DNA of 64,000 nucleotides. It comes from Gillisia lutea. Lineage in GTDB: Bacteria > Bacteroidota > Bacteroidia > Flavobacteriales > Flavobacteriaceae. The notes below the pieces were generated by a model. The model made no database searches. It saw nothing but the letters and a program-made list of their open reading frames with translations, and had not been told where the DNA came from. Position numbers and translations under genes: made by a program. The stretch covers positions 186,001-250,000 of the forward strand of contig NZ_JAKGTH010000011.1 in the NCBI RefSeq assembly GCF_021568705.1, in the 5' to 3' direction. How positions within the stretch are numbered: position 1 is the stretch's first letter; the number at the start of each line of letters is the position of its first letter. This document shows, piece by piece, positions 1-64,000 of the stretch.

Positions 1-1
1 T

Positions 2-664
2 GCTGTATTAATAACTTTCGACGATGGGGATCTTTCGGTATTAGATTTTGGTTTGCCTCTACTAAAAAAATATAATATGCCTTCTGTAATGTTCGTAATT
101 ACTGGTTTGATAGATTCTAAGAAAACCTTTTGGTGCAGGTGGGTTGAATTAGCAATACAGAATCAGGGAAAATCTTACGCTGAAGCAAGAGTAGTTGTTA
201 ATAGATTGAAAAAAATGGACAATGAAGAGCGTGTTGCCTATTTAAATAAATTGGAACCTATAGTTTCTAAACAACTTACTAGAAATGATATTTTAAAAAT
301 GCACTCTGAAAAGATGTTTGTAGGTAATCATACTCATACGCATCCAATGGTAGACAAATGCACAAGTGAAGAATTGCAGGGTGAACTTAAAACTTCAAAA
401 GACTCTTTTAAAAATTGGGGTCTTCCAGGTTATCAAATTTTTGCTTATCCCAATGGAAATTGGGATGCTAAATCTGAAAAAATTCTTATTGATAATGAAA
501 TAAAAATGGCATTTTTGTTTGACCATCAATTAAATAAAAAAGATGTTAACCCTATGAGGATTTCAAGAATTAGAGTGAATTCTGATACTAAATTACATGA
601 ATTTAAAGTAAAAGTTTCCGGTTTACATTCTAAGTTAATGAAATTCAAAGAAAATATTACATGA
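2..664 (+). CDS. NodB-type polysaccharide deacetylase, 5'-truncated by the window edge
   Basis: Enzymes of this family remove acetyl groups from N- or O-acetylated sugars using a metal held by an Asp and two His. The open frame enters from the left edge and reads TFDDG within its first ten codons, which is NodB motif 1. HTHTHP about 110 residues into the visible part fits motif 2 and YPNG fits motif 3. A TTG at 53 is open but lies after the TFDDG motif, so it is not the true start; the N-terminus is outside the window. The stop overlaps the next ATG by four bases (ATGA), so the two genes are probably translationally coupled. It is the first visible gene of the glycan locus and probably trims a polysaccharide or a lipid-linked intermediate. 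The fold is secure; the substrate is unknown. Confidence 0.85.
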   Translation, partial: AVLITFDDGDLSVLDFGLPLLKKYNMPSVMFVITGLIDSKKTFWCRWVELAIQNQGKSYAEARVVVNRLKKMDNEERVAYLNKLEPIVSKQLTRNDILKMHSEKMFVGNHTHTHPMVDKCTSEELQGELKTSKDSFKNWGLPGYQIFAYPNGNWDAKSEKILIDNEIKMAFLFDHQLNKKDVNPMRISRIRVNSDTKLHEFKVKVSGLHSKLMKFKENIT

Positions 665-1536
665 TCCTAATTAGAGAAATAGATTATGCAGAAGATGTTT
701 CCGAGATCATTGATTTAATTCATTTGGGTCTTAGTGAAAAAAACACAGAAGCTTCGTTTTTATGGAAACACTTTGAGAATCCCTTTGGGAAATCTTTGGG
801 GCTATTGGCATGTGATAAAACAAAAATAGTTGGTGTTAGAATGTTTATGTTTTGGGAATTCAAAAAAGGAGATAAAGTTGTTAAAGCAGTTCGTCCTGTA
901 GATACCATCATACACCCGGATTATAGGGGCCAAGGTTTATTTAAGGATCTTACTTTGGCAGGATTAAAAAAGTTTATCTCTAAGTATAGTTTGGTCTTCA
1001 ATACTCCTAACAATAATAGCTTACCTGGTTACATTAAAATGGGGTGGCAACATTATTCTAAAGAACTATATTTTAACTTAGGAATCGTATTGCCTTCATT
1101 AAATAGAAATATTTCTATTCGGAAAATTGAAAATAATTCTTTCAATTTAAGAGATGTAAATTTAGAATATGACTCTTTTAGAACTCATATTTCTAAAGAC
1201 TTTTTGAACTGGCGTTATAGAGATTCAAATTATAAGATAGTATTGATTAATATTAATGAGATATCAGTTATAGTTATCTATAGAATTGAACTGCTAAAAG
1301 GTTTAAAGACTTTAATTTTAATTGATTATATAGGAGACAATAGCGTAATTACTCCTTCTCTTAGAAAATTGGCTAAAATGGAGAAAGTGTTTTTGTTTCA
1401 TTATTTAGATAATCAAAATATAAAGTTAATGCTTTTTAAACGGAGAGGAAAATCTGTTGTAGTTTATCGTGATGATAATTTTAAAATAATGGAAGATATA
1501 CAATTTTCTTCCGGTGACCTAGAAGGTCGCCTTTAA
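661..1536 (+). CDS. GNAT-family acetyltransferase-like protein (copy 1)
   Basis: 291 residues with a GNAT fold in the N-terminal half. HPDYRGQGLFKDLT around residues 88-101 is motif A, the pyrophosphate loop that binds acetyl-CoA. The N-terminal stretch NPFGKSLGLLA is shared with the second GNAT protein at 6141-7076, as are the VDT.IHPD and FNTPN..SLPGY segments, so the two are paralogs. GNAT proteins of this kind are often found in exopolysaccharide loci, where they are presumed to acetylate amino sugars; that role is inferred here. The start overlaps the deacetylase stop. The C-terminal half (from about residue 150) has no motif I recognise and may set acceptor specificity. Confidence 0.75.
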   Translation: MILIREIDYAEDVSEIIDLIHLGLSEKNTEASFLWKHFENPFGKSLGLLACDKTKIVGVRMFMFWEFKKGDKVVKAVRPVDTIIHPDYRGQGLFKDLTLAGLKKFISKYSLVFNTPNNNSLPGYIKMGWQHYSKELYFNLGIVLPSLNRNISIRKIENNSFNLRDVNLEYDSFRTHISKDFLNWRYRDSNYKIVLININEISVIVIYRIELLKGLKTLILIDYIGDNSVITPSLRKLAKMEKVFLFHYLDNQNIKLMLFKRRGKSVVVYRDDNFKIMEDIQFSSGDLEGRL

Positions 1537-1553
1537 TTTTTTCCCAAGTACTT

Positions 1554-2684
1554 ATGAAAATAATTATCTTAATAAATTCTCTTGGAGCTGGTGGAGCTGA
1601 ACGTTCTATGGTGGAATTTGCAAAATTTTTATATTTAAGGAATGATGTTAAGTTAAATATCGTTTGTTTAAAACATAAAAAAATAGGACTTGAAGAAGAA
1701 GTTGAGAATTTTGGAATAAACACTATTTACTATGAAGGAAGTAGTAATTTAAAATCCAAAATAAATTTCGTTGTAGATATAATCAAAAAAGAAAAACCGG
1801 ATATTATACATTCTGTTTTAGCTGAATCTAATCTTGTTTTAAGATTATCAAGATTATTAACTCACCATGGTAAGGTCATCCAAAGTTTAGTAAACACTCC
1901 TTATTCATTAGAAAGGAAAAAAGATAGTCAATTATCTTGGCAAAAATTTCAACTTGCCAAAAAGATTGATCAATGGTCTGCAAGATTAACTTCGAATATT
2001 TTTTATCATGCCATTACACAAGAGGTGTATCAACACTATTTACCTTTATTTAAAATAAGAGATAATTATCGAATTATCTATAGAGGTCGAAAAGAAAATT
2101 TAAATAAAAAATCTTCTTCTATATCCAAAGATTTTTTACTGATAAATACTGGGAGACAGGAATTTGCAAAGGGGCAGATTGATATTTTATTTGCCTTAAA
2201 TTTTATTAAACAGGAATATAATATTACAGATATTAATTTACAAATTTTAGGAAGAGAAGGTCAATATACCAAAAAAATAGTGGATTACATTGCTGCTAAT
2301 AATCTTCAAGATCAAGTAAAAATTCATGGTTTTGTAAGTGATGTGGAAAAAAGATTGGCAAATGCGGATGCTTTTATATTTCCTTCTTATTATGAAGGAT
2401 TAGGGGGTGCTTTATTAGAGGCATTCTCAGCTAAGCTTCCTTGTATTTGTTCGAATATTCCAGTGTTGAAGGAGGTAGTTGGATCAGAGAAAGGAGCCCT
2501 GTTTTCTCACCCAGGGGATTATAAAAGTTTAGCAATGAATATCTTAACACTATATAATGATAAAATGCTAAGAAAAAAATTAGGGGATTATTCGTATAAA
2601 AGATTTAGGGATACTTTTAATTTAGATACCATTAACTTGGAAATGCTTCAAATGTATAGAGACGTTTATCAATCTAAAGTTTAA
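1554..2684 (+). CDS. Family 4 glycosyltransferase (GT-B fold)
   Basis: 376-residue retaining glycosyltransferase that would add one sugar from a nucleotide donor to a growing lipid-linked glycan at the cytoplasmic face of the inner membrane. The N-terminal loop GAGGAERS (about residues 11-18) is the acceptor-side glycine-rich motif. The C-terminal EX7E donor motif appears as EGLGGALLE, followed by an I.VLKEVV segment. Length is normal for GT4. The gene starts 17 bases after the GNAT gene and ends one base before the next GT4 gene, consistent with one transcript. Donor and linkage cannot be read from sequence. Confidence 0.85.
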   Translation: MKIIILINSLGAGGAERSMVEFAKFLYLRNDVKLNIVCLKHKKIGLEEEVENFGINTIYYEGSSNLKSKINFVVDIIKKEKPDIIHSVLAESNLVLRLSRLLTHHGKVIQSLVNTPYSLERKKDSQLSWQKFQLAKKIDQWSARLTSNIFYHAITQEVYQHYLPLFKIRDNYRIIYRGRKENLNKKSSSISKDFLLINTGRQEFAKGQIDILFALNFIKQEYNITDINLQILGREGQYTKKIVDYIAANNLQDQVKIHGFVSDVEKRLANADAFIFPSYYEGLGGALLEAFSAKLPCICSNIPVLKEVVGSEKGALFSHPGDYKSLAMNILTLYNDKMLRKKLGDYSYKRFRDTFNLDTINLEMLQMYRDVYQSKV

Positions 2685-2685
2685 A

Positions 2686-3789
2686 ATGAAAATTCTTCAA
2701 TTAGTTACTAAGCGTCAATATCGTGGAGCAGAGGTGTTTGCTGCAAACCTCAGTTCCGAATTAATTAAGCTTGGGCATGAAATAATATTTGTAGGTCTTT
2801 ATAAGAATTCTGAGAATATCTTAAGTGTTGAGAACGCAGCTCATTATGATCTTATAAATTCTAAGACGGGAAGTTTTTCTGTAGAATTAGTAAGGAAATT
2901 AATAAAATTAGTAAAGCAAACCAAACCAGATGTAATACAATGTAATGGATCTGACACGTTAAAATATATGGTGGCAGCCTCTTTTATTCTTCCTAAAACC
3001 CCAATAGTTTATAGAAATATTAGTATGATTAGTGAATGGGTGTCTGTAGGATTTAAGAAAAAAATTTATAAACAAATTTTCAGAAAAGTTGATCATGTTA
3101 CATCTGTAGGTGAAGAAGCAATTAGCGATTTTATCAAAACGTTTAATTACCCTAAAGATAAAACTACTGTTATTCGAAGGGGAATCCCTATAAAGGAAGT
3201 AAATAAACAACAAGAGTCTCATAAACTAAAAAAGCAATTACATTTATCTACAAAAGATAATATTGTGATTCATATTGGGAATTTCAGTCCTGAAAAGAAC
3301 CATGAATTCCTTCTGGATATTTTTGAAGATCTAAAAATTTTAGATTCCACAATAAAATTAGTATGTGTTGGTGATGGTGTTTTGTTCGATCACATTAATA
3401 ATGAAATTACAAAACGTAAATTACGTGATACTGTTTTTCTACTAGGCTTCAGAAAAGATATACCAGAGCTTTTAGCCTCTTCTGATTGTTTTGTTTTGGT
3501 AAGTAAAGTAGAAGGGGTTCCAGGAGTGATCTTAGAGGCGGGAAGTCAATATGTCCCTTCAGTGGCAACTAATGTAGGTGGAGTTTGCGAAGTTCTTATG
3601 AACGGTAAAACAGGTTATATTATAGATAATTTTAATAAGAAAGATTTCAAGCATACCTTATTAAAAATAATAAATGATAAAGAATTAAAAACTGAATTGG
3701 GCTCTAATGCATATAAATTGGTAGTGGAGGAATTCAATCCATTAAGCAATGCTCAAAAATTTGAAAAATTATATTTATCCTTAATTTAA
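2686..3789 (+). CDS. Family 4 glycosyltransferase, first of a tandem pair
   Basis: 367 residues, GT-B fold, GT4 family. The N-terminus KILQLV.K.QYRGAEVFA carries the variant acceptor loop YRGAE, and the C-terminal donor site has EGVPGVILE (EX7E) followed by NVGGVCEVL. The next gene (3818-4879) shares the same N-terminal pattern and domain layout, so the two probably arose by tandem duplication. One base separates it from the upstream GT4 gene. It probably adds one residue to the repeat unit; sugar specificity is unknown. Confidence 0.85.
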   Translation: MKILQLVTKRQYRGAEVFAANLSSELIKLGHEIIFVGLYKNSENILSVENAAHYDLINSKTGSFSVELVRKLIKLVKQTKPDVIQCNGSDTLKYMVAASFILPKTPIVYRNISMISEWVSVGFKKKIYKQIFRKVDHVTSVGEEAISDFIKTFNYPKDKTTVIRRGIPIKEVNKQQESHKLKKQLHLSTKDNIVIHIGNFSPEKNHEFLLDIFEDLKILDSTIKLVCVGDGVLFDHINNEITKRKLRDTVFLLGFRKDIPELLASSDCFVLVSKVEGVPGVILEAGSQYVPSVATNVGGVCEVLMNGKTGYIIDNFNKKDFKHTLLKIINDKELKTELGSNAYKLVVEEFNPLSNAQKFEKLYLSLI

Positions 3790-3817
3790 GGTAGCTATAG
3801 TATTCAGAGTTATATAA

Positions 3818-4879
3818 ATGAGGATATTACAAATCATTCAAAAGAAACAATATAGGGGCGCAGAAATCTTTGCAAGCCAATTGTCTAATCACTTGATAAA
3901 TCAAGGACATATTGTTGAAATGGTTAGTATATATGATGGGGATGCTATCTTACCTTTTAAAGAAAGGATAATGAGCTTGTCTACGGAAGAATCTAATAGG
4001 TACTTAGATTTCGAAGGTTGGAAAAAATTGAATAATATAATTGTAGATTTTTCTCCGGATGTTATTCAAGCGAATGCCGCAGATACTTTAAAATATGCGG
4101 TTATATCAAAAAAAATCCACAGATGGAAACAACCCATCTTTTATAGAAATGCAAGTACTTCTAGCTATTATATTAAATCCTTTTTCTCCAAATTAATTAA
4201 TTCATTTTTTCTTAATAATGTAGATAAAATAATTTCAGTCTCTCATTCATCGAAAGCAGATCTTAATTCATTATTTCCATCTACAAAAGAAAAGACTATT
4301 GTAATTCCAATAGGAATTGAAGCTAATACAGAGCGGCCTGTAGTTTTAGGGAAAGCTAGAAAGAATATTATTCATGTTGGATCTTTTACGCGTGAAAAAA
4401 ATCATCAGGGATTGCTGAAAATTTTTAAGCAATTAAGTGCTAAGGATACGGATGCTCATTTACATTTATTCGGAGAAGGGCCTCTAAGAGAAGAAATAGA
4501 AAAAAGGGTTCAAGAATTTAAGCTTGGAAAAAATGTTAGTTTTTATGAAGGAGTAAGAAATCCATTACCATATATATCAGGAGCAGATGTTTTAGTGCTC
4601 CCAAGTAAAATAGAAGGTTTACCTGCGGTACTTTTAGAGGCGATGTATTGTAAAACTCCTGTTGTTGCTTATAATGTTGGTGGTATTTCAGAAATAATAT
4701 CTAATTCAACTGGATGTTTAGTAGAAAAAGATAATATTAATAGCTTTTGTATTGAGATACTGGATGTATTAAATAATCCAGATTTAAATAGGATTAAAAA
4801 TGCAGAAAGAATGGTGAAATTAGAGTTCATGAATTACAATATTGCTCAAAAATTCGCAATAGCTTATAAAAGCATATAG
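3818..4879 (+). CDS. Family 4 glycosyltransferase, second of a tandem pair
   Basis: 353-residue GT4 enzyme, paralog of the gene before it: both begin with R/K-ILQ-(I/L)-x-x-K-QYRGAE and both keep DTLKY near residue 90. The donor site is EGLPAVLLE followed by NVGGISEII. Copies that diverge after duplication in such loci usually transfer different sugars or act at successive positions; this is inference. After its stop there are 95 bases before the next gene, and these contain a good Bacteroidota promoter, so transcription may be re-initiated there. Confidence 0.85.
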   Translation: MRILQIIQKKQYRGAEIFASQLSNHLINQGHIVEMVSIYDGDAILPFKERIMSLSTEESNRYLDFEGWKKLNNIIVDFSPDVIQANAADTLKYAVISKKIHRWKQPIFYRNASTSSYYIKSFFSKLINSFFLNNVDKIISVSHSSKADLNSLFPSTKEKTIVIPIGIEANTERPVVLGKARKNIIHVGSFTREKNHQGLLKIFKQLSAKDTDAHLHLFGEGPLREEIEKRVQEFKLGKNVSFYEGVRNPLPYISGADVLVLPSKIEGLPAVLLEAMYCKTPVVAYNVGGISEIISNSTGCLVEKDNINSFCIEILDVLNNPDLNRIKNAERMVKLEFMNYNIAQKFAIAYKSI

Positions 4880-4924
4880 ATCAAGTTTAAGTTGCTTTTT
4901 TGAATATTAAAATCAAAGAAAAGC

Positions 4925-4954
4925 TTGTCCTCTTTTTTTAATCCCTTAAATTTG
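4925..4954 (+). promoter_or_regulatory. Candidate Bacteroidota sigma-70 promoter inside the glycan locus
   Basis: The -7 box TAAATTTG at 4947-4954 matches the TAnnTTTG consensus exactly. TTG at 4925-4927 fits the -33 element with a 19-base spacer. The predicted transcription start is near 4961, about 14 bases before the ATG at 4975. Both elements were read directly; activity is inferred. Confidence 0.5.
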
Positions 4955-4974
4955 TCGCTTGACTTTTTAATTAG

Positions 4975-6096
4975 ATGCAAAAGATAAAAATTCTACACAT
5001 CATAAAATCCTTAGGAAGAGGGGGGGCAGAAATGTTGTTGCCTGAAACCCTAAAGATTCATGACACCTCAAAATTTGAATTTCATTATATTTACTTTTTA
5101 CCCTGGAAAGATCAAATGGTCTCAAGCATAGAGCATGCTGGGGGTAAGGTAACATGTTTATCTGCCAAAAATAATATCAAATTATTACAGCAATACTCTA
5201 AAGTCATAGAATATTGTAATATCAATAACATTGATTTAATTCATAGTCATTTACCATGGGCTGGTTTTTTAAGTAGACTTGTTTTTAAAAAAACAAAGAT
5301 TCCTACCGTGTATACGGAGCATAATATGCAGGAAAGGTACCATGTTATAACAAAGAAGATCAACCATTATACTTTTAATTCTCAAAGCTTAGGACTTGGA
5401 GTTTCAGAAGATGTTACAAATTCTATAAACCACAATATAAATCCAAAAATACCAGTAAGAACTCTGTTAAATGGAGCTAATACGGAAACATTTAGAAGAG
5501 ATTTAGAATTAGGGAATACTATTAAGAGGGATTTAGGCATTCCGAAAGATGCCTTTGTGATTGGTAATGTTGCAGTTTTTAGATTTCAAAAAAGAATTGT
5601 TGAATGGCTGCAAGTTCTGAAGAAAATTATCGATGTAAATTCTAACGTATATGGAATAATTGTGGGGGCTGGCCCATTGGAAGAAGAGATTAAAGAGGAA
5701 AGCAGAAAATTAAACTTAGAAGGAAGAGTTAAGTTTGCAGGACTGCAGACTAATGTAAAACCTTATTTTTCTGCTATGGATATTTTCATGATGAGTAGCT
5801 CTTTTGAAGGTTTACCAATAGCTCTTCTGGAAGCAATGAGTATGGAATGTGCTATAGTTTCCACAAACGCTGGTGGAATTAAGGAAGTAATAAGTCAAGA
5901 CAAGGATGGTCTAATTTGTGATATTAATGAATGGGAAAAATTGTCTGATTTGTGCTTATTGCTAATTGAAAATCCAATGAAGCTAAAAAAGTTTAAGATA
6001 GCGGCTAGAAAAAGGGTTGTAGAAGGATTTAGTTTGAATCAAATGGTAAAATCCTTAGAATCTTTATACGAAGAATTGTTACTGGACTCTAAATAA
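4975..6096 (+). CDS. Family 4 glycosyltransferase
   Basis: 373 residues with both GT4 hallmarks: the glycine-rich loop SLGRGGAEML near residue 12 and the EX7E motif EGLPIALLE followed by NAGGIKEVI in the C-terminal Rossmann domain. A TEHNMQERYH segment in the N-terminal domain resembles the His-containing acceptor loop of the family. It is preceded by its own candidate promoter and followed by 44 bases without a terminator before the second GNAT gene. It is expected to act in the cytoplasm on a lipid-linked intermediate. Confidence 0.85.
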   Translation: MQKIKILHIIKSLGRGGAEMLLPETLKIHDTSKFEFHYIYFLPWKDQMVSSIEHAGGKVTCLSAKNNIKLLQQYSKVIEYCNINNIDLIHSHLPWAGFLSRLVFKKTKIPTVYTEHNMQERYHVITKKINHYTFNSQSLGLGVSEDVTNSINHNINPKIPVRTLLNGANTETFRRDLELGNTIKRDLGIPKDAFVIGNVAVFRFQKRIVEWLQVLKKIIDVNSNVYGIIVGAGPLEEEIKEESRKLNLEGRVKFAGLQTNVKPYFSAMDIFMMSSSFEGLPIALLEAMSMECAIVSTNAGGIKEVISQDKDGLICDINEWEKLSDLCLLLIENPMKLKKFKIAARKRVVEGFSLNQMVKSLESLYEELLLDSK

Positions 6097-6140
6097 AATC
6101 TTGTTTTAAAAATTTGGTTCTTTCAATTTAAATAATATAT

Positions 6141-7076
6141 ATGATTATTAGAGAAGGCACATATAAAGATACGGGTGCAATTATATCTGTATTAAAAGCA
6201 AGTCTTGGAGAAGCTAAACTTCCTAAATCGGAGGAAATTTGGAACTTTAAACATTATCAAAATCCATTTGGGAAATCTCTAATTCTCTTAGCAGAAGAGG
6301 ATAATAAGATAATAGGAGTAAGAGCATTTATGAAATGGAAATGGAAGTTGGGTGAGAAGGTGTATTCAGCCTATAGAGCAGTAGATACTGCTACTCATCC
6401 AGATCATCAAGGTAAAGGGGTTTTTAAAAAATTGACGCTTGAAGCTATTAATATTTCCACGAAAGTAGGCGATCATTTTATTTTTAATACTCCTAATTCA
6501 CAGAGTCTTCCGGGGTATATGAAGATGGATTGGAAAAAGGTTAGCAAATTAAAAATTCACCTCAATTTAATTAGCCCCTTGAAAATGTTCATTTCAGATA
6601 CGAACTATAAATATTCTATTCAAAAAATGGGAGATGAAAACGTATTGGAAAATTTAATAGAAACTCATAATATTGGAAATAGCAGAACGTCTAACTTATT
6701 CACTATAAAATCGATAGAATATTTAAAATGGAGATATGAAAATAATCCATTGCAAAAATATGATGTGAAATGTGATCACGATTTTTATTTAGCTACTTAT
6801 ATAAAGCAGCATAAGTATTTTAATGAACTTAGGGTAGTTGAACAAATATACAAGGGAGATAAAGGTTTGAAAAAGTTAAATAGGGCCTTAGAAAACCTCA
6901 CTAAGTATATGAAAGTTCATATAATCTCATGCTCTGAAAATTTAGGAGGTTTAATTGGGTTTTCTGGGGCGATGGGTCCGATGCTAACAGTACGAAATTT
7001 AAATTTGGATATTGATAATCAGCTATTAAATATTGATAATTGGAATTATACCTTAGGAGATTTAGAACTTTTTTAA
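6141..7076 (+). CDS. GNAT-family acetyltransferase-like protein (copy 2)
   Basis: 311 residues and a paralog of the GNAT gene at 661-1536: both open with IRE, share NPFGKSL.LLA, VDT.(T/I)HPD and FNTPN.QSLPGY-like blocks, and keep the acetyl-CoA loop (HPDHQGKGVFKKLT here). The two copies bracket the four GT4 genes. The C-terminal half diverges more than the GNAT half, which suggests different acceptors. Its stop is one base before the ATG of the membrane protein that follows. Acetylation of a sugar in the repeat unit is the likely job, inferred from location. Confidence 0.75.
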   Translation: MIIREGTYKDTGAIISVLKASLGEAKLPKSEEIWNFKHYQNPFGKSLILLAEEDNKIIGVRAFMKWKWKLGEKVYSAYRAVDTATHPDHQGKGVFKKLTLEAINISTKVGDHFIFNTPNSQSLPGYMKMDWKKVSKLKIHLNLISPLKMFISDTNYKYSIQKMGDENVLENLIETHNIGNSRTSNLFTIKSIEYLKWRYENNPLQKYDVKCDHDFYLATYIKQHKYFNELRVVEQIYKGDKGLKKLNRALENLTKYMKVHIISCSENLGGLIGFSGAMGPMLTVRNLNLDIDNQLLNIDNWNYTLGDLELF

Positions 7077-7077
7077 T

Positions 7078-8328
7078 ATGCTAGGAGCCTTATTCTTTAT
7101 TATTGTTTTATTTTTTATTAATCAAGGAATTTTTAACTCTTTTCAGAATAAGCATAAGTTCTTTTCTAAAAAAGTAATGAATATTTTGTTTCTATATCAT
7201 TTCTTTTTTTGGATGGTATATTATCTATATGCTTTTTTCAACCCATCTGACTCTCGAGCATATTATGATAGACCGCAGAATCCTTTTTTAAGTTGGTTTG
7301 ACTTTTTAGGTACTAGTACTACATTTATAGATTTTCTTTCCTGGCCGTTTATTAATATTCTAAATTTCAATTATGAAATGATGATGGTGTTTTATGCTTG
7401 GTTAGGCTATCTTGGATTTTTATACGCTTATCTTTTTTTTCGAGAAAATATTCCGATTAAGATTAAGGTCTTTAAAAGAGTTGATCTCTTAATGTTAATT
7501 TTATTCTTTCCTAATATGCATTTTTGGACGGCTTCTTTAGGAAAAGGAGCCCCTATTTTTTTAGGGTTAATGATGTTTGCTTATGCGATTAATAGCCCGA
7601 AGTCCCGTATTTATTTACTTATTTTATCATCTTTATTAATATATTATATAAGACCACATGTATTTCTATTTGTTGCAGTAGGAACTGTTTTAGGTTATAT
7701 GAGCGGTAAAGAAAAAATATCATTTAGTAAGAAATTATTGATATACATAGTTCTAGTAGGAGGTCTTTATTTCGCACAAGATCAAATTTTAGGTATAGTT
7801 GGACTGGAAGGGGGAGATGATCTCGTGGAAGGCTTCGAAGATTTTTCAGACGACAGATCGCAATCTCTTAGTAAATCAGGTTCCGGTGTGGATATGTCTT
7901 CCTATCCTTTACCTTTGAAGCTATTTACCTTTTGGTTTAGACCATTATTTTTTGATGCACCCGGTATATTGGGATTAATTACCTCAGTAGAGAATCTTTT
8001 GTATCTACTTTTATTTATTAAAATTCTGAAGAGAGATTTTATAACCTTTATTAAGAATTCTAAGGTGGTAGTGAAAATGAGCTTAGTGGTGTTTTTACTT
8101 TCCTCATTTGCTATGACCTTCATTATGTCTAACCTTGGAATTATTATGCGACAAAAATCAATGGTTATGTACTTTTTGTTTTTTGTTATTTACTACTATT
8201 TAGCTCAAAAGAAATACGATAAAATTATTAAAATGAAAAAAAATAAAAATTCAATCAACAATAATAATCAAAAACAATCTGAGTTGAATTTAAGTACTAT
8301 AAGAAACACGACAATTCATTCCATTTAG
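7078..8328 (+). CDS. Multi-pass membrane protein of a glycan locus, possible polymerase (copy 1)
   Basis: 416 residues with roughly ten hydrophobic segments and no soluble enzymatic domain. It is clearly homologous to the protein at 9535-10752: both keep a SDS-containing loop after FFN, FWTASLGKG, YIRPHVFL, FWFRPLFFDAPGILG and SNLGII.RQKSMVMYF. Conserved charged residues in otherwise hydrophobic protein (SLGKG lysine, two RP pairs) are what one expects of a membrane glycosyl polymerase that binds diphospholipid substrates. I recognise the general type from polysaccharide loci but know no established function, so Wzy-like is only a hypothesis. An Asn/Lys-rich tail (about residues 382-400) is absent from the paralog. 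The gene starts one base after the GNAT gene. Confidence 0.6.
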   Translation: MLGALFFIIVLFFINQGIFNSFQNKHKFFSKKVMNILFLYHFFFWMVYYLYAFFNPSDSRAYYDRPQNPFLSWFDFLGTSTTFIDFLSWPFINILNFNYEMMMVFYAWLGYLGFLYAYLFFRENIPIKIKVFKRVDLLMLILFFPNMHFWTASLGKGAPIFLGLMMFAYAINSPKSRIYLLILSSLLIYYIRPHVFLFVAVGTVLGYMSGKEKISFSKKLLIYIVLVGGLYFAQDQILGIVGLEGGDDLVEGFEDFSDDRSQSLSKSGSGVDMSSYPLPLKLFTFWFRPLFFDAPGILGLITSVENLLYLLLFIKILKRDFITFIKNSKVVVKMSLVVFLLSSFAMTFIMSNLGIIMRQKSMVMYFLFFVIYYYLAQKKYDKIIKMKKNKNSINNNNQKQSELNLSTIRNTTIHSI

Positions 8329-8339
8329 AAACAAAATAT

Positions 8340-9308
8340 ATGAATAAAGGCGGCAATTTTATTATTTCTTTGGATTTTGAATTATTATGGGGTGTATTTG
8401 ATAAAGTTTCGATCGATGAAAAAATAATTTATTTTAGGAATACAAGAAAATTAATTCCAGAGATATTAGCTATTTTTAAACAATACGAAATTCATGCAAC
8501 TTGGGCTATAGTTGGCATGCTATTTAATACTGATTGGAAGGAATGGCAAATAAATACTCCCAATGTTTTGCCTAATTACAGTAATGACTCTCTCTCTGCA
8601 TATAAGTTTGGAAATAAAATTTCCATCAAGGGTTTTGAAGAATTATGTTTTGCGAAAGAACTAATTCTAAAAATTAAAGACCAACCTAATCAAGAAATAG
8701 CTACACATACATATTCACATTATTATTGTTTAGAGGAGGGTCAAACTATAAATTCATTTAAGGCTGATTTGGAGCAATGTATAAAATTGGCAAAAAGTTT
8801 AAATATTGAATTAAAATCCTTGGTTTTCCCTCGGAATCAATTTAACAAAGAATATTTAAAGATATGTTCAGAAATGGGAATTCAGAATGTTAGGGCAAAC
8901 CCATCAAACTGGTATTGGAAGGAAGTTGATAAAAGTTCATTTAGGAATAAACTATATAGGACAGGTGATGCGTATTTTGGATTAAATGATAAATCTTATA
9001 ATATTGAGAAAAAGGATAGGGAGGAAGATACCCCTTTGTCTCAAAAGGCAAGTAGGTTATTAAGACCCTATTCTAAATATAAGATATTAAACAGTTTAAA
9101 ATTATCTCGAATTAAAAGAGAAATGAAAAAGGCTGCTATCAACGGAGAAATTTATCATCTCTGGTGGCATCCTCATAACTTCGGAAATAATCCTGAAAAA
9201 AATTTAATGGAATTAATAGAGATATTAGAATATTATAAATACTGTCAGATGAAGTATGACTTTAAATCTTCTACGATGACAGAAATAAATGAATTATACG
9301 GTAGTTAG
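8340..9308 (+). CDS. Polysaccharide deacetylase family protein
   Basis: 322 residues of the NodB-fold group in which motif 1 reads SLDFELLWG (residues 10-18) instead of TFDDG. THTYSHY around residue 122 supplies the two metal-binding His of motif 2, FPRNQF near residue 162 is the motif 3 region, and WHPHNFG near residue 279 fits the catalytic His region. It is a different subfamily from the truncated deacetylase at the left edge. It lies 11 bases after membrane protein copy 1 and is followed by a strong terminator, so it ends a transcription unit. Deacetylation of a glycan or of a sugar intermediate is inferred. Confidence 0.8.
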   Translation: MNKGGNFIISLDFELLWGVFDKVSIDEKIIYFRNTRKLIPEILAIFKQYEIHATWAIVGMLFNTDWKEWQINTPNVLPNYSNDSLSAYKFGNKISIKGFEELCFAKELILKIKDQPNQEIATHTYSHYYCLEEGQTINSFKADLEQCIKLAKSLNIELKSLVFPRNQFNKEYLKICSEMGIQNVRANPSNWYWKEVDKSSFRNKLYRTGDAYFGLNDKSYNIEKKDREEDTPLSQKASRLLRPYSKYKILNSLKLSRIKREMKKAAINGEIYHLWWHPHNFGNNPEKNLMELIEILEYYKYCQMKYDFKSSTMTEINELYGS

Positions 9309-9333
9309 AAGATAAAATATTAATTTTATTATG

Positions 9334-9370
9334 TAGAAAATCCACACTTGAGTGTGGATTTTCTATTTTA
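9334..9370 (+). terminator. Rho-independent terminator with a perfect inverted repeat
   Basis: Bases 9334-9348 and 9351-9365 are perfect reverse complements (15 bp, GC-rich core CCACAC/GTGTGG). The stem is flanked by A-rich sequence before and T-rich sequence after, so it could stop transcription on either strand. It follows the deacetylase stop by 25 bases. The rest of the 226-base gap up to 9534 is AT-rich and holds a small inverted repeat (AATTGA/TCAATT near 9438-9456) and a weak -7-like box TTTATTTG at 9489-9496. Confidence 0.8.
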
Positions 9371-9534
9371 TTAAGCTTAGGTATTGGTTGATTTTATTTT
9401 ACTTTATTATTAAAACCCTTTTTTATAGGCTTAACTAATTGATTTTCAGTCAATTGATTCTATTTTAATTAAGATAACGTTCACTAATTTTATTTGGCTT
9501 TTAAGTTGCATGTCTATTAGCAGAAATAATAATT

Positions 9535-10752
9535 ATGCAATTAGAAACCGGACTCGTATTAGATATAATTGGCGCTATATTCATGCTGCCCTTTCTTTAT
9601 TTGGTGACTCAATTTATATTCAAAAGCTTACAAAAAAAACATTCTTTTTTTAATAGAACCCTTATGAATAGGTTGTTTATTTATCATATGGGGTTTGGAA
9701 TGGTGTATTATATTTATGCCTTTTTCAATGCATCTGATTCCCATAAATACTTTATTTGGCCACAGAATATCCATAAAGGTTGGCTTGATTTTTTCGGAAC
9801 AGAAACTACGTTTGTAAATTTTATTTCATATCCTTTTATCAATGGACTCGGGTTTAGCTATGAGATGATGATGCTATTATTCACCTGGTTTGGATTTTTA
9901 GGTTTCGTGTATGCGTATTTATTTTTTAAAGAGAATATATCTTTAGAAGTTAAAGTGTTTAAACATATAGATCTACTTACTTTAATACTCTTTTTACCGA
10001 ACATGCACTTTTGGACGGCTTCTCTAGGAAAAGGATCAATCATTTTTCTTGGTCTGATGCTTTTTGCTTACTCTATCAAAAAGCCTAAAGTTAGAGTGGT
10101 GGGTTTATTAATAGGTGCTCTTCTCGTTTTTTATATAAGACCTCATGTTTTTCTCTTATTAACTGTTGGTGGCTTAGGTGGATTCTTCTTAGGTAAGGAT
10201 GCCATTTCATGGAAGAAGAAATTAATAATAGGGTTAAGTATGTTATTAGGCCTGTTTCTTATTCATGAAAAAATTTTGGCAGTAGTTCATCTTAATAATT
10301 CTAAAGATCTAATATCCGATTTTATAGCTTTCACAGCGCAAAGATCTCAAGATCTTAATACAGCAAGCTCTGGTGTTAATATGGCCGGGTACTCACTGCC
10401 AGAAAAATTCTTTACATTCTGGTTCCGTCCTTTATTTTTTGATGCTCCGGGTATACTAGGTATAATAGTGTCTTTAGAGAATTTTATTTACTTGCTGCTA
10501 TTTTTGAAAATATTGAAATTAGATTTCCTGAAGTTTTTAAAGAATGCACCGGTTAATGTGAGAATGAGTTTAGTGCTGTTTATGCTTACATCTTTTGCCA
10601 TGACTTTTGTTATGTCTAATCTTGGGATAATTATTAGACAGAAGTCTATGGTCATGTACTTCTTGTTTTTTGTAATCTATTATTATCTTGCTCATCAGAA
10701 AGGTCTCATTTCGCAAATTAAAGACAAAGAACTATCTTTGACTGCTGCGTAA
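9535..10752 (+). CDS. Multi-pass membrane protein of a glycan locus, possible polymerase (copy 2)
   Basis: 405 residues, about ten hydrophobic segments, homologous along its whole length to the protein at 7078-8328. Shared blocks include FWTASLGKG, YIRPHVFL, FWFRPLFFDAPGILG and a near-identical C-terminal segment ending FFVIYYYLA. At the DNA level the region 10004-10035 is almost the same as 7517-7548. It follows a terminator and a 170-base AT-rich leader, so it probably begins a new transcription unit that continues into the NeuB-like gene 22 bases downstream. Having two such proteins in one locus may mean two polymerisation activities, or a relict of recombination. No function is established. 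Confidence 0.6.
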   Translation: MQLETGLVLDIIGAIFMLPFLYLVTQFIFKSLQKKHSFFNRTLMNRLFIYHMGFGMVYYIYAFFNASDSHKYFIWPQNIHKGWLDFFGTETTFVNFISYPFINGLGFSYEMMMLLFTWFGFLGFVYAYLFFKENISLEVKVFKHIDLLTLILFLPNMHFWTASLGKGSIIFLGLMLFAYSIKKPKVRVVGLLIGALLVFYIRPHVFLLLTVGGLGGFFLGKDAISWKKKLIIGLSMLLGLFLIHEKILAVVHLNNSKDLISDFIAFTAQRSQDLNTASSGVNMAGYSLPEKFFTFWFRPLFFDAPGILGIIVSLENFIYLLLFLKILKLDFLKFLKNAPVNVRMSLVLFMLTSFAMTFVMSNLGIIIRQKSMVMYFLFFVIYYYLAHQKGLISQIKDKELSLTAA

Positions 10753-10774
10753 TATGCAGTTAAACTAATAGTGA

Positions 10775-11818
10775 ATGAATCAAACTACTTATCTAATTGG
10801 GGAAATTGGTCAGAATCATAATGGATCGCCCGAATTAGCTAAATTAATTGTTGATGTAGCCGCCAGGTCTATAATAGACCCTCTCTTTCAGCATAAATTG
10901 AAAGGGATGGATGCTGTTAAACTTACCAAGAGGGATTTAAACTATGAGTTATCGGTTACTTCGGCAAATCGTATTTATAATTCACCACATTCGTTTGGAC
11001 ATACTTATGGGGAACATAGGGCTGCTTTAGAGCTTAGTGATATTGAACATTATGAGATTTATCTTTACGCTAAAGAGAAAGGTCTTGATTTCATTGAGAC
11101 ACTTTGCGCCCCTTCATGCTTGTCGGTATTAAAACATTTTACACCAGACAAATTAAAGATAGCCTCTCGAGATCTTACTAACATTCCCCTTTTAAGTGCA
11201 TTAGCTGAAACTGGTCTTCCTATTATTTTGTCTACAGGAATGGCAGGAAAGGAGGAATTGGATAACGCTTTAAATGAAATAAATAGGTATCACAATGATA
11301 TTTCCATTTTGCATTGCGTATCAGAGTATCCTACTAACCCCTTAAATGTTAATTTAAATACTATCCTCTATTTAAAAGAAAACTACCCTCAATATACTGT
11401 TGGATATTCCGATCATACCATTGGAATAGCTACGCCGTTAGCTGCTGTATCCATGGGAGCAAATATTATTGAGAAACATCTTACCCTAGATAGAAAAATG
11501 AAAGGAACAGACCAAGCCGGATCTTTAGGAATAGATGGAGCTCAACGGATGGTAAGAGATATACGATTATTAGAATTATCTTTTGGTAAGAAAGATCTTT
11601 TTATAGATCCCTCAGTGGAATTAGGAAAGATTAAATTGGAGCGATCTTTAGCTACTAATAAAATATTGTTGGCTGGGTCGATAATTAAAGACGAAGATTT
11701 GCATTTATTATCGCCTGGAGACGGCTTTAAATATACAGAAAAGTCAAAAATTATAGGAAAAAAGTTAGTGATTGATATAGTAGCTAATGAAATTATTTAT
11801 TCTAATTACTTGGAGTAA
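10775..11818 (+). CDS. NeuB-family nonulosonate synthase-like protein
   Basis: 347 residues. NeuB enzymes condense phosphoenolpyruvate with an N-acetylated hexose to give sialic-acid-like sugars. The TIM-barrel signatures are present: IGQNHNGS (11-18), KIAS (128-131), STGMA (153-157), GYSDHTIG (210-217), EKHLTLDR (233-240), and a C-terminal SAF/antifreeze-like domain from about 289 to 347. Several core blocks depart from typical NeuB: an extra segment at about 31-43, VKLTKRD where VKFQ is usual, a PHSFGHTYGEHR insertion at 71-82, TLCAPSC (109-115) in place of STPFD, and an Arg at 132 after KIAS where Gly is usual. It is therefore a synthase-like enzyme with probably unusual substrate. Neighbouring phosphatase and cytidylyltransferase genes support the ulosonate role. 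Confidence 0.8.
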   Translation: MNQTTYLIGEIGQNHNGSPELAKLIVDVAARSIIDPLFQHKLKGMDAVKLTKRDLNYELSVTSANRIYNSPHSFGHTYGEHRAALELSDIEHYEIYLYAKEKGLDFIETLCAPSCLSVLKHFTPDKLKIASRDLTNIPLLSALAETGLPIILSTGMAGKEELDNALNEINRYHNDISILHCVSEYPTNPLNVNLNTILYLKENYPQYTVGYSDHTIGIATPLAAVSMGANIIEKHLTLDRKMKGTDQAGSLGIDGAQRMVRDIRLLELSFGKKDLFIDPSVELGKIKLERSLATNKILLAGSIIKDEDLHLLSPGDGFKYTEKSKIIGKKLVIDIVANEIIYSNYLE

Positions 11819-11849
11819 ACGGTATTTGTAATTATAGCATTAAAAACCT

Positions 11850-12359
11850 ATGAGAATTAAGTTATTGGTTTCTGATATAGATGGGGTATGGACTGATGGT
11901 TCTTTCTATTATAGTGAAAAGGGAGATGCGCTTCGCAAATTTTCTACCAAGGATAGTTTTGGTGTAAGTCTTGCTAATATCATGGATTTACCCATCTTGA
12001 TACTTTCTGGAGAACAAAATGAAATGGTTATTTCCCGACTTAAAAAATTGAATATAACAAATTATCAGCTAGGTGTTAAAAACAAACTTAATGCCCTTCT
12101 TGATTTTTGTACTTTATATGCCATCTCTCTTTCTGAAGTAGCTTATATAGGAGATGATATGAATGATCATGCCCTATTGAATAAGGTAGGTTTGTTTGTG
12201 TGTCCTGTAGATGCAAATTTAAGGATTAAACAGAACGCTCATGTAACTCTGGAAAAAAAGGGAGGAGAAGGTGCTTTCCGTGAGTTTGTGGAATACGTTT
12301 TGGAAAAGGAAGGGGTATTAGAAGTTGCTTATGACAGGTATATAAAAATAAATGACTGA
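11850..12359 (+). CDS. KdsC-like HAD phosphatase
   Basis: 169 residues, the usual size of 3-deoxy-manno-octulosonate-8-phosphate phosphatases and the related acylneuraminate-9-phosphatases. The HAD nucleophile motif is SDIDGVWTDG with D9 and D11, Ser53 in LSGEQ is motif II, and GDDMND (101-106) is the Mg2+-binding motif. The family forms tetramers without a cap domain. It lies 31 bases after the NeuB-like gene and overlaps the next gene by eight bases. It probably dephosphorylates the condensation product before CMP activation. A role in Kdo synthesis for lipid A is possible but less likely in this context. Confidence 0.85.
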   Translation: MRIKLLVSDIDGVWTDGSFYYSEKGDALRKFSTKDSFGVSLANIMDLPILILSGEQNEMVISRLKKLNITNYQLGVKNKLNALLDFCTLYAISLSEVAYIGDDMNDHALLNKVGLFVCPVDANLRIKQNAHVTLEKKGGEGAFREFVEYVLEKEGVLEVAYDRYIKIND

Positions 12360-13068
12360 TATTAAAACAGCTGTAATAATTCAAGCTCGAATGTCAAGCA
12401 CTCGTTTACCGGGTAAAAGTCTTCAATTAATAGGTGAAAAACCTCTCATATATTATGTAATTCAAAGGTTAAAATCACTGAATATACCTATAATTATATG
12501 TACCAGTACTCATGATAGTGATAATGATTTAGTTGAGTATTTACAAGCTCAAGAAATTTTGGTATATCGAGGATCTCTCTTTAATGTTTTAGAAAGATAT
12601 ATCTCCGCAGCTGAATATTATAATATTAAGAATATCATTAGAATTACAGGAGATAATCCTTTAGTCGACATTAAAGCTTTAGAAATGGCTCTCCCAATGT
12701 TAAAGGATTATTCTTATATAGATGCTATTTACCCGAATGGCTGGATTAAAGGTACTGGTTTTGAACTTGTGAAATTATCAGAATTGAAAAATATCAATTC
12801 CCATGAACCTTTGCATAAGGAACATGTAACTTTAGCTTTACGAGAGGATATTTCGAAAAAGCCATACTATAAAAAATTAGCCATTCCTTCTTATCAAAGA
12901 TCTTATAATAATATTGTATTGACTTGTGATTATCCTCAAGATTTACAAACCTTACAATATGTTTTTGAACATTTTAATTATAATACAAACATAAGAATCG
13001 AGGAAATTATTGATTTGTTTAGAAGGCATCCAGCACCTTTTCTTAAAAATCTGCATTATCATCAATAA
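12352..13068 (+). CDS. SpsF-like cytidylyltransferase-family protein
   Basis: 238 residues. The N-terminal motif IIQARMSSTRLPGK (about residues 9-22) is the nucleotide-binding signature of the SpsF/CMP-ulosonate synthetase group, and TGDNPLVD around residue 99 is the metal-binding region. B. subtilis SpsE (NeuB family) and SpsF are encoded side by side in spore-coat polysaccharide synthesis, and the same pairing occurs here. It could activate the ulosonate made upstream, in which case it would be one of two cytidylyltransferases in the locus (the other is at 18878-19558). The gene overlaps the phosphatase gene by eight bases. Confidence 0.75.
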   Translation: MTDIKTAVIIQARMSSTRLPGKSLQLIGEKPLIYYVIQRLKSLNIPIIICTSTHDSDNDLVEYLQAQEILVYRGSLFNVLERYISAAEYYNIKNIIRITGDNPLVDIKALEMALPMLKDYSYIDAIYPNGWIKGTGFELVKLSELKNINSHEPLHKEHVTLALREDISKKPYYKKLAIPSYQRSYNNIVLTCDYPQDLQTLQYVFEHFNYNTNIRIEEIIDLFRRHPAPFLKNLHYHQ

Positions 13069-13140
13069 ATCCGCAAACCCCGTTAATCTCTCTTTTATAA
13101 CAATAATATTAGTAGTTTTGGGTAATTCTATAAAACTTGT

Positions 13141-14937
13141 ATGAATTATAAAGATTTTTTGAAAAAATACTTTCACTTCTTTACATACTTCCATAACTAT
13201 TTAGGTTATAGGATTTTCATAGCATTGATCAGTAGCGTATTAGTTGGTATTCTGGATGGAGTTGGTTTAGCATTGTTTATACCTTTAATAAGAATGATAA
13301 CTGGTTCCCCAATGGGTGCATCATTAAGTGGTAAGGAAAATTTTATCAGTGAATTGGTATTAGATACTTTTAACATTACCCCTAATTTATTAAATGTATT
13401 TATGCTGATATTTATATTCTTTTGTTTTAAAGGAATAGCTAAATTCTTCGAGTCTTATTTAAGAGTGGTATTTCAGCAAGTTTTTATGAGAAAAGTACGT
13501 CTTGCAAATATAGATTTACTAAATAGTTATGATTTTCAGAAATTCCTTAAGTCAGACGCAGGTAGAATTCAAAATACTCTTAGCGGAGAGATAAATAGGC
13601 TAAACTCAGCTTACATTCATTATTTTAAATCTTTTCAATTAGGAGTCCTAGTTCTTACCTATATTATATTTGCCTTAGGAGTAGACTGGAAATTTACATT
13701 ATTAACAGTCTTTGGAGGTGTAGCTGTAAACTTCATCTTTAAATATCTCTATAAACGAACAGTTTACTTTTCTAGGATGTTCACCTTAAAAACCCATTTC
13801 TTTCAAAATTTATTGGTTCAAAAAGTATATCTATTTAAATATTTAAAAGCCACAGGATTAAATGCCGTATATGGAGAAAAACTGAAAAGTAGTATTCATG
13901 ATATGGAAGGCATACAGAAAAAAGTAGGATTAGTGGATGCTTTATTAGGAGCATTACGGGAGCCATTGAGTATAGTAATCGTATTTTTAGCAGTATTTTT
14001 AAATATTCAGTTTTTTGATGAAAGTTTAGCAAATGTAATGTTGAGTTTGCTATTACTATATAGGGCTATTACATTCTTTATGACCATGCAGGAACAATGG
14101 AATAGTTTTCTGGGTGTTTCGGGAAGCTTGGAAAATATGCGTGATTTTACCAAAGAATTGGAAAGGGGAAAAGAAAAAAACGGTAAAATTATATTTGATA
14201 CGTTTAAGGAAAAATTAGTGTTTAAGGATGTAACATTTAGCTTTACTTCAAAAAAGAATATTTTAAGTCATATAAGTTTTACAGTTCATAAAAATGAAAC
14301 TCTTGCTATAGTTGGGGAAAGTGGGGCAGGTAAATCTACAATGCTCAATGTTCTTTCCGGGTTACTCCTTCCTACTTCCGGGATGTATTACGTAGACAAC
14401 ATTCCTATTCATGAGTTTGAAGCTCAAAGTTTTAAAAAGCGTATTGGGTATATAGTGCAGGATGCCACAATTTTTAATGATACAATATATAATAATATAA
14501 GTTTTTGGGCACCAAAAACCCCTGAGAATTATAAGCGATTCTTGTATGCAATTAAAAAATCTGCTATCGATGATTTTATTTTGAACTTGCCTAATAAGGA
14601 GGACACCTTGTTAGGTAGTAATGGTATTAATATTAGCGGCGGGCAAAAGCAAAGGCTTTCTATAGCAAGGGAGTTATTTAAAGAAGTAGATTTTTTACTG
14701 TTGGATGAAGCAACCTCCGCTTTAGATACTGAAACCGAAGCTATAATACGAAATAATATTTATAAACTTAAAGGTGAGTACACTATAATTATAATAGCGC
14801 ATAGACTAGCAACTATAAAAAATGCCGATCGAATAATATTAATGGATAAGGGGGTGATTAGTGCAATTGGTTCATTCGAAGAATTATTGCAATGCTCATC
14901 CAAATTCAGAAAAATGGTGAGTATTCAAAACTTGTAA
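13141..14937 (+). CDS. ABC half-transporter with fused permease and ATPase, probable glycolipid flippase
   Basis: 598 residues: an N-terminal permease domain with about six membrane segments (roughly residues 20-320) and a C-terminal ATPase. Walker A is GESGAGKST (about 393-401), the signature is ISGGQKQR (about 498-505), Walker B is LLLDEA (about 520) and the H-loop is AHRLAT. This is the MsbA/PglK layout; it would work as a homodimer moving a lipid-linked substrate across the inner membrane. With PglC-F-like genes in the same locus and no Wzx-type flippase visible, a PglK-like role for the lipid-linked oligosaccharide is a reasonable inference. Its 72-base upstream gap has no terminator. 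Confidence 0.8.
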   Translation: MNYKDFLKKYFHFFTYFHNYLGYRIFIALISSVLVGILDGVGLALFIPLIRMITGSPMGASLSGKENFISELVLDTFNITPNLLNVFMLIFIFFCFKGIAKFFESYLRVVFQQVFMRKVRLANIDLLNSYDFQKFLKSDAGRIQNTLSGEINRLNSAYIHYFKSFQLGVLVLTYIIFALGVDWKFTLLTVFGGVAVNFIFKYLYKRTVYFSRMFTLKTHFFQNLLVQKVYLFKYLKATGLNAVYGEKLKSSIHDMEGIQKKVGLVDALLGALREPLSIVIVFLAVFLNIQFFDESLANVMLSLLLLYRAITFFMTMQEQWNSFLGVSGSLENMRDFTKELERGKEKNGKIIFDTFKEKLVFKDVTFSFTSKKNILSHISFTVHKNETLAIVGESGAGKSTMLNVLSGLLLPTSGMYYVDNIPIHEFEAQSFKKRIGYIVQDATIFNDTIYNNISFWAPKTPENYKRFLYAIKKSAIDDFILNLPNKEDTLLGSNGINISGGQKQRLSIARELFKEVDFLLLDEATSALDTETEAIIRNNIYKLKGEYTIIIIAHRLATIKNADRIILMDKGVISAIGSFEELLQCSSKFRKMVSIQNL

Positions 14938-14955
14938 TTCCATTAAACAATTTTC

Positions 14956-16419
14956 ATGAAGATATTTATAGCGTCCATATATAATATTGATAGTTATTCT
15001 CGCGGAATAATGCCCGATGTTTTGCAAGACAGCATTAACAAATATTCTAATGCAACTATTTATTACTTAAGTTGTTACAATTCGTTTGATGTTTGTTACT
15101 TTAATCCTGATAAAAAACCTGATATCTGTTATAGGTGTAAAACTGGCGCTAAAAATACTTTAAGATTGGTTAATGGAGAATTTACAGATCTAAGTATTAA
15201 TGATATAGTTACGAATGAAGACAAAAATACAGCCATTAACTTTTACAGAGATAAAAGTAGGGTAAGTTTTAATGATGTTTATGACGAGTTTGAAGTTGGG
15301 GCATCTACGTTATCCACCTATATTTCTATAACTCGTGACCGAGATTTATTTAATGCTGACGCATCCTTTGTTAAAGAACTGGCCATTAACGCTTTAAGTT
15401 TATACTTGGGTTTATATCGTTTTTTTAAAAGTAATGAAATTGATGTAGTCTATAACTTTAACGCTAGGCAAGAATATGTTAGAGCTGTTTTAAATGCCTC
15501 CTTAAAAGCAAATATTGATTGTTATAATGTAGAGCGGGCGAGAATGGGAGGTTTTATTGAGACTTATAAAAATGTTTTACCTCATAATATATCAACAAAA
15601 TGGAAACTTGTTCAAGATTGTTGGAGTGAGAGCCGCTTAAGTGTAAAGGAGAAAGAAATAATTGGATCGAGTTTTTATGATAGACAGGGAAAGGGGGAAA
15701 GTATAATTTTCCAATCGTACACCTCCAATATGGAAAAGGGAAGCTTGCCACCGTATATTTTAGGTAATAAAAAAAACCTAGTGCTTTTTAATAGTTCAGA
15801 TGATGAGTTTGCAGCAATGGGTGAAGAATTTCAGAACCCATTTTTTAAAAATCAGAATGAAGGTCTAGATTATTTGGTTCATTTGGTGGGCTCGAAATTA
15901 CAGGGATATAATCTTATAATTAGGATGCATCCCAATTTATCTGGGGTTACTCATAAATTTGTTGAACAAATAAAAGAATTGCATCAACTGTATCCAAATA
16001 TTTATGTAGTTCCTCCAGAAAGCAAAATAGATACATATGCATTAATGGATACTGCAGATAAGGTTATCAGTTTTGGATCGACCACTGGCTTGGAGGCCAA
16101 TTATAGAAATATACCTGTAATTTTATTAGGTAAAAGTTTTTATTTCTATGCAAACGTGGCCTATATTCCCACTAAGAAGGAAGACCTAGAGGACTTACTT
16201 TCACAAGATCTTCAGTTAAAACCAAGAATAGATGCGTTAAAATTTGGTTTTTATTACTTACGAGGGGGGAGTAAGACACAATATTACTTTGAAGATAATA
16301 AAGGAAAAGGAGTGTTTTTTAAAACTAAAAGAATTCATTTTTTTACTTTAAAACAGCGAATTAAGAATCAGTTCATTAAATTAATGTATCAATTTTTTAA
16401 GATGCGCATTAGACTATAA
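14956..16419 (+). CDS. Capsule-synthesis-type GT-B protein
   Basis: 487 residues of no precisely named family. The C-terminal half carries IIRMHPNLSG (about 321-330) and ISFGSTTGLEANY...PVILLG (about 371-391). This His-containing and SxxGxE(A/x) pattern is typical of the capsule synthesis and CDP-glycerol transferase GT-B group. The N-terminal third has a CYRCKTGAKN stretch with paired Cys, of unknown meaning. It probably transfers a sugar or a glycerol-phosphate-like group to the glycan; the donor could be a CMP- or CDP-linked compound. It begins 18 bases after the ABC gene and ends three bases before the GT2 gene, inside a very compact block reaching to 22055. Confidence 0.65.
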   Translation: MKIFIASIYNIDSYSRGIMPDVLQDSINKYSNATIYYLSCYNSFDVCYFNPDKKPDICYRCKTGAKNTLRLVNGEFTDLSINDIVTNEDKNTAINFYRDKSRVSFNDVYDEFEVGASTLSTYISITRDRDLFNADASFVKELAINALSLYLGLYRFFKSNEIDVVYNFNARQEYVRAVLNASLKANIDCYNVERARMGGFIETYKNVLPHNISTKWKLVQDCWSESRLSVKEKEIIGSSFYDRQGKGESIIFQSYTSNMEKGSLPPYILGNKKNLVLFNSSDDEFAAMGEEFQNPFFKNQNEGLDYLVHLVGSKLQGYNLIIRMHPNLSGVTHKFVEQIKELHQLYPNIYVVPPESKIDTYALMDTADKVISFGSTTGLEANYRNIPVILLGKSFYFYANVAYIPTKKEDLEDLLSQDLQLKPRIDALKFGFYYLRGGSKTQYYFEDNKGKGVFFKTKRIHFFTLKQRIKNQFIKLMYQFFKMRIRL

Positions 16420-16422
16420 TGT

Positions 16423-17346
16423 ATGTTAAAAACTAGATTTGCTGCTTTTGTAATGACATTTGAACGACCCGATGTTCTTGTTGAGACAATTAAAAAAATT
16501 CAATCTCAAAGTTTTCCTCCAGCAGTAGTTTTAATAGTAGATAATAGTAACAATTACACTACACAGGAACGTTTACAGAAAGAAAATTTAATCGGTATAG
16601 AGTACTTAAGAGTAGGATATAATAGTGGCCCGGCAGGAGCAGCTTACTTAGCGTTAAAGCATTTAACCAACCTCGGATTCGAATGGATATATTGGGGAGA
16701 CGATGATAATCCACCTAGAGATACAACAGTTTTTGCAAATTTAATGGGTGCAATGGAGAAGCTAACTTCTCAAGGGATAAAGCTCGGTCTCTTAGGGGAA
16801 AAGGGTGGGAAATTTAATAGTTTTTCGGGTCGGATTAAATCACTTTCAAATTTTGAATTGAAACAAGGGGAATATTTAGAAGTTGATTCTATACCGGGAG
16901 GACATAGTATGATTGTGAATACCGAAGTTATTAAAAATAAAATTTTTCCTAATTCTGATCTTTTTTTTGGTTTCGAAGAGTTTGACTTTTGTTTGAACAT
17001 AAAAAAATCTTCTTTTAAGTTAATGATCACGACTGCACCTTGGCTTAAGGTAAGAGAGGAAAATAATCTTAGCAATAAAGAATATAGATGGAGGGGAAAT
17101 TCTTTTGGTAAATCCGATCAGTTACAACGAGAATATTACAGCACAAGAAATTTACTTGATATTTTTTATAAACATCATTATTATATACCTTTTGTAATTC
17201 TTTTAATCAAAAGTTTTGGGAAAATGCTTTTAGGCTTCAAATATGGAACACATTATGGTAGAAACATGTTTTTAATTCAGTCTCATGCAATAACTGATTT
17301 TTTTAAGGGTAATTTTGGCATGAAAAAGCATATTAATAGACTTTAA
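16423..17346 (+). CDS. Family 2 glycosyltransferase (GT-A fold)
   Basis: 307 residues. The opening FVMTFERPDVLVETIKKI is the nucleotide-binding strand-helix of GT2, VDNS follows, and the metal-binding site is GDDDNP (about 93-98), a version of the DXD motif seen in GlfT-like and rhamnosyltransferase-like GT2 enzymes. GFEEFDFC about 95 residues later fits the catalytic ED-type motif. The C-terminal part contains a hydrophobic stretch (FVILLIKSFGKMLLGF) that may attach it to the membrane. The start is three bases after the preceding stop, and its own stop directly abuts the aldolase ATG. Donor unknown. Confidence 0.8.
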   Translation: MLKTRFAAFVMTFERPDVLVETIKKIQSQSFPPAVVLIVDNSNNYTTQERLQKENLIGIEYLRVGYNSGPAGAAYLALKHLTNLGFEWIYWGDDDNPPRDTTVFANLMGAMEKLTSQGIKLGLLGEKGGKFNSFSGRIKSLSNFELKQGEYLEVDSIPGGHSMIVNTEVIKNKIFPNSDLFFGFEEFDFCLNIKKSSFKLMITTAPWLKVREENNLSNKEYRWRGNSFGKSDQLQREYYSTRNLLDIFYKHHYYIPFVILLIKSFGKMLLGFKYGTHYGRNMFLIQSHAITDFFKGNFGMKKHINRL

Positions 17347-18876
17347 ATGAAAGATAAGGATCAAAATAGATTAATGATTTTGGATTGTACTCTTAGGGAT
17401 GGTGGGTACTATACGAATTGGGATTTTAAACAGGAAATTGTTGATACATATTTTGCAACCCTTAATAATTTGCCTATTGATTATATAGAAATTGGTTATC
17501 GTTCCTTACCCTCAAAAAAATATGCTGGAGCTTATTATTATTTGCCCGAATTCTTATTAAAGGAATGTAGAGGAAAATCCTCTAAAAAATTAGCTATTAT
17601 TCTAAATGAAAAAGAAATTTCATCTAGGGATGTAGCAAATTTACTTCAACCATGCGTTGGAATTATTGATTTAGTGCGTATAGCAGTTGATCCCAAAAAC
17701 TTTAATAGAGCAGTACATTTGGCAAAGACCATTAAGGATTTAGGATTTAAAACTGCTTTCAATTTAATGTATGCAAGTAATTGGAAGAATTTATTTGAAA
17801 TTGATGCAGATATTGAGATTCTAAACGAGGTGGTCGATTATTTTTATGTAGTAGATTCTTTTGGAGGGATGTTGCCCGAAGAAGTAGAAACTTTATTTAT
17901 AAAGCTTCAGCAGTATTTAATAATACCTCTTGGATTTCATGGACATAATAACTTAGAATTGGCTTTCGCTAATACCTTGGCTTCAATTTCTGCTGGAGCC
18001 AGTATAGTAGATGCAACAGTATTTGGCATGGGGAGGGGAGCTGGTAATTTAAAAATGGAACTGTTATTAACCATTCTACATAAAAAATATGAATATAATA
18101 TTAATTTCGATGAGTTGCATCATCTTAGTAATTTGTTTATAAAATTGAATAACACCTATAATTGGGGAAGCAATCTTCCATATATGATTTCCGGGGCGCA
18201 TTCATTAGCACAAAATAATGTAAACTCTCAGGTGAAAAAACGGTTCTTTTCATTAAATGATATAGTTCCAAAAACTAATCAAAATTTGGATGTATTTAAT
18301 CCATTACCTTATATTAACAAGGTGGATGTTCCTTCTATAAGTAAAATAATTCTTGTAGGTGGTGGAGGGAGTACACAAAGTCATAAAAAGGTACTGCAGC
18401 AATTCATCCAGGGAGATAAAGACATGGGGGTTGTCTATGTGAGTTCTAGAAATGTAAATATATTTCAGCACTTTTCGAATCCGCAGTTTCATTGTTTGCC
18501 AGGAAGAGAGGTTGGGCGATTGCACAGTATTTTTAATAGCCAATTAGAGAATAGATTTTTTATTATACCTCATTTAAACTTAATAAATAAATCGTATCCT
18601 AATAAGTTTATTTCACGTACTCAAGTTTTGGAGAGTGTAACTAATGAAATATCTGCAACAGAAATGGCTTTTAAATTGATTAACATGATGAACCCTTTAG
18701 AGGTTTATATCACCGGTTACGATGGTTATGGTGCAAGGGCTAATAGTTTACAAAGAGAACTTTTTGAAGAAAATCAACTTCTTTTTAACAAAGAGCTCAA
18801 AATGGGGAGAAATTTAAAAATGATTACCCCCAGTGAGTATGATGTACCGGTTGAATCTATTTACCAATTATTATAG
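17347..18876 (+). CDS. DRE-TIM aldolase fused to a C-terminal nucleotide-binding-like domain
   Basis: 509 residues in two parts. Residues about 8-300 are an HMG-CoA lyase-type TIM barrel: LDCTLRDGG (12-20) gives the catalytic Arg and metal-binding Asp, and GFHGHNN (197-202) gives the two His ligands. Such aldolases cleave or join pyruvate units with aldehydes, as 4-hydroxy-2-oxovalerate aldolase does. Residues about 331-509 form a second domain with a glycine-rich loop (ILVGGGGSTQ, 335-344) and a late TGYDGYG motif, resembling the MptE/DUF115-like fold found in some flagellin-glycosylation proteins. The combination in a sialic-acid-like cluster suggests formation or elongation of a ketosugar acid, but no reaction is established. 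The start follows the GT2 stop with no gap. Confidence 0.7.
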   Translation: MKDKDQNRLMILDCTLRDGGYYTNWDFKQEIVDTYFATLNNLPIDYIEIGYRSLPSKKYAGAYYYLPEFLLKECRGKSSKKLAIILNEKEISSRDVANLLQPCVGIIDLVRIAVDPKNFNRAVHLAKTIKDLGFKTAFNLMYASNWKNLFEIDADIEILNEVVDYFYVVDSFGGMLPEEVETLFIKLQQYLIIPLGFHGHNNLELAFANTLASISAGASIVDATVFGMGRGAGNLKMELLLTILHKKYEYNINFDELHHLSNLFIKLNNTYNWGSNLPYMISGAHSLAQNNVNSQVKKRFFSLNDIVPKTNQNLDVFNPLPYINKVDVPSISKIILVGGGGSTQSHKKVLQQFIQGDKDMGVVYVSSRNVNIFQHFSNPQFHCLPGREVGRLHSIFNSQLENRFFIIPHLNLINKSYPNKFISRTQVLESVTNEISATEMAFKLINMMNPLEVYITGYDGYGARANSLQRELFEENQLLFNKELKMGRNLKMITPSEYDVPVESIYQLL

Positions 18877-18877
18877 A

Positions 18878-19558
18878 ATGTCTGTATCTGTTTTTATACC
18901 TGTAAGAAAAGGAAGCGAAAGAGTAAAACGAAAGAATACCCGAATCTTTGCTGGTATAAAAGGAGGTTTACTATATATTAAACTAAAACAATTGGAGTCA
19001 ATAAAAGGTGTAGATGAAATTATAGTCTCGACCAACGATGAAGAATGTCTAAGTATAGCTCAGAATTTTACCTCATCCATACCAATTCTTAAGGTAATTG
19101 AAAGGCCTACTGAATTGGGATCATCCAAAACCTTGTTAACCGATCTTATATCCTATGTTCCCACATTAACTAGTTCCGACTATATTTTATGGACTCATGT
19201 TACTTCCCCCTTCTGCAATACTTTACACTATGAAAATGCGATAACAATTTTTGAAAATAAACTTAGGGAAGGATATGACTCGTTAATAACAGGACGAAAT
19301 TATAGTGACTTTTTACTGAATCCAGCATCAAACAAAATAATAAATAATAGAACCGATCTTGAATGGCCTAGAACACAAGATCTTATGGAATTATTTGAGA
19401 TTAATAATGCCATTTTTGTAGCTCATCGTAAAGCATACCTTAAATCCAACAGGGTTGGTATTAAACCATATTTAATGACAATGGATAAAATAACATCTTT
19501 AGATATAGATGATATGAGTGATTTTAAAATGGCAGAGATTCTTTATGGTAAACTTTAA
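18878..19558 (+). CDS. NeuA-like CMP-acylneuraminate cytidylyltransferase family protein
   Basis: 226 residues. FIPVRKGSERVKRKNTRIFAG at the N-terminus (read as two blocks, IPVRKGSERVK and RKNTR) is the CTP-binding signature of NeuA/KdsB-type enzymes, and IERPTELG plus WTHVTSPF are the later family motifs. The ATG at 18878 is chosen because it sits one base after the aldolase stop and directly precedes the conserved region; an in-frame ATG at 18833 would overlap the aldolase by 44 bases. It is a better NeuA match than the SpsF-like protein upstream, so it is the likeliest enzyme to make the CMP-sugar used by the GT29-like protein. Confidence 0.8.
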   Translation: MSVSVFIPVRKGSERVKRKNTRIFAGIKGGLLYIKLKQLESIKGVDEIIVSTNDEECLSIAQNFTSSIPILKVIERPTELGSSKTLLTDLISYVPTLTSSDYILWTHVTSPFCNTLHYENAITIFENKLREGYDSLITGRNYSDFLLNPASNKIINNRTDLEWPRTQDLMELFEINNAIFVAHRKAYLKSNRVGIKPYLMTMDKITSLDIDDMSDFKMAEILYGKL

Positions 19559-20177
19559 AAATAAGACGGTAATACTATGGGATTTTGATGGAGTAATTTT
19601 AGACTCTATGGAGGTTCGAACTAAAGGCTTTAAAACAGTACTTGGCTCTTTTCCGGAGAAAAAAGTTCAGGAACTTGTTAACTTTCATTTAAAGAATGGA
19701 GGGTTGTCGCGATATGTTAAATTTAAATATTTTTTCGAACAGATTATTAAAGTCCCTGTAAATTCTAATGATGTTGAAAAATATTCAAATATGTTTTCGG
19801 AAATCATGCTTGAAATTTTGCCTAATAAAAAGCTTTTAATACCAGATTCACTAAATTTTATAATTGATAATCAGGAAAAATTTGAAATGCATATCGTTTC
19901 AGGGTCGGATGAAAATGAACTGAAGAAATTGTGTTATGCATTAGATATAACTAATTTATTTAAATCCATTCAGGGCTCTCCGGTGCCTAAAACAGATCTT
20001 GTAAGTGAAATCTTGGCTAGAGAGCACTATTATAACTCCTCGGTAGTTTTAATTGGTGATAGTATTAATGACCATGATGCAGCCATCCAGAATAGCATAG
20101 ATTTTTTGGGTTACAATAACACCTTACTTTTGAAAAAAGGCCTGCCATACATAAAATCCTTTAATGAAATTGTTTAG
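19545..20177 (+). CDS. HAD-superfamily phosphatase
   Basis: 210 residues, phosphoglycolate phosphatase-like subfamily. WDFDGVILDS (about 10-19) is HAD motif I with both catalytic Asp, VSGS near residue 119 is motif II, and IGDSINDHDAA (about 169-179) is motif IV. Residues between motifs I and II form the helical cap. The ATG at 19545 overlaps the preceding gene by 14 bases and lies just before motif I; a GTG further upstream is less likely. It is the second phosphatase of the ulosonate cassette and may act on a phosphorylated ulosonate or precursor, as NANP does for sialic acid. Substrate not determined. Confidence 0.8.
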   Translation: MVNFKNKTVILWDFDGVILDSMEVRTKGFKTVLGSFPEKKVQELVNFHLKNGGLSRYVKFKYFFEQIIKVPVNSNDVEKYSNMFSEIMLEILPNKKLLIPDSLNFIIDNQEKFEMHIVSGSDENELKKLCYALDITNLFKSIQGSPVPKTDLVSEILAREHYYNSSVVLIGDSINDHDAAIQNSIDFLGYNNTLLLKKGLPYIKSFNEIV

Positions 20178-20901
20178 AAGTATAAGTGCATTGTTCATAA
20201 TGATGGTTTCCTTAAGAAGGTTTAATCCAAAGAAACAATTTAGAAACAAGCGCGTGGCTATTATTGGAGCAGCAAGTTCAATACTGCAAGAAGAAAAAGG
20301 TGATTATATTGATAATTTTGATATAGTTATTAGAATTAACAAGGCCGGTTGTACTAACTATAAAATTCACAAATTATTCTCAGGTGAGAAATGTACCCAT
20401 CTTTTTCATAGTTTCTATGAAAATGAATTTAGTGGAGGCGGACCGTTAGAATGGGACCATCTTAATGCCTTAGGTATAAAAAAGGTGATTAATCCCAATA
20501 ATAGTATTAAAGGTTTAATTACACATTTGAATTTTTATAAAAGACATTTAAAATTTTATAGAACCTATATATTAAAAGCTAGAGCCTATTCCGAGATAAA
20601 TGAACATTTAGAAGGATGGATACCAACTGTCGGATTTTCTGCAATCATATCAGCTTTAAAATCTCCCTGCAGGGAAATTTATCTAACGGGTTTTACCTTT
20701 TTTAAAAGTAGCTATATTGATAATTATAGAGATGATTTAGTTGATATGGATAAGAATGAAGCACATATTAAAAAACAAGGTCTTCATAATCCTGATCTGG
20801 AATTTGAAATATTTAAAAAAGAAGTTTATAGTTCTACCTGTAAAAAAGTTACACTTGATAAAGAACTACAGCGTTTACTAGCTGTAAATTCAACACTATG
20901 A
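20164..20901 (+). CDS. GT29 sialyltransferase-like protein
   Basis: 245 residues. GT29 is the animal-type sialyltransferase family, and its three sialylmotifs can be read here. The L motif is at 31-62: VAIIGAASSI, then IDNFDIVIRINKAG. The S motif is at about 152-178: WIPTVGFSAIISAL followed by CREIYLTGF. The VS motif HxxxxE is H208 to E213. The bacterial form lacks a membrane anchor and is shorter than animal enzymes; a short hydrophobic N-terminus (SALFIMMVSL) could give peripheral attachment. It would transfer a sialic-acid-like residue from its CMP donor to the glycan. It overlaps the HAD gene by 14 bases and the next GT4 gene by four. Family placement is by motif reading, not by alignment. 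Confidence 0.75.
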   Translation: MKLFRSISALFIMMVSLRRFNPKKQFRNKRVAIIGAASSILQEEKGDYIDNFDIVIRINKAGCTNYKIHKLFSGEKCTHLFHSFYENEFSGGGPLEWDHLNALGIKKVINPNNSIKGLITHLNFYKRHLKFYRTYILKARAYSEINEHLEGWIPTVGFSAIISALKSPCREIYLTGFTFFKSSYIDNYRDDLVDMDKNEAHIKKQGLHNPDLEFEIFKKEVYSSTCKKVTLDKELQRLLAVNSTL

Positions 20902-22055
20902 AAATATTATATTACAGCACTTCTTTTTATGCCAATCATGGTGGAAGTATACAATCTATCGAGTTTTATAGTCAGCTGGACAAAATGAATGCCGTAACAA
21001 AAAAGTTCATTCATCCTAAACATCCGTCCTCAAAAAAGTATAAAACCGATAGAAAATACAGCTTTCGTGATATACTTCGGAGGATACCATTACTTCAGGT
21101 GTTATTTTTCTATAGAAGGAACAAATTTAATTATAACTCCTTGGTTAATCGAATTAAGGATGTAGACCCTGATGTGGTTATAATTCAAATTGATTCTAAC
21201 TTTTTACAAGTAAAGCGGCTAAAAAAACAATTTCCAGAATTAAAAATTGTTAATCAGATTAACGGATCCCCTTTCGATGAACCTTTTAAAAATATCGCTT
21301 TTAAAAACTATTTTTTGAAAGAGCAAATCAAGTCCTATCAAACTGCTGATGTTAATATTTTTATTTCTGATTTTTCCCGAGGACGAATTATGAAAGGTGC
21401 TATAAACACAAAGAGAGATATAGTAGTTCATAATGGGACAGACCCTTCCAAATTCTATCCTATTAAAAATAAAACCGAACTAAGAGAAAAATGGAATTAT
21501 CCCCATGATGCTTTTATTCTTGGTTACATAGGAACATTGGATTTTCATAAACAGTTGGAAATATTGATAGATGCATTTAATGAAATATGCTCCAATTACC
21601 CTACACTCTTTTTAGTGATAATTGGTGATGGTCCTGCAATGTCAAAAATTTCATATCATATTAATGAGTTGGGCATTTCTAACAGAGTAAGCTTGCGCGG
21701 TTGGGTTAATCATGAATATGTTAATTCACATTTAAATTGTTTTGATATAGCCGTCCACCATTTTGCCAATACGTATATGAACCCCTTGAAAATTTTTGAA
21801 TATTTATCTGCAGGTTTACCAGTTATTGCACCAGATATTCCATCGATAAGAGAAACTTTTCAAGATCGAAAGGATTTGCTTATAACAGGGGAGTCTAAAG
21901 AAGAATTGAAAGTTGCTCTATTGGAATTGATAAATAATAATGGATTTAGGGAATTACTAAGTGAAAACCAGCATTTAATTCATGCCTTAGAAGGAAATTA
22001 CACATGGGAACGATATACACAAAAAGTTATAGATGCCATCAAGAATACAGAATAA
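20898..22055 (+). CDS. Family 4 glycosyltransferase
   Basis: 385 residues. The N-terminal acceptor loop reads FYANHGGSIQS, an N-H-G-G-S variant of the usual GGAE. The C-terminal Rossmann domain starts at GYIGTLDFHKQLE and its donor site is MNPLKIFEYLSAGLPVIA, in which the usual first Glu of EX7E is replaced by MNPLK, the form seen in the GT4 branch that ends in KxxEYLA/S. The start overlaps the GT29-like gene by four bases (ATGA). It closes the tightly packed block that begins at 14956. Donor unknown. Confidence 0.85.
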   Translation: MKILYYSTSFYANHGGSIQSIEFYSQLDKMNAVTKKFIHPKHPSSKKYKTDRKYSFRDILRRIPLLQVLFFYRRNKFNYNSLVNRIKDVDPDVVIIQIDSNFLQVKRLKKQFPELKIVNQINGSPFDEPFKNIAFKNYFLKEQIKSYQTADVNIFISDFSRGRIMKGAINTKRDIVVHNGTDPSKFYPIKNKTELREKWNYPHDAFILGYIGTLDFHKQLEILIDAFNEICSNYPTLFLVIIGDGPAMSKISYHINELGISNRVSLRGWVNHEYVNSHLNCFDIAVHHFANTYMNPLKIFEYLSAGLPVIAPDIPSIRETFQDRKDLLITGESKEELKVALLELINNNGFRELLSENQHLIHALEGNYTWERYTQKVIDAIKNTE

Positions 22056-22124
22056 CTCTACATATCCAGAATCAACATAAATTAAAGTTAATATTGCTGA
22101 GAGTCCAGTTCTGAAACTTTTGGG

Positions 22125-23315
22125 ATGCTTAAATTTATTTACTTTTGCAAGAAAAATATTTTGTCCAAACTAGTTCGCATTACTACTATACCATTGTCCT
22201 TGGAAAAACTATTAGAGGGACAACTAACTTTTATGAATCAATATTATGAGGTGGTTGCTGTTTCAGCTGAAAGGGATCGACTTATAAAATATGGAATCGA
22301 TAATAATGTTGCTACGTTTCATGTAGAACTAACAAGAGCAATTACACCTTTAGTCGATCTTAAAGCAGTTTGGAAACTTTATAAATATCTAAAAAAAGAA
22401 ACTCCATTAATTGTTCATACTCATACCCCAAAAGCCGGAATTATTGGAATGCTAGCAGCAAAACTGGCCGGAGTACCTATTAGATTGCATACTGTAGCTG
22501 GTTTGCCTTTACTTGAAACCAAAGGTATCAAAAGGAGGATTTTAAATTCCGTCGAAACAATCACTTATTCTCTGGCAACCAAAGTGTATCCTAACTCTAA
22601 GGGGTTAGAGCAAATTATACTTGCTGAGAAATTTGCCTCTATTAGCAAATTAAAAGTTTTAGGAAGAGGAAGTTCTAACGGAATTGACACTTCATATTTT
22701 AATCCGCAACTATATTCTGAAGCGTTTAAATCGAATTTCAAATCGTCTATAGGTATAAATGCAAATAATTTCGTTTTTGTGTATGTTGGTAGATTAGTTT
22801 CTGAAAAGGGTATCAACGAATTAATTGCTGCATTTAATGAATTAAATGAAAAAGAACCAAACCTCAGTTTACTTCTGGTAGGTCCATTTGAAAATGAACT
22901 TGATCCACTTGAACCGGAAACACTTTCGCTAATTGATCAACATCCAGAAATATTTTCAGTGGGATATCAGGCAGATGTAAGACCTTATTTCGCTATTTCT
23001 AATGCGCTTGCATTTCCCAGCTACAGAGAGGGTTTTCCAAATGTCGTAATGCAAGCAGGGGCCATGAATCTTCCTTCAATTGTAACCGATATTAACGGAT
23101 GCAATGAAATCATCACTAATAATTTTAATGGATTAATCATACCGGTTAAAAATAAAAATAGTCTATATGAAGCAATGTATAATATGTTAATGGATAGTAA
23201 ATTACTGGAAATTATGAAAGGTAATTCTCGTAAATTAATAGTTGCTAACTATGAGAGAGAGGAATTTTGGAAAATTTTATTGGAGGAATATAGGGAGCTG
23301 GAAAAGAGACATTGA
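22125..23315 (+). CDS. Family 4 glycosyltransferase, PglA-like position
   Basis: 396 residues, GT4. VHTHTPKAGIIGMLAAKLAGV (read in two parts around residues 98-116) is the typical N-terminal signature of enzymes acting on the second position of an undecaprenyl-linked glycan, such as PglA. The donor site is REGFPNVVMQAGAMN, with Gln where EX7E has its second Glu; I recall this Gln as normal in Bacteroidota capsule homologs. It is placed directly before the PglC-like phosphosugar transferase, so it probably adds the sugar after diNAcBac-like residue. A 123-base gap separates it from the next gene. Confidence 0.8.
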   Translation: MLKFIYFCKKNILSKLVRITTIPLSLEKLLEGQLTFMNQYYEVVAVSAERDRLIKYGIDNNVATFHVELTRAITPLVDLKAVWKLYKYLKKETPLIVHTHTPKAGIIGMLAAKLAGVPIRLHTVAGLPLLETKGIKRRILNSVETITYSLATKVYPNSKGLEQIILAEKFASISKLKVLGRGSSNGIDTSYFNPQLYSEAFKSNFKSSIGINANNFVFVYVGRLVSEKGINELIAAFNELNEKEPNLSLLLVGPFENELDPLEPETLSLIDQHPEIFSVGYQADVRPYFAISNALAFPSYREGFPNVVMQAGAMNLPSIVTDINGCNEIITNNFNGLIIPVKNKNSLYEAMYNMLMDSKLLEIMKGNSRKLIVANYEREEFWKILLEEYRELEKRH

Positions 23316-23325
23316 GATAAGCAGC

Positions 23326-23353
23326 TTGAATAGTTCAAAAAATTGTATTTTCG
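23326..23353 (+). promoter_or_regulatory. Weak candidate promoter before the bacillosamine-type module
   Basis: TTG at 23326-23328 and TATTTTCG at 23346-23353 are 17 bases apart. The second box differs from TAnnTTTG at one position. A transcript from here would have a leader of about 80 bases before the TTG start at 23439. The match is modest and function is unproven. Confidence 0.3.
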
Positions 23354-23438
23354 CGAACATTTACAAGGTTTTCTAGAAAATTCATATAAATGAATTTGAC
23401 TCCTGATCTTGTGAAGAAGTAACATATAACGAAACGAT

Positions 23439-24050
23439 TTGAAAGTATATAGGGAAATATTTAAACCGGTTATAGATTTTATAGTTTCGTTTACGGCATT
23501 ATTAATTCTATCACCGTTATTACTTGTTTTTACAATTCTTTTAGCTTTGGCAAATAAAGGAAATCCTTTTTTTCGTCAAATCAGACCTGGGAAAAACGCC
23601 CGTCTATTTAAAATTGTAAAATTTAAAACAATGACTGATGAAAAGGATGAAAACGGAAATCTTCTTCCCGATTCCCATCGGTTAACTAAAATTGGAGCTC
23701 TGGTTAGAAAGACTTCTGTAGATGAAATTCCACAGTTGTGGAATGTTTTAATGGGGGATATGAGTTTAATTGGTCCAAGACCTTTACTTCCAGAATACCT
23801 TTCTTTATATAATAAAGACCAGGATAAACGCCATTTGGTAAAACCCGGAATAACCGGTTGGGCTCAGGTAAATGGTAGGAATGCTATTAGCTGGAAACAG
23901 AAATTTGAATATGATGTATGGTATGTTGAGCATTTGTCACTCTTGTTAGATTTAAAAATTATATTCAGAACTATTAAGAAAGTGCTAATTTCAGAAGGTA
24001 TAAATGCATCTAACATGGCTACTACTGAGGCTTTTAATGGAAATAATTAA
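23439..24050 (+). CDS. pglC: PglC-like polyprenyl-phosphate phosphosugar transferase
   Basis: 203 residues, the monotopic PglC size class. One hydrophobic re-entrant helix lies at about 10-35. FKTM and DE(I)PQLWNVL with IGPRP about 15 residues later are the catalytic and binding motifs of the bacterial sugar transferase family, and the C-terminal part has KPGITGWAQVNGR. It would move a phospho-amino-sugar, probably diNAcBac-1-P, onto undecaprenyl phosphate and so start glycan assembly. The start must be the TTG at 23439: the frame has a stop at 23427-23429 and no ATG before the conserved region. Three PglD/E/F-like genes follow, which strengthens the substrate guess. Confidence 0.85.
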   Translation: MKVYREIFKPVIDFIVSFTALLILSPLLLVFTILLALANKGNPFFRQIRPGKNARLFKIVKFKTMTDEKDENGNLLPDSHRLTKIGALVRKTSVDEIPQLWNVLMGDMSLIGPRPLLPEYLSLYNKDQDKRHLVKPGITGWAQVNGRNAISWKQKFEYDVWYVEHLSLLLDLKIIFRTIKKVLISEGINASNMATTEAFNGNN

Positions 24051-24052
24051 AT

Positions 24053-24652
24053 ATGAACATTTACGGAGCAAGTGGGCACTCAAAGGTTATCATTGATATT
24101 GCAAAGTCAAATAATATCCTAATAGAAAACATTATAGATGACGATTTATCTGTAAATGAAATATTAGGCTATTCTGTTAAACATAAGGTTGATGAAGAGC
24201 TGTTAGCTTCTAAGACAATTTTAGGAATAGGGAATAATAGTATACGTAAAAGGGTTTCAGAATTATTTAAAGGCGCGATCCATCAAGCTATTTTTCACCA
24301 CAGTGCAGTAGTGTCCCCTTTCGCTATAATTGATTGTGGCACGGTTATTATGCCTAATGCCTCCATAAATGCAAATGCAGAAATAGGAAAACATTGCATT
24401 ATTAATACCGGAGCTATTGTGGAACATGATTGTGTTCTCGAAGATTTTGTGCATATCTCCCCCAATTCATCATTGGCAGGGGGTGTTAAGATTGGTGAGG
24501 GAACCCACGTGGGAATAGGAGCATCCGTAATTCAGGGCATTTCAATTGGCAAATGGGTTACAATAGGTGCGGGTGCTGTAATCATTAAAGATATTCCTGA
24601 TAATGCTGTAGTCGTAGGCAATCCGGGTAGAATTATAAAATACATAGAATAA
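24053..24652 (+). CDS. pglD: PglD/NeuD-like sugar O/N-acetyltransferase
   Basis: 199 residues. The N-terminal third is a small Rossmann domain that begins YGASGHSKVIIDIA, which binds the UDP-sugar in PglD. The rest is a left-handed beta helix made of hexapeptide repeats (for example IGEGTHVGIGASVI). EHDC near residue 123 places the catalytic His-acid pair seen in PglD. The expected reaction is acetylation of UDP-4-amino-sugar to UDP-diNAcBac. It begins two bases after the PglC-like stop and three bases before the aminotransferase gene. Confidence 0.85.
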   Translation: MNIYGASGHSKVIIDIAKSNNILIENIIDDDLSVNEILGYSVKHKVDEELLASKTILGIGNNSIRKRVSELFKGAIHQAIFHHSAVVSPFAIIDCGTVIMPNASINANAEIGKHCIINTGAIVEHDCVLEDFVHISPNSSLAGGVKIGEGTHVGIGASVIQGISIGKWVTIGAGAVIIKDIPDNAVVVGNPGRIIKYIE

Positions 24653-24655
24653 GAT

Positions 24656-25834
24656 ATGGAAAAGAGCAAGATATGGCTCTCTTCCCCCCATATGGGAGGA
24701 ACTGAACGGAATTATGTTAAGGAAGCATTTGATGGAAATTGGATTGCTCCTTTAGGGCCAAATGTTATTGGTTTCGAAAAAGCACTCGAAGATTATCTTT
24801 TTACCGGAATTGAAAAGTCTGATTATGGCGCTAGCAACAAAGGAGGAGTAGCCGCTTTGAGTTCCGGAACTGCGGCACTGCACTTAGCTCTAATTATATT
24901 AGGAGTTAAGCCCGGCGATGAGGTATTGTGTCAAACCATGACATTTGCTGCTTCTGCTAATCCAATCGCCTATTTAGGGGCAGTCCCAATTTTTGTAGAT
25001 AGTGAAAAAGATACTTTAAACCTTTGTCCAATTCATCTGGAAGAGGCAATAAAGGATAGGATCAAAAAAGGTAAAAAGCCAAAAGCTATTATTGGAGTGC
25101 ATTTATATGGCATGCCATACAAAATCAAAGAGATTAATAAAATTTCTAAGAAATATGATATTCCTGTTATCGAGGATAGTGCTGAAGCTTTAGGAAGCAC
25201 ATATAAAGGGCAGAAGTGCGGTACATTTGGTGATTTCGGAATTCTTTCTTTTAATGGGAATAAAATTATTACTACCTCAGGAGGTGGTGCGTTAGTTACC
25301 AGAAATGATGAGTTTAAGAATAAAGCAGTGTTTCTGGCAACACAAGCAAGGGATAATGCCCCACATTATCAGCATAGTGAAATTGGTTACAACTATCGTT
25401 TAAGTAATATTAGTGCTGGTATTGGGAGAGGACAAATGGAAGTTTTGGATAAGCACGTTCAGCTTAGGCGGGACATGCATGATTTCTACGTGGAAATTTT
25501 TAAAGAAGTTCCGGGAGTACATGTTTATTTAGAGCCTAATGAAGATTATTTCTGTAATAATTGGTTGAGTGTGATTTCGATAGATCCTGTTGAAGCTGGG
25601 GGGCTTACACGTGAGGATTTACGATCATGTTTAGAGTCTGAAAACATTGAAAGCCGTCCGTTATGGAAACCCATGCATTTACAACCAGTATTTAAAAATG
25701 TTCCATTCTATGGGGCCGGAATAGCCGAAATGCTATTTGAACAAGGCTTATGCCTTCCTTCAGGATCTAATCTAACTAAGGAAGATAGAGAGAGAATAGC
25801 GAATGCTATTAAAAAATGCTTTAAATTTAGTTAA
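24656..25834 (+). CDS. pglE: PglE-like sugar aminotransferase (DegT/DnrJ/EryC1 family)
   Basis: 392-residue PLP enzyme. Fold motifs are SSGTAALHLAL (69-79), EDSAEALGS (173-181) and the PLP-binding Lys203 in SFNGNKIITTSGGG. It would transfer an amino group from glutamate to the 4-keto group of the dehydratase product, the step before PglD. Size and motif order match PglE and related enzymes. Together with its neighbours this gives the complete three-step UDP-diNAcBac route (F, E, D) in reverse gene order. Confidence 0.9.
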   Translation: MEKSKIWLSSPHMGGTERNYVKEAFDGNWIAPLGPNVIGFEKALEDYLFTGIEKSDYGASNKGGVAALSSGTAALHLALIILGVKPGDEVLCQTMTFAASANPIAYLGAVPIFVDSEKDTLNLCPIHLEEAIKDRIKKGKKPKAIIGVHLYGMPYKIKEINKISKKYDIPVIEDSAEALGSTYKGQKCGTFGDFGILSFNGNKIITTSGGGALVTRNDEFKNKAVFLATQARDNAPHYQHSEIGYNYRLSNISAGIGRGQMEVLDKHVQLRRDMHDFYVEIFKEVPGVHVYLEPNEDYFCNNWLSVISIDPVEAGGLTREDLRSCLESENIESRPLWKPMHLQPVFKNVPFYGAGIAEMLFEQGLCLPSGSNLTKEDRERIANAIKKCFKFS

Positions 25835-25851
25835 TTAATTTTCCGCAAGTA

Positions 25852-27828
25852 ATGGCGAACAGATTAAAAAATGCGCTTAAATTTAGTTTATCTGGTGAAG
25901 ACAACGCATTAGATTTACGCAATATAAAATACCTACCAAGATGGGTTGTTTTTCTTATTGATATTTGTCTGGTTTCGATATCATTTTTGCTTACAACTTT
26001 AATTATAGTAGATCTTACCCCAAACTATTACACCTTTATGGATTTTGCCAGTAAGGGGGTGATTTGTGTTCTAATTAATATTTTCTTTTTCTTTATTTTT
26101 AAAACGTATGCCGGTATTATAAGATATTCCTCCAATATCGACGCATTAAAACTAATATTAGCAACCGCCTGCTCTTTCATTACGTTGATAACCATCAATT
26201 ATATAACATATTTCGTTATAGGTCAGAAAATATATCTTATAGGAGGATTGCTTATTAATTTATGGATATCTTTTTCTCTTCTTTTCTTATTTCGATTGGC
26301 TGTAAAACAGGTATATGAATATTTTAAAATAGCACAACGAAATGAGAGTTTAATTAGAACGGTTATTTTAGGAGCAGATGAAAATGCGATTTCCATTGCT
26401 GGAGCTTTAGATTTGGAGCACCCTAAAAGATTTAAGATTGTAGGGTTTTTGACTAAAACCAAACATAATAGAAGTATCAGGTTATTAGATAAGCCTGTTG
26501 TGAAGTATCAAGACACAGTTCACGAAGAAATCGAATCTTTAGGTGCAGCAGCAGTAATCTTGTCAGATGACAGTTATACCTCGGAAGAAAAATTTGCGTT
26601 GGTAGAAAACTGTTTGGAGAATAATATTAAAGTATATAATGCTCCAATTGTTTCCAATTGGGAAGATGACGATAAACCCATTGCCCAAAAGGTCCAAACC
26701 TTGCAAATAGAAGATCTTTTAGATAGGGAACCAATTGTTTTGGATAAAGAAAACAAAGAAGCTCAGCTAACAGGTAAAACTATCTTAGTAACAGGAGGAG
26801 CTGGCTCTATTGGTAGTGAAATAGTAAGGCAGGTAGCTCATTATAACCCCAAATTGCTGATTATTTTGGATCAGGCGGAAACGCCACTTCATAACCTTCA
26901 ATTGGAGGTAGGTTCAAAATTCCCTGATTTAAATTACAAATGTATTATATGTGATGTTGGGAATTTGAAACGATTGGAATTAATGTTCCAAAACAATAAT
27001 ATCAATGTTATATATCATGCTGCTGCCTATAAGCATGTACCATTGATGGAGGCAAATCCACACGAAGCTGTATTTGTGAATATTAGTGGTACTAAGAATT
27101 TAGCTGACCTTTCGGTGAAGTATAATGTGGGGCACTTTGTAATGGTTTCCACCGATAAAGCTGTTAATCCCAGTAATGTCATGGGAGCTTCAAAAAGAGC
27201 TGCTGAAATGTATGTACAATCCTTATTTCACAGTGACCTAAATAAGGGAGAATTTTCAACAAAGTTTATCACTACAAGGTTTGGAAATGTATTAGGCTCA
27301 AACGGATCTGTGGTTCCTCTATTTAAAAAACAAATACAGAAAGGTGGCCCCGTTACTATTACCCACCCAGATATTATAAGGTATTTTATGACCATTCCTG
27401 AAGCTTGTCAGTTGGTGTTGGAAGCAGGAACAATGGGTAATGGAGGAGAGATTTTTGTTTTTGATATGGGAGAGCCAGTTAAAATTATGGATCTGGCAAT
27501 TAAAATGATCAAACTCGCAGGTTACGTTCCAAATCAGAATATCAAAGTGAAAATTACCGGATTACGACCTGGAGAGAAATTATATGAAGAGTTGCTAAAT
27601 GACGAATGTAAAACTTTACCTACGCATAATAAAAAAATTATGATAGGGCTAGATACGGTGCATAATTATGATGTCATAAATGAAAAAATCATCAAAATAA
27701 TAAAGTCTGCAAATAAACTTAAAAATGATAAAATTGTGGCAAAGCTAAAGGAACTTATTCCTGAATTTATCAGTAATAACTCTACCTATCAATTGTTAGA
27801 TAAAGTCAATGAAATCCGAGAAAAATAA
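25852..27828 (+). CDS. pglF: PglF/WbpM-like UDP-HexNAc 4,6-dehydratase
   Basis: 658 residues. About four membrane helices occupy residues 25-150, then a CoA-binding-like Rossmann domain, then the catalytic SDR domain from about 305. The NAD site is VTGGAGSIGSE, and the active-site region reads STDKAVNPSNVMGASKR, with Met in place of the usual SDR Tyr as in PglF and WbpM. The C-terminal GLRPGEKLYEELL block is family-typical. It makes the UDP-4-keto-6-deoxy sugar at the membrane for the aminotransferase encoded just upstream. It starts 17 bases after that gene's stop. Confidence 0.9.
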   Translation: MANRLKNALKFSLSGEDNALDLRNIKYLPRWVVFLIDICLVSISFLLTTLIIVDLTPNYYTFMDFASKGVICVLINIFFFFIFKTYAGIIRYSSNIDALKLILATACSFITLITINYITYFVIGQKIYLIGGLLINLWISFSLLFLFRLAVKQVYEYFKIAQRNESLIRTVILGADENAISIAGALDLEHPKRFKIVGFLTKTKHNRSIRLLDKPVVKYQDTVHEEIESLGAAAVILSDDSYTSEEKFALVENCLENNIKVYNAPIVSNWEDDDKPIAQKVQTLQIEDLLDREPIVLDKENKEAQLTGKTILVTGGAGSIGSEIVRQVAHYNPKLLIILDQAETPLHNLQLEVGSKFPDLNYKCIICDVGNLKRLELMFQNNNINVIYHAAAYKHVPLMEANPHEAVFVNISGTKNLADLSVKYNVGHFVMVSTDKAVNPSNVMGASKRAAEMYVQSLFHSDLNKGEFSTKFITTRFGNVLGSNGSVVPLFKKQIQKGGPVTITHPDIIRYFMTIPEACQLVLEAGTMGNGGEIFVFDMGEPVKIMDLAIKMIKLAGYVPNQNIKVKITGLRPGEKLYEELLNDECKTLPTHNKKIMIGLDTVHNYDVINEKIIKIIKSANKLKNDKIVAKLKELIPEFISNNSTYQLLDKVNEIREK

Positions 27829-27858
27829 TTTTTAAATTTTTAATCTGTGTTAGAGTTC

Positions 27859-27866
27859 TATATTTG
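27859..27866 (+). promoter_or_regulatory. Candidate -7 promoter element before wza
   Basis: TATATTTG matches the TAnnTTTG consensus exactly. The -33 position has only TTTT (27837-27840, 18-base spacer). The predicted transcript would start near 27873, which favours the ATG at 27914 as the wza start over the ATG at 27878. Confidence 0.45.
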
Positions 27867-27913
27867 TACTTATTAACATGGATTCCAATTATACTATTAG
27901 TAAATCCTATTAT

Positions 27914-28672
27914 ATGAACTATAAAATTTTCCTCTTACTAAGTTTACTGATTTTATCCAGCTGTTCTACCCGAAAGGAAATTGTTTATTTTCAGGAGGCG
28001 GAAAAATTGGATAATATGAAGAATCTAGTCGACTTTGAACCAGTGGTGCAAAAAAATGATATTCTTCATATCAAGGTTACGTCTTTGAATTCTGAAGTAG
28101 CTGCTCCTTTTCAAATGGAGTCAGGAAATGAAGGAGGAGGTAGCTCTCAGCAGAATCCTGCTTTAAGAGGATATTTAGTCGATATTGATGGAAATATTCA
28201 ATTTCCGGTTTTGGGTAAAATTGAAGTTGCAGGTAAAACGCGTAGTGAATTAGAATCTTTTTTAACATCTAAAATTAGAGATTACGTTACCGATGCAGTA
28301 ATTGCGGTACGCTTTTTAAACTTCAGGATTACCGTATTGGGGGAGGTTGGTTCTCCTGGTGTCGTTTCTGTTGAAAATGAGGTGATTTCTTTTCCTGAAT
28401 TGATTGCATTATCAGGGGATATATCATACAATGGTAAGCGAAAAAATATTCTAGTTATTAGAGAAGAAAATGGCGTTAAATCTGTTGGGAGAGTAGATAT
28501 TACCAGTGCCGATGTTTTTAAAAATCCTTATTATTATTTAAAACAAAATGATATAGTGTATGTTGAGCCTACTTACAGACAAGTTAAATCAGCTGGTTTT
28601 ATCACCAGTTACACTGGTTTGATATCATTAGGAACAACAATACTTAGTCTTATTATACTTTTTACGCGATAA
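27914..28672 (+). CDS. wza: Wza-like outer-membrane polysaccharide export lipoprotein
   Basis: 252 residues from the chosen start. MNYKIFLLLSLLILSSC is a lipoprotein signal with lipobox LSSC, so the mature protein would start at the Cys and sit in the outer membrane. The region after FEPVVQKNDILHIKV is the Poly_export domain, followed by SLBB-type segments (VTVLGEVGSPGVV is the classic start). A C-terminal helix (ISLGTTILSLIILF) may span the outer membrane as in Wza. An in-frame ATG at 27878 adds twelve residues before the signal and is less likely. It is six bases from wzc, the usual pair for export and length control. Confidence 0.9.
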   Translation: MNYKIFLLLSLLILSSCSTRKEIVYFQEAEKLDNMKNLVDFEPVVQKNDILHIKVTSLNSEVAAPFQMESGNEGGGSSQQNPALRGYLVDIDGNIQFPVLGKIEVAGKTRSELESFLTSKIRDYVTDAVIAVRFLNFRITVLGEVGSPGVVSVENEVISFPELIALSGDISYNGKRKNILVIREENGVKSVGRVDITSADVFKNPYYYLKQNDIVYVEPTYRQVKSAGFITSYTGLISLGTTILSLIILFTR

Positions 28673-28677
28673 TCTGA

Positions 28678-31077
28678 ATGGAAGAATTACAAGATTTTAC
28701 TGAAGAGAAAGAATCAAATTTTGATTTAAAAGCTGAGATATATAAGTATTTAAGACATTGGAAATGGTTGGTGTTTGGATTCTTAATTGGAGGATTGATT
28801 GCCTATTTATATAACAGGTACACTATTCCTCAATATCATTCTGAGGCTTCTATTATGATTTTGAATGAGGCTGAAAATAATATTGCTGGAGCTTTGCCGT
28901 CTGGAGGTGGGTCTATTTTATCTATTGGAAGCAATACCTTAGATAATCAAATAGTTACATTAAAGTCAAAACGTTTGGTGAAGAAAGTTGTGAAAGAACT
29001 CCATCACAATATCTCTTATTTTTTGGAGGGAAATGTTATTACTATAGAAGCTTATAAGAGCAGTCCTTTAGTTATAAAATTTATTACTCCTGATTCTATT
29101 GTAGATGGAGTAAGCAAAACCTTATTTGTAACACCTAAATCTGATACTACATTCGAATTAATCGATGAGTCTGTTGGTTATAAAAAGGAGCACAAGATAG
29201 GAGAGAAAATTGAATTAGATAATTTAGAATTTTTTATCGTTCCTCGTGCAGGGATGAATAATTTCTCACTTCGAAATTCGAACACGGTTCAAATTAATGT
29301 AACTCCCATAGATCAGGTTACAGCAAATTATATTTCTAAATTGAGTATCGGGCCTAAAGGGAAAGCCCAAGACATATTGTCTCTTTCAATTATTCAGGAA
29401 GAAAGTAGAAAATCTGAAGATTTTCTTAATAATTTGATGTTCCAATTTAATAAAGATGGTGTTGCCGATAAAAGACAAGTTGCTTTAAGTACTACTGAAT
29501 TTATACAGAATAGATTGGAATTGATTACATCCGAACTGGATTCTGTAGAAGGGGGTATGGCTAGTTTTAAAAGAGAAAATCAATTTATGGATGTTTCTAG
29601 TGGTGCTCAGGAATATTTAGCTAAGTCATCAGCTGCTGAGAAACAAATCTTTGAAATTGAAACTCAACTCATGATTATCAGATCTGTTCAGGAGGTATTG
29701 AATTCAAAAAAGAATTATCAACTGTTGCCCTCCAATATGGGTATTTCCGAAGGAAGTATAAATGGATTAATAACTTCTTATAATACACTTATTCTTGAAA
29801 GAAACGCTTATTTAAGAACATCTACTCCACAAAATCCGGTTGTTGTAACACTTACTAATCAATTGGATTCGTTAAGAGAGAATTTAACAGATAATATAAA
29901 CAGTACTATAAATTCTTTGAATATTCAGTTGTCCGAACTGAATCAATTAGAGAGGAATTCACAAGGAAAGTTCAGTGCTTTTCCAGGAATGGAAAAGGGA
30001 ATGAGAGGGATTGAACGTCAACAGCAAATAAAGGAACAGCTATATTTATTCTTATTACAGCGTCGTGAGGAAGCGGCTATCGCATTCGCAGTTACCTCTC
30101 CAGTGGCTAAAATAATTGATCCTGCCTATACGATTAGTTCTCCAGTCGATCCAAAACCATGGCTTATATTAGTAGGAGGCTTTTTAATTGGCCTTATTCT
30201 TCCCTTAATTATAATATTTGCTAAGTTTATGTTAGATACAAAGATTCATCATAAGGGTGATCTTGCCGATTTAACTAAAAATATTCCTTTCTTAGGTGAA
30301 GTTCCTAAAATAAGTCCCGGAAGTGAGGAAGTTATCCAATTAAACGATCGCTCTCCCTTAGCCGAATCTTTTAGGATCCTGCGTACTAATTTGGCCTATT
30401 TAATGAAAGCCAAAAAGGAAAATAGAGGTGAAATAATATTTGTGACCTCCACGATCAAAGGAGAAGGAAAGACTTTTGTTTCATATAATTTGTCTCGTAC
30501 TTTGGCTTCAACTAGAAAAAAAGTGCTGCTAATAGGGGCTGATATTAGAAATCCAAAATTACACAGGTATACTGATTTAAACTTGGAAACTAAAGGTTTG
30601 TCTGATTATTTATATGACTTAGATTTAAAACCATTAGATATCATTACTTCTTCAGAGAATGAGGACATCGCTGTGGACTTGATTTTATCGGGATCTATTC
30701 CACCGAATCCTGCTGAATTATTTATGAGTAACAGAATGGAAGTCCTACTTCAAAAACTTTCAGAAATATATGACTTTGTTATTGTTGATACTGCTCCAAC
30801 AATGATTGTTACTGATACGCTGTTAATTAGTCCTCTTGCAGATACGACACTTTATGTAACTCGAGCTGGTTACACTGATAAAAAGTTGCTTGATTTCCCT
30901 AAGGACTTAAAGCAACAAGGTAAGCTGAAAGGTTTAGCTATTATTTTAAATGACGTGGATTATTCTAAATTTTCCTACGGAGCACAATATGGTTATTCTT
31001 ATGGATATGGATATGGATATGGAGTGGAGAAAGAATCGAAACTAAAAAGAATTATGAAAGGAAAATTTAATAAATAA
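28678..31077 (+). CDS. wzc: Wzc-like polysaccharide co-polymerase and tyrosine autokinase
   Basis: 799 residues. Two membrane helices (about 35-53 and 499-520) enclose a periplasmic Wzz-type domain with coiled coils. The cytoplasmic BY-kinase has Walker A STIKGEGKT (591-599), Walker A' LLIGADIRNP and Walker B VIVDTAP (to about 707). The C-terminus has the tyrosine cluster expected for autophosphorylation, within which codons 775-782 are four exact Tyr-Gly repeats. It controls chain length and export with Wza; cycles of Tyr phosphorylation are reversed by a phosphatase, probably the one encoded on the opposite strand next door. Confidence 0.92.
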   Translation: MEELQDFTEEKESNFDLKAEIYKYLRHWKWLVFGFLIGGLIAYLYNRYTIPQYHSEASIMILNEAENNIAGALPSGGGSILSIGSNTLDNQIVTLKSKRLVKKVVKELHHNISYFLEGNVITIEAYKSSPLVIKFITPDSIVDGVSKTLFVTPKSDTTFELIDESVGYKKEHKIGEKIELDNLEFFIVPRAGMNNFSLRNSNTVQINVTPIDQVTANYISKLSIGPKGKAQDILSLSIIQEESRKSEDFLNNLMFQFNKDGVADKRQVALSTTEFIQNRLELITSELDSVEGGMASFKRENQFMDVSSGAQEYLAKSSAAEKQIFEIETQLMIIRSVQEVLNSKKNYQLLPSNMGISEGSINGLITSYNTLILERNAYLRTSTPQNPVVVTLTNQLDSLRENLTDNINSTINSLNIQLSELNQLERNSQGKFSAFPGMEKGMRGIERQQQIKEQLYLFLLQRREEAAIAFAVTSPVAKIIDPAYTISSPVDPKPWLILVGGFLIGLILPLIIIFAKFMLDTKIHHKGDLADLTKNIPFLGEVPKISPGSEEVIQLNDRSPLAESFRILRTNLAYLMKAKKENRGEIIFVTSTIKGEGKTFVSYNLSRTLASTRKKVLLIGADIRNPKLHRYTDLNLETKGLSDYLYDLDLKPLDIITSSENEDIAVDLILSGSIPPNPAELFMSNRMEVLLQKLSEIYDFVIVDTAPTMIVTDTLLISPLADTTLYVTRAGYTDKKLLDFPKDLKQQGKLKGLAIILNDVDYSKFSYGAQYGYSYGYGYGYGVEKESKLKRIMKGKFNK
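31000..31023 (+). repeat. Hexanucleotide tandem repeat in wzc, four exact units
   Basis: TATGGA is repeated four times without error. The repeat is in frame and encodes Tyr-Gly four times in the C-terminal tyrosine tail. Gain or loss of a unit by slippage would keep the frame and change the number of tyrosines. Confidence 0.9.
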
Positions 31078-31081
31078 TATT

Positions 31082-31825
31082 TTAAAAAGTTTCTTTTGTT
31101 TTTTCAACTATTTTTGAAATTGCAAGAAGTTGCTTTTTCTTTAGTTGAATAGAAGATAATTTTTCTATATGCTGGATTCTGTGAGTGTCACTTCCTATAA
31201 AATCTATCATGCCTTGTTCTATTAATTTATAGGCAATTTGCTGCATACTCGTTCCATAATGAGAAGAAAGCGAAAGGGCATTTACCTGAAAATGACAGCC
31301 TCTACTTTTAAGATCCTCATATTTCCTCAGATCTTTATTATGAAAATAAGCGTATCGCTCTGGATGTGCTAAAACAGGCTTATAGCCTTTAGTTTGAAGT
31401 GTGAATAATATTTCATTAAGATTGATTGGGGCCTGGAAATAAGACATTTCCACAAGTACTAGATTGTCTTTAAGTGTTAGTAATTCCCCTTTTTCTAACA
31501 AATCTAAAAAACTTTGATCCATCATATATTCTGCCCCAACTGAAATTTGGCTGTCTGCTAAGTCAGATTTTGAAAGTAAACTTTCTTTTACTGTATCTAG
31601 TGCTGCATTAATACTATCTGGTGTATTGGGATAATAATCATTCATTACATGAGGTGTAGCAATAAATTTATTAATTCCATGATTATTAAATTTTTCTAAT
31701 AGACCAATTGTTTCATTAACGTTAGCTGCACCGTCATCGATTCCAGGTAAAATATGATTATGGATATCAGTAATACCTGATAAATGATCAATGAGAAATT
31801 CCTTTTTTTGAAAAATGGATAACAT
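31082..31825 (-). CDS. PHP-type tyrosine-protein phosphatase (CpsB/Wzb function)
   Basis: 247 residues of the CpsB/CapC/YwqE family, Mn2+-dependent PHP-fold phosphatases that dephosphorylate Wzc-like kinases. DIHNHILPGIDDGA near residue 21 is the first metal motif, ATPH about 40 residues later is the second, HPERY is the third, and GSDTH near the C-terminus is the last. The gene lies tail to tail with wzc, four bases apart, instead of on the same strand. Its start faces wzi across 86 bases, so those two may share divergent control. Confidence 0.88.
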   Translation of the reverse strand: MLSIFQKKEFLIDHLSGITDIHNHILPGIDDGAANVNETIGLLEKFNNHGINKFIATPHVMNDYYPNTPDSINAALDTVKESLLSKSDLADSQISVGAEYMMDQSFLDLLEKGELLTLKDNLVLVEMSYFQAPINLNEILFTLQTKGYKPVLAHPERYAYFHNKDLRKYEDLKSRGCHFQVNALSLSSHYGTSMQQIAYKLIEQGMIDFIGSDTHRIQHIEKLSSIQLKKKQLLAISKIVEKTKETF

Positions 31826-31911
31826 AAAAAACTTTTTATCGTGTAAAATTATATATTTTTAATACCAATATCTACTAAACAGATAATTACCTCAATGTTA
31901 TAGAAATTTAT

Positions 31912-33246
31912 ATGAAATATACTTTACTTTCAATAATAGTTTTACTTAGTTTGAGTGAAATTAATGCACAAATACATTTTTCTGGAATCGCCAGCGCAAA
32001 AGGGGTCTTGTCCTCTCAGGAAGGACTTCCTTTCTGGATGTATACCAATCAACGTGGAAGGTTAGATGAGAGTTCTAATTTCTCTAGCTGGATATCGGCA
32101 AACGCAAGATATCAGTTAAATGAAAATGCCAACTTAGAAGTAGGTTTGGGTGCTTTGTATCATGATGGATATAATAATGAATTTCGGTTGGATGAATCTT
32201 ACATAGGTTTTGATAATTCCTGGTTAGTTGCAAGCTTGGGGAGAAAGCAAAGAGAAGAGCTTTATAAAGGATTAAGCGCAACCAATGAGAATATATTATG
32301 GTCGTTGAATGCGCGACCTTTGGCTGGGATTAGTTTAGCTACCAAAAACCCATTAACCTTATGGCGGGAAGGTGGATTAGCATTTACTGCCAGTATTGAA
32401 GAATTTATCATGGATGATGACAGGTATGTTGAAGATACTCGTTTACATCATAAGAGTTTTCATTTGATTTTCAGTAAGATCAAGAATTTTGAAATTACTG
32501 TGGGAATGCAACATTTTGCGCAATGGGCGGGCACTTCTCCCATCTATGGCAAGTTACCTGGCAGTTTTAATGATTATATGGATGTGTTCACTGGAAATGA
32601 AGGAGGTGATACGGTTGACGGGGAAGAGGTAAACGCTCTGGGGAATCAGTTAGGGAGTTATGAGGTGTATATTAATACTACCATCAATAATTACAACGTC
32701 CAATTTATTTATAATCATTTATTTGAAGATGGTTCGGGGTTAGTATTAAGAAATACGCCCGATGGACGTTATGGTATCTTTATAGAAAGTCCTGAAAAGG
32801 ATTCATGGGTGAATGCCTTTATGTATGAATTTTATTATACCAAAGATCAAAGTGATAAAAATATTACCACCGATGGGGAAGATAATTATTTTAATAATAA
32901 TCTCTATCGTTCGGGTTGGACCTATGATTCTAAGGTATTAGGCTTACCTTTTATTACTCTTAATGATAATAGATTTAGAGTTAACAATAATAAGGTAGTA
33001 GCTCACCATGTTGGAATTACAGGAATTGCTTTTGAAAAAATGCCTTATAAAATCTTAACAAGCTATAGACAGAATTATGGAGCTAAAGGAAATGCTTATC
33101 GCAAAAATAATGTATTGTCTACATATTTAGATTTGGGAGTTTGGAATGGAATAATAGATATTAATTTCCAGGCAGGTACAGATTTTAGCGGTATTTCTTC
33201 TCCTAATTTTGGTGCTGGTATCCAAGTTACAAAGCAGTTATTCTAA
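31912..33246 (+). CDS. wzi: Wzi-family capsule assembly outer-membrane protein
   Basis: 444 residues with a cleavable signal peptide (about 1-19, ending INAQ). The rest alternates polar and hydrophobic residues like a beta barrel, and its blocks (LPFWMYTNQRGRLDESSN near residue 40, ENILWSLNARPLAGI) match the Bacteroidota branch of capsule assembly protein Wzi. E. coli Wzi is an outer-membrane lectin that holds capsule on the surface. It ends the glycan locus, 44 bases before the sensor kinase gene. Confidence 0.8.
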   Translation: MKYTLLSIIVLLSLSEINAQIHFSGIASAKGVLSSQEGLPFWMYTNQRGRLDESSNFSSWISANARYQLNENANLEVGLGALYHDGYNNEFRLDESYIGFDNSWLVASLGRKQREELYKGLSATNENILWSLNARPLAGISLATKNPLTLWREGGLAFTASIEEFIMDDDRYVEDTRLHHKSFHLIFSKIKNFEITVGMQHFAQWAGTSPIYGKLPGSFNDYMDVFTGNEGGDTVDGEEVNALGNQLGSYEVYINTTINNYNVQFIYNHLFEDGSGLVLRNTPDGRYGIFIESPEKDSWVNAFMYEFYYTKDQSDKNITTDGEDNYFNNNLYRSGWTYDSKVLGLPFITLNDNRFRVNNNKVVAHHVGITGIAFEKMPYKILTSYRQNYGAKGNAYRKNNVLSTYLDLGVWNGIIDINFQAGTDFSGISSPNFGAGIQVTKQLF

Positions 33247-33290
33247 AACTCAATTTCATTATTTACAGCCATTGAAAAACTTCATATAAC

Positions 33291-36200
33291 ATGTTGAATA
33301 CTAACGATGCTCCACTTCGGGAAAAGATAATTCAGCAAGTTTTAAATGATTCTCAAGATTTTACTGGAAATAGCCATGAAATAGCCCTTATTCAAATAAA
33401 AAATGATGGTTTAATTTGCTCTTTCACAAAGGAGGCAAATCGCATTACTCAATTAAATTTTGAGAGAAAGCTTGACTCAATCAATTCCATTTTTGAACTT
33501 ATTCCTACAAATAGATTAAAGGAATTTGCGACCTCTATAAAATTAAGTTTTTCAGGAATTTCCATTCCTGCATTCTCTTTAGAGGAAGAAAATCTAGAAA
33601 ATCTAGAAAATCTCAAAATAGAATTTTTTCCTGTTTTCAACAAGGAAAATAAGGTAAAGAGACTTATTCTAAGACTAATGAATACGGGAAATGGTATTCG
33701 AATAGAAAATTTTGATATAAGAATTCAAGGAATTTTTGAAAATGCTTCTATAGCTATTTTATTAGCCAAACCTTCCGGGGAAATTTTGGATAGTAACAGA
33801 GTCGCTAATCAAATGTTCAATTATTCATCAATAGAATTGAAAGGCTTAAGAAGAGACAAGTTATTTGATAAAGAAGATAAAAATCTTTCCAATATTTTAC
33901 AGGAGAGGGAAGTTAAAGGGAGTGTACGGGGAGTTTTGACAGGGATTAGAAAAAATGGGGAAAAATTTCCTGTCCAGGTTTATTCATCAGTATATATTGA
34001 TAGTAAACAACAACAATACACAACTAATATTTTAATTGATATTTCTAAGCAAAAAGAGCAGGAAATAGCTTTAAGAAAAACTACGCTAGTATATCAATCT
34101 TTATTTCATAATCATCCGGATGCCGTTTATTCATTTGATCTTACAGGAAAGGTACAAACTGCAAATGCAAGTGCATTGAAGCTTGCAGAATTACCTAATA
34201 ATGAAATTGAAGGGTTGAATGTTTTTAAATTTATTCCACCTCATGAACAAGAGAGAGTGAGGGAATTGTTCTTAAAAGCCCTAAATGGTGAAGTTCAAAA
34301 TTATAAAACTGAGTTTATTGGTATTAATGGTACCAAGAGAATTATCAATGTAACCAACTTTTCCATAATTGTTGACAATGAAATTACCGGCTGCTTTGGT
34401 ATAGCTAAGGATATTACTGCCAGTGAAAAGAACAAGGACATTATTAAAGAAAGTCAGGAAAGGTTTAAAACTATTTTAGATCAATCTTTGGATATGATTT
34501 GTAGTATTGATGGTGAAGGGTATTTTCGAGATGTAAATAAGGCTAGTTATCAAATTTTAGGCTACAGCCCCGAAGAGTTAATAGGAGGTAAATTTACAGA
34601 TCTTATGCACTCTGAAGACATAGAGATTACCAAGAAGGTTGCACAGGAAATAATGGACGGTAGAAACCATTTAAATTTCTCGAATAGATATATCAAGAAA
34701 AATGGTGCAATCGTGCATTTAATGTGGTCGGTTAAGTGGGACCCTATTAACAAGATTAACTACTGCGTGGCAAAAGATGCTTCAAATATAAAAGCTTCAG
34801 AAGAAAAGCTGCTTAAGGAACGCAATATGTTAAGAACCATAATAGACAATATTCCAGACTATATTTTTGTGGTAAGCAATGAACATAAAACAATTTTAAG
34901 TAATAAAAGTTTTTATTCGGACTATTTAGGTGCGTCAAATGAAGAGTCAACATTAAATCTAATGCCTACTGATATATTTTCTTTAGAGGAAGGTTTAGAA
35001 ATTATCAAGGATAATCAGCGCATTATAGATAGTAGGATTCCAGTTTTAAATAGAGAAGATATTATTTATGACTATAAAAAAAACAGGGAAGTAATCTTAT
35101 TATCCAAAGTTCCTATAATATTGGAAAATGATGAAGTAGATGGTTTAGTAATAATAGCTAAAAATGTTACTGAATCCCATAGCTTACAAGCTGAGCAGCA
35201 GCTTTTAAATAAGCTGCTCAATTCATTAAGCGACGTTCCATCTTTAAAACAAGCGCTGTCACACATAATTGAGATAATTTCAAATTTTTTCAATTTTAAA
35301 TTAGGAGAGGCTTGGGAAGTAGGTTACGATAAAAATGTAATTAGAAAAATATCAGACTATAATTTTACATCAGATGTAAGCAGTTTAGAACCGATATATA
35401 GTTTTAAGAAAGAGGCAGGACTACCGGGAATTACCTGGAGTACCGGGCAAATACAAATTTGGAAAAACCCGCTTGAAGATACCAGGTTTTTGAGAAAAGG
35501 ATTATTAAATAAAGAAGAAATTTCTTTAGCCATTGGTGTTCCTGTTATTTTTAAGGATGAAGTTATTACAGTTCTCACCTTTTTTGGCAATGAGAAAATT
35601 CTTAAGGAGTTCGATATTGCAAAACTCCTTCCGCGTATTTCTTACCAAATCTCAACCAATATTCAGAGAAAGATTACAGAAAATCAATTAAGCAATATTT
35701 TTGAATATTCACCCAACCTGATAGCTGTATTAGGATTAGATGGTTATATCAAAAAAGTGAATCCTGCATTTCATAAAATTTTTGGGTATACTACAAAAGA
35801 ATTGCTTAGCATTCCTTTTAAAGAGTTTTTGCACCCAGATGAGACGATGATTTCATTTAAAAAATTGAAAGAGGTTTCCTTAGGAAGAAATCCGGAACCC
35901 TTTCAAATAAGATGTTTAGCCAAGAATGGAGAATGGAAATGGATATCATGGACCCCGGCCGATTTTATTGAAGAGGAAAGGATCCTTCACATTTATGGTA
36001 TAGATATTACCCCAATTAAAACGGCTAATCTTGAATTACTGAAATATCAGAATATCATAGAAAGTTCTAAAGATGGTATAGGTTTAATTTCATTAGAAAG
36101 AAACGAAATCTACTTAAATACCGCACTTAAGAATGCTTTAGAGTACTCAGTGTCTGAATTGAATAAAGATGTTATAATAGAAGAGATTTTTCTGAATAAT

Positions 36201-37865
36201 GGCTTTGCAACTGATCTTTTTCAAACCCTTTTATTAGGAGAATATTGGAATGGAGATATGCAATTGAAAAGTAAAAGTGGTAAAATATTGGATTATCACC
36301 TTAGCTGCGGACCAATTATTAATGAAGCTGGAGAGTTGATCGCCATTTTTGGAATTCATAATGATATTAGTGAGCGTAAAGCACAAGAAAAAATTGTTTC
36401 AGAATACACAACCAGAGTTCAAAATATATTAGAAAGTATAACCGATGGATTTTATTTGTTAGATAGTAATTGGAATTTTATCTATTTAAATTCTGAAGCA
36501 GAAACCTTGTTGCAGTGTAAGAAAGAAGATGTATTAAATAAAAATATTTGGAACCTTTTTCCAGAGGCTGAAGATGATATATTTTATGAAAAATACAATC
36601 ATGCAGTTAATACGGGGGTAAAAGTATCATTTGAAGGATTTTATGAGCCATTAAATATATGGTTCGAAATTAATGCCTATCCTGGTAAGGATGGATTATC
36701 TGTTTATTTTAAGGATATAACACAAAAAAAATATGCAAATCAAGAGATTAGAATAGCCAAAGAGAGATATGATCTGGTTTCTAAAGCTACTCGCGAAGCA
36801 GTATATGATTGGGATATCAATAATAATGTATTAGAATGGAGTGAGGCTTATTACTCTCTTTTTGGTTATGAAAGAGTTTCCAAACAAGAAAATATAGAAA
36901 ATTGGGAACTTAATATTTATGAAGAAGATAGAGATAGAGTACTAGAAGATCTAAGTGCAGCTTTAACAAATTTCAATCAGGATAAATGGGAGTGCGAATA
37001 TAGAATCACTATGGCGAATAAAAAAAATGCGATAGTTAGAGACAAAGGTTTTGTAATTAGAGATAAGAATGGTAGGGCCGAACGTATGATAGGTGCGTTA
37101 CAGGATATTACCCAATTAAAGAGAAATGAAATTGAACTGAAATTGTTGAATGAGAATTTAGAAAAAAAGGTGCATGAACTGGCTGTATCTAATGCAGAAT
37201 TAGAGCAATTTGCATATATAGCTTCGCATGATTTGCAGGAACCGCTAAGAATGGTTACTAGCTTTTTAACCCAGCTTCAAAAGAAATATGATAACCAGTT
37301 AGATAAAAAAGCTCAGCAATATATTCACTTTGCAACAGATGGTGCAGTAAGAATGCGACAAATTATTTTAGACCTTTTAGAGTATTCAAGAGTAGGAAAG
37401 ATGAATTATCAATTTGAAGAAATTGATTTGAACAAAATGTTAGATGAAATTATTCATCTTCACAAAAATCTCATAATCGAAAATGACGCAATAGTGGTAT
37501 ATGAAAATCTACCAACAATACAAGCAGCAGGAACACCTTTACAACGCTTACTATCAAATTTATTGAGCAATGCTTTAAAATATCATCAAATAGGTAGAAA
37601 TCCAGTAATACAAATTGAGGTAAAAGAAGATCCTGAATTTTGGCAAATAAGTGTAATTGATAATGGAATCGGAATTACCGAGCAGTTTTTTGATAAAATT
37701 TTTGTTATCTTTCAACGCTTGCATTCTAAAGATCAATATACAGGAACAGGAATTGGTCTTGCAATTTGTAAAAAAATTGTTGAAAATCATGAAGGTACTA
37801 TCTGGGTGGAATCTCAGGTAGATAGAGGTAGTACTTTTCACTTCACCATCAAAAAACAATTTTAG
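33291..37865 (+). CDS. Very large multi-PAS/GAF sensor histidine kinase
   Basis: 1524 residues without membrane helices, so probably cytoplasmic. A degenerate N-terminal PAS-like region (1-135) is followed by PAS domains starting near 140, 265, 390 and 510, a GAF domain at about 640-800, and PAS domains starting near 800, 920, 1040 and 1155. A coiled coil then leads into HisKA with His1313 in ASHDLQEPLR, and HATPase with LLSNALKYH, DNGIG and GTGIGLAI. Eight clear PAS units plus GAF is at the high end for bacteria. The HDLQEPL type resembles phytochrome-like kinases that signal to stand-alone receivers, and such a receiver is encoded next. Ligands are unknown. Confidence 0.88.
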   Translation: MLNTNDAPLREKIIQQVLNDSQDFTGNSHEIALIQIKNDGLICSFTKEANRITQLNFERKLDSINSIFELIPTNRLKEFATSIKLSFSGISIPAFSLEEENLENLENLKIEFFPVFNKENKVKRLILRLMNTGNGIRIENFDIRIQGIFENASIAILLAKPSGEILDSNRVANQMFNYSSIELKGLRRDKLFDKEDKNLSNILQEREVKGSVRGVLTGIRKNGEKFPVQVYSSVYIDSKQQQYTTNILIDISKQKEQEIALRKTTLVYQSLFHNHPDAVYSFDLTGKVQTANASALKLAELPNNEIEGLNVFKFIPPHEQERVRELFLKALNGEVQNYKTEFIGINGTKRIINVTNFSIIVDNEITGCFGIAKDITASEKNKDIIKESQERFKTILDQSLDMICSIDGEGYFRDVNKASYQILGYSPEELIGGKFTDLMHSEDIEITKKVAQEIMDGRNHLNFSNRYIKKNGAIVHLMWSVKWDPINKINYCVAKDASNIKASEEKLLKERNMLRTIIDNIPDYIFVVSNEHKTILSNKSFYSDYLGASNEESTLNLMPTDIFSLEEGLEIIKDNQRIIDSRIPVLNREDIIYDYKKNREVILLSKVPIILENDEVDGLVIIAKNVTESHSLQAEQQLLNKLLNSLSDVPSLKQALSHIIEIISNFFNFKLGEAWEVGYDKNVIRKISDYNFTSDVSSLEPIYSFKKEAGLPGITWSTGQIQIWKNPLEDTRFLRKGLLNKEEISLAIGVPVIFKDEVITVLTFFGNEKILKEFDIAKLLPRISYQISTNIQRKITENQLSNIFEYSPNLIAVLGLDGYIKKVNPAFHKIFGYTTKELLSIPFKEFLHPDETMISFKKLKEVSLGRNPEPFQIRCLAKNGEWKWISWTPADFIEEERILHIYGIDITPIKTANLELLKYQNIIESSKDGIGLISLERNEIYLNTALKNALEYSVSELNKDVIIEEIFLNNGFATDLFQTLLLGEYWNGDMQLKSKSGKILDYHLSCGPIINEAGELIAIFGIHNDISERKAQEKIVSEYTTRVQNILESITDGFYLLDSNWNFIYLNSEAETLLQCKKEDVLNKNIWNLFPEAEDDIFYEKYNHAVNTGVKVSFEGFYEPLNIWFEINAYPGKDGLSVYFKDITQKKYANQEIRIAKERYDLVSKATREAVYDWDINNNVLEWSEAYYSLFGYERVSKQENIENWELNIYEEDRDRVLEDLSAALTNFNQDKWECEYRITMANKKNAIVRDKGFVIRDKNGRAERMIGALQDITQLKRNEIELKLLNENLEKKVHELAVSNAELEQFAYIASHDLQEPLRMVTSFLTQLQKKYDNQLDKKAQQYIHFATDGAVRMRQIILDLLEYSRVGKMNYQFEEIDLNKMLDEIIHLHKNLIIENDAIVVYENLPTIQAAGTPLQRLLSNLLSNALKYHQIGRNPVIQIEVKEDPEFWQISVIDNGIGITEQFFDKIFVIFQRLHSKDQYTGTGIGLAICKKIVENHEGTIWVESQVDRGSTFHFTIKKQF

Positions 37866-37895
37866 TATCTTTACCCCACCTACAAAACGAATGCT

Positions 37896-38327
37896 ATGAA
37901 TCCTATTAACATATTACTGGTCGAGGATAACGAAGGAGATATTCTGTTAACCACAGAAGCGCTCTCTGAAGGGAAAATAGCAAATAGAGTGGATGTTGCA
38001 AGAGATGGTTGGGAAGCAATTCAGTTTTTGAATAAAAATGGAAAACATGAGCATGCCCTAACCCCGGATTTAATCTTATTAGATATAAACTTACCCAAAT
38101 TAAATGGGCATGAAGTACTTCAAGAAATTAAATCTTCTGAAAATCTAAAACACCTACCCGTAATTATGTTAAGCACCTCATCTTCAGATCAAGATATAAT
38201 AAGTTCTTATAAGAATTTTGCTAATTGTTATATCACTAAACCTGTTGAGGTGAACGATTTTTTAAAAGTGATTTCTTCTATTGAGAATTTTTGGGTATCT
38301 ATTGTTCAACTTCCTAAAGAACAATAA
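37896..38327 (+). CDS. Stand-alone response regulator, Rcp1-like
   Basis: 143 residues, a receiver domain only. EDNEGD near residue 10 forms the acidic pocket, Asp63 in LLLDINLPKLNG is the phosphoacceptor, STS near residue 92 gives the switch Thr/Ser, and the conserved Lys is in ITKPV. Receivers of this branch commonly partner kinases with HDLQEPL-type dimerisation domains, such as the product of the gene 30 bases upstream. With no output domain it probably passes phosphate on or acts by protein contact. The next gene starts six bases downstream. Confidence 0.9.
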   Translation: MNPINILLVEDNEGDILLTTEALSEGKIANRVDVARDGWEAIQFLNKNGKHEHALTPDLILLDINLPKLNGHEVLQEIKSSENLKHLPVIMLSTSSSDQDIISSYKNFANCYITKPVEVNDFLKVISSIENFWVSIVQLPKEQ

Positions 38328-38333
38328 AATTTT

Positions 38334-40106
38334 ATGCATACTCGTTTAAGCGCATTAGAAATATTAGTAATTGAAGATCATTTAGGAGATTACGTCCTAA
38401 TAGAGGATTACCTGAGCGAAGAACATTTAGGAATAATGCTTTCTAGGGCTTCAACATTTGGCGAAGCGAAGATTAAATTAAGCTCGCCTACGTGTTTCGA
38501 TGCTGTTCTACTAGACCTTTCCTTACCCGATGTAGACGATAGCGAAATTCTTGTAAAACAAATTGTAGCCTTAACTAAAAACGTTCCTGTAATAGTACTA
38601 ACCGGATACGCCAATAAACAATTTGGTGTTAAAACACTTGCGCTGGGCATTTCCGATTATCTTTTAAAAGACGAACTGGACGCTGCAAAGCTTTCTAAAA
38701 GTATCTTTTATAGTATTGAACGAAAAAAGATCCAATATCAATTAAGTGAGTCTGAAAAAATTTATAAAAGCTTGTTTGATTCCAGTCCAATGCCCATGTG
38801 GGTATTAGATAAACATTCTCTAGAATTCATAAAGGTGAATGATGCTGCTATAGAATTATATGGATATTCGAGAGAAGAGTTTTTAAAAATGACTGTAAGG
38901 GATCTTTGGATAGAAGAAGTTAAGCTTAAAATAGAAACAATATGGAGTAATAATATTGATGACCTTTTTGAATTAGAAGCTATTCATAAAACAAAGAATG
39001 GCAGCATTATTCATGTTCAAATTAAAAGCAATCCAATAGAATTTAATGGAAAGGAAGCAAGAGTTACACTTGTAACCAATGTAACGGCCCAGTTAGAAGC
39101 TGAAAGAACGCTTAAGCTAAGGGAACAACGTTTTAAAGCTTTGGTTCAGGATGGTTCAGAATTAGTAATGATTTTGGATTTTGATGGAGCCTTAAAATAT
39201 GTAAGTCCCGCATCCAATACTATTTTGGGAATTCCTTCGGAAGAATTCTTAAAACATAATTTCTTTTATTCAATTCATCAAGATGATATTAAAGATGTAC
39301 AAGAGCATATTTTTAAACTTCATGATAATAAAAGAATTCAAATTCCAACATATAGAGTTAAAACTGCTAATAATCGGTGGCGATGGATAGAGACTATAGT
39401 TACTAATTTAAATGATGATCCGGCGGTTAATGGTATAGTAGCTAACTCTAGAGATATTACAGAATTTGTAAATCAGGAGAAAAAGCTTATTGAAAGTCTT
39501 CAACGTTATGATATTGTAGCAAAAGCCACCAGCGACACCATAACAGATTATGATGTGGAACAAAACATCATGAACTACAATGAAGGTATTGAAACTATGT
39601 TTGGGTATAATAGAGATACAGTAGAAAGATCTCGAGAATGGTTCCAGTCTAGAATTCACCCAGAAGATAAAGAGCGCGTACTTGCAAAAGTGGCTGAGGT
39701 ATACAAGAATGGTCATCCAACTATTCAAATAGAATATAGATTTTGCTGCTCAAATGGCACCTACAAATATGTATTAGATAGAAGTTATCTTGTTTCAGAT
39801 ACTTCTGGAAAACCTTTAAGAATGATTGGCTCTATGCAGGACATGACCAATATTCATAATTATATTGAAACCATAGAAAATCATAATGCACGGCTAAAGG
39901 AAATTGCATGGACACAATCTCATGTGGTGAGAGCTCCTCTGGCGAGAATTATGGGGATAATCGATTTATTGCAAAATCATGATAATGTTGAAGATAGCAG
40001 TCAGATGCTGGAACATATTATTACATCTGCGCAGGAATTGGATATAATAATTAGAAAAATTTCAAATAAAACCGAATTGGTTAAACAAAACTCTCTTAAT
40101 GCTTAA
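38334..40106 (+). CDS. Receiver - triple PAS protein ending in a kinase-type dimerisation helix without an ATPase domain
   Basis: 590 residues. A receiver domain (about 7-125; Asp61 in LLDLSLPDVDD, switch Thr in LTGYA, Lys in LLKDE) is followed by PAS domains starting near 140, 265 and 385. The last 75 residues read like a HisKA dimerisation domain with His530 in TQSHVVRAPLARI and end about 60 residues later with no HATPase. The downstream DNA codes for another receiver in a different frame and shows no ATPase fragment, so this is the natural end, not a frameshift. It may receive phosphate on D61 from the large kinase and relay through H530; the PAS domains could gate this. That order is inference. 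Confidence 0.85.
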   Translation: MHTRLSALEILVIEDHLGDYVLIEDYLSEEHLGIMLSRASTFGEAKIKLSSPTCFDAVLLDLSLPDVDDSEILVKQIVALTKNVPVIVLTGYANKQFGVKTLALGISDYLLKDELDAAKLSKSIFYSIERKKIQYQLSESEKIYKSLFDSSPMPMWVLDKHSLEFIKVNDAAIELYGYSREEFLKMTVRDLWIEEVKLKIETIWSNNIDDLFELEAIHKTKNGSIIHVQIKSNPIEFNGKEARVTLVTNVTAQLEAERTLKLREQRFKALVQDGSELVMILDFDGALKYVSPASNTILGIPSEEFLKHNFFYSIHQDDIKDVQEHIFKLHDNKRIQIPTYRVKTANNRWRWIETIVTNLNDDPAVNGIVANSRDITEFVNQEKKLIESLQRYDIVAKATSDTITDYDVEQNIMNYNEGIETMFGYNRDTVERSREWFQSRIHPEDKERVLAKVAEVYKNGHPTIQIEYRFCCSNGTYKYVLDRSYLVSDTSGKPLRMIGSMQDMTNIHNYIETIENHNARLKEIAWTQSHVVRAPLARIMGIIDLLQNHDNVEDSSQMLEHIITSAQELDIIIRKISNKTELVKQNSLNA

Positions 40107-40491
40107 AGTGCTAATAATAGATGATGACGATATTGTGCTTTTTATACAGCGCAAAATGCTCCAGAAAAGTGGAATTACTGATTCTCCTAAGCTATACAGT
40201 GTAGGGCAGGAAGCACTCGATTTTTTAACCCAGGAAGAACCTGGTCATCATTATTTAATCTTATTGGATATTAATATGCCAGGAATAAGTGGATGGGAAT
40301 TCTTAGAAAATTTAAAAACCTTATCCATTTTGCCTTTTGTCCATGTTTTAATGGTTACTTCGTCTATTGATAGTTTTGATAAAGAAAAGGCAAAGGCGTA
40401 TAACAATGTTTTTGATTTTATAGAGAAACCTATTACAATTGAAAATTGTTATAAGGTGAAGAACCACCCCGAATTAAAGCAGTTTTTTTAA
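40099..40491 (+). CDS. Stand-alone response regulator
   Basis: 130-residue receiver: DDDD near residue 8, phosphoacceptor Asp57 in LLDINMPGISGWE, switch Thr in VTSS, and the conserved Lys in IEKPI. It overlaps the preceding gene by eight bases, so the two proteins are made together, and it is likely to take phosphate from His530 of that protein or from the large kinase. No DNA-binding or enzymatic output is present. It converges with the EEP gene that ends 11 bases downstream; no terminator is seen between them. Confidence 0.88.
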   Translation: MLKVLIIDDDDIVLFIQRKMLQKSGITDSPKLYSVGQEALDFLTQEEPGHHYLILLDINMPGISGWEFLENLKTLSILPFVHVLMVTSSIDSFDKEKAKAYNNVFDFIEKPITIENCYKVKNHPELKQFF

Positions 40492-40502
40492 TAGAAGGAG
40501 GA

Positions 40503-41582
40503 TTAGATTTCTGTTTCCTTTGGATGACCGTTTTCTATTTTTTCATCTGCCCATTCTTTTTCTTCTTCGGTAGCCTCTTCGGTTTCCTGTTGAAGAATTT
40601 CTGCTCTTGGAGCATAATTCAGCTTTATGAACATAGGGAAATGGTCTGATCCTACGCTATTTAAACGGGCTAATTCTATAAGTGTAAAATCGTTGGTATG
40701 GAAAACATGATCCAGAGGCCATCTCAATAATGCATAGCCTGTGTGAAATGTATTATAAAAACCTCTTCCAATCCTAGGGTCTAATAACCCACTTAATTTA
40801 TGAAATAACTTGGTGGTTCTGGACCAGGCCACATCATTTAGATCTCCAATTACTAAAACAGATTCTTCATCTTTTTTTACTTCTCTTCCTACTAAAAGGA
40901 GTTCGGCATCTCTGTTTGTAGAGGTATCACTTTCTGTGGGACTTGGTGGTTTTGGATGTAGACAGTGTATTTTTACTCTTGCACCATTATTTAATCTAAC
41001 ATACCCGTGTATAGAAGGAATATCATCCTCAATGATATACTTTATTTCTATATCCTCTAATTTTAGTTTAGAGTAGAGATGCATACCATATAAATTATCT
41101 TTAGGAATTTTTACGGTGTGCGGATAATCCTGTTCTATTACTTCTAATTCCCGCTGCCAGCGTTCATCGGTCTCTAAAGTTAGAAGTAAATCCGGTTTGT
41201 TTTTATGAACCTCTTTAATAAGCTTGTCTGATCGTTTATTAGGAGTAAGTACATTGCTAACCAAAATAGAAATTGATGTATCAGGATCATCACCCCTAAA
41301 AGACAGGACTTGCTTTTTAGAAAATGGAGTATAAGGAAATATTTTAACGGCCTGATAAATAAAACTCCCCAGCAATAGAAACACCAATAGGTAATGCCAG
41401 TATTCATTAAACGAATAGCTGAAAATGGCAGCAATTATAACAACAATTATTAAAACACTAATTTGTATCCTTGGAAAATCAAATCCTCTAATCCACCATT
41501 GGTCATATGTTGTAAGAGATGCCAATGTGGGAATAAGCATAAGAATTCCAAAAATGGTAACTATAATCTCAGAAAAGGGCAT
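40503..41582 (-). CDS. Membrane-anchored endonuclease/exonuclease/phosphatase family protein
   Basis: 359 residues. Three N-terminal membrane helices (about 5-25, 38-58 and 63-82) precede an EEP domain. Motifs read as LVSNVLTPN, LLLTLETDE (metal-binding Glu), VIGDLND (catalytic Asp/Asn) and a final GSDHFPMF (Asp-His pair). Members act on nucleic acids, phosphoinositides or other phosphodiesters; the substrate here is unknown. The C-terminal tail of about 30 residues is strongly acidic. It is upstream of the PAP2 gene's 3' side on the same strand, with 39 bases between. Confidence 0.8.
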   Translation of the reverse strand: MPFSEIIVTIFGILMLIPTLASLTTYDQWWIRGFDFPRIQISVLIIVVIIAAIFSYSFNEYWHYLLVFLLLGSFIYQAVKIFPYTPFSKKQVLSFRGDDPDTSISILVSNVLTPNKRSDKLIKEVHKNKPDLLLTLETDERWQRELEVIEQDYPHTVKIPKDNLYGMHLYSKLKLEDIEIKYIIEDDIPSIHGYVRLNNGARVKIHCLHPKPPSPTESDTSTNRDAELLLVGREVKKDEESVLVIGDLNDVAWSRTTKLFHKLSGLLDPRIGRGFYNTFHTGYALLRWPLDHVFHTNDFTLIELARLNSVGSDHFPMFIKLNYAPRAEILQQETEEATEEEKEWADEKIENGHPKETEI

Positions 41583-41621
41583 TTCGTGTTTTTTGTGTTG
41601 TTAAATTTATTAATTTCTTAT

Positions 41622-42452
41622 TTAAAACTGATAGGTCATCCCTAAACCTTGTGAAGTGGTATTAAATTCTCCCTGGTTAAATGTAGTTACAGGATATACT
41701 TGAAGATTCTTATTACCAACTTTATGTAATTCGGGAATTAAGATCCCACTAGCTGCTCCTACTGCATATCCTATTAAATTATCGGTTAAGAAGTGTTTAC
41801 CGGCTTTAATTCTAAGATATCCTGTCGTGGCAGGTATGGCGGCAGCAACTCCCCATACCAAAGGTTTTAGTGAAGAATCAGGATTGAAATCGTTATATAT
41901 TTTTGCGGCAAAAAAACTTGCTGCAGCGGTAGCGGCAGTATGCCCGGCAAAAAAAGCACGTTGTTCGTCACTTGCTATCCTGTCTTCTTCAGGTAAAGAG
42001 GTGTTGTAAACTCGGGGTCTGCTTTTTTCTACTAAACCAGCCGTTATAGAAAATAATGCTCCAGTGGTAGCCATGGTCTCTACAAATAAAACTGAAATTT
42101 GCCCTGCATTTTGGCGTTCGTTCTCGTTCAACATAAGCAATAAGGGAAGGGCGAAAGAACCGTACATAGGAATATAACTGTCCTTATTAGCCTGTTCTGA
42201 ATCATACCCTGCTGCCCATCGGTCTATTCCCCAAACATCATCTTTAGATAAGTTATTCAATTCATTAATTGTAAGGTCATCTTTATTTTGAATAAGTTTA
42301 ACTCCCAATACATTAAGGCCTAATCCCGTAGTAATATAAATCCCATCTTTTAAGAAATCAGTTTTATAGGGGGAAGTGTTTGTCTCCTGAGCAAAAGAAT
42401 TATGTGATAATATCAGGCCTAGAAAAATCAAAAAAAGGGACTTTAACTTCAT
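41622..42452 (-). CDS. PAP2-family phosphatase
   Basis: 276 residues from the chosen start MKLKSLFLIFLGLILSHNSFAQ, a typical signal peptide; an in-frame ATG 17 codons earlier would put charged residues before it. The three PAP2 motifs are present: EKSRPR, FFAGHTA (motif 2 with the catalytic His) and LRIKAGKHFLTDN (motif 3). Mature protein is probably periplasmic or anchored by short hydrophobic segments. Such enzymes hydrolyse undecaprenyl pyrophosphate, lipid A phosphate or phosphatidic acid. The nearby EEP gene is on the same strand. The upstream 206-base divergent gap carries a near-palindrome ACAGG..CCTGT at 42518-42536. Confidence 0.82.
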   Translation of the reverse strand: MKLKSLFLIFLGLILSHNSFAQETNTSPYKTDFLKDGIYITTGLGLNVLGVKLIQNKDDLTINELNNLSKDDVWGIDRWAAGYDSEQANKDSYIPMYGSFALPLLLMLNENERQNAGQISVLFVETMATTGALFSITAGLVEKSRPRVYNTSLPEEDRIASDEQRAFFAGHTAATAAASFFAAKIYNDFNPDSSLKPLVWGVAAAIPATTGYLRIKAGKHFLTDNLIGYAVGAASGILIPELHKVGNKNLQVYPVTTFNQGEFNTTSQGLGMTYQF

Positions 42453-42658
42453 AAATATATTTTTATTCAAATCTCTAATTTCTTCAGGAAATTCAAGAAG
42501 CATTTAAGAAAAGTATAACAGGAATTAATTACCTGTATAATTTATAGAAATTCTTATGAGCCCCTAACATGCGAAAAGTAGAATACTTAACAAAACTTTA
42601 TCCCATGTTCATTGCTATCAGCTTTTAAATTCAGTTTAAAATGCATTAACTTTAAACT

Positions 42659-43789
42659 ATGGAAAAGAAGGATTTAAATGTTAGAAAGGGTTTTGTTTTT
42701 CATAAATATGAAGAACCGTATAAATCTCCATTCGATAAATTATTTGAAATATTTAAAGAATTAATCACTCATACCTCTGGAGATTTTGATGAGGCCATTG
42801 AGTGGTTACGTCAGTTAGACGTGGAATATAAATTGACTGATGATAGTTATACCATAGATGATTTTATTGAAGATCTTAAAAAAAAGGGATATATACGCGA
42901 AGAAATAGATCCCGATGGGAATGGGGGAGTGGTCATTACAGCAAAAACGGAACGAGCAATCCGCCAGCAGGCGCTAAATCAAATCTTCGGAAAATTAAAA
43001 CGTAGCGGTGCCGGAAATCATTCAACGAAACATCAGGGCTTAGGAGATGAGCACACCGGAGAATTCAAAACCTTTCAATACGGGGACTCTTTAGATAAAA
43101 TTTCAATGACAGAGAGTTTACGAAATGCTCAGATAAATCATGGCACCGGCGATTTTAAGATGACGGAAGATGACCTTGTTATAGAAGAGACTCATCATAA
43201 ATCTCAAATGAGTACCGTGCTAATGATTGATATAAGTCATAGTATGATTCTGTATGGTGAAGATAGGATAACTCCGGCAAAGAAAGTGGCTATGGCTTTA
43301 GCCGAATTGATAACTACAAGATACCCTAAAGATACTCTCGATATCCTGGTTTTTGGGAATGATGCATGGGCTATTTCCATTGCAGATCTACCTTATTTAA
43401 AAGTAGGGCCTTATCACACTAATACCGTGGCGGGGTTGGAGCTGGCTATGGATTTGCTACGAAGAAAACGTAATACCAATAAACAGATTTTTATGATCAC
43501 CGATGGAAAACCTAGTTGCATTCGAGAACGAGATGGTTCGTATTACAAAAACTCTGTAGGTCTGGATCCGTTTATTATTGATAAGTGCTACAATAAAGCC
43601 CAACAAGCTCGAAAATTACATATTCCAATTACAACTTTTATGATTGCTCAAGACCCTTATCTGGAGCGATTTGTGCGAGAATTTACGCAGGCCAATCAAG
43701 GAAAAGCCTTTTTTACAGGACTTAAAGGTTTGGGCGAAATGATCTTTGAAGATTACGAAGCGAATCGAAAAAAAAGGATAAAAGGGTAA
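42659..43789 (+). CDS. VWA-domain protein
   Basis: 376 residues. The C-terminal half is a von Willebrand type A domain with a complete MIDAS site: DISHS at 191-195, a downstream Thr in the NTVAG region, and ITDGKPS. The N-terminal half is charged and partly helical with no recognised domain. The next gene, 38 bases on, codes for a MoxR/chelatase-like AAA+ ATPase. Such AAA-VWA pairs work like the I and D subunits of magnesium chelatase to insert metals or remodel partner proteins. No signal peptide, so cytoplasmic. Client protein unknown. Confidence 0.82.
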   Translation: MEKKDLNVRKGFVFHKYEEPYKSPFDKLFEIFKELITHTSGDFDEAIEWLRQLDVEYKLTDDSYTIDDFIEDLKKKGYIREEIDPDGNGGVVITAKTERAIRQQALNQIFGKLKRSGAGNHSTKHQGLGDEHTGEFKTFQYGDSLDKISMTESLRNAQINHGTGDFKMTEDDLVIEETHHKSQMSTVLMIDISHSMILYGEDRITPAKKVAMALAELITTRYPKDTLDILVFGNDAWAISIADLPYLKVGPYHTNTVAGLELAMDLLRRKRNTNKQIFMITDGKPSCIRERDGSYYKNSVGLDPFIIDKCYNKAQQARKLHIPITTFMIAQDPYLERFVREFTQANQGKAFFTGLKGLGEMIFEDYEANRKKRIKG

Positions 43790-43827
43790 GTACCTGCCAG
43801 AATTAAACTAATAGTAAAAAGAAAAAG

Positions 43828-45291
43828 ATGAAAATTGAAAATATAAAGACGCTGGGAGAACTTATAGCCTCCGGATATGAGTCAAAAAGTATAAAAGAAG
43901 AGTTAAGACAAAATTTGCTCTCTAAAATTAAGAATAAAGAAACCTCATTTGAAGGAATTCACGGATATGAAAACACAGTAATCCCGGAACTGGAACGTGC
44001 AATACTCTCAAAACATAATATTAATTTATTGGGATTACGAGGGCAGGCCAAAACCAGATTGGCAAGAATGATGGTGAATTTGCTGGATGAATGGATTCCT
44101 ATTGTAGCAGGTTCAGAAATAAATGACGATCCGCTACAGCCAATTTCCAGATATTCTAAGGAATTAATTAGTGAGAAAGGGGATCAAACCCCTATTACAT
44201 GGATACACAGAGAAGAGCGATTTTTCGAGAAACTGGCCACTCCTGATGTTACAGTGGCCGATTTAATTGGCGATGTAGATCCAATTAAAGCTGCAAACCT
44301 AAAACTAAGTTATGCCGACGACCGAGTAATTCATTTTGGTATGATTCCCAGAGCGAATAGAAGTATATTTGTTATAAACGAACTTCCCGATCTACAGGCT
44401 AGAATTCAGGTAGCACTCTTCAATATTTTACAGGAAGGTGATATTCAAATTCGAGGATTTAAGCTTAGATTACCGTTAGATATGCAATTCGTTTTTACCG
44501 CCAACCCCGAGGATTACACCAATAGAGGAAGTATAGTAACTCCGTTAAAAGATAGGATAGGTTCTCAAATTCTTACCCATTATCCACATAATATTGAGAT
44601 TGCTAAAACAATAACACAACAAGAAGCAAAACTCGATTCCAGACAGGCCGATTTAGTGCATGTTCCCGAATTAGCAAAAGATCTTTTAGAGCAAATTAGT
44701 TTTGAAGCACGAGATAACGAATTTATAGATTCCAGAAGTGGGATTAGTGCTAGGTTGAGTATTTCCGCTTTTGAAAATCTTTTGAGCGCGGCCGAGCGTC
44801 GTACTGTTATTGCCGGAGAAGAAAAGACCTCCATTCGTTTTGGGGATTTTATGGGAGTTATTCCGGCCATTACCGGGAAAGTGGAGTTAGTTTATGAAGG
44901 TGAACAGGAAGGAAGTGCTTTTGTTGCTGAACAGCTCATTGGAGATGCGGTTAAGACGTTATTCAATAGATACTTTCCGAAAATCGAAAAATTGGAAAAG
45001 GAGGATGCTGAAAATCCATATAACGATCTTGTGGAATGGTTCTTTGCTGAAAGTGGTTTCGAATTATTAGATGAAATAACCGAGAAGGAATACCATGAAA
45101 AGTTAGATTCTATTCCACCCCTGAATAAATTGATTGAGAAGTATCAAAATGAGTCTCCAGAAGAAGATAAATATTTCTTGAAAGAATTTTTACTTTGGGG
45201 ATTAGTAGAGTATAAGAAACTAAATAAATATCGGTCGGCTGAAGGTGTTCAGTTCAAAGACCTTTATGGGAGCTATATAAGTGGTTTGTAA
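43828..45291 (+). CDS. MoxR/BchI-like AAA+ ATPase
   Basis: 487 residues. Walker A is GLRGQAKTR near residue 69; the Ala before Lys is normal in MoxR-type proteins. The Walker B region reads FVINELPDLQARIQ with Asn where many AAA+ proteins have Asp, which I recall as usual for this subgroup of chelatase-like ATPases. TANPEDYTNRG is sensor 1 and the region after PLKDRIGSQI carries the arginine-finger area. It most likely forms a hexameric ring that works with the VWA protein encoded just upstream. The C-terminal 120 residues are specific to the subgroup. Confidence 0.85.
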   Translation: MKIENIKTLGELIASGYESKSIKEELRQNLLSKIKNKETSFEGIHGYENTVIPELERAILSKHNINLLGLRGQAKTRLARMMVNLLDEWIPIVAGSEINDDPLQPISRYSKELISEKGDQTPITWIHREERFFEKLATPDVTVADLIGDVDPIKAANLKLSYADDRVIHFGMIPRANRSIFVINELPDLQARIQVALFNILQEGDIQIRGFKLRLPLDMQFVFTANPEDYTNRGSIVTPLKDRIGSQILTHYPHNIEIAKTITQQEAKLDSRQADLVHVPELAKDLLEQISFEARDNEFIDSRSGISARLSISAFENLLSAAERRTVIAGEEKTSIRFGDFMGVIPAITGKVELVYEGEQEGSAFVAEQLIGDAVKTLFNRYFPKIEKLEKEDAENPYNDLVEWFFAESGFELLDEITEKEYHEKLDSIPPLNKLIEKYQNESPEEDKYFLKEFLLWGLVEYKKLNKYRSAEGVQFKDLYGSYISGL

Positions 45292-45364
45292 ACTTAACAT
45301 TGCCTTAGTACAAGGATTGAAAGACTAGTAATAACTTGGGGCTATATAATTATATAAAATAGGT

Positions 45365-45778
45365 ATGAGTCAGGAAAAGAATATAAAGGCCCAAGAGAAA
45401 TTTGCAGAGGCAATTAATACCGGTAATCTTGAATGGATAAGAGAAGTAGTAGACGACAAGGTAAAAGACCATGATCCTGCACCTATGCAAGGTCCGGGGC
45501 CGCAAGGTTTTATAGATTTTTTTAGTATGATGCGCACTGCTTTTCCCGATTTGAAGGCTGAGGTAGAGCATATGGTAACCGATAAAGAGAATGTTAGTTT
45601 TGCTTATACGGTGTCCGGAACTCATAAAGGAGAATTTATGGGAGTATCGCCAACGGGAAAACAATTTAGCGTGAGAGGGATGCAAATAGGGCGTTTTGAA
45701 GATGGTAAATTAATAGAACGTTGGGGGAGTAGTGATGAATTAGGCATTTTAAAGCAATTAGGCGTTCAGGTAATTTGA
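45365..45778 (+). CDS. SnoaL-like ester cyclase-family protein
   Basis: 137 residues with the alpha+beta cone fold of the SnoaL/NTF2-like superfamily. KVKDHDPAPMQGPGPQGFIDFFSMMRTAFPD and later FMGVSPTGKQFSVRG (both typical of the polyketide-cyclase-like subgroup) are the main evidence. Proteins of this kind in non-polyketide producers have no proven substrate. It is a monocistronic gene: 73 bases after the AAA+ gene and followed by a strong terminator. Confidence 0.75.
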   Translation: MSQEKNIKAQEKFAEAINTGNLEWIREVVDDKVKDHDPAPMQGPGPQGFIDFFSMMRTAFPDLKAEVEHMVTDKENVSFAYTVSGTHKGEFMGVSPTGKQFSVRGMQIGRFEDGKLIERWGSSDELGILKQLGVQVI

Positions 45779-45799
45779 TAGCTTAATGTATGTTGTGTA

Positions 45800-45845
45800 A
45801 AAAAGGCAGTGAAAGAATTAAAATTTTTTCACTGCCTTTTTAATT
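45800..45845 (+). terminator. Rho-independent terminator after the SnoaL-like gene
   Basis: Bases 45800-45814 pair with 45827-45841 (15 bp, GGCAGTG/CACTGCC core) around a 12-base loop and run into T's. The A-rich 5' side makes it usable on both strands. The rest of the 307-base gap to 46085 is AT-rich; apart from a possible promoter near 46030-46064 nothing else was recognised. Confidence 0.85.
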
Positions 45846-46029
45846 TATGACGGGTTGTTTTAAATTAATTCTGCAAAAAACCTTTTCAAACGTAAATTTT
45901 TAAACCTGGCTAAAGTTTTTCAGATTAATAATAATGTGAAATTGAAAATATAAAAGTTCTATTTTATGAATTCTATAATTTAAATTCCCTAAAAAGAGAA
46001 TTTCATAAAAGTTGATTTAAATTCTATGT

Positions 46030-46064
46030 TTTGTTTTTTTTACTGATGAAAATATATACTTTTA
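46030..46064 (+). promoter_or_regulatory. Candidate promoter of the threonine operon
   Basis: TTTG at 46030-46033 and TACTTTTA at 46057-46064 (TAnnTTTG with the last base different) are 23 bases apart, longer than the usual spacing of about 19. A transcript starting near 46071 would place the leader peptide ATG at 46086 about 15 bases in. Reasonable by position, weak by spacing. Confidence 0.3.
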
Positions 46065-46085
46065 ACATCAGTTTTAAGGGAAAAC

Positions 46086-46193
46086 ATGAAAAATTCGTAT
46101 TCATTCCGTAATATATTAGTAGTTGGAGCCATTACTTCAGGCACAATTGCTATTACTATGTTTTCTATTACCCCTTTGGGGTATTATATGTAA
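46086..46193 (+). CDS. thrL: Putative Thr/Ile-rich leader peptide of the thr operon
   Basis: A 35-codon frame starting at ATG 46086 and ending with TAA, 68 bases before thrA. Its second half contains four Thr codons (positions 17, 20, 24, 29) and four Ile codons (16, 21, 23, 28) within 14 residues, the amino acids whose supply depends on the operon downstream. A 6-bp hairpin TACCCC-TTT-GGGGTA at 46169-46183 overlaps the last Thr-Pro codons, and a run of seven T's is at about 46233-46239. Enterobacterial thrL works by ribosome stalling at Thr/Ile codons, and a similar attenuator is inferred here. No GC-rich terminator stem is evident next to the T run, so the mechanism is not settled. Confidence 0.55.
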   Translation: MKNSYSFRNILVVGAITSGTIAITMFSITPLGYYM

Positions 46194-46261
46194 AACTTCG
46201 TCCGCACCTATATTTTCCTAGAATAAATTCATCTTTTTTTAAATCATAAATTATTACAGCC

Positions 46262-48709
46262 ATGAATATTTTGAAGTTCGGAGGCTCTTCGTTAGCATCT
46301 CCAAGTAGAATTAAATTAGTTGCAGAAACCGTAAAAGCACAAATGAATGAAGGCACTACGATTGTTGTGTTTTCGGCTTTTGGCGGTGTAACTAATGACT
46401 TCCTTTATATGGCTGATCTTGCCTCAAAAGAGGATCTCAGTTATAAGGAAATCCTTCAGAGAAATGAAAAAAGGCATTTGGACGCGGTAAAGGAGTTGGT
46501 ACCAATTAATACACAAAGTGGAATTTTAAGTAGGGTTAAAGGTGAGTTTAATAGACTGGAAACCTTATATGAAGGAGTTTACTTGTTAAATGAACTTTCC
46601 AATAAGACAAAACATGTAGTTGCCAGCTTTGGTGAGCTATTGTCCTCACTTATAATTACTGAATATTTTAAAAGCATTGGCCTTCAGGTTGAATTTGTAG
46701 ATTCGAGAGAACTAATTGTTTGCAAAAATAACAATGAAAAAGTGCAGGTAAATTATAGTAAAACTAACTCCAACATCACGACTTACTTTGACGAGCACAA
46801 AGCAAAACTTTTCGTGGCACCTGGGTTTGTAGCTAAGAATGATCAAGGAGTGCCAAGTACTTTAGGACGAGGGGGATCAGATTTTACGGCGGCTATATTT
46901 GCGGGTGCTTTAGATGCCGAGAAAGTTTTGATATATACCGATGTGGATGGAATGTATACAGCCAATCCAAGTCTTGTTTCTCAGGCATATCCTTTAAAAA
47001 ATATCTCTTATGAAGAAGCGATGGAATTATCTCATTTTGGAGCAAAAGTACTTTATCCTCCAACCCTTCACCCTGTACTAAGCAAGCAAATAGAAATTCA
47101 TATAAAAAACACCTTTAAACCAGAAGAACGGGGGACGGTGATCTCTAAGTCCAGTAAGGAGAACTTTAGATGGGTTACAGGGATCACTCATATAGATTCT
47201 ATCAAGTTATTGAATATAGAAGGCAGTGGCATGGTAGGAATCCCCGGTTTTTCAAAACGTCTTTTTGAAGTTTTGTATCAGGAGAAGATAAATGTAGTTT
47301 TAATTACTCAAGCTTCCTCCGAACATAGTATTTGTATTGCTGTGAAGGATGATGAAGCCACGCAGGCTAAGGATGCTTTAGATGAAGCTTTTCTAACTGA
47401 GATTCAGAACAATAAGATTAAACCGGTAGAAATTGAAGAAAATGTAGCTATTGTGGCACTGGTTGGTGACAGAATGCGAAGTCATCATGGTCTTAGCGGG
47501 AAGATGTTTAGTGCCTTAGGAAATAATAACATCAATATTAGGGCTATAGCACAGGGGTCTTCAGAAAGAAATATCTCGACAGTAATTGCGAAAAAGGATG
47601 TGAAAAAAGCATTGAATACCTTACACGAGCAATTTTTCGAAGTACCTTCAAAAGAACTTAACTTATTTATTACCGGTGTTGGAAATGTAGGTAGTAAGCT
47701 TATTGATCAGTTGAAACAGCAGGAAACTTATTTGCTGGAAAAACTCCGACTTAAAGTGCGAGTTCTTGGTCTTTCAAACTCTAGAAAGATGGTATTTAAT
47801 GAGGAGGGTATAGACCTAAATTCCTGGAAGGAAATACTTGAAAACGGTGAAAATGCTACTAAAGAAGGATTTTTTGAAAAAGTAAAGGAACTTAACTTAA
47901 GGAATAGCATATTTGTGGATAATACGGCCAGTCCTGAAATAGCGGCATGGTATAAAAAATATCTGGCAAATTCTATTTCGGTAGTGACTTGTAATAAGAT
48001 AGCTTGTGCCGATGATCTTGTGAATTATCAGAAATTACAGGACCTGTCACGAGAATATGGAGCTTCTTTCTTATATGAAACCAATGTGGGAGCGGGGTTA
48101 CCGATTATTGATACCTTAAAGAACTTAATGGCATCCGGAGATAGGGTGCATAAGATACAGGCAGTACTTTCAGGAAGTCTGAATTTTGTTTTCAATAATT
48201 ATAACGCAGAAGAGCCATTTTATAAAACCGTGGAGCAGGCAATGGTTGAAGGTTATACTGAACCGGATCCGAAAATTGATTTAAGTGGAATTGATGTATC
48301 CCGTAAAATCCTGATTTTAGCCAGAGAAAGTGGTCTGGAAATGGAACTTAGCGATATTGAGAATGATAGTTTCCTGTCTCAAGAAAGCTTAGACGCGGCA
48401 ACTAACGAGGCATTTTTTGATCTCCTGCAAAAGGATGAAGAAAAGTTCAAAAACATGTATAAAGATGCTGAAGCTAATAATAAGCAGCTAAAGTATGTCG
48501 CCCAACTGGATAATGGAAAGGCTAAAGTAGGATTACAACAGGTGGGAGCAGAACATCCTTTCTATAATTTAAGCGGTAGCGATAATATTGTTTTATTCTT
48601 TACAAACAGGTACAGTCAGCAACCTTTAATTGTGAAAGGGGCTGGTGCCGGGGCCGATGTTACTGCTTCCGGGATATTTGCAGATGTAATTCGAATAGGT
48701 AAAAAATAG
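46262..48709 (+). CDS. thrA: Bifunctional aspartate kinase / homoserine dehydrogenase
   Basis: 815 residues, the usual length of fused AK-HSD I. The kinase domain (about 1-290) starts with ILKFGGSSLASP and has GRGGSDFTAAIFAGAL; two ACT domains follow (about 310-455, with the typical NIRAIAQGSSERNIS); then homoserine dehydrogenase (about 465-815) with its NAD(P) loop FITGVGNVGS and the substrate region GAGLPIIDTL. It carries out the first and third steps from aspartate toward threonine and methionine. The ACT domains suggest threonine feedback. First enzyme gene of thrABC, preceded by a likely leader peptide. Confidence 0.97.
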   Translation: MNILKFGGSSLASPSRIKLVAETVKAQMNEGTTIVVFSAFGGVTNDFLYMADLASKEDLSYKEILQRNEKRHLDAVKELVPINTQSGILSRVKGEFNRLETLYEGVYLLNELSNKTKHVVASFGELLSSLIITEYFKSIGLQVEFVDSRELIVCKNNNEKVQVNYSKTNSNITTYFDEHKAKLFVAPGFVAKNDQGVPSTLGRGGSDFTAAIFAGALDAEKVLIYTDVDGMYTANPSLVSQAYPLKNISYEEAMELSHFGAKVLYPPTLHPVLSKQIEIHIKNTFKPEERGTVISKSSKENFRWVTGITHIDSIKLLNIEGSGMVGIPGFSKRLFEVLYQEKINVVLITQASSEHSICIAVKDDEATQAKDALDEAFLTEIQNNKIKPVEIEENVAIVALVGDRMRSHHGLSGKMFSALGNNNINIRAIAQGSSERNISTVIAKKDVKKALNTLHEQFFEVPSKELNLFITGVGNVGSKLIDQLKQQETYLLEKLRLKVRVLGLSNSRKMVFNEEGIDLNSWKEILENGENATKEGFFEKVKELNLRNSIFVDNTASPEIAAWYKKYLANSISVVTCNKIACADDLVNYQKLQDLSREYGASFLYETNVGAGLPIIDTLKNLMASGDRVHKIQAVLSGSLNFVFNNYNAEEPFYKTVEQAMVEGYTEPDPKIDLSGIDVSRKILILARESGLEMELSDIENDSFLSQESLDAATNEAFFDLLQKDEEKFKNMYKDAEANNKQLKYVAQLDNGKAKVGLQQVGAEHPFYNLSGSDNIVLFFTNRYSQQPLIVKGAGAGADVTASGIFADVIRIGKK

Positions 48710-48712
48710 CTC

Positions 48713-49633
48713 ATGGAAGATATTAAAATTTTTGCCCCGGCAACAGTCGCAAATCTCTCCTGTGGGTTTGATGTATTGGGATGTTGTCTGGACAATGTGG
48801 GAGACGAAATGCTTCTTCGCAAGAACGATCTCAATGAGCTTAGAATTACAAGAATTAGCGGCCAGGATCTTCCCATGGAAACTCATAAGAATGTTGCAGG
48901 GGTAGCAGTACAGGCATTGCTGAAACAACTAGATTTTACTCAAGGATTCGATATTGAGATAGACAAACATATTAAAGCGGGTAGTGGAATAGGCAGTAGT
49001 GCAGCGAGCTCAGCCGGTGCGGTATATGGGATTAATAAGCTTTTAGGAGAGCCATTTACAGTAAAAGAGCTTATACCCTTTGCAATGGAGGGTGAACGAC
49101 TGGCCAGTGGGAATGCTCATGCCGATAATGTTGCTCCCGCCCTCATGGGAGGTTTTAGCCTAGTAAGAAGTTATGACCCTTTAGAAGTACTTGCATTACC
49201 ATCGCCTCCTAAACTACGAGTGGTTATTTTACATCCTTTAATTGAAGTGAAAACCAAAGATTCTAGGGCAATAATAAAACAAAATGTGAATTTGCAAGAT
49301 GCAATAACTCAATGGGGAAACTTAGGAGCTTTGGTAAGTGCGCTATATGTAGAAGATTACGAATTGTTTGGACGTAGCTTACACGATAAGATCATCGAAC
49401 CGGTACGCTCAATTTTAATTCCATATTTTGATGAACTTAAACAAATTGCAATGGAAAGTGGGGCTTTAGGCTTTGGAATTTCAGGGTCGGGACCTTCAGT
49501 TTTTGCTATGTGCAAGGGAGATGAGGTTGCGGTAAGTGTAAGGGAAGCAATGCAACTATTTTATCAGGAAAAAGGAATAGATTTCGATCTTCACCATTCA
49601 GAAATTAATACTCAAGGAATAAAAATCATATAA
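48713..49633 (+). CDS. thrB: Homoserine kinase
   Basis: 306-residue GHMP kinase. The N-terminus FAPATVANLSCGFDVLGC is the family substrate-binding motif, and the phosphate-binding loop is GSGIGSSAASS near residue 90. The C-terminal GFGISGSGPSVFAMC is GHMP motif 3. It phosphorylates homoserine with ATP to O-phosphohomoserine. The start is three bases after the thrA stop and its stop shares one base with the thrC ATG (ATAATG), so translation is coupled. Confidence 0.97.
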   Translation: MEDIKIFAPATVANLSCGFDVLGCCLDNVGDEMLLRKNDLNELRITRISGQDLPMETHKNVAGVAVQALLKQLDFTQGFDIEIDKHIKAGSGIGSSAASSAGAVYGINKLLGEPFTVKELIPFAMEGERLASGNAHADNVAPALMGGFSLVRSYDPLEVLALPSPPKLRVVILHPLIEVKTKDSRAIIKQNVNLQDAITQWGNLGALVSALYVEDYELFGRSLHDKIIEPVRSILIPYFDELKQIAMESGALGFGISGSGPSVFAMCKGDEVAVSVREAMQLFYQEKGIDFDLHHSEINTQGIKII

Positions 49634-50928
49634 TGCGATATTTCAGTTTAAATAATAGAGAACATACCTCCACTTTTGAAAATGCTGTACTAAAAGGACT
49701 GGCTCCCGATAAGGGTTTGTATTTTCCGGAAAAGATCGTCAGTTTACCTAAGTCCTTTTTCAAGGATATCAATGGATTTTCTAAAACTGATCTGGCCTTT
49801 CAGGTAATAAAAAATTATGTAGGTGATGAAATTCCTGCTTCAGAGTTAACAAAAATAATAGCACATACCTTGGACTTTGAATTTCCGGTGGTGCCCTTAA
49901 AAGAGAACGTTGGCGTTCTGGAGCTTTTTCATGGTCCAACCATGGCTTTCAAAGATGTGGGTGCAAGGTTTATGGCCGGAAGTCTGGGGTACTTCATTAA
50001 TAAAGGAAATGTTGGAAAAGTAACCGTTCTGGTAGCGACATCTGGGGATACAGGAGGAGCAGTAGCCAACGGTTTTCTTGGGGTAGAGGGGATAGATGTG
50101 GTAATTCTATATCCTAAAGGTAAGGTAAGTGAGATCCAAGAAAAGCAACTAACCACACTCGGGCAAAATGTGATCGCTCTAGAAGTAGATGGCGCTTTTG
50201 ACGAATGCCAAGATATGGTAAAACAAGCCTTTTTAGATGAGGAAATTCAAATGCAGCGTCAATTAACTTCAGCTAATTCAATTAATGTGGCACGATGGTT
50301 ACCGCAAATGTTCTATTATTTTATCGCCTATCAGCAATTAGCTGAAATCGATAAAAAATTGGTGTTTTCAGTTCCCAGCGGAAACTTTGGAAATATATGT
50401 GCTGGAATGCTGGCATCTAAAATGGGATTGCCTATAGATCATTTCGTGGCATCCAGCAACGCTAATGATGTGGTGGGAAGATATCTCAATTCTGAAATAT
50501 ATGAGCCTAAACCTAGTGTGGCCACTATTTCTAATGCAATGGATGTTGGAAACCCCAGTAATTTTATTAGGATAATGGAGCTTTTTGATAAAGATTTTAA
50601 AGTTCTTAAAGATCATTTGTCCTCTTATAGTTTTTCTGATGATCTTACCAAAAAGGCAATGAAAGACGTGTTTGAGGAAACAGGCTATGTTATGGATCCT
50701 CATGGAGCTGTTGGATATTTAGGACTACAGGAATTTCTAAAGAAGCACCTAGATTATTACGGGACTTTTTTAGAAACAGCACACCCTGTAAAGTTTTTAG
50801 AAACCGTAGAGAGTGTTATTGGAAGCAAATTGGAAATTCCTCCAACCATAAACGCTATTTTAAACAAGCAAAAGAAATCTATCGGGATAAAAGATTATAC
50901 CGACCTAAAGGCTTACTTACTTAGTTAA
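49633..50928 (+). CDS. thrC: Threonine synthase
   Basis: 431-residue fold-type II PLP enzyme. HGPTMAFKDVGARFM holds the PLP-binding Lys near residue 105, and ATSGDTGGAVANG is the phosphate-binding loop. It turns O-phosphohomoserine into threonine and phosphate, closing the pathway coded by the operon. Length fits the short bacterial form. It overlaps thrB by one base and is followed at once by a terminator. Confidence 0.97.
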   Translation: MRYFSLNNREHTSTFENAVLKGLAPDKGLYFPEKIVSLPKSFFKDINGFSKTDLAFQVIKNYVGDEIPASELTKIIAHTLDFEFPVVPLKENVGVLELFHGPTMAFKDVGARFMAGSLGYFINKGNVGKVTVLVATSGDTGGAVANGFLGVEGIDVVILYPKGKVSEIQEKQLTTLGQNVIALEVDGAFDECQDMVKQAFLDEEIQMQRQLTSANSINVARWLPQMFYYFIAYQQLAEIDKKLVFSVPSGNFGNICAGMLASKMGLPIDHFVASSNANDVVGRYLNSEIYEPKPSVATISNAMDVGNPSNFIRIMELFDKDFKVLKDHLSSYSFSDDLTKKAMKDVFEETGYVMDPHGAVGYLGLQEFLKKHLDYYGTFLETAHPVKFLETVESVIGSKLEIPPTINAILNKQKKSIGIKDYTDLKAYLLS

Positions 50929-50933
50929 AATAA

Positions 50934-50970
50934 AAAAATCCTTTCAATGTACTTTGAAAGGATTTTTAAT
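50934..50970 (+). terminator. Rho-independent terminator between thrC and the S10 peptidase gene
   Basis: Bases 50934-50947 pair perfectly with 50954-50967 (14 bp, TCCTTTCAA core) around a six-base loop, with A's before and T's after. It serves thrC on the plus strand and, read from the other side, the convergent peptidase gene that ends at 50986. Confidence 0.88.
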
Positions 50971-50985
50971 TAGGTACAACTCCAA

Positions 50986-52473
50986 TTATTGAGCAGTATA
51001 TTTTGCCGATTCTCCCTCTTTAGGAAGTGATTTTAAAATGAAGTCTCTTATATCATTATTTGCATTCTTAAGATCTTCATTTCTCAAATACATCATATGC
51101 CCGCTTCGGTAGCCTTTAAAACTTAGTCTATCTTGCATCTTTCCGCTTGGGTCCAATTGCCACATAGAATATTTCGCGTTAAAATAGGTGGTGGCTCCAT
51201 CAAAATATCCAGACTGTATCATTACGTCGAGATTAGGGTTTTGCGCCATAGCCTGTCTTAAATTCTCTCCTGTATTATCACCGCTTCTATCCCATGGATG
51301 TACAGGGCCAAACATATTATATTTAATATCAGTTTTGAAATTCAATTCCTGTTGCAAATAATAATTAATAGCCGGAGTGAATGAATGTAGCCATGAAGTA
51401 AGTTCTGCATTATAATCAGGTGAATCTCCCGCTTCTTTAGAGTCTATTCCAAGATATCTAGAATCTAATCTTCCTACTGTATATGCCTTATCTCTCATAA
51501 GCTCTTTCCAGAAATAGCGAAATGGCACGGCCAGATTATTTTGCTGAATAACCTGTTGAGAGATACCCGAATAATAGGCCATTTTTTGAGCAATCTCATT
51601 TTTTTTCTCTGTTGAAGTAAAACCGCCTTTTATTAAAACAGGAAGTACAGAGTTTATGGTATAATTCTCCACTTCTTCAAGTAAACGTTCAAGATCTTTA
51701 CTTTGTAATTCGGACGGTAATTTATGATGGTACCACGCAGCAGCTGTGAAATAGGGAAGCCTATTTGCTATTTCTACAGGCCCGTTACGTTCAATACCAA
51801 GTTCGGTAGGAGATACAAGAATTACTCCGTTCAAATACATCCATTGGCTGTTTTGTAGTTCTAAAGCTAATCCTGATACTCTTGTAGTTCCATAACTCTC
51901 ACCAATGAGATATTTTGGAGACAGCCATCGGTTCTTTCTGGTGACAAACGTATTTATCCATTCTGCTAAATATTTGATATCTGCCTGCACACCAAAGAAA
52001 TCTTTCTTATCTGATTTTTCCTCGTCGATAATTCGGGAATACCCAGTATTCACAGGATTTACGTAAACAATATCAGCAATATCCAATATAGAATAAGGGT
52101 TTTCTTTCACACCATAGGGCTGTACGGGAAAACCTTCATTATCAATTTTCAGAATTCTCGGTCCTGTATATGCCAAATGCATCCATACTGAAGCTGAGCC
52201 AGGACCGCCGTTAAATGAAATGACCAAAGGCCTGTTTTCAGTATTTTTAATATCATTTCGTTTATAATAGGTGTAGAATAAACTTGCTGTAGGATTCCCA
52301 TCTTTATCCCACACGGGTTGAGTTCCCGTTTGAGCGGTATAATTTATATTTTTTCCATTGATCGATACAGAATGATTGCTTACCACCATAGTATCTATAG
52401 GAAGTGATACTTTTTGAGCCAATGCAGAAGCTGTAATTAAGAGGCAGCCTGCAACTAAAGATATATATTTCAT
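50986..52473 (-). CDS. Peptidase S10 family serine carboxypeptidase-like protein
   Basis: 495 residues with a signal peptide (about 1-19, ending ALAQ). The alpha/beta-hydrolase signatures are FNGGPGSASVW (oxyanion region, residues about 88-98), GESYGTTR with the catalytic Ser, and GHMMYLR near the C-terminus with the catalytic His. The Bacteroidota members are exported and probably act in the periplasm on peptides released during growth on protein-rich matter. Monocistronic, with terminator at its 3' end and 35 bases from the UbiB-like gene upstream on the same strand. Confidence 0.88.
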   Translation of the reverse strand: MKYISLVAGCLLITASALAQKVSLPIDTMVVSNHSVSINGKNINYTAQTGTQPVWDKDGNPTASLFYTYYKRNDIKNTENRPLVISFNGGPGSASVWMHLAYTGPRILKIDNEGFPVQPYGVKENPYSILDIADIVYVNPVNTGYSRIIDEEKSDKKDFFGVQADIKYLAEWINTFVTRKNRWLSPKYLIGESYGTTRVSGLALELQNSQWMYLNGVILVSPTELGIERNGPVEIANRLPYFTAAAWYHHKLPSELQSKDLERLLEEVENYTINSVLPVLIKGGFTSTEKKNEIAQKMAYYSGISQQVIQQNNLAVPFRYFWKELMRDKAYTVGRLDSRYLGIDSKEAGDSPDYNAELTSWLHSFTPAINYYLQQELNFKTDIKYNMFGPVHPWDRSGDNTGENLRQAMAQNPNLDVMIQSGYFDGATTYFNAKYSMWQLDPSGKMQDRLSFKGYRSGHMMYLRNEDLKNANNDIRDFILKSLPKEGESAKYTAQ

Positions 52474-52508
52474 GTAGTATAGTTAATTTGTTAGAAAATT
52501 TTGAACTG

Positions 52509-54179
52509 TTATTTCTTTTTATTGAAGCCTTCATCTTTAAAAACGATAGTATAGCTAAGTAAAATTCCTCCAATAGCTGCTAAAAAGAAGAAAATAATTG
52601 CCAAGCCCGGGTAGCCAAGGATTCTGAAGTTAGACGGTATCCTCATAAGCATGGAGGCACCTACGATCATAGATGCGATAATAAGACCTAGGGTTATTCT
52701 ATTTGCTACTTTCTGAAAGCCATCGGTAAAACGCTTTTCGTCAATAGCATCTATCTTCATTTTAAATTCATTATTGGCAAGATTCTCAGAGATCTTATTG
52801 AGCCGTTCTGGCAGATTTTCAGCTAATTTCTTTGATTCCAAAGCTACAGAAAACAGGTTTTCCGGTTTTAATTCCTTATACATTTTAGATTGCATCATCT
52901 TATGTACATGAGTTCTAATGGCCTTTCTAAGGTCAAATTCTGGCTCTAATTTGGCTATAATCTGATCAAGATTCAAAAGGATTTTCCCCAGTATATTTAC
53001 TTCTACACAAATATGAATGTTATTCTCTGCCGCAATCCGGTTCATTTGAATAAGAAGTCTCCCCGTTTCAAGGTCCTTAGCGGTTTGGTTCTGACTATCC
53101 ATTACTATATAATTGATGGTCTTTCTAAAATTTTTGACATCTGCATCTTCTCCCAATTCACTCATATCCAATAATACATCGGCAGTGGCTTCTCCATCAT
53201 CCTGACTAAGCGCAATGAGTAATTGTAATAATTTTTCCTGAAGCTGGGGAGTGAATTTAGCAACCATTCCAAGATCCATCAGGGCGACCTGGTTATTGGT
53301 AGTTAGATGGATATTTCCCGGGTGCGGATCGGCATGCACAAAACCATCTGTTACAATTTGCTGTAAATAGGCTTCTACAAGCTGATCAACAAGTGGACTG
53401 AGATCATTTTCCAATTGTTTAAAAGGAGATATCTCGGTGATCTTTCTTCCTTCCACATATTCCATAGTAAGCACTTTGGAGGAGGAATAATCGAGTATGG
53501 GTTGTGGTACGCTTAAATGACTGAATGATTTAAGATTCTTACCTAAAATAATGAGGTTTTGAGCCTCCCTATTATAGTCTAACTCTTGTAAGAGGATTCG
53601 TCGTAGTTCAGCTAGCACATCATCAAAAGCATATTTTCGAGCAACATCGGTATGTTTAACCGCAAATTCGGCTAATTCCTTCAAGGTATCCAGATCTTCT
53701 AAAAAACGCTTTTTAATACCAGGACGTTGAATTTTAACCGCCACTACTTTTCCGGAGCGCAAAGTGGCTTTATGCACCTGCCCTATAGATGCACTGGCTA
53801 GAGGCTCTTCCTGGAAATCATTAAAAGCCTTAGAAATTCTGGTCCCAATTTCTTCTTCCACAATTTTATGAACTTCATCATACGCGATAGGAGGCACATT
53901 ATCCTGAAGCGAGGTTAATGCCTTTAAATAGGCATCTGGTAATAAATCTGGACGAGTAGAAAGCAGCTGCCCCAGTTTAATATAGGTAGGCCCCATATTT
54001 TGAAGATCTTCTACCAGTTCCTCGGGAGACTGCTCGAAATTATCATCATCTTTTTTGGAGTGATCCTTTTCATCTAAGGCTGTAGCAGCGGTTTGATTGA
54101 AAAGATCGCTGTTCCAATATTTAAGCATAAAACCTATGAATTTCTGATAACGCAATAAATGATCTGGAACTATAGACAT
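52509..54179 (-). CDS. UbiB/ABC1-family atypical kinase
   Basis: 556 residues from ATG at 54179; a longer frame reaches 54275 but would overlap the antiporter gene by 50 bases and add a 32-residue stretch not typical of the family. Signatures are YIKLGQLLSTRPDLLP (the KxGQ motif), SASIGQVH (the Ala/Ser-rich loop replacing the kinase P-loop), VHADPHPGNI and MDLGMV. Two membrane helices at the C-terminus complete the UbiB layout. UbiB proteins are ATPases that help move or shield quinone intermediates; in a presumably menaquinone-using Bacteroidota the exact role is open. Confidence 0.88.
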   Translation of the reverse strand: MSIVPDHLLRYQKFIGFMLKYWNSDLFNQTAATALDEKDHSKKDDDNFEQSPEELVEDLQNMGPTYIKLGQLLSTRPDLLPDAYLKALTSLQDNVPPIAYDEVHKIVEEEIGTRISKAFNDFQEEPLASASIGQVHKATLRSGKVVAVKIQRPGIKKRFLEDLDTLKELAEFAVKHTDVARKYAFDDVLAELRRILLQELDYNREAQNLIILGKNLKSFSHLSVPQPILDYSSSKVLTMEYVEGRKITEISPFKQLENDLSPLVDQLVEAYLQQIVTDGFVHADPHPGNIHLTTNNQVALMDLGMVAKFTPQLQEKLLQLLIALSQDDGEATADVLLDMSELGEDADVKNFRKTINYIVMDSQNQTAKDLETGRLLIQMNRIAAENNIHICVEVNILGKILLNLDQIIAKLEPEFDLRKAIRTHVHKMMQSKMYKELKPENLFSVALESKKLAENLPERLNKISENLANNEFKMKIDAIDEKRFTDGFQKVANRITLGLIIASMIVGASMLMRIPSNFRILGYPGLAIIFFFLAAIGGILLSYTIVFKDEGFNKKK

Positions 54180-54225
54180 ATGTTTTTGAGTTGAATGGTA
54201 CTTTAAATATAAACTTTTTGAAAAA

Positions 54226-56226
54226 TTAAAGGGATAGAATTCTATTAAGGCTATTAATGTTTGAAGGAGCTCCAAATAAATAAAGTAAATCTCCCTGCTT
54301 TATTACTGTGTCCTGAGAGATATCTGTTAAATAATTGGTGTCTCTTTTAATTGCTAAAATGGTTACCCCGTAGTTTTTACCAATACCGGAATCCTGAATG
54401 GTTTTTTCTACTACCGAGTTAGCACCTTGTTGTACACTCAAAGTAACAATTTCCTTATTAGGAATGTGTAAATGTTGATAAGAAGGGGTGTGAGGTCCTT
54501 TTTTAATCGTTGTTAGCATTTCATAATCTGAAGACCTAACATGATTAATGAATTCCTGTATCTCATCATGCGGAATAAGATATTTCCTTAAAACTCTGCT
54601 AAATATTTCTATTGATGTTTCAAATTCTTCAGGAATAACTTCATCGGCTCCCAGGCGTATATTTTCTTCGATTTCACGAACGTATCTTGTTCTAACAATA
54701 ATATGAGCGATTTGGGTAAAATTTCTTACTCCGTTGATGATCTTTTTAGTTGCGGTAGCATCCGAAATAGCAATTACAACCACACGTGCTTCCTGCACAT
54801 GTAAGTGCTTTAGAATTTCCGGATTGGTGGCATCTCCAAATACAATTGGTTCTTTTGCCTCTTTTGCTTTTTTAAAGGCTTCGGGTTCCAGGTCTACAAC
54901 CACATAAGGAATTTGAGCACTTTTAGCGGCTTTTGATATGTTTTCACCATTAATACCATATCCAATAATTACGAGGTGATCTTTTAGATCTTCAAGTGGG
55001 GCTTCTTTTAGTTGCTGGGTTCTATGAACATTGTTTAAACGTTTTCTTACCGCCGCCGGAATAGGGATTTTCACTAAATAATAACTTATTTGTGAAGAAT
55101 AATTCATCAAGAAAGGTGTTAGTGCCATTGTAATGATTGATATGGCAAGAAAGTACTGATAAACATTCTCTGGTAAAAGACCGTTATCCAATCCGACAGT
55201 TGATAGCAATAAAGAAAATTCTCCCACCTGGAAAATTGAGAATACCGTCATTAATACCGTTCTGGCCGGATACTTTAGCGTAAGAACAGTTATAGCAAGA
55301 ATGAGCATTTTAAGAAGTATTACTCCTATTACCAGTAAAAGTATCCAGAAAATATGATGAAAAAAGAAACTTAAATTAAGTAATGAACCTACCGAGATGA
55401 AAAAGAAACTAATAAATATTTCCCGGAAGGGAAGCACATTAGCCGTTGCCTGGTGGCTGTAATCTGATTCGGAAATGATCAAACCTGCAAAGAAAGCACC
55501 AAGCGCCAGGGAAAGCCCTACCGAAGATGTTAGCCAAGCCACAGAAAAACAGAACACGATGGTTGTAAGAATAAAAAGTTCGCGATTCTTTGTTTTAACC
55601 ACCATTTTAAATACCCGTGGCACTACGTAAATAGCCAATAGATAAATAACGATACAAACTCCAATTATCTTGATTAAAAGAATTCCTAATGTTTCCCAGA
55701 TATTATCAGATTGCCCCGCAAGTAATGGGGTTAAGAGCATCATTGGCACAACTACAATATCTTGAAAGATCAAAATTGCCACAGCAATTCTCCCATGAGG
55801 GGAAGATACTTCACCTTTTTCCTGAAACAGTTTTAGTACAATAGCTGTACTGCTTAAAGAGAACAGAAAACCAAGGAAAACAGCAGTATTTACGGGCAGT
55901 CCCGTAAGATATCCCAATAAAGCAGTAAATAAAATGGTTCCACCCACCTGCATTCCTCCTCCAATAAGAATGGTATTTTTAATAGACGCCAAACCTTTTA
56001 AGGAGAGTTCTATTCCAATAACAAAAAGCAGGAAAATTATTCCTATTTCTGAAAGCAATTCTACCTCATGTTGCGAACTAATTAAGTTAAATGCATAGGG
56101 TCCCGCTATAATTCCTGCAAGTAAAAACCCCAATAAAGAAGGTACTTTCAGCTTCTGGAACAACAGAATAATGAAAATAGATAAACCTAAAATTACTACA
56201 ATGTCCTTAAGAATAGGTATTTCCAT
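54226..56226 (-). CDS. CPA2 cation:proton antiporter with RCK domains (KefB/C-like)
   Basis: 666 residues. About 12 membrane helices form the Na+/H+ exchanger domain (1-385); SLSSTAIVLKLFQEKGE is a typical CPA2 stretch. A TrkA-N (RCK) domain follows with the NAD loop IIGYGINGENIS near residue 400 and FGDATNP, then a TrkA-C domain at the end. It probably exchanges K+ or Na+ for protons under control of a nucleotide bound to the RCK domain. The UbiB-like gene lies 46 bases downstream on the same strand when its internal start is used. Confidence 0.9.
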   Translation of the reverse strand: MEIPILKDIVVILGLSIFIILLFQKLKVPSLLGFLLAGIIAGPYAFNLISSQHEVELLSEIGIIFLLFVIGIELSLKGLASIKNTILIGGGMQVGGTILFTALLGYLTGLPVNTAVFLGFLFSLSSTAIVLKLFQEKGEVSSPHGRIAVAILIFQDIVVVPMMLLTPLLAGQSDNIWETLGILLIKIIGVCIVIYLLAIYVVPRVFKMVVKTKNRELFILTTIVFCFSVAWLTSSVGLSLALGAFFAGLIISESDYSHQATANVLPFREIFISFFFISVGSLLNLSFFFHHIFWILLLVIGVILLKMLILAITVLTLKYPARTVLMTVFSIFQVGEFSLLLSTVGLDNGLLPENVYQYFLAISIITMALTPFLMNYSSQISYYLVKIPIPAAVRKRLNNVHRTQQLKEAPLEDLKDHLVIIGYGINGENISKAAKSAQIPYVVVDLEPEAFKKAKEAKEPIVFGDATNPEILKHLHVQEARVVVIAISDATATKKIINGVRNFTQIAHIIVRTRYVREIEENIRLGADEVIPEEFETSIEIFSRVLRKYLIPHDEIQEFINHVRSSDYEMLTTIKKGPHTPSYQHLHIPNKEIVTLSVQQGANSVVEKTIQDSGIGKNYGVTILAIKRDTNYLTDISQDTVIKQGDLLYLFGAPSNINSLNRILSL

Positions 56227-56351
56227 AATTTAATTTTTCGAAAGTAGTTTTTTATTTAAAAAAACAATTTACAAATTGGAACTTTAAATTCCGGTAAAAT
56301 AAATGCAATGTTTGCGTCTTCCTTTTAGAGAATAAAAAATAGAATTGTATA

Positions 56352-56387
56352 AAAAAAGCGGTGACACTATATCACCGCTTTTTTATC
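56352..56387 (-). terminator. Bidirectional terminator after the M61 peptidase gene
   Basis: Bases 56352-56364 and 56372-56384 are perfect reverse complements (13 bp, AGCGGTGA core) around a seven-base loop, with A's on the left and T's on the right. Read on the minus strand it ends the peptidase transcript, 22 bases past that gene's stop. The DNA between here and the antiporter start at 56226 is AT-rich and shows no clear promoter box. Confidence 0.85.
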
Positions 56388-56405
56388 TAAAATTTTAATA
56401 AAATC

Positions 56406-58277
56406 TTAATCCAGCAACCATGCTTTACGCAGTTGTACTTTGCTATCATTTTCCGGAAGCTCCATTTCCGTTAAGGTCATTTTATCATCGGTAGGAGTTG
56501 AAATTTTTCCAGTTAGAGTCATTTCTTCGCCATCTCGTTCTAGTACCATGGCAATATCATCTCCTTCTTTCCATTCTTGTGACTTCATGATTAGATCATA
56601 CACATTTTGAATGTTATAAGAGGTACCGTTTACAGATTTAATAATATCTCCGTTCTTCACTCCAAATTCATTTAAAAATGAATTTAATTTAATATTCTTT
56701 CTAAAGAAAAGTGCATTTGTAGAAGGATCTCCGTCTATATATGGCACCTGACCGTTAATGAAGAAAGAGGTAGTTACCTTGGTATCGGCCATTTTCACTC
56801 CTACTTTTTCAAAAAAATCGCCATATGGAATTGGGTTTTCTCCTGTTACATAGGTATCAAAAAATTCCTGAATTTCAGGTGAAGTTAAAGAAACGATTGC
56901 TGGAATAAGTTCGTCATCTTTAAAAGGTTTATCCTTTCCATATTTCTCACTTAATTGTTGCATAAGATCCAAAATTCCAGATTTACCATTGCTTAATTCT
57001 CTCAACTTTATATCCAGAGCCATCCCAATAAGGGCACCTTTTAGATAAACATTGTAGTAATCGTCTTTATATGGCTCATCAAGTATATTTTCGCTCATTA
57101 CTGTAAAAGGTACAGTTTCGCTGAAATTTTTTGAAGATTCAATTTTTTCAACCATTCTCTTATAGAATTCGTTATTATCTATAAGACCTTGGTTTACCTG
57201 GAATAGATTCGCAAAATACTCAGTAACTCCTTCATACATCCAAAGATGTTTAGACATTTTAGGATCGTTATAATCGAAATAATGGATCTCTTCAGAATGA
57301 ACATTTAGCGGAGTTAAAATATGAAAGAATTCATGAGAGACCACATCGGTCATAGAGGTATTCAATCGCTCTAAGGGCATAGATTCAGGAAGGACCACTA
57401 CTGTAGAGGTGTGATGTTCCAGAGCTCCATAACCTTTAGCATCCATTGCTGCAGGATCTGCTAAATATAGAAGGATAGCATAATTAGAAGTAGTAGTGAT
57501 GGGACCTAAGAATTTCTTCTGAGCCGTAATCATCTTCTCCACACCATCCTTTATATCTTGTGCGGAATATACTTTATTTGGGGAATAAACACTTAATAAC
57601 ACATTTATACCCTCAGCTTTAATTTGTACAGTATCGGGTTTAGCATACATTATGGGCTGATCTACTACTTCAAAGTATCGAGGCGCGGTGTAAATATCAT
57701 TTACGCTTTTACCGTCTTTTGATTTAACCTGAATGAAAGGAGCTGCTGTTCCAGCGATTAATCCTGCAGGATGATTAATTTCAAGCTGATAGGTGTTTTC
57801 TTTCAAGCCGTCAAAATAACCTACAAAGCTATGCAGATTTAAAAGGAAATTAGTGTCTTTATCGATATTACTTCCTGAAGGAGAAAAGACTCCTTTTTCA
57901 CCTTTCATATCAAAAGAGTCGTTAACCCAATAGGTAATTTTATCTAGGTTTACAGCATCCTGTATAGTCCAAGAATTTTCATCCAAACTTGTAATGGCTA
58001 ATTCATTTCCGGAATAATCTAAGGCCTTAATACCTTCTATAAATTCCCCATAATTATCTACGGAATAAGTACCAGGAACGGTCTTGGGAATATGAAAAGT
58101 TGTAGAGGAAGACGTAAATTTTCCCGGGTCTACACTTACCATCACCTTATCATTTGAAACATTTACAAGATCCATATTTACCACTACAGGAGATGGCCCT
58201 TTAGAAGTTAGGTCTTGAGTAGGTTTACAACTAACCACAGCAGCCAAAAGTGCTACGGAATAGATTATTTTTTTCAT
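56406..58277 (-). CDS. M61-family metallopeptidase lipoprotein
   Basis: 623 residues. MKKIIYSVALLAAVVSC is a lipoprotein signal. The zinc site is HEFFH (315-319), with the third ligand in the downstream EGVTEYFAN stretch; this is the glycyl aminopeptidase arrangement. A PDZ domain near residues 525-600 (KLNSFLNEFGVKNGDIIKSVNG) is usual for M61 proteins. N-terminal residues about 30-200 form the beta-rich family domain. It is probably attached to a membrane facing the periplasm. Monocistronic, with a terminator downstream. Confidence 0.88.
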   Translation of the reverse strand: MKKIIYSVALLAAVVSCKPTQDLTSKGPSPVVVNMDLVNVSNDKVMVSVDPGKFTSSSTTFHIPKTVPGTYSVDNYGEFIEGIKALDYSGNELAITSLDENSWTIQDAVNLDKITYWVNDSFDMKGEKGVFSPSGSNIDKDTNFLLNLHSFVGYFDGLKENTYQLEINHPAGLIAGTAAPFIQVKSKDGKSVNDIYTAPRYFEVVDQPIMYAKPDTVQIKAEGINVLLSVYSPNKVYSAQDIKDGVEKMITAQKKFLGPITTTSNYAILLYLADPAAMDAKGYGALEHHTSTVVVLPESMPLERLNTSMTDVVSHEFFHILTPLNVHSEEIHYFDYNDPKMSKHLWMYEGVTEYFANLFQVNQGLIDNNEFYKRMVEKIESSKNFSETVPFTVMSENILDEPYKDDYYNVYLKGALIGMALDIKLRELSNGKSGILDLMQQLSEKYGKDKPFKDDELIPAIVSLTSPEIQEFFDTYVTGENPIPYGDFFEKVGVKMADTKVTTSFFINGQVPYIDGDPSTNALFFRKNIKLNSFLNEFGVKNGDIIKSVNGTSYNIQNVYDLIMKSQEWKEGDDIAMVLERDGEEMTLTGKISTPTDDKMTLTEMELPENDSKVQLRKAWLLD

Positions 58278-58548
58278 AAAATAGAATTTATCTCAGTTTA
58301 TAGATTAGACTAAGTTTTGAAAGATTAGTTACAATTTGATGAATGTAATCCAATATTTTCAACCCTTGAGGAATGATTAACAGCTCTTTTTAAAACTTTT
58401 TTTGAACAAAGCGGCTGATAAAGAAAATGTTAGAAGTGTCAGAAAGACCAATGCCTTCGTCAATAAAATTCACTTAAAAGCAGCGTTCTATTAACCCTTT
58501 GTTAATAAAACCTTAAAGCTTTAGCCAAAAAAATGTCGTTTCTTGGGC

Positions 58549-61500
58549 ATGCAAAAAAAGAAAAGCATGAAACAACAATTACGTTTAGTAGGTTTTTTAA
58601 TAGCCTCATTTTTAATAACTAACATCTTAATGGCTCAAGAAGTCTTTATAAATGAGCTGCATTACGATAATGCAAGTTCCGATGTTAATGAAGGGGTTGA
58701 AATTGCCGGACCTGCCGGAACCGATCTTTCAACTTATAGCCTTATTTTTTATAATGGGTCTAATTCAACTGTATATAATACAACTTCCTTAAGCGGAAGT
58801 ATCCCGGAACTTCAGGGAGGTTTTGGAGCGGTATTTTTCCCTGTTTCAGGAATTCAAAATGGATCTCCAGATGCGGTGGCTTTAGTTAATAATTCTACTG
58901 AGGTGATACAGTTTTTAAGTTATGAAGGCGTGATTACTGCCGCCGATGGGCCTGCTGCAGGTTTAACCAGTATCGATATCCTTGTTGAAGAAGGAGCGGC
59001 AACTCCTTCAAATTTCTCACTTCAACTAAGTGGAACCGGAAATGTATATACCGATTTTGCATGGCAGCCGGAGGCAGAAAGCACTTTTGATGCTATAAAT
59101 AATAATCAAGATTTTGGCGGAGAAGTAGCACCTGTAACGGTTTTAATCAATGAAGTTGATGCAGATACCGATGGTACCGATACCATGGATTTTATCGAAT
59201 TATATGATGGGGGTGTTGGGAATACCTCCTTAGATGGTAAAGTAGTTGTTTTATATAACGGTTCAAATAATTTAAGTTATGCCAGCTACGATCTTACTGG
59301 ATATTCAACCAATAGCAACGGATATTTTGTATTAGGGCAGGAAGCTTTAGAGAATGAGGATATTACTCTTAACGGATCTGGAATACAGAACGGCGCCGAT
59401 GCAGTTGCATTATATGAAGGAGCTGCAGCAACTTTCCCGAATGGAACTGAGGTTACACTGGAAAATTTAATTGATGCATTTGTTTATGATACCAATGATG
59501 GTGACGATGCCGACTTATTGGTGTTATTGAACGATGGACAATCTCAAATAAATGAAGATGGAAATGGTGATAAAGATGCACATTCTTCTCAACGCTATCC
59601 AAATGGGGATGGAGGATTAAGAAATACTCTTACTTACACTCAGGCACTTCCAACTCCAGGTAAAGCAAACACCAACATTACAGAACCTGTAAATCTTGTT
59701 ATCAATGAAGTAGATGCAGATACTCCGGGATCAGACACCGAAGAATTTGTTGAATTATATGATGGCGGTAAAGGAAACACTCCTTTAGATGGTTTTATTA
59801 TAGTGATGTTCAATGGCAACGGTGATGCCAGTTATAATGCCTACGATCTTGCGGGGTATACTACTAATGAAAAGGGATATTTTGTACTTGGTAATGCTGC
59901 GGTGCTAAACGTAGATTTTGTTGTAGGTGGAAATGCTTTACAAAATGGACCAGATGCAGTCGCTTTATATCAAGATAATATTTCAAGTTTCCCTAATGGA
60001 ACGCCTGTAACTACTACAAATTTAGTAGATGCAGTAGTTTATGGAACCAACGATCCTACCGATGAAGAATTGATGGTTCTTTTAAATGAAGGACAACTTC
60101 AGTTAGACGAAAATGCCGCCGGAAGCCAGGCAGATCATTCACTACAACGTATCCCAAATGGGGAAGGTGGGGTGCGAAATTCAGCAGGATTTGTTGCTGC
60201 CGATCCTTCTCCGGGAACAGAAAATGGAGCAATTCCAGATGCTACAGAACTTATTAGTATTCTGGAAGCAAGAAATGCAGCTGAAGGTACTAGAATAACT
60301 ATTACCGGTACATTAACCGTAAGCGACCAGTTTAGAGGTTCAGCCTATATTCAGGATACTACTGGAGCCATTGCCATTTTTGATAATATGGTACAGGGAG
60401 ATGACCTTTATAAAGTGGGAGATTCGTTAACAGTAACCGGAATTAGAAGTGCATATAACGAACAAATTCAAATAAGCCCTGTAGATAGAGTTGATTATAA
60501 TGGTGTAGCAACTACTCCAATTTCACCTAAGGAAATAAGTGTTGCCGAATTATCACAACATCCTGCCGAGTTAGTGACTATCACAGATGTGTCTTTCTCT
60601 AATGAGGGAGAACTTGTTTTCGGGAATTCCAACTATATTCTGACTGATGCAAGTGGAGAAGCTGCACTTAGAATTGATGCAGATGTTTCAGAACTTGTAG
60701 GAAAAGCTATGCCTGCATCATGTGAGACTGTTACAGGAGTTGTGGGTAAATTCATGGAAACCTATCAACTTTTGCCAAGAATGGCCAGTGATTTACCTTG
60801 TGCTGAAGATTACGAACAAACGGGAGCAGATACTTCAATTTCAAGAGATGCTACTTTTGATGTAGTGGCATGGAATATTGAATGGTTTGGAGATGAATCA
60901 AATTCACCGGCTGCCGGAAATGCAAATTCTGATGAAATTCAGAAGGAGAAAGTAAAAGAGATTCTTTTAGAATTGGATGCCGATGTGATTGCGGTGGAAG
61001 AGATCTCTGATGAGGTACTGTTCGCACAAATGGTTGGAGAGATGGAAGGTTATAATTTTGTACTTTCTGATGCTACTTCTTATCCGGATTCTCCGGGAGG
61101 TCAAAAATTAGGTTTCGTTTATAAAACCGAAACTGTATCGGTTACTTCAACTAGAGCCATGTTTAAATCGGTTCACCCTTTCTACGAAGGAGACGGATCT
61201 TTATTAACAGATTATCCTGAATCTCCAGATAGATTTTTTGCAAGCGGTAGATTACCGTTTATGATGGAAGCTCAGGTCACTATTAATGGCGAATCTCAAG
61301 CAGTGAATTTTGTAGCCTTGCACGCACGTGCAAATGGTAGCACCGATTCTCAGTCGCGCTATGATATGAGAAAATATGATGTAGAAGTACTTAAGGATTC
61401 TTTAGATACGTATTACTCCAATAAGAATTTGATCATTTTAGGTGATTATAACGACGATGTAGATGAAACAGTTGCCGATAATGTGAATACTACAATTTCA

Positions 61501-62610
61501 ACTTTTCAGAAATATGTAGACGATACCGAGAATTATGATATTCTGACTTCAATTTTAAGTGAGCAAGGATATAGATCTTATGTGCTAAGAGAGAACATGA
61601 TCGATCATATTACCGTTTCAAATGAGCTAAGTCCTAATTTTATTAGCGGTACCGCAAGGGTTCATTATGAATTTTATAGTACAGAATATATAAGAACCGC
61701 ATCAGACCATTTCCCTGTATCTGTGAGAATGCAGATGAAAGGAATAGAGTTGATTTCTATAGTAGGTACAGATGTTAGCTGTAGTGAAGCGGGTAACGGA
61801 AGTGCAACTGTGAATGTAGAAGGAGGAATTGCTCCTTATACCTATGTATGGAGTGATGGACAGGATACTCAAACTGCTTCCAACCTTAGTGGAGGAACTT
61901 ATAGCGTAGTAGTAACCGATGCTGTAGAAAACACTATTGCCGCTGAGGTTGTGATTTCTGAAACAGAGGCCTTACAGTTAAGTGTATCTGAAGATCAAAC
62001 AGTGTATCAGGGTTACGATTCTAATTGCACCGACTTAAGTATTCTTGAGGTTAGTGGTGGAAGTGGAGAGTACACTTATGAATGGAGCACAGGTGAAACA
62101 ACTCAGAATATCAATGTTTGTCCAACAGAGACTACAGAATATACTATTATAGTAACCGATACAAATGGATGTAGTATTGAAGGTGTTGTAATAGTAAATG
62201 TAGAAGATGTTTCTTGTGGAGAAGGGCGATGGAACCAAAAAGTACAAGTTTGTTACAAAGGAAAATCACTTTGTGTTTCTAAATATGCCGTACCAGCACT
62301 TTTAAGACATGGAGGTAAATTGGGTTCATGCGATGATAGTGGTGCTGATGTTGTAATAGAAAGAGTAGTGGCATTTCCTAATCCAACCAGAGGGCATACC
62401 ACAGTTAGAATAACAGGAAGTGTGAATACGCAAGCCAATCTTTTAGTATACGATTTCAGAGGAAATGTGGTGCTGCATCAAAGAGTACACCTTAAAAATG
62501 GTGTTACTGATGCTCGTATAAATCTAGGAAGATACCGTACCGGTCTTTACTTTGTAAAGGTTAAAGGTGATAACTTTGAAAGTGAAGTATTGAAAGTATT
62601 GAAATATTAA
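58549..62610 (+). CDS. T9SS-secreted lamin-tail/EEP nuclease, 1353 residues
   Basis: A large exported protein. A signal peptide (ending LMAQ, about residue 30) precedes a lamin-tail-like domain (about 31-190). Two more lamin-tail-like copies follow (about 200-375 and 385-555); these two are near duplicates: both have INEVDADT, a (F)(I/V)ELYDGG.GNT block and YFVLG. An OB-fold-like region (about 565-755) comes next, then an EEP nuclease domain (about 770-1065) with VVAWNIEWFG, VIAVEE, LHARANG, LGDYNDD and SDHFPV. Two SprB-like repeats (about 1070-1225) and a type A T9SS C-terminal domain (about 1265-1353, VVAFPNPTRGHTTVRI) end it. It probably degrades extracellular DNA. The start could also be 58567. 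Confidence 0.88.
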   Translation: MQKKKSMKQQLRLVGFLIASFLITNILMAQEVFINELHYDNASSDVNEGVEIAGPAGTDLSTYSLIFYNGSNSTVYNTTSLSGSIPELQGGFGAVFFPVSGIQNGSPDAVALVNNSTEVIQFLSYEGVITAADGPAAGLTSIDILVEEGAATPSNFSLQLSGTGNVYTDFAWQPEAESTFDAINNNQDFGGEVAPVTVLINEVDADTDGTDTMDFIELYDGGVGNTSLDGKVVVLYNGSNNLSYASYDLTGYSTNSNGYFVLGQEALENEDITLNGSGIQNGADAVALYEGAAATFPNGTEVTLENLIDAFVYDTNDGDDADLLVLLNDGQSQINEDGNGDKDAHSSQRYPNGDGGLRNTLTYTQALPTPGKANTNITEPVNLVINEVDADTPGSDTEEFVELYDGGKGNTPLDGFIIVMFNGNGDASYNAYDLAGYTTNEKGYFVLGNAAVLNVDFVVGGNALQNGPDAVALYQDNISSFPNGTPVTTTNLVDAVVYGTNDPTDEELMVLLNEGQLQLDENAAGSQADHSLQRIPNGEGGVRNSAGFVAADPSPGTENGAIPDATELISILEARNAAEGTRITITGTLTVSDQFRGSAYIQDTTGAIAIFDNMVQGDDLYKVGDSLTVTGIRSAYNEQIQISPVDRVDYNGVATTPISPKEISVAELSQHPAELVTITDVSFSNEGELVFGNSNYILTDASGEAALRIDADVSELVGKAMPASCETVTGVVGKFMETYQLLPRMASDLPCAEDYEQTGADTSISRDATFDVVAWNIEWFGDESNSPAAGNANSDEIQKEKVKEILLELDADVIAVEEISDEVLFAQMVGEMEGYNFVLSDATSYPDSPGGQKLGFVYKTETVSVTSTRAMFKSVHPFYEGDGSLLTDYPESPDRFFASGRLPFMMEAQVTINGESQAVNFVALHARANGSTDSQSRYDMRKYDVEVLKDSLDTYYSNKNLIILGDYNDDVDETVADNVNTTISTFQKYVDDTENYDILTSILSEQGYRSYVLRENMIDHITVSNELSPNFISGTARVHYEFYSTEYIRTASDHFPVSVRMQMKGIELISIVGTDVSCSEAGNGSATVNVEGGIAPYTYVWSDGQDTQTASNLSGGTYSVVVTDAVENTIAAEVVISETEALQLSVSEDQTVYQGYDSNCTDLSILEVSGGSGEYTYEWSTGETTQNINVCPTETTEYTIIVTDTNGCSIEGVVIVNVEDVSCGEGRWNQKVQVCYKGKSLCVSKYAVPALLRHGGKLGSCDDSGADVVIERVVAFPNPTRGHTTVRITGSVNTQANLLVYDFRGNVVLHQRVHLKNGVTDARINLGRYRTGLYFVKVKGDNFESEVLKVLKY

Positions 62611-62630
62611 AAAACCATTCTAATAAACTA

Positions 62631-62663
62631 AAAAGGGTGTCTTACATGAGACACCCTTTTTTT
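62631..62663 (+). terminator. Bidirectional terminator between the nuclease gene and proA
   Basis: Bases 62631-62642 pair with 62649-62660 (12 bp, AGGGTGTCT core) around loop TACATG, flanked by A's and T's. It ends the nuclease transcript on the plus strand and the convergent proBA transcript on the minus strand. Confidence 0.88.
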
Positions 62664-62685
62664 ATTCTATAATATCTAGAGTTTA

Positions 62686-63885
62686 TTATTCCCTAATATG
62701 CCCATCACCAAGCACATAATATTTATTGGTTACCAATTGTTTTAATCCAAGTGGACCACGGTGGTGGAGTTTATCGGTACTAATTGCAAGTTCTGCACCA
62801 ACGCCCATTTGTCCGCCATCGGTAAAGCGAGTAGAGGCGTTATGATATACAGCTGCACTGTCTACTTGTTGCATAAATTCGGCGGCTTCCTCTTTATCTT
62901 TTGTGATAATTACGGCAGAGTGCCCTCCAGAATATTTATTGATCTTATCTATAGCTTTTTCAAGACCGGAAGTAGTTCCCAGAACGATCTTCATCGCCAG
63001 AAATTCTTCGTACCATGTATCTTCATTAGGGATTAATGTTTCCTCTTTTAATACCTTTTGAGCTTCATCATTTACCAAAATATCAACCTTATGCTTCTTC
63101 AGCATTTCTTGTAATTCCTTCAGCTTATTTTCATAATCCGGAAGTTGAGTATCAATCAATACTTTGTCTAACGCATTACAGCCGGAGATCTTATCGGTCT
63201 TAGCATTTAATATCACTTTTTTGGCCGTGTCAAAATCTGCATCCTTAGATACATATAAGAAATTGTTTCCTCTTCCACTTATTAATACTGCACAGGTAGC
63301 ATTCTCTTTCACAAAGCCAATCAGTTTTTCACCACCACGAGGTACAATAAGATCCAGTTTTTCAGGCGGATTCTTTAAAAATTCTCTGGTGTCGGCTCTG
63401 TTCATATTCATAAGTCGAATCCAATCGGTCTCCAAACCATTATCTTTCAAGGCCTCATGCCAGCAAGCTTCTAATATCTTATTACTATTAAAGGCTTCTT
63501 TTCCACCTTTCAGAAGAATCTTATTATTTGCTTTAAAGGCAAGAACCGCTGCTTCAATAGTTACATCCGGTCTGGATTCATAGATAATCATGATAGTTCC
63601 AAAAGGAGCGGTTTTATTGGTAATATCCAATCCGCTGTCCAGAACTCTATGAGAAATGGTTTGTCCCACAGGATCTTCCTGCTGCATAACTTCCTTTACC
63701 GATTGTATCATGTCATCTACTTTCTTATCGTTTACGATCAATCTATCGTACATGGCGCCTTCATTTTCTCCAAAGGCTTCTAAGTCCTGCTTATTAGCTT
63801 CAATTATTTGTGCACGTTTTTCATCTAAGATATTGATCATAGATTGTAACACGTTATTTTTTATATCTGTTTTTATCAACTTCAT
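62686..63885 (-). CDS. proA: Gamma-glutamyl phosphate reductase
   Basis: 399 residues, an aldehyde-dehydrogenase-fold enzyme that reduces gamma-glutamyl phosphate to glutamate semialdehyde in proline synthesis. The catalytic Cys is in KISGCNALDK, and NNKILLKGGKEAFNSN and MGVGAELAISTDKLHHRGPLG are the family blocks. Length is close to the usual 410-420. It lies 45 bases downstream of proB on the same strand, the normal proBA order. Confidence 0.96.
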   Translation of the reverse strand: MKLIKTDIKNNVLQSMINILDEKRAQIIEANKQDLEAFGENEGAMYDRLIVNDKKVDDMIQSVKEVMQQEDPVGQTISHRVLDSGLDITNKTAPFGTIMIIYESRPDVTIEAAVLAFKANNKILLKGGKEAFNSNKILEACWHEALKDNGLETDWIRLMNMNRADTREFLKNPPEKLDLIVPRGGEKLIGFVKENATCAVLISGRGNNFLYVSKDADFDTAKKVILNAKTDKISGCNALDKVLIDTQLPDYENKLKELQEMLKKHKVDILVNDEAQKVLKEETLIPNEDTWYEEFLAMKIVLGTTSGLEKAIDKINKYSGGHSAVIITKDKEEAAEFMQQVDSAAVYHNASTRFTDGGQMGVGAELAISTDKLHHRGPLGLKQLVTNKYYVLGDGHIRE

Positions 63886-63930
63886 TTTAAGATTTTTAGT
63901 TTTTCTTATTTCCCTTACTTAATTTTTTGG

Positions 63931-64000
63931 CTACGAGGTAAATTTTGTTCCTACAGGTTTTCCTTCCATAATATCAAGAATGATATTAGGTTTTTTACCA
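63931..64000 (-). CDS. proB: Glutamate 5-kinase, 3' end only
   Basis: The minus strand from the right edge reads a frame ending GKKPNIILDIMEGKPVGTKFTS before a TAG stop (63931-63933, read on the minus strand). The I..G..VGT.F pattern is the end of the ProB amino-acid-kinase domain. The stop comes right after this block, so the protein lacks the C-terminal PUA domain of E. coli ProB; a short ProB is known in many bacteria. Only about 22 codons are in the window. The call rests on this motif plus the position upstream of proA. Confidence 0.7.
   Translation of the reverse strand, partial: GKKPNIILDIMEGKPVGTKFTS

Follow-up and report, generated by a model that had tools for sequence, protein, structure and literature searches.

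The genes at 10775-20901 of the window, the whole 64,000-nucleotide stretch of Gillisia lutea DNA that was analysed, form a block that is read, with slightly better than even confidence, as part of one surface-polysaccharide locus carrying two CMP-ulosonate pathways. One would lead to Kdn and the other to a second acid built by aldol addition of pyruvate. The first (module 1) looks like an already known type of pathway. The second (module 2) is a recurring uncharacterised module that probably makes a second acidic sugar via a pyruvate aldolase. The genes, their families and predicted folds, the recurrence and the modularity are established, and every substrate, reaction direction and product named below is a prediction. 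PEP-dependent synthases are the source of those CMP-ulosonic acids that are well known, namely Neu, Leg, Pse, Kdn, and Kdo.

Two modules in one locus

The ORF check showed that all of the genes named in the initial annotation are intact and run in the same direction (Table 1). Those names were backed by family searches, which returned NeuB (PF03102), a KdsC-like protein, two CTP_transf_3 proteins, an HMGL-like protein, HAD_2, and GT29. That gene list was real but incomplete. Module 1 (10775-13068) is composed of the NeuB, the KdsC-like phosphatase, and the SpsF-like cytidylyltransferase, and module 2 (17347-20901) of the HMGL-type aldolase fusion, the NeuA-like cytidylyltransferase, the HAD phosphatase, and the GT29; the ABC exporter, the PF05159 capsule-type protein, and the GT2 that occupy the gap between them had been omitted. 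Improved starts of the NeuA-like (18878) and HAD (19545) genes were read from the sequence. A counterpart of the ABC exporter is close to the fusion in several other loci, and homologues of the PF05159 protein (478 and 459 bits) are immediately upstream of the fusion in L064 and L069.

Table 1. Positions of the features in the window.
Feature	Position	Strand	Basis or remark
NeuB-family synthase, predicted Kdn-9-P synthase (Man-6-P + PEP)	10775..11818	+	PF03102 E 7e-62
KdsC-like HAD phosphatase, predicted Kdn-9-P phosphatase	11850..12359	+	NF058599 177.4 bits; PDB 3e81 E 4.6e-39
SpsF-like cytidylyltransferase, predicted CMP-Kdn synthetase	12352..13068	+	PF02348 E 1.9e-26
ABC exporter, predicted flippase	13141..14937	+	HepA/PglK/MsbA-like, under those models' cut-offs
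PF05159 capsule-type protein, candidate ulosonate transferase	14956..16419	+	PF05159 27.9 bits, cut-off 20
GT2 glycosyltransferase	16423..17346	+	PF00535 E 5.5e-9
HMGL-type (DRE-TIM) aldolase domain (~1-310) fused to Maf/MptE/sialyltransferase-like domain (~322-509)	17347..18876	+	PF00682 E 1.4e-25; PDB 3dxi E 4.5e-101; fold searches
NeuA/PseF-like cytidylyltransferase, predicted CMP-ulosonate synthetase	18878..19558	+	PseF model 66.1 bits, cut-off 205.7; 1eyr E 1e-9
HAD_2 phosphatase, predicted ulosonate-phosphate phosphatase	19545..20177	+	PF13419 E 2e-13
GT29 (sialyltransferase family) transferase	20164..20901	+	PF00777 E 6.5e-15; 55.7 bits, gathering score 23
NeuD/PglB-family acetyltransferase	24053-24652		3-7 kb downstream of cassette
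LegC/PseC-like aminotransferase	24656-25834		under curated cut-off
PseB-like dehydratase	25852-27828		under curated cut-off

Each of the two modules occurs without the other in other genomes. In Chitinophaga and Ohtaekwangia, a similar aldolase block is paired with a NeuB-NeuC cassette in place of module 1. The presence of both modules within ~8 kb in Roseivirga thermotolerans would suit a single new nonulosonate pathway composed of all the block genes. However, that reading was rejected because the modules separate and swap between genomes, and it is considered very improbable. The suggestion of two different ulosonates is well supported by the same observations. Two activators and two phosphatases, once counted as a misfit with known pathways, are accounted for if each module has its own activator and its own phosphatase.

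The predicted Kdn route of module 1

In module 1, the NeuB would form Kdn-9-P from mannose-6-phosphate and PEP, the KdsC-like enzyme would take the phosphate off to give Kdn, and the SpsF-like enzyme would convert Kdn and CTP to CMP-Kdn. A mannose-6-P isomerase family match is present in the genome. This gene set fits the published Kdn route, in which NeuC or LegG is not needed. The Kdn pathway known from Bacteroides thetaiotaomicron (BT1713/BT1714) and from Prymnesium parvum consists of a NeuB-family synthase, a HAD phosphatase, and a CMP transferase, and NeuC is unnecessary. Module 1 resembles that pathway in its three kinds of enzymes and differs from it in the SpsF-like activator, the polysaccharide-locus setting, and its activity, which is predicted.

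The module 1 NeuB falls under the NeuB and PseI equivalog cut-offs (237.3 bits against 399.65 for the NeuB model), and module 1 lacks the equivalog NeuB with an adjoining NeuC that marks the Neu5Ac pathway. In a tree of sequences without any NeuB of known Kdn activity, it was placed in a clade of nine rows of SpsF- and/or KdsC-linked NeuBs (support 100/100), separate from both NeuC-linked NeuBs present. Its subfamily was found in 12 of the 395 phylum genomes, its own genome counted, and in nine of the 11 others the NeuB has an SpsF-like gene as its neighbour or is fused to one. A KdsC-like gene is close by in only six of these 11 and absent nearby in five, which counts against Kdn.

The top PDB match of the module 1 phosphatase is the KDN-9-P phosphatase 3e81 (E 4.6e-39). 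Its scores of 177.4 and 177.1 bits with the KDN-9-P phosphatase model NF058599 are ~3 bits below the cut-off of 180, which also counts against the assignment. The cut-off is passed by 10/395 phylum genomes and exceeded by the phosphatase counterparts in six genomes with the module 1 NeuB subfamily, and the top six scorers all carry this subfamily (hypergeometric P 3.6e-8). The phosphatase keeps Glu and Lys at the positions aligned with 56 and 67 of 3e81, which presumably have a functional role in KDN-9-P phosphatase. When 29 of 30 loci were compared (L196 had no phosphatase match), this pair was found in 14/14 phosphatases with a NeuB in the fetched stretch, the window counted, and also in 8/15 without one, so that the test is weak. 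Both activators of the window exceed the CTP_transf_3 gathering score.

The lack of NeuC/LegG near the cassette had been taken as a sign of novelty. A genome search found a NeuA-NeuB-NeuC set on another contig (C9, 259.7-262.5 kb), whose NeuC scores 407 bits (cut-off 235.9) and whose NeuB scores 401.7 bits (cut-off 399.65). The two Epimerase_2 matches of the genome are on C9, adjoining a different NeuB, and on C7. Because the Kdn route needs no NeuC and a NeuC exists on C9, its absence from the block was ruled out as a mark of novelty. The further statement that no PseB/PseC-like genes are near was wrong, since such genes, scoring under the cut-offs, are 3-7 kb downstream in the window. Together with the acetyltransferase, this set (24053-27828) adjoins an initiating sugar transferase and is, we presume, bacillosamine-type.

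Fed by the C9 NeuC, which exceeds its cut-off, or by the LegC/PseC-like and PseB-like downstream genes, module 1 might instead produce Neu5Ac or a legionaminic-type acid, and the animal-type Neu route does use ManNAc-6-P and a 9-phosphate phosphatase. This origin is rather improbable. The C9 NeuC has its own NeuB and NeuA alongside, and the module 1 NeuB, which shares no more than 29% identity with the C9 one, falls among NeuBs linked to SpsF and/or a phosphatase. To our knowledge, the bacterial Neu and Leg routes need no phosphatase. Kdn is the preferred product of module 1.

The putative aldolase fusion of module 2

The claimed misfit with known pathways fell away for module 1 and may hold for module 2, for which no described pathway was found in a literature search of open-licence papers. 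An undescribed ulosonate is a possible product. The HMGL-type domain would join pyruvate to a phosphorylated aldehyde sugar by aldol addition to give an ulosonic acid phosphate. The HAD enzyme would dephosphorylate it, the NeuA-like enzyme would convert the ulosonic acid to its CMP sugar, and the GT29 would move the activated acid onto an acceptor.

The N-terminal half is of the same family as 3dxi, the N-terminal domain of BVU_2661 of Bacteroides vulgatus (48% identity in the fold search). That structure was deposited merely as a putative aldolase, and no role for it was found, the open-licence papers among the matches listed being unrelated. Right behind 3dxi, Foldseek places 2-12 are all 4-hydroxy-2-oxovalerate aldolases of the DmpG type (TMt 0.72-0.77). 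Arg17, Asp18, His198, and His200 of the fusion align with these enzymes and are invariant in 61 sequences; the metal ligands and the enolate Arg of the aldolases are presumably among these residues. In contrast, Tyr21 (61/61 sequences) stands where the aldolases have the His after RDG, which we take to be catalytic, and therefore the chemistry of the fusion may differ. The fusion also differs in its attached Maf-like domain and in its score of 95.1 bits with TIGR03217 (4-hydroxy-2-oxovalerate aldolase), far under the cut-off of 286, which makes it a relative rather than a member.

Alternatively, the HMGL domain could be an acyl-CoA condensing synthase or another DRE-TIM lyase, with the cytidylyltransferase and the HAD using an ulosonate from another enzyme. 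Besides the exchange of His for Tyr, the sequence ranking is in keeping with this, as citramalate synthase, the best functional match (E 3e-16), is above the best 4-hydroxy-2-oxovalerate aldolase (E 2.9e-13), and the fold list includes isopropylmalate and homocitrate synthases. In addition, a separate HpcH/HpaI-type aldolase gene is found among the module genes downstream of the fusion in 10 loci (Pfam agrees in the three scanned), where either family could do the aldol step. Nevertheless, this function is unlikely, considering the aldolases directly after 3dxi in the fold ranking and the loci described below: 62 of 73 have no NeuB, the only source counted (KdsA was not), at -8..+10 of the fusion, and 11 have one. 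If the HMGL domain were no aldolase, the activator of those 62 would be without a NeuB-type local ulosonate source. The pyruvate aldolase is the preferred assignment.

The C-terminal half (188 aa) appears, from its predicted fold, to resemble Maf flagellin glycosyltransferases, MptE/HPPK, and GT42 sialyltransferases, with matches to Maf 5mu5 (Z 13.5), 8sd5 (Z 11.2), and Cst-II 1ro7 (Z 9.6). It is also similar to SteA (Z 12.4) and to thiamine pyrophosphokinases (Z 10.9). Unlike those Maf, MptE/HPPK, and GT42 proteins, it is a domain of 188 aa joined to an aldolase. This half of the window copy has no Pfam match, and 39 of the same 61 fusion sequences match PF01973 when E values up to 0.5 are allowed (best 9.6e-7). 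In public plasmid records, the family is named 'aldolase catalytic domain-containing protein', 'hypothetical protein', or '4-hydroxy-2-oxovalerate aldolase'; a plasmid tblastn with the fusion gave nine records, none covering 80% of it.

Recurrence and predicted product of module 2

Neighbouring genes on both strands were counted at 73 long fusion loci (ORF >480 aa and phmmer >150 bits) drawn from 88, the window counted. The 15 left out had no aldolase ORF called (L098, L100, L102, L112) or an ORF <480 aa (L094, L110, L116, L118, L119, L127, L133, L135-L137, L139). Outside the 88 were L045 and L050, which coincide with L061 and L080, respectively, and the weaker relatives L012 and L053-L057. 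The near-copies L121/L123 and L128/L129 were retained, as were L048/L049, two copies in one genome. A cytidylyltransferase-family gene is 1-4 places downstream of the fusion in 64 of the 73 loci, a module 2-type HAD in 40, and both in 39. Per gene, the cytidylyltransferase accounts for 66/280 at +1..+4 against 13/507 at -8..-1, and the HAD for 40/280 against 0/507. The loci without the HAD (33/73) or the cytidylyltransferase (9/73) at 1-4 downstream count against the module; some loci are cut off by the end of their contig, and HADs of other kinds (e.g. L115, L134) were left uncounted. The module 2 HAD has eight partners of 44-50% identity. The GT29 is the third gene past the fusion in six loci, the window among them.

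The NeuA/SpsF/KdsB labels from the neighbour count were discarded because the iterated profiles met and the labels were mixed, and activator sub-types were taken from a separate similarity comparison and a model scan. Outside the window, 25 of 63 activators are close to the window NeuA, whose match 1eyr is a CMP-NeuAc synthetase structure. The scan covered 31 of the 38 non-NeuA activators (all but L114, L115, L123, L126, L128, L134, L138); 26 match CMP-Kdo synthetase models and five PseF. The NeuA/PseF-type and CMP-Kdo-synthetase families both work on 3-deoxy-2-ulosonic acids, and thus the activators point to such an acid as the product.

The 26/31 matches also agree with ordinary Kdo, or an isomer of it, made via an alternative route, as does a GT29-GT107 protein of E. 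coli K6, tied to a putative poly-Kdo capsule (PMC13171606). This product is nonetheless quite unlikely, since the genome has kdsA, kdsC, and kdsD (kpsF) family matches over their cut-offs at other places, together with a further strong CTP_transf_3 match, presumably kdsB, and the window activator scores better on PseF than on KdsB.

For a distinct acid from module 2, we tentatively propose, at a little under even confidence, that in bacteria of several phyla a DRE-TIM pyruvate aldolase with a fused Maf/sialyltransferase-like domain makes an ulosonic acid in place of the PEP-dependent NeuB/KdsA. A dedicated HAD would dephosphorylate it and an interchangeable NeuA- or KdsB-type enzyme would activate it. 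Surface glycans would thereby receive 3-deoxy-2-ulosonic acids that are short-chain or isomeric and either rare or undescribed. If the module does make an ulosonic acid from pyruvate, surface glycans would hold acidic sugars that are missed by nonulosonate searches keyed to NeuB, and a widespread, vaguely annotated family of aldolase fusions with a solved domain (3dxi) would gain a function.

Gene arrangement and the two modules

The ten genes at 10775-20901 are co-directional, intact and closely packed, with several overlaps. Their GC content (0.30-0.34) falls inside the range of the rest of the window (0.28-0.40). The block sits inside a long polysaccharide locus. Its 5' side carries a GNAT-type gene, a polysaccharide-deacetylase gene and genes identified as glycosyltransferase-like from reading alone. 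On the 3' side, besides a glycosyltransferase and an initiating sugar transferase, the locus encodes a polysaccharide export protein and a Wzc-like kinase, as well as a NeuD/PglB-family acetyltransferase, a LegC/PseC-like aminotransferase and a PseB-like dehydratase. These last three adjoin the initiating sugar transferase and form a set that we take to be bacillosamine-type. Two proteins upstream look alike by eye, and both apparently have many membrane spans; the second showed no NCBIfam match at 1e-10 and no Pfam match at 1e-5.

The initial annotation had found no NeuC near the block and raised the question of one elsewhere in the genome. It is indeed present, in a NeuA-NeuB-NeuC set on contig C9. 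Family matches above cut-off were also obtained for KdsA (about 180 kb from the window), KdsC and KdsD (kpsF), and the top CTP_transf_3 match of the genome is presumably kdsB. Therefore, the block is not the sole source of CMP-ulosonates.

The block holds two modules, not one. The first comprises the NeuB-family synthase, the KdsC-like phosphatase and the SpsF-like cytidylyltransferase, and the second comprises the aldolase fusion, the NeuA-like cytidylyltransferase, the HAD phosphatase and the GT29 enzyme. Three loci, from Salegentibacter (L060), Pontibacter (L063) and Roseivirga pacifica (L070), have module 2 but show no NeuB in the flanks fetched for them. For the culturable Salegentibacter holothuriorum, which carries the aldolase module, the fetched stretch free of NeuB measures 21.5 kb. 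The fusion, NeuA, HAD and GT29 genes of Chitinophaga (L064) and Ohtaekwangia (L069) follow an ABC exporter and, directly, a PF05159 protein; NeuB and NeuC genes precede that block in place of the module 1 of the window, and part of a LegB-like gene also lies upstream in L069. Both modules are adjacent in Roseivirga thermotolerans (L080). Among the 88 fetched loci (best 80 of 559 and others), the PF05159 homologue was labelled only in L064, L069 and the window, each with a NeuB cassette upstream. GT29 is present in all six loci, including the three lacking NeuB in the fetched flanks. Therefore, GT29 more likely serves module 2, with small numbers behind this assignment.

Coordinates of the features (L, loci fetched from other genomes; C, contigs of the G. 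lutea genome; otherwise window positions)
Feature	Location	Remark
Proteins alike by eye	7078-8328; 9535-10752	
Module 1	10775-13068	
Module 2	17347-20901	
Aldolase fusion	17347-18876	
NeuA-like gene	18878 (start)	read from sequence
HAD gene	19545 (start)	read from sequence
Initiating sugar transferase	23439-24050	
Acetyltransferase, aminotransferase, dehydratase	24053-27828	
KdsA	C11:8207	
KdsC	C8:28779	
KdsD (kpsF)	C9:281929	
Presumed kdsB	C8:15828	
SpsF-NeuB fusions	L159:7869-9614; L160:8847-10640; L161:8247-10118	about 600 aa
HpcH/HpaI-type aldolase genes	L046:11460-12176; L066:11565-12284; L115:9293-10114	seven further loci
LdpA-like iron-sulfur protein	L115:7553-8563; L121:11698-12714; L123:3676-4692	Pfam on L115 only
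PfkB-family sugar kinases	L088:12240-13268; L126:5624-6667	

Module 1 and the Kdn route

The synthase of module 1 belongs to the NeuB family, but its scores were 237 bits against the curated N-acetylneuraminate synthase cut-off of 400 and 189 bits against the pseudaminate synthase cut-off of 340. The top model of the phosphatase was KDN-9-phosphate phosphatase (177.4 bits, cut-off 180). Its nearest PDB entry is the B. thetaiotaomicron enzyme 3e81 (E 4.6e-39), presumably BT1713. Glu and Lys occupy the sites aligned with residues 56 and 67 of 3e81, as in 3e81 itself; both positions are Ala in 4hgq/4hgr, and we assume that they have a role in Kdn recognition. All 14 phosphatases whose fetched stretch also contains NeuB, window included, carry this pair, yet it separates weakly because 8 of the 15 without NeuB carry it too, the remaining seven having Asp/Arg. 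The second KdsC of the genome, on C8, has Gly/Glu.

Of 395 genomes surveyed in the phylum, 12, own genome included, encode a NeuB that matches the module 1 synthase at E 1e-60 or better, and 10 encode a KDN-9-P phosphatase above cut-off. The top six of these phosphatases all occur in genomes with this NeuB subfamily (P 3.6e-8), next to that NeuB or separated from it by one small ORF. Every one of the 11 other genomes with this subfamily has one or both partners, namely a nearby KdsC-like gene (6/11) or an SpsF-like gene or fusion (9/11). The five without a KdsC-like neighbour count against the Kdn reading; one of them (L155) has a different HAD in its place. Relatives at 43-46% identity are SpsF-NeuB fusions, with a KDN-9-P phosphatase-type gene nearby in L159 and L160 and none seen in L161. 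In a NeuB tree of 22 rows, a branch (96/92) sets 13 SpsF- or KdsC-linked rows and one unlabelled row apart, with both NeuC-linked rows outside it; some branches are long, two long ones meet, and the rows include no assayed Kdn synthase.

A Kdn-9-P synthase that resembles BT1714 and has Man-6-P and PEP as substrates is described in PMC6200933, together with the B. thetaiotaomicron Kdn-9-P phosphatase; PMC7845648 gives Man-6-P and PEP as the sources of Kdn. The Kdn route requires neither NeuC nor LegG, and the genome has a mannose-6-P isomerase family match. The gene set of module 1 follows this known logic and is probably Kdn-type.

Module 2 and its putative aldolase fusion

Near-full-length relatives of the fusion (E 1e-112 or better) were found in 9 of the 395 phylum genomes, own included, at 10 places; a tenth genome has a weaker relative (28% identity). 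A scan of genome contigs, selecting by the fusion alone and not by neighbour genes, gave a best 80 of 559 loci from Bacteroidota, Proteobacteria, Prochlorococcus, Omnitrophica, Bacillota and others. Seventy-three loci, window included (from the best 80 of 559 and others), have a fusion ORF longer than 480 aa and above 150 bits. One to four places 3' of the fusion, a cytidylyltransferase-family gene occurs in 64 of them, the HAD of module 2 in 40 and both in 39. NeuB lay at -8 to +10 in 11, a twelfth (L064) being just beyond. Counted per gene in the same set, cytidylyltransferases were 66/280 at +1 to +4 versus 13/507 at -8 to -1, and HADs 40/280 versus 0/507. GT29 is the third gene 3' of the fusion in six of these loci, window included.

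The 509-aa fusion contains an HMGL-type domain. The nearest solved relative of that domain is 3dxi (E 4.5e-101), which covers an N-terminal domain and was entered in the PDB as a putative aldolase. The full-length model reached pLDDT 91. With Foldseek, 4-hydroxy-2-oxovalerate aldolases, which form or cleave pyruvate aldols, took places 2-12 after 3dxi, above acyl-CoA condensing synthases. The sequence ranking was reversed (citramalate synthase E 3e-16, top aldolase E 2.9e-13). Arg17, Asp18, Tyr21, His198 and His200 are unchanged across 61 sequences, whereas those aldolases have His at the site of Tyr21. The C-terminal domain (residues 322-509, pLDDT 93) best matched a Maf glycosyltransferase (Z 13.5, rmsd 3.1, 177 aligned), followed by SteA, archaeal HPPK, thiamine pyrophosphokinase and Cst-II sialyltransferase (Z 9.6). 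Pfam MptE-like matched weakly in 39 of 61 family members, the window copy having no match. The modelled likeness to Maf, SteA, HPPK and Cst-II proves no function.

HpcH/HpaI proteins are a class of pyruvate aldolases. Ten of the 73 loci (best 80 of 559 and others) have a gene of this type 3' of the fusion, interspersed with the rest of the module, and Pfam agreed in all three scanned. These genes support aldol chemistry in module 2, with either the HMGL-type fusion or the HpcH/HpaI-type protein as the candidate catalyst. In distant bacteria (L115, L121 and L123), an LdpA-like protein and a further protein of 604-609 aa are added to the module; the L115 copy of the latter, alone scanned, had no Pfam match. 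PfkB-family kinases near the fusion in two loci are possibly a sugar phosphate source.

Of the 63 activators outside the window (best 80 of 559 and others), 25 are close in sequence to its NeuA-like enzyme, with phmmer scores of at least 100 bits. From the remaining 38, 31 were scanned and matched CMP-Kdo synthetase models (26) or PseF (5). Since NeuA and KdsB enzymes both activate 3-deoxy-2-ulosonic acids, the product of module 2 is most likely an acid of this class with either type of activator. PMC13171606 lists GT29 among families moving ulosonic acids from CMP donors. Module 2 is a recurring candidate pathway, whose first enzyme is unlike those of PEP-dependent ulosonate routes.
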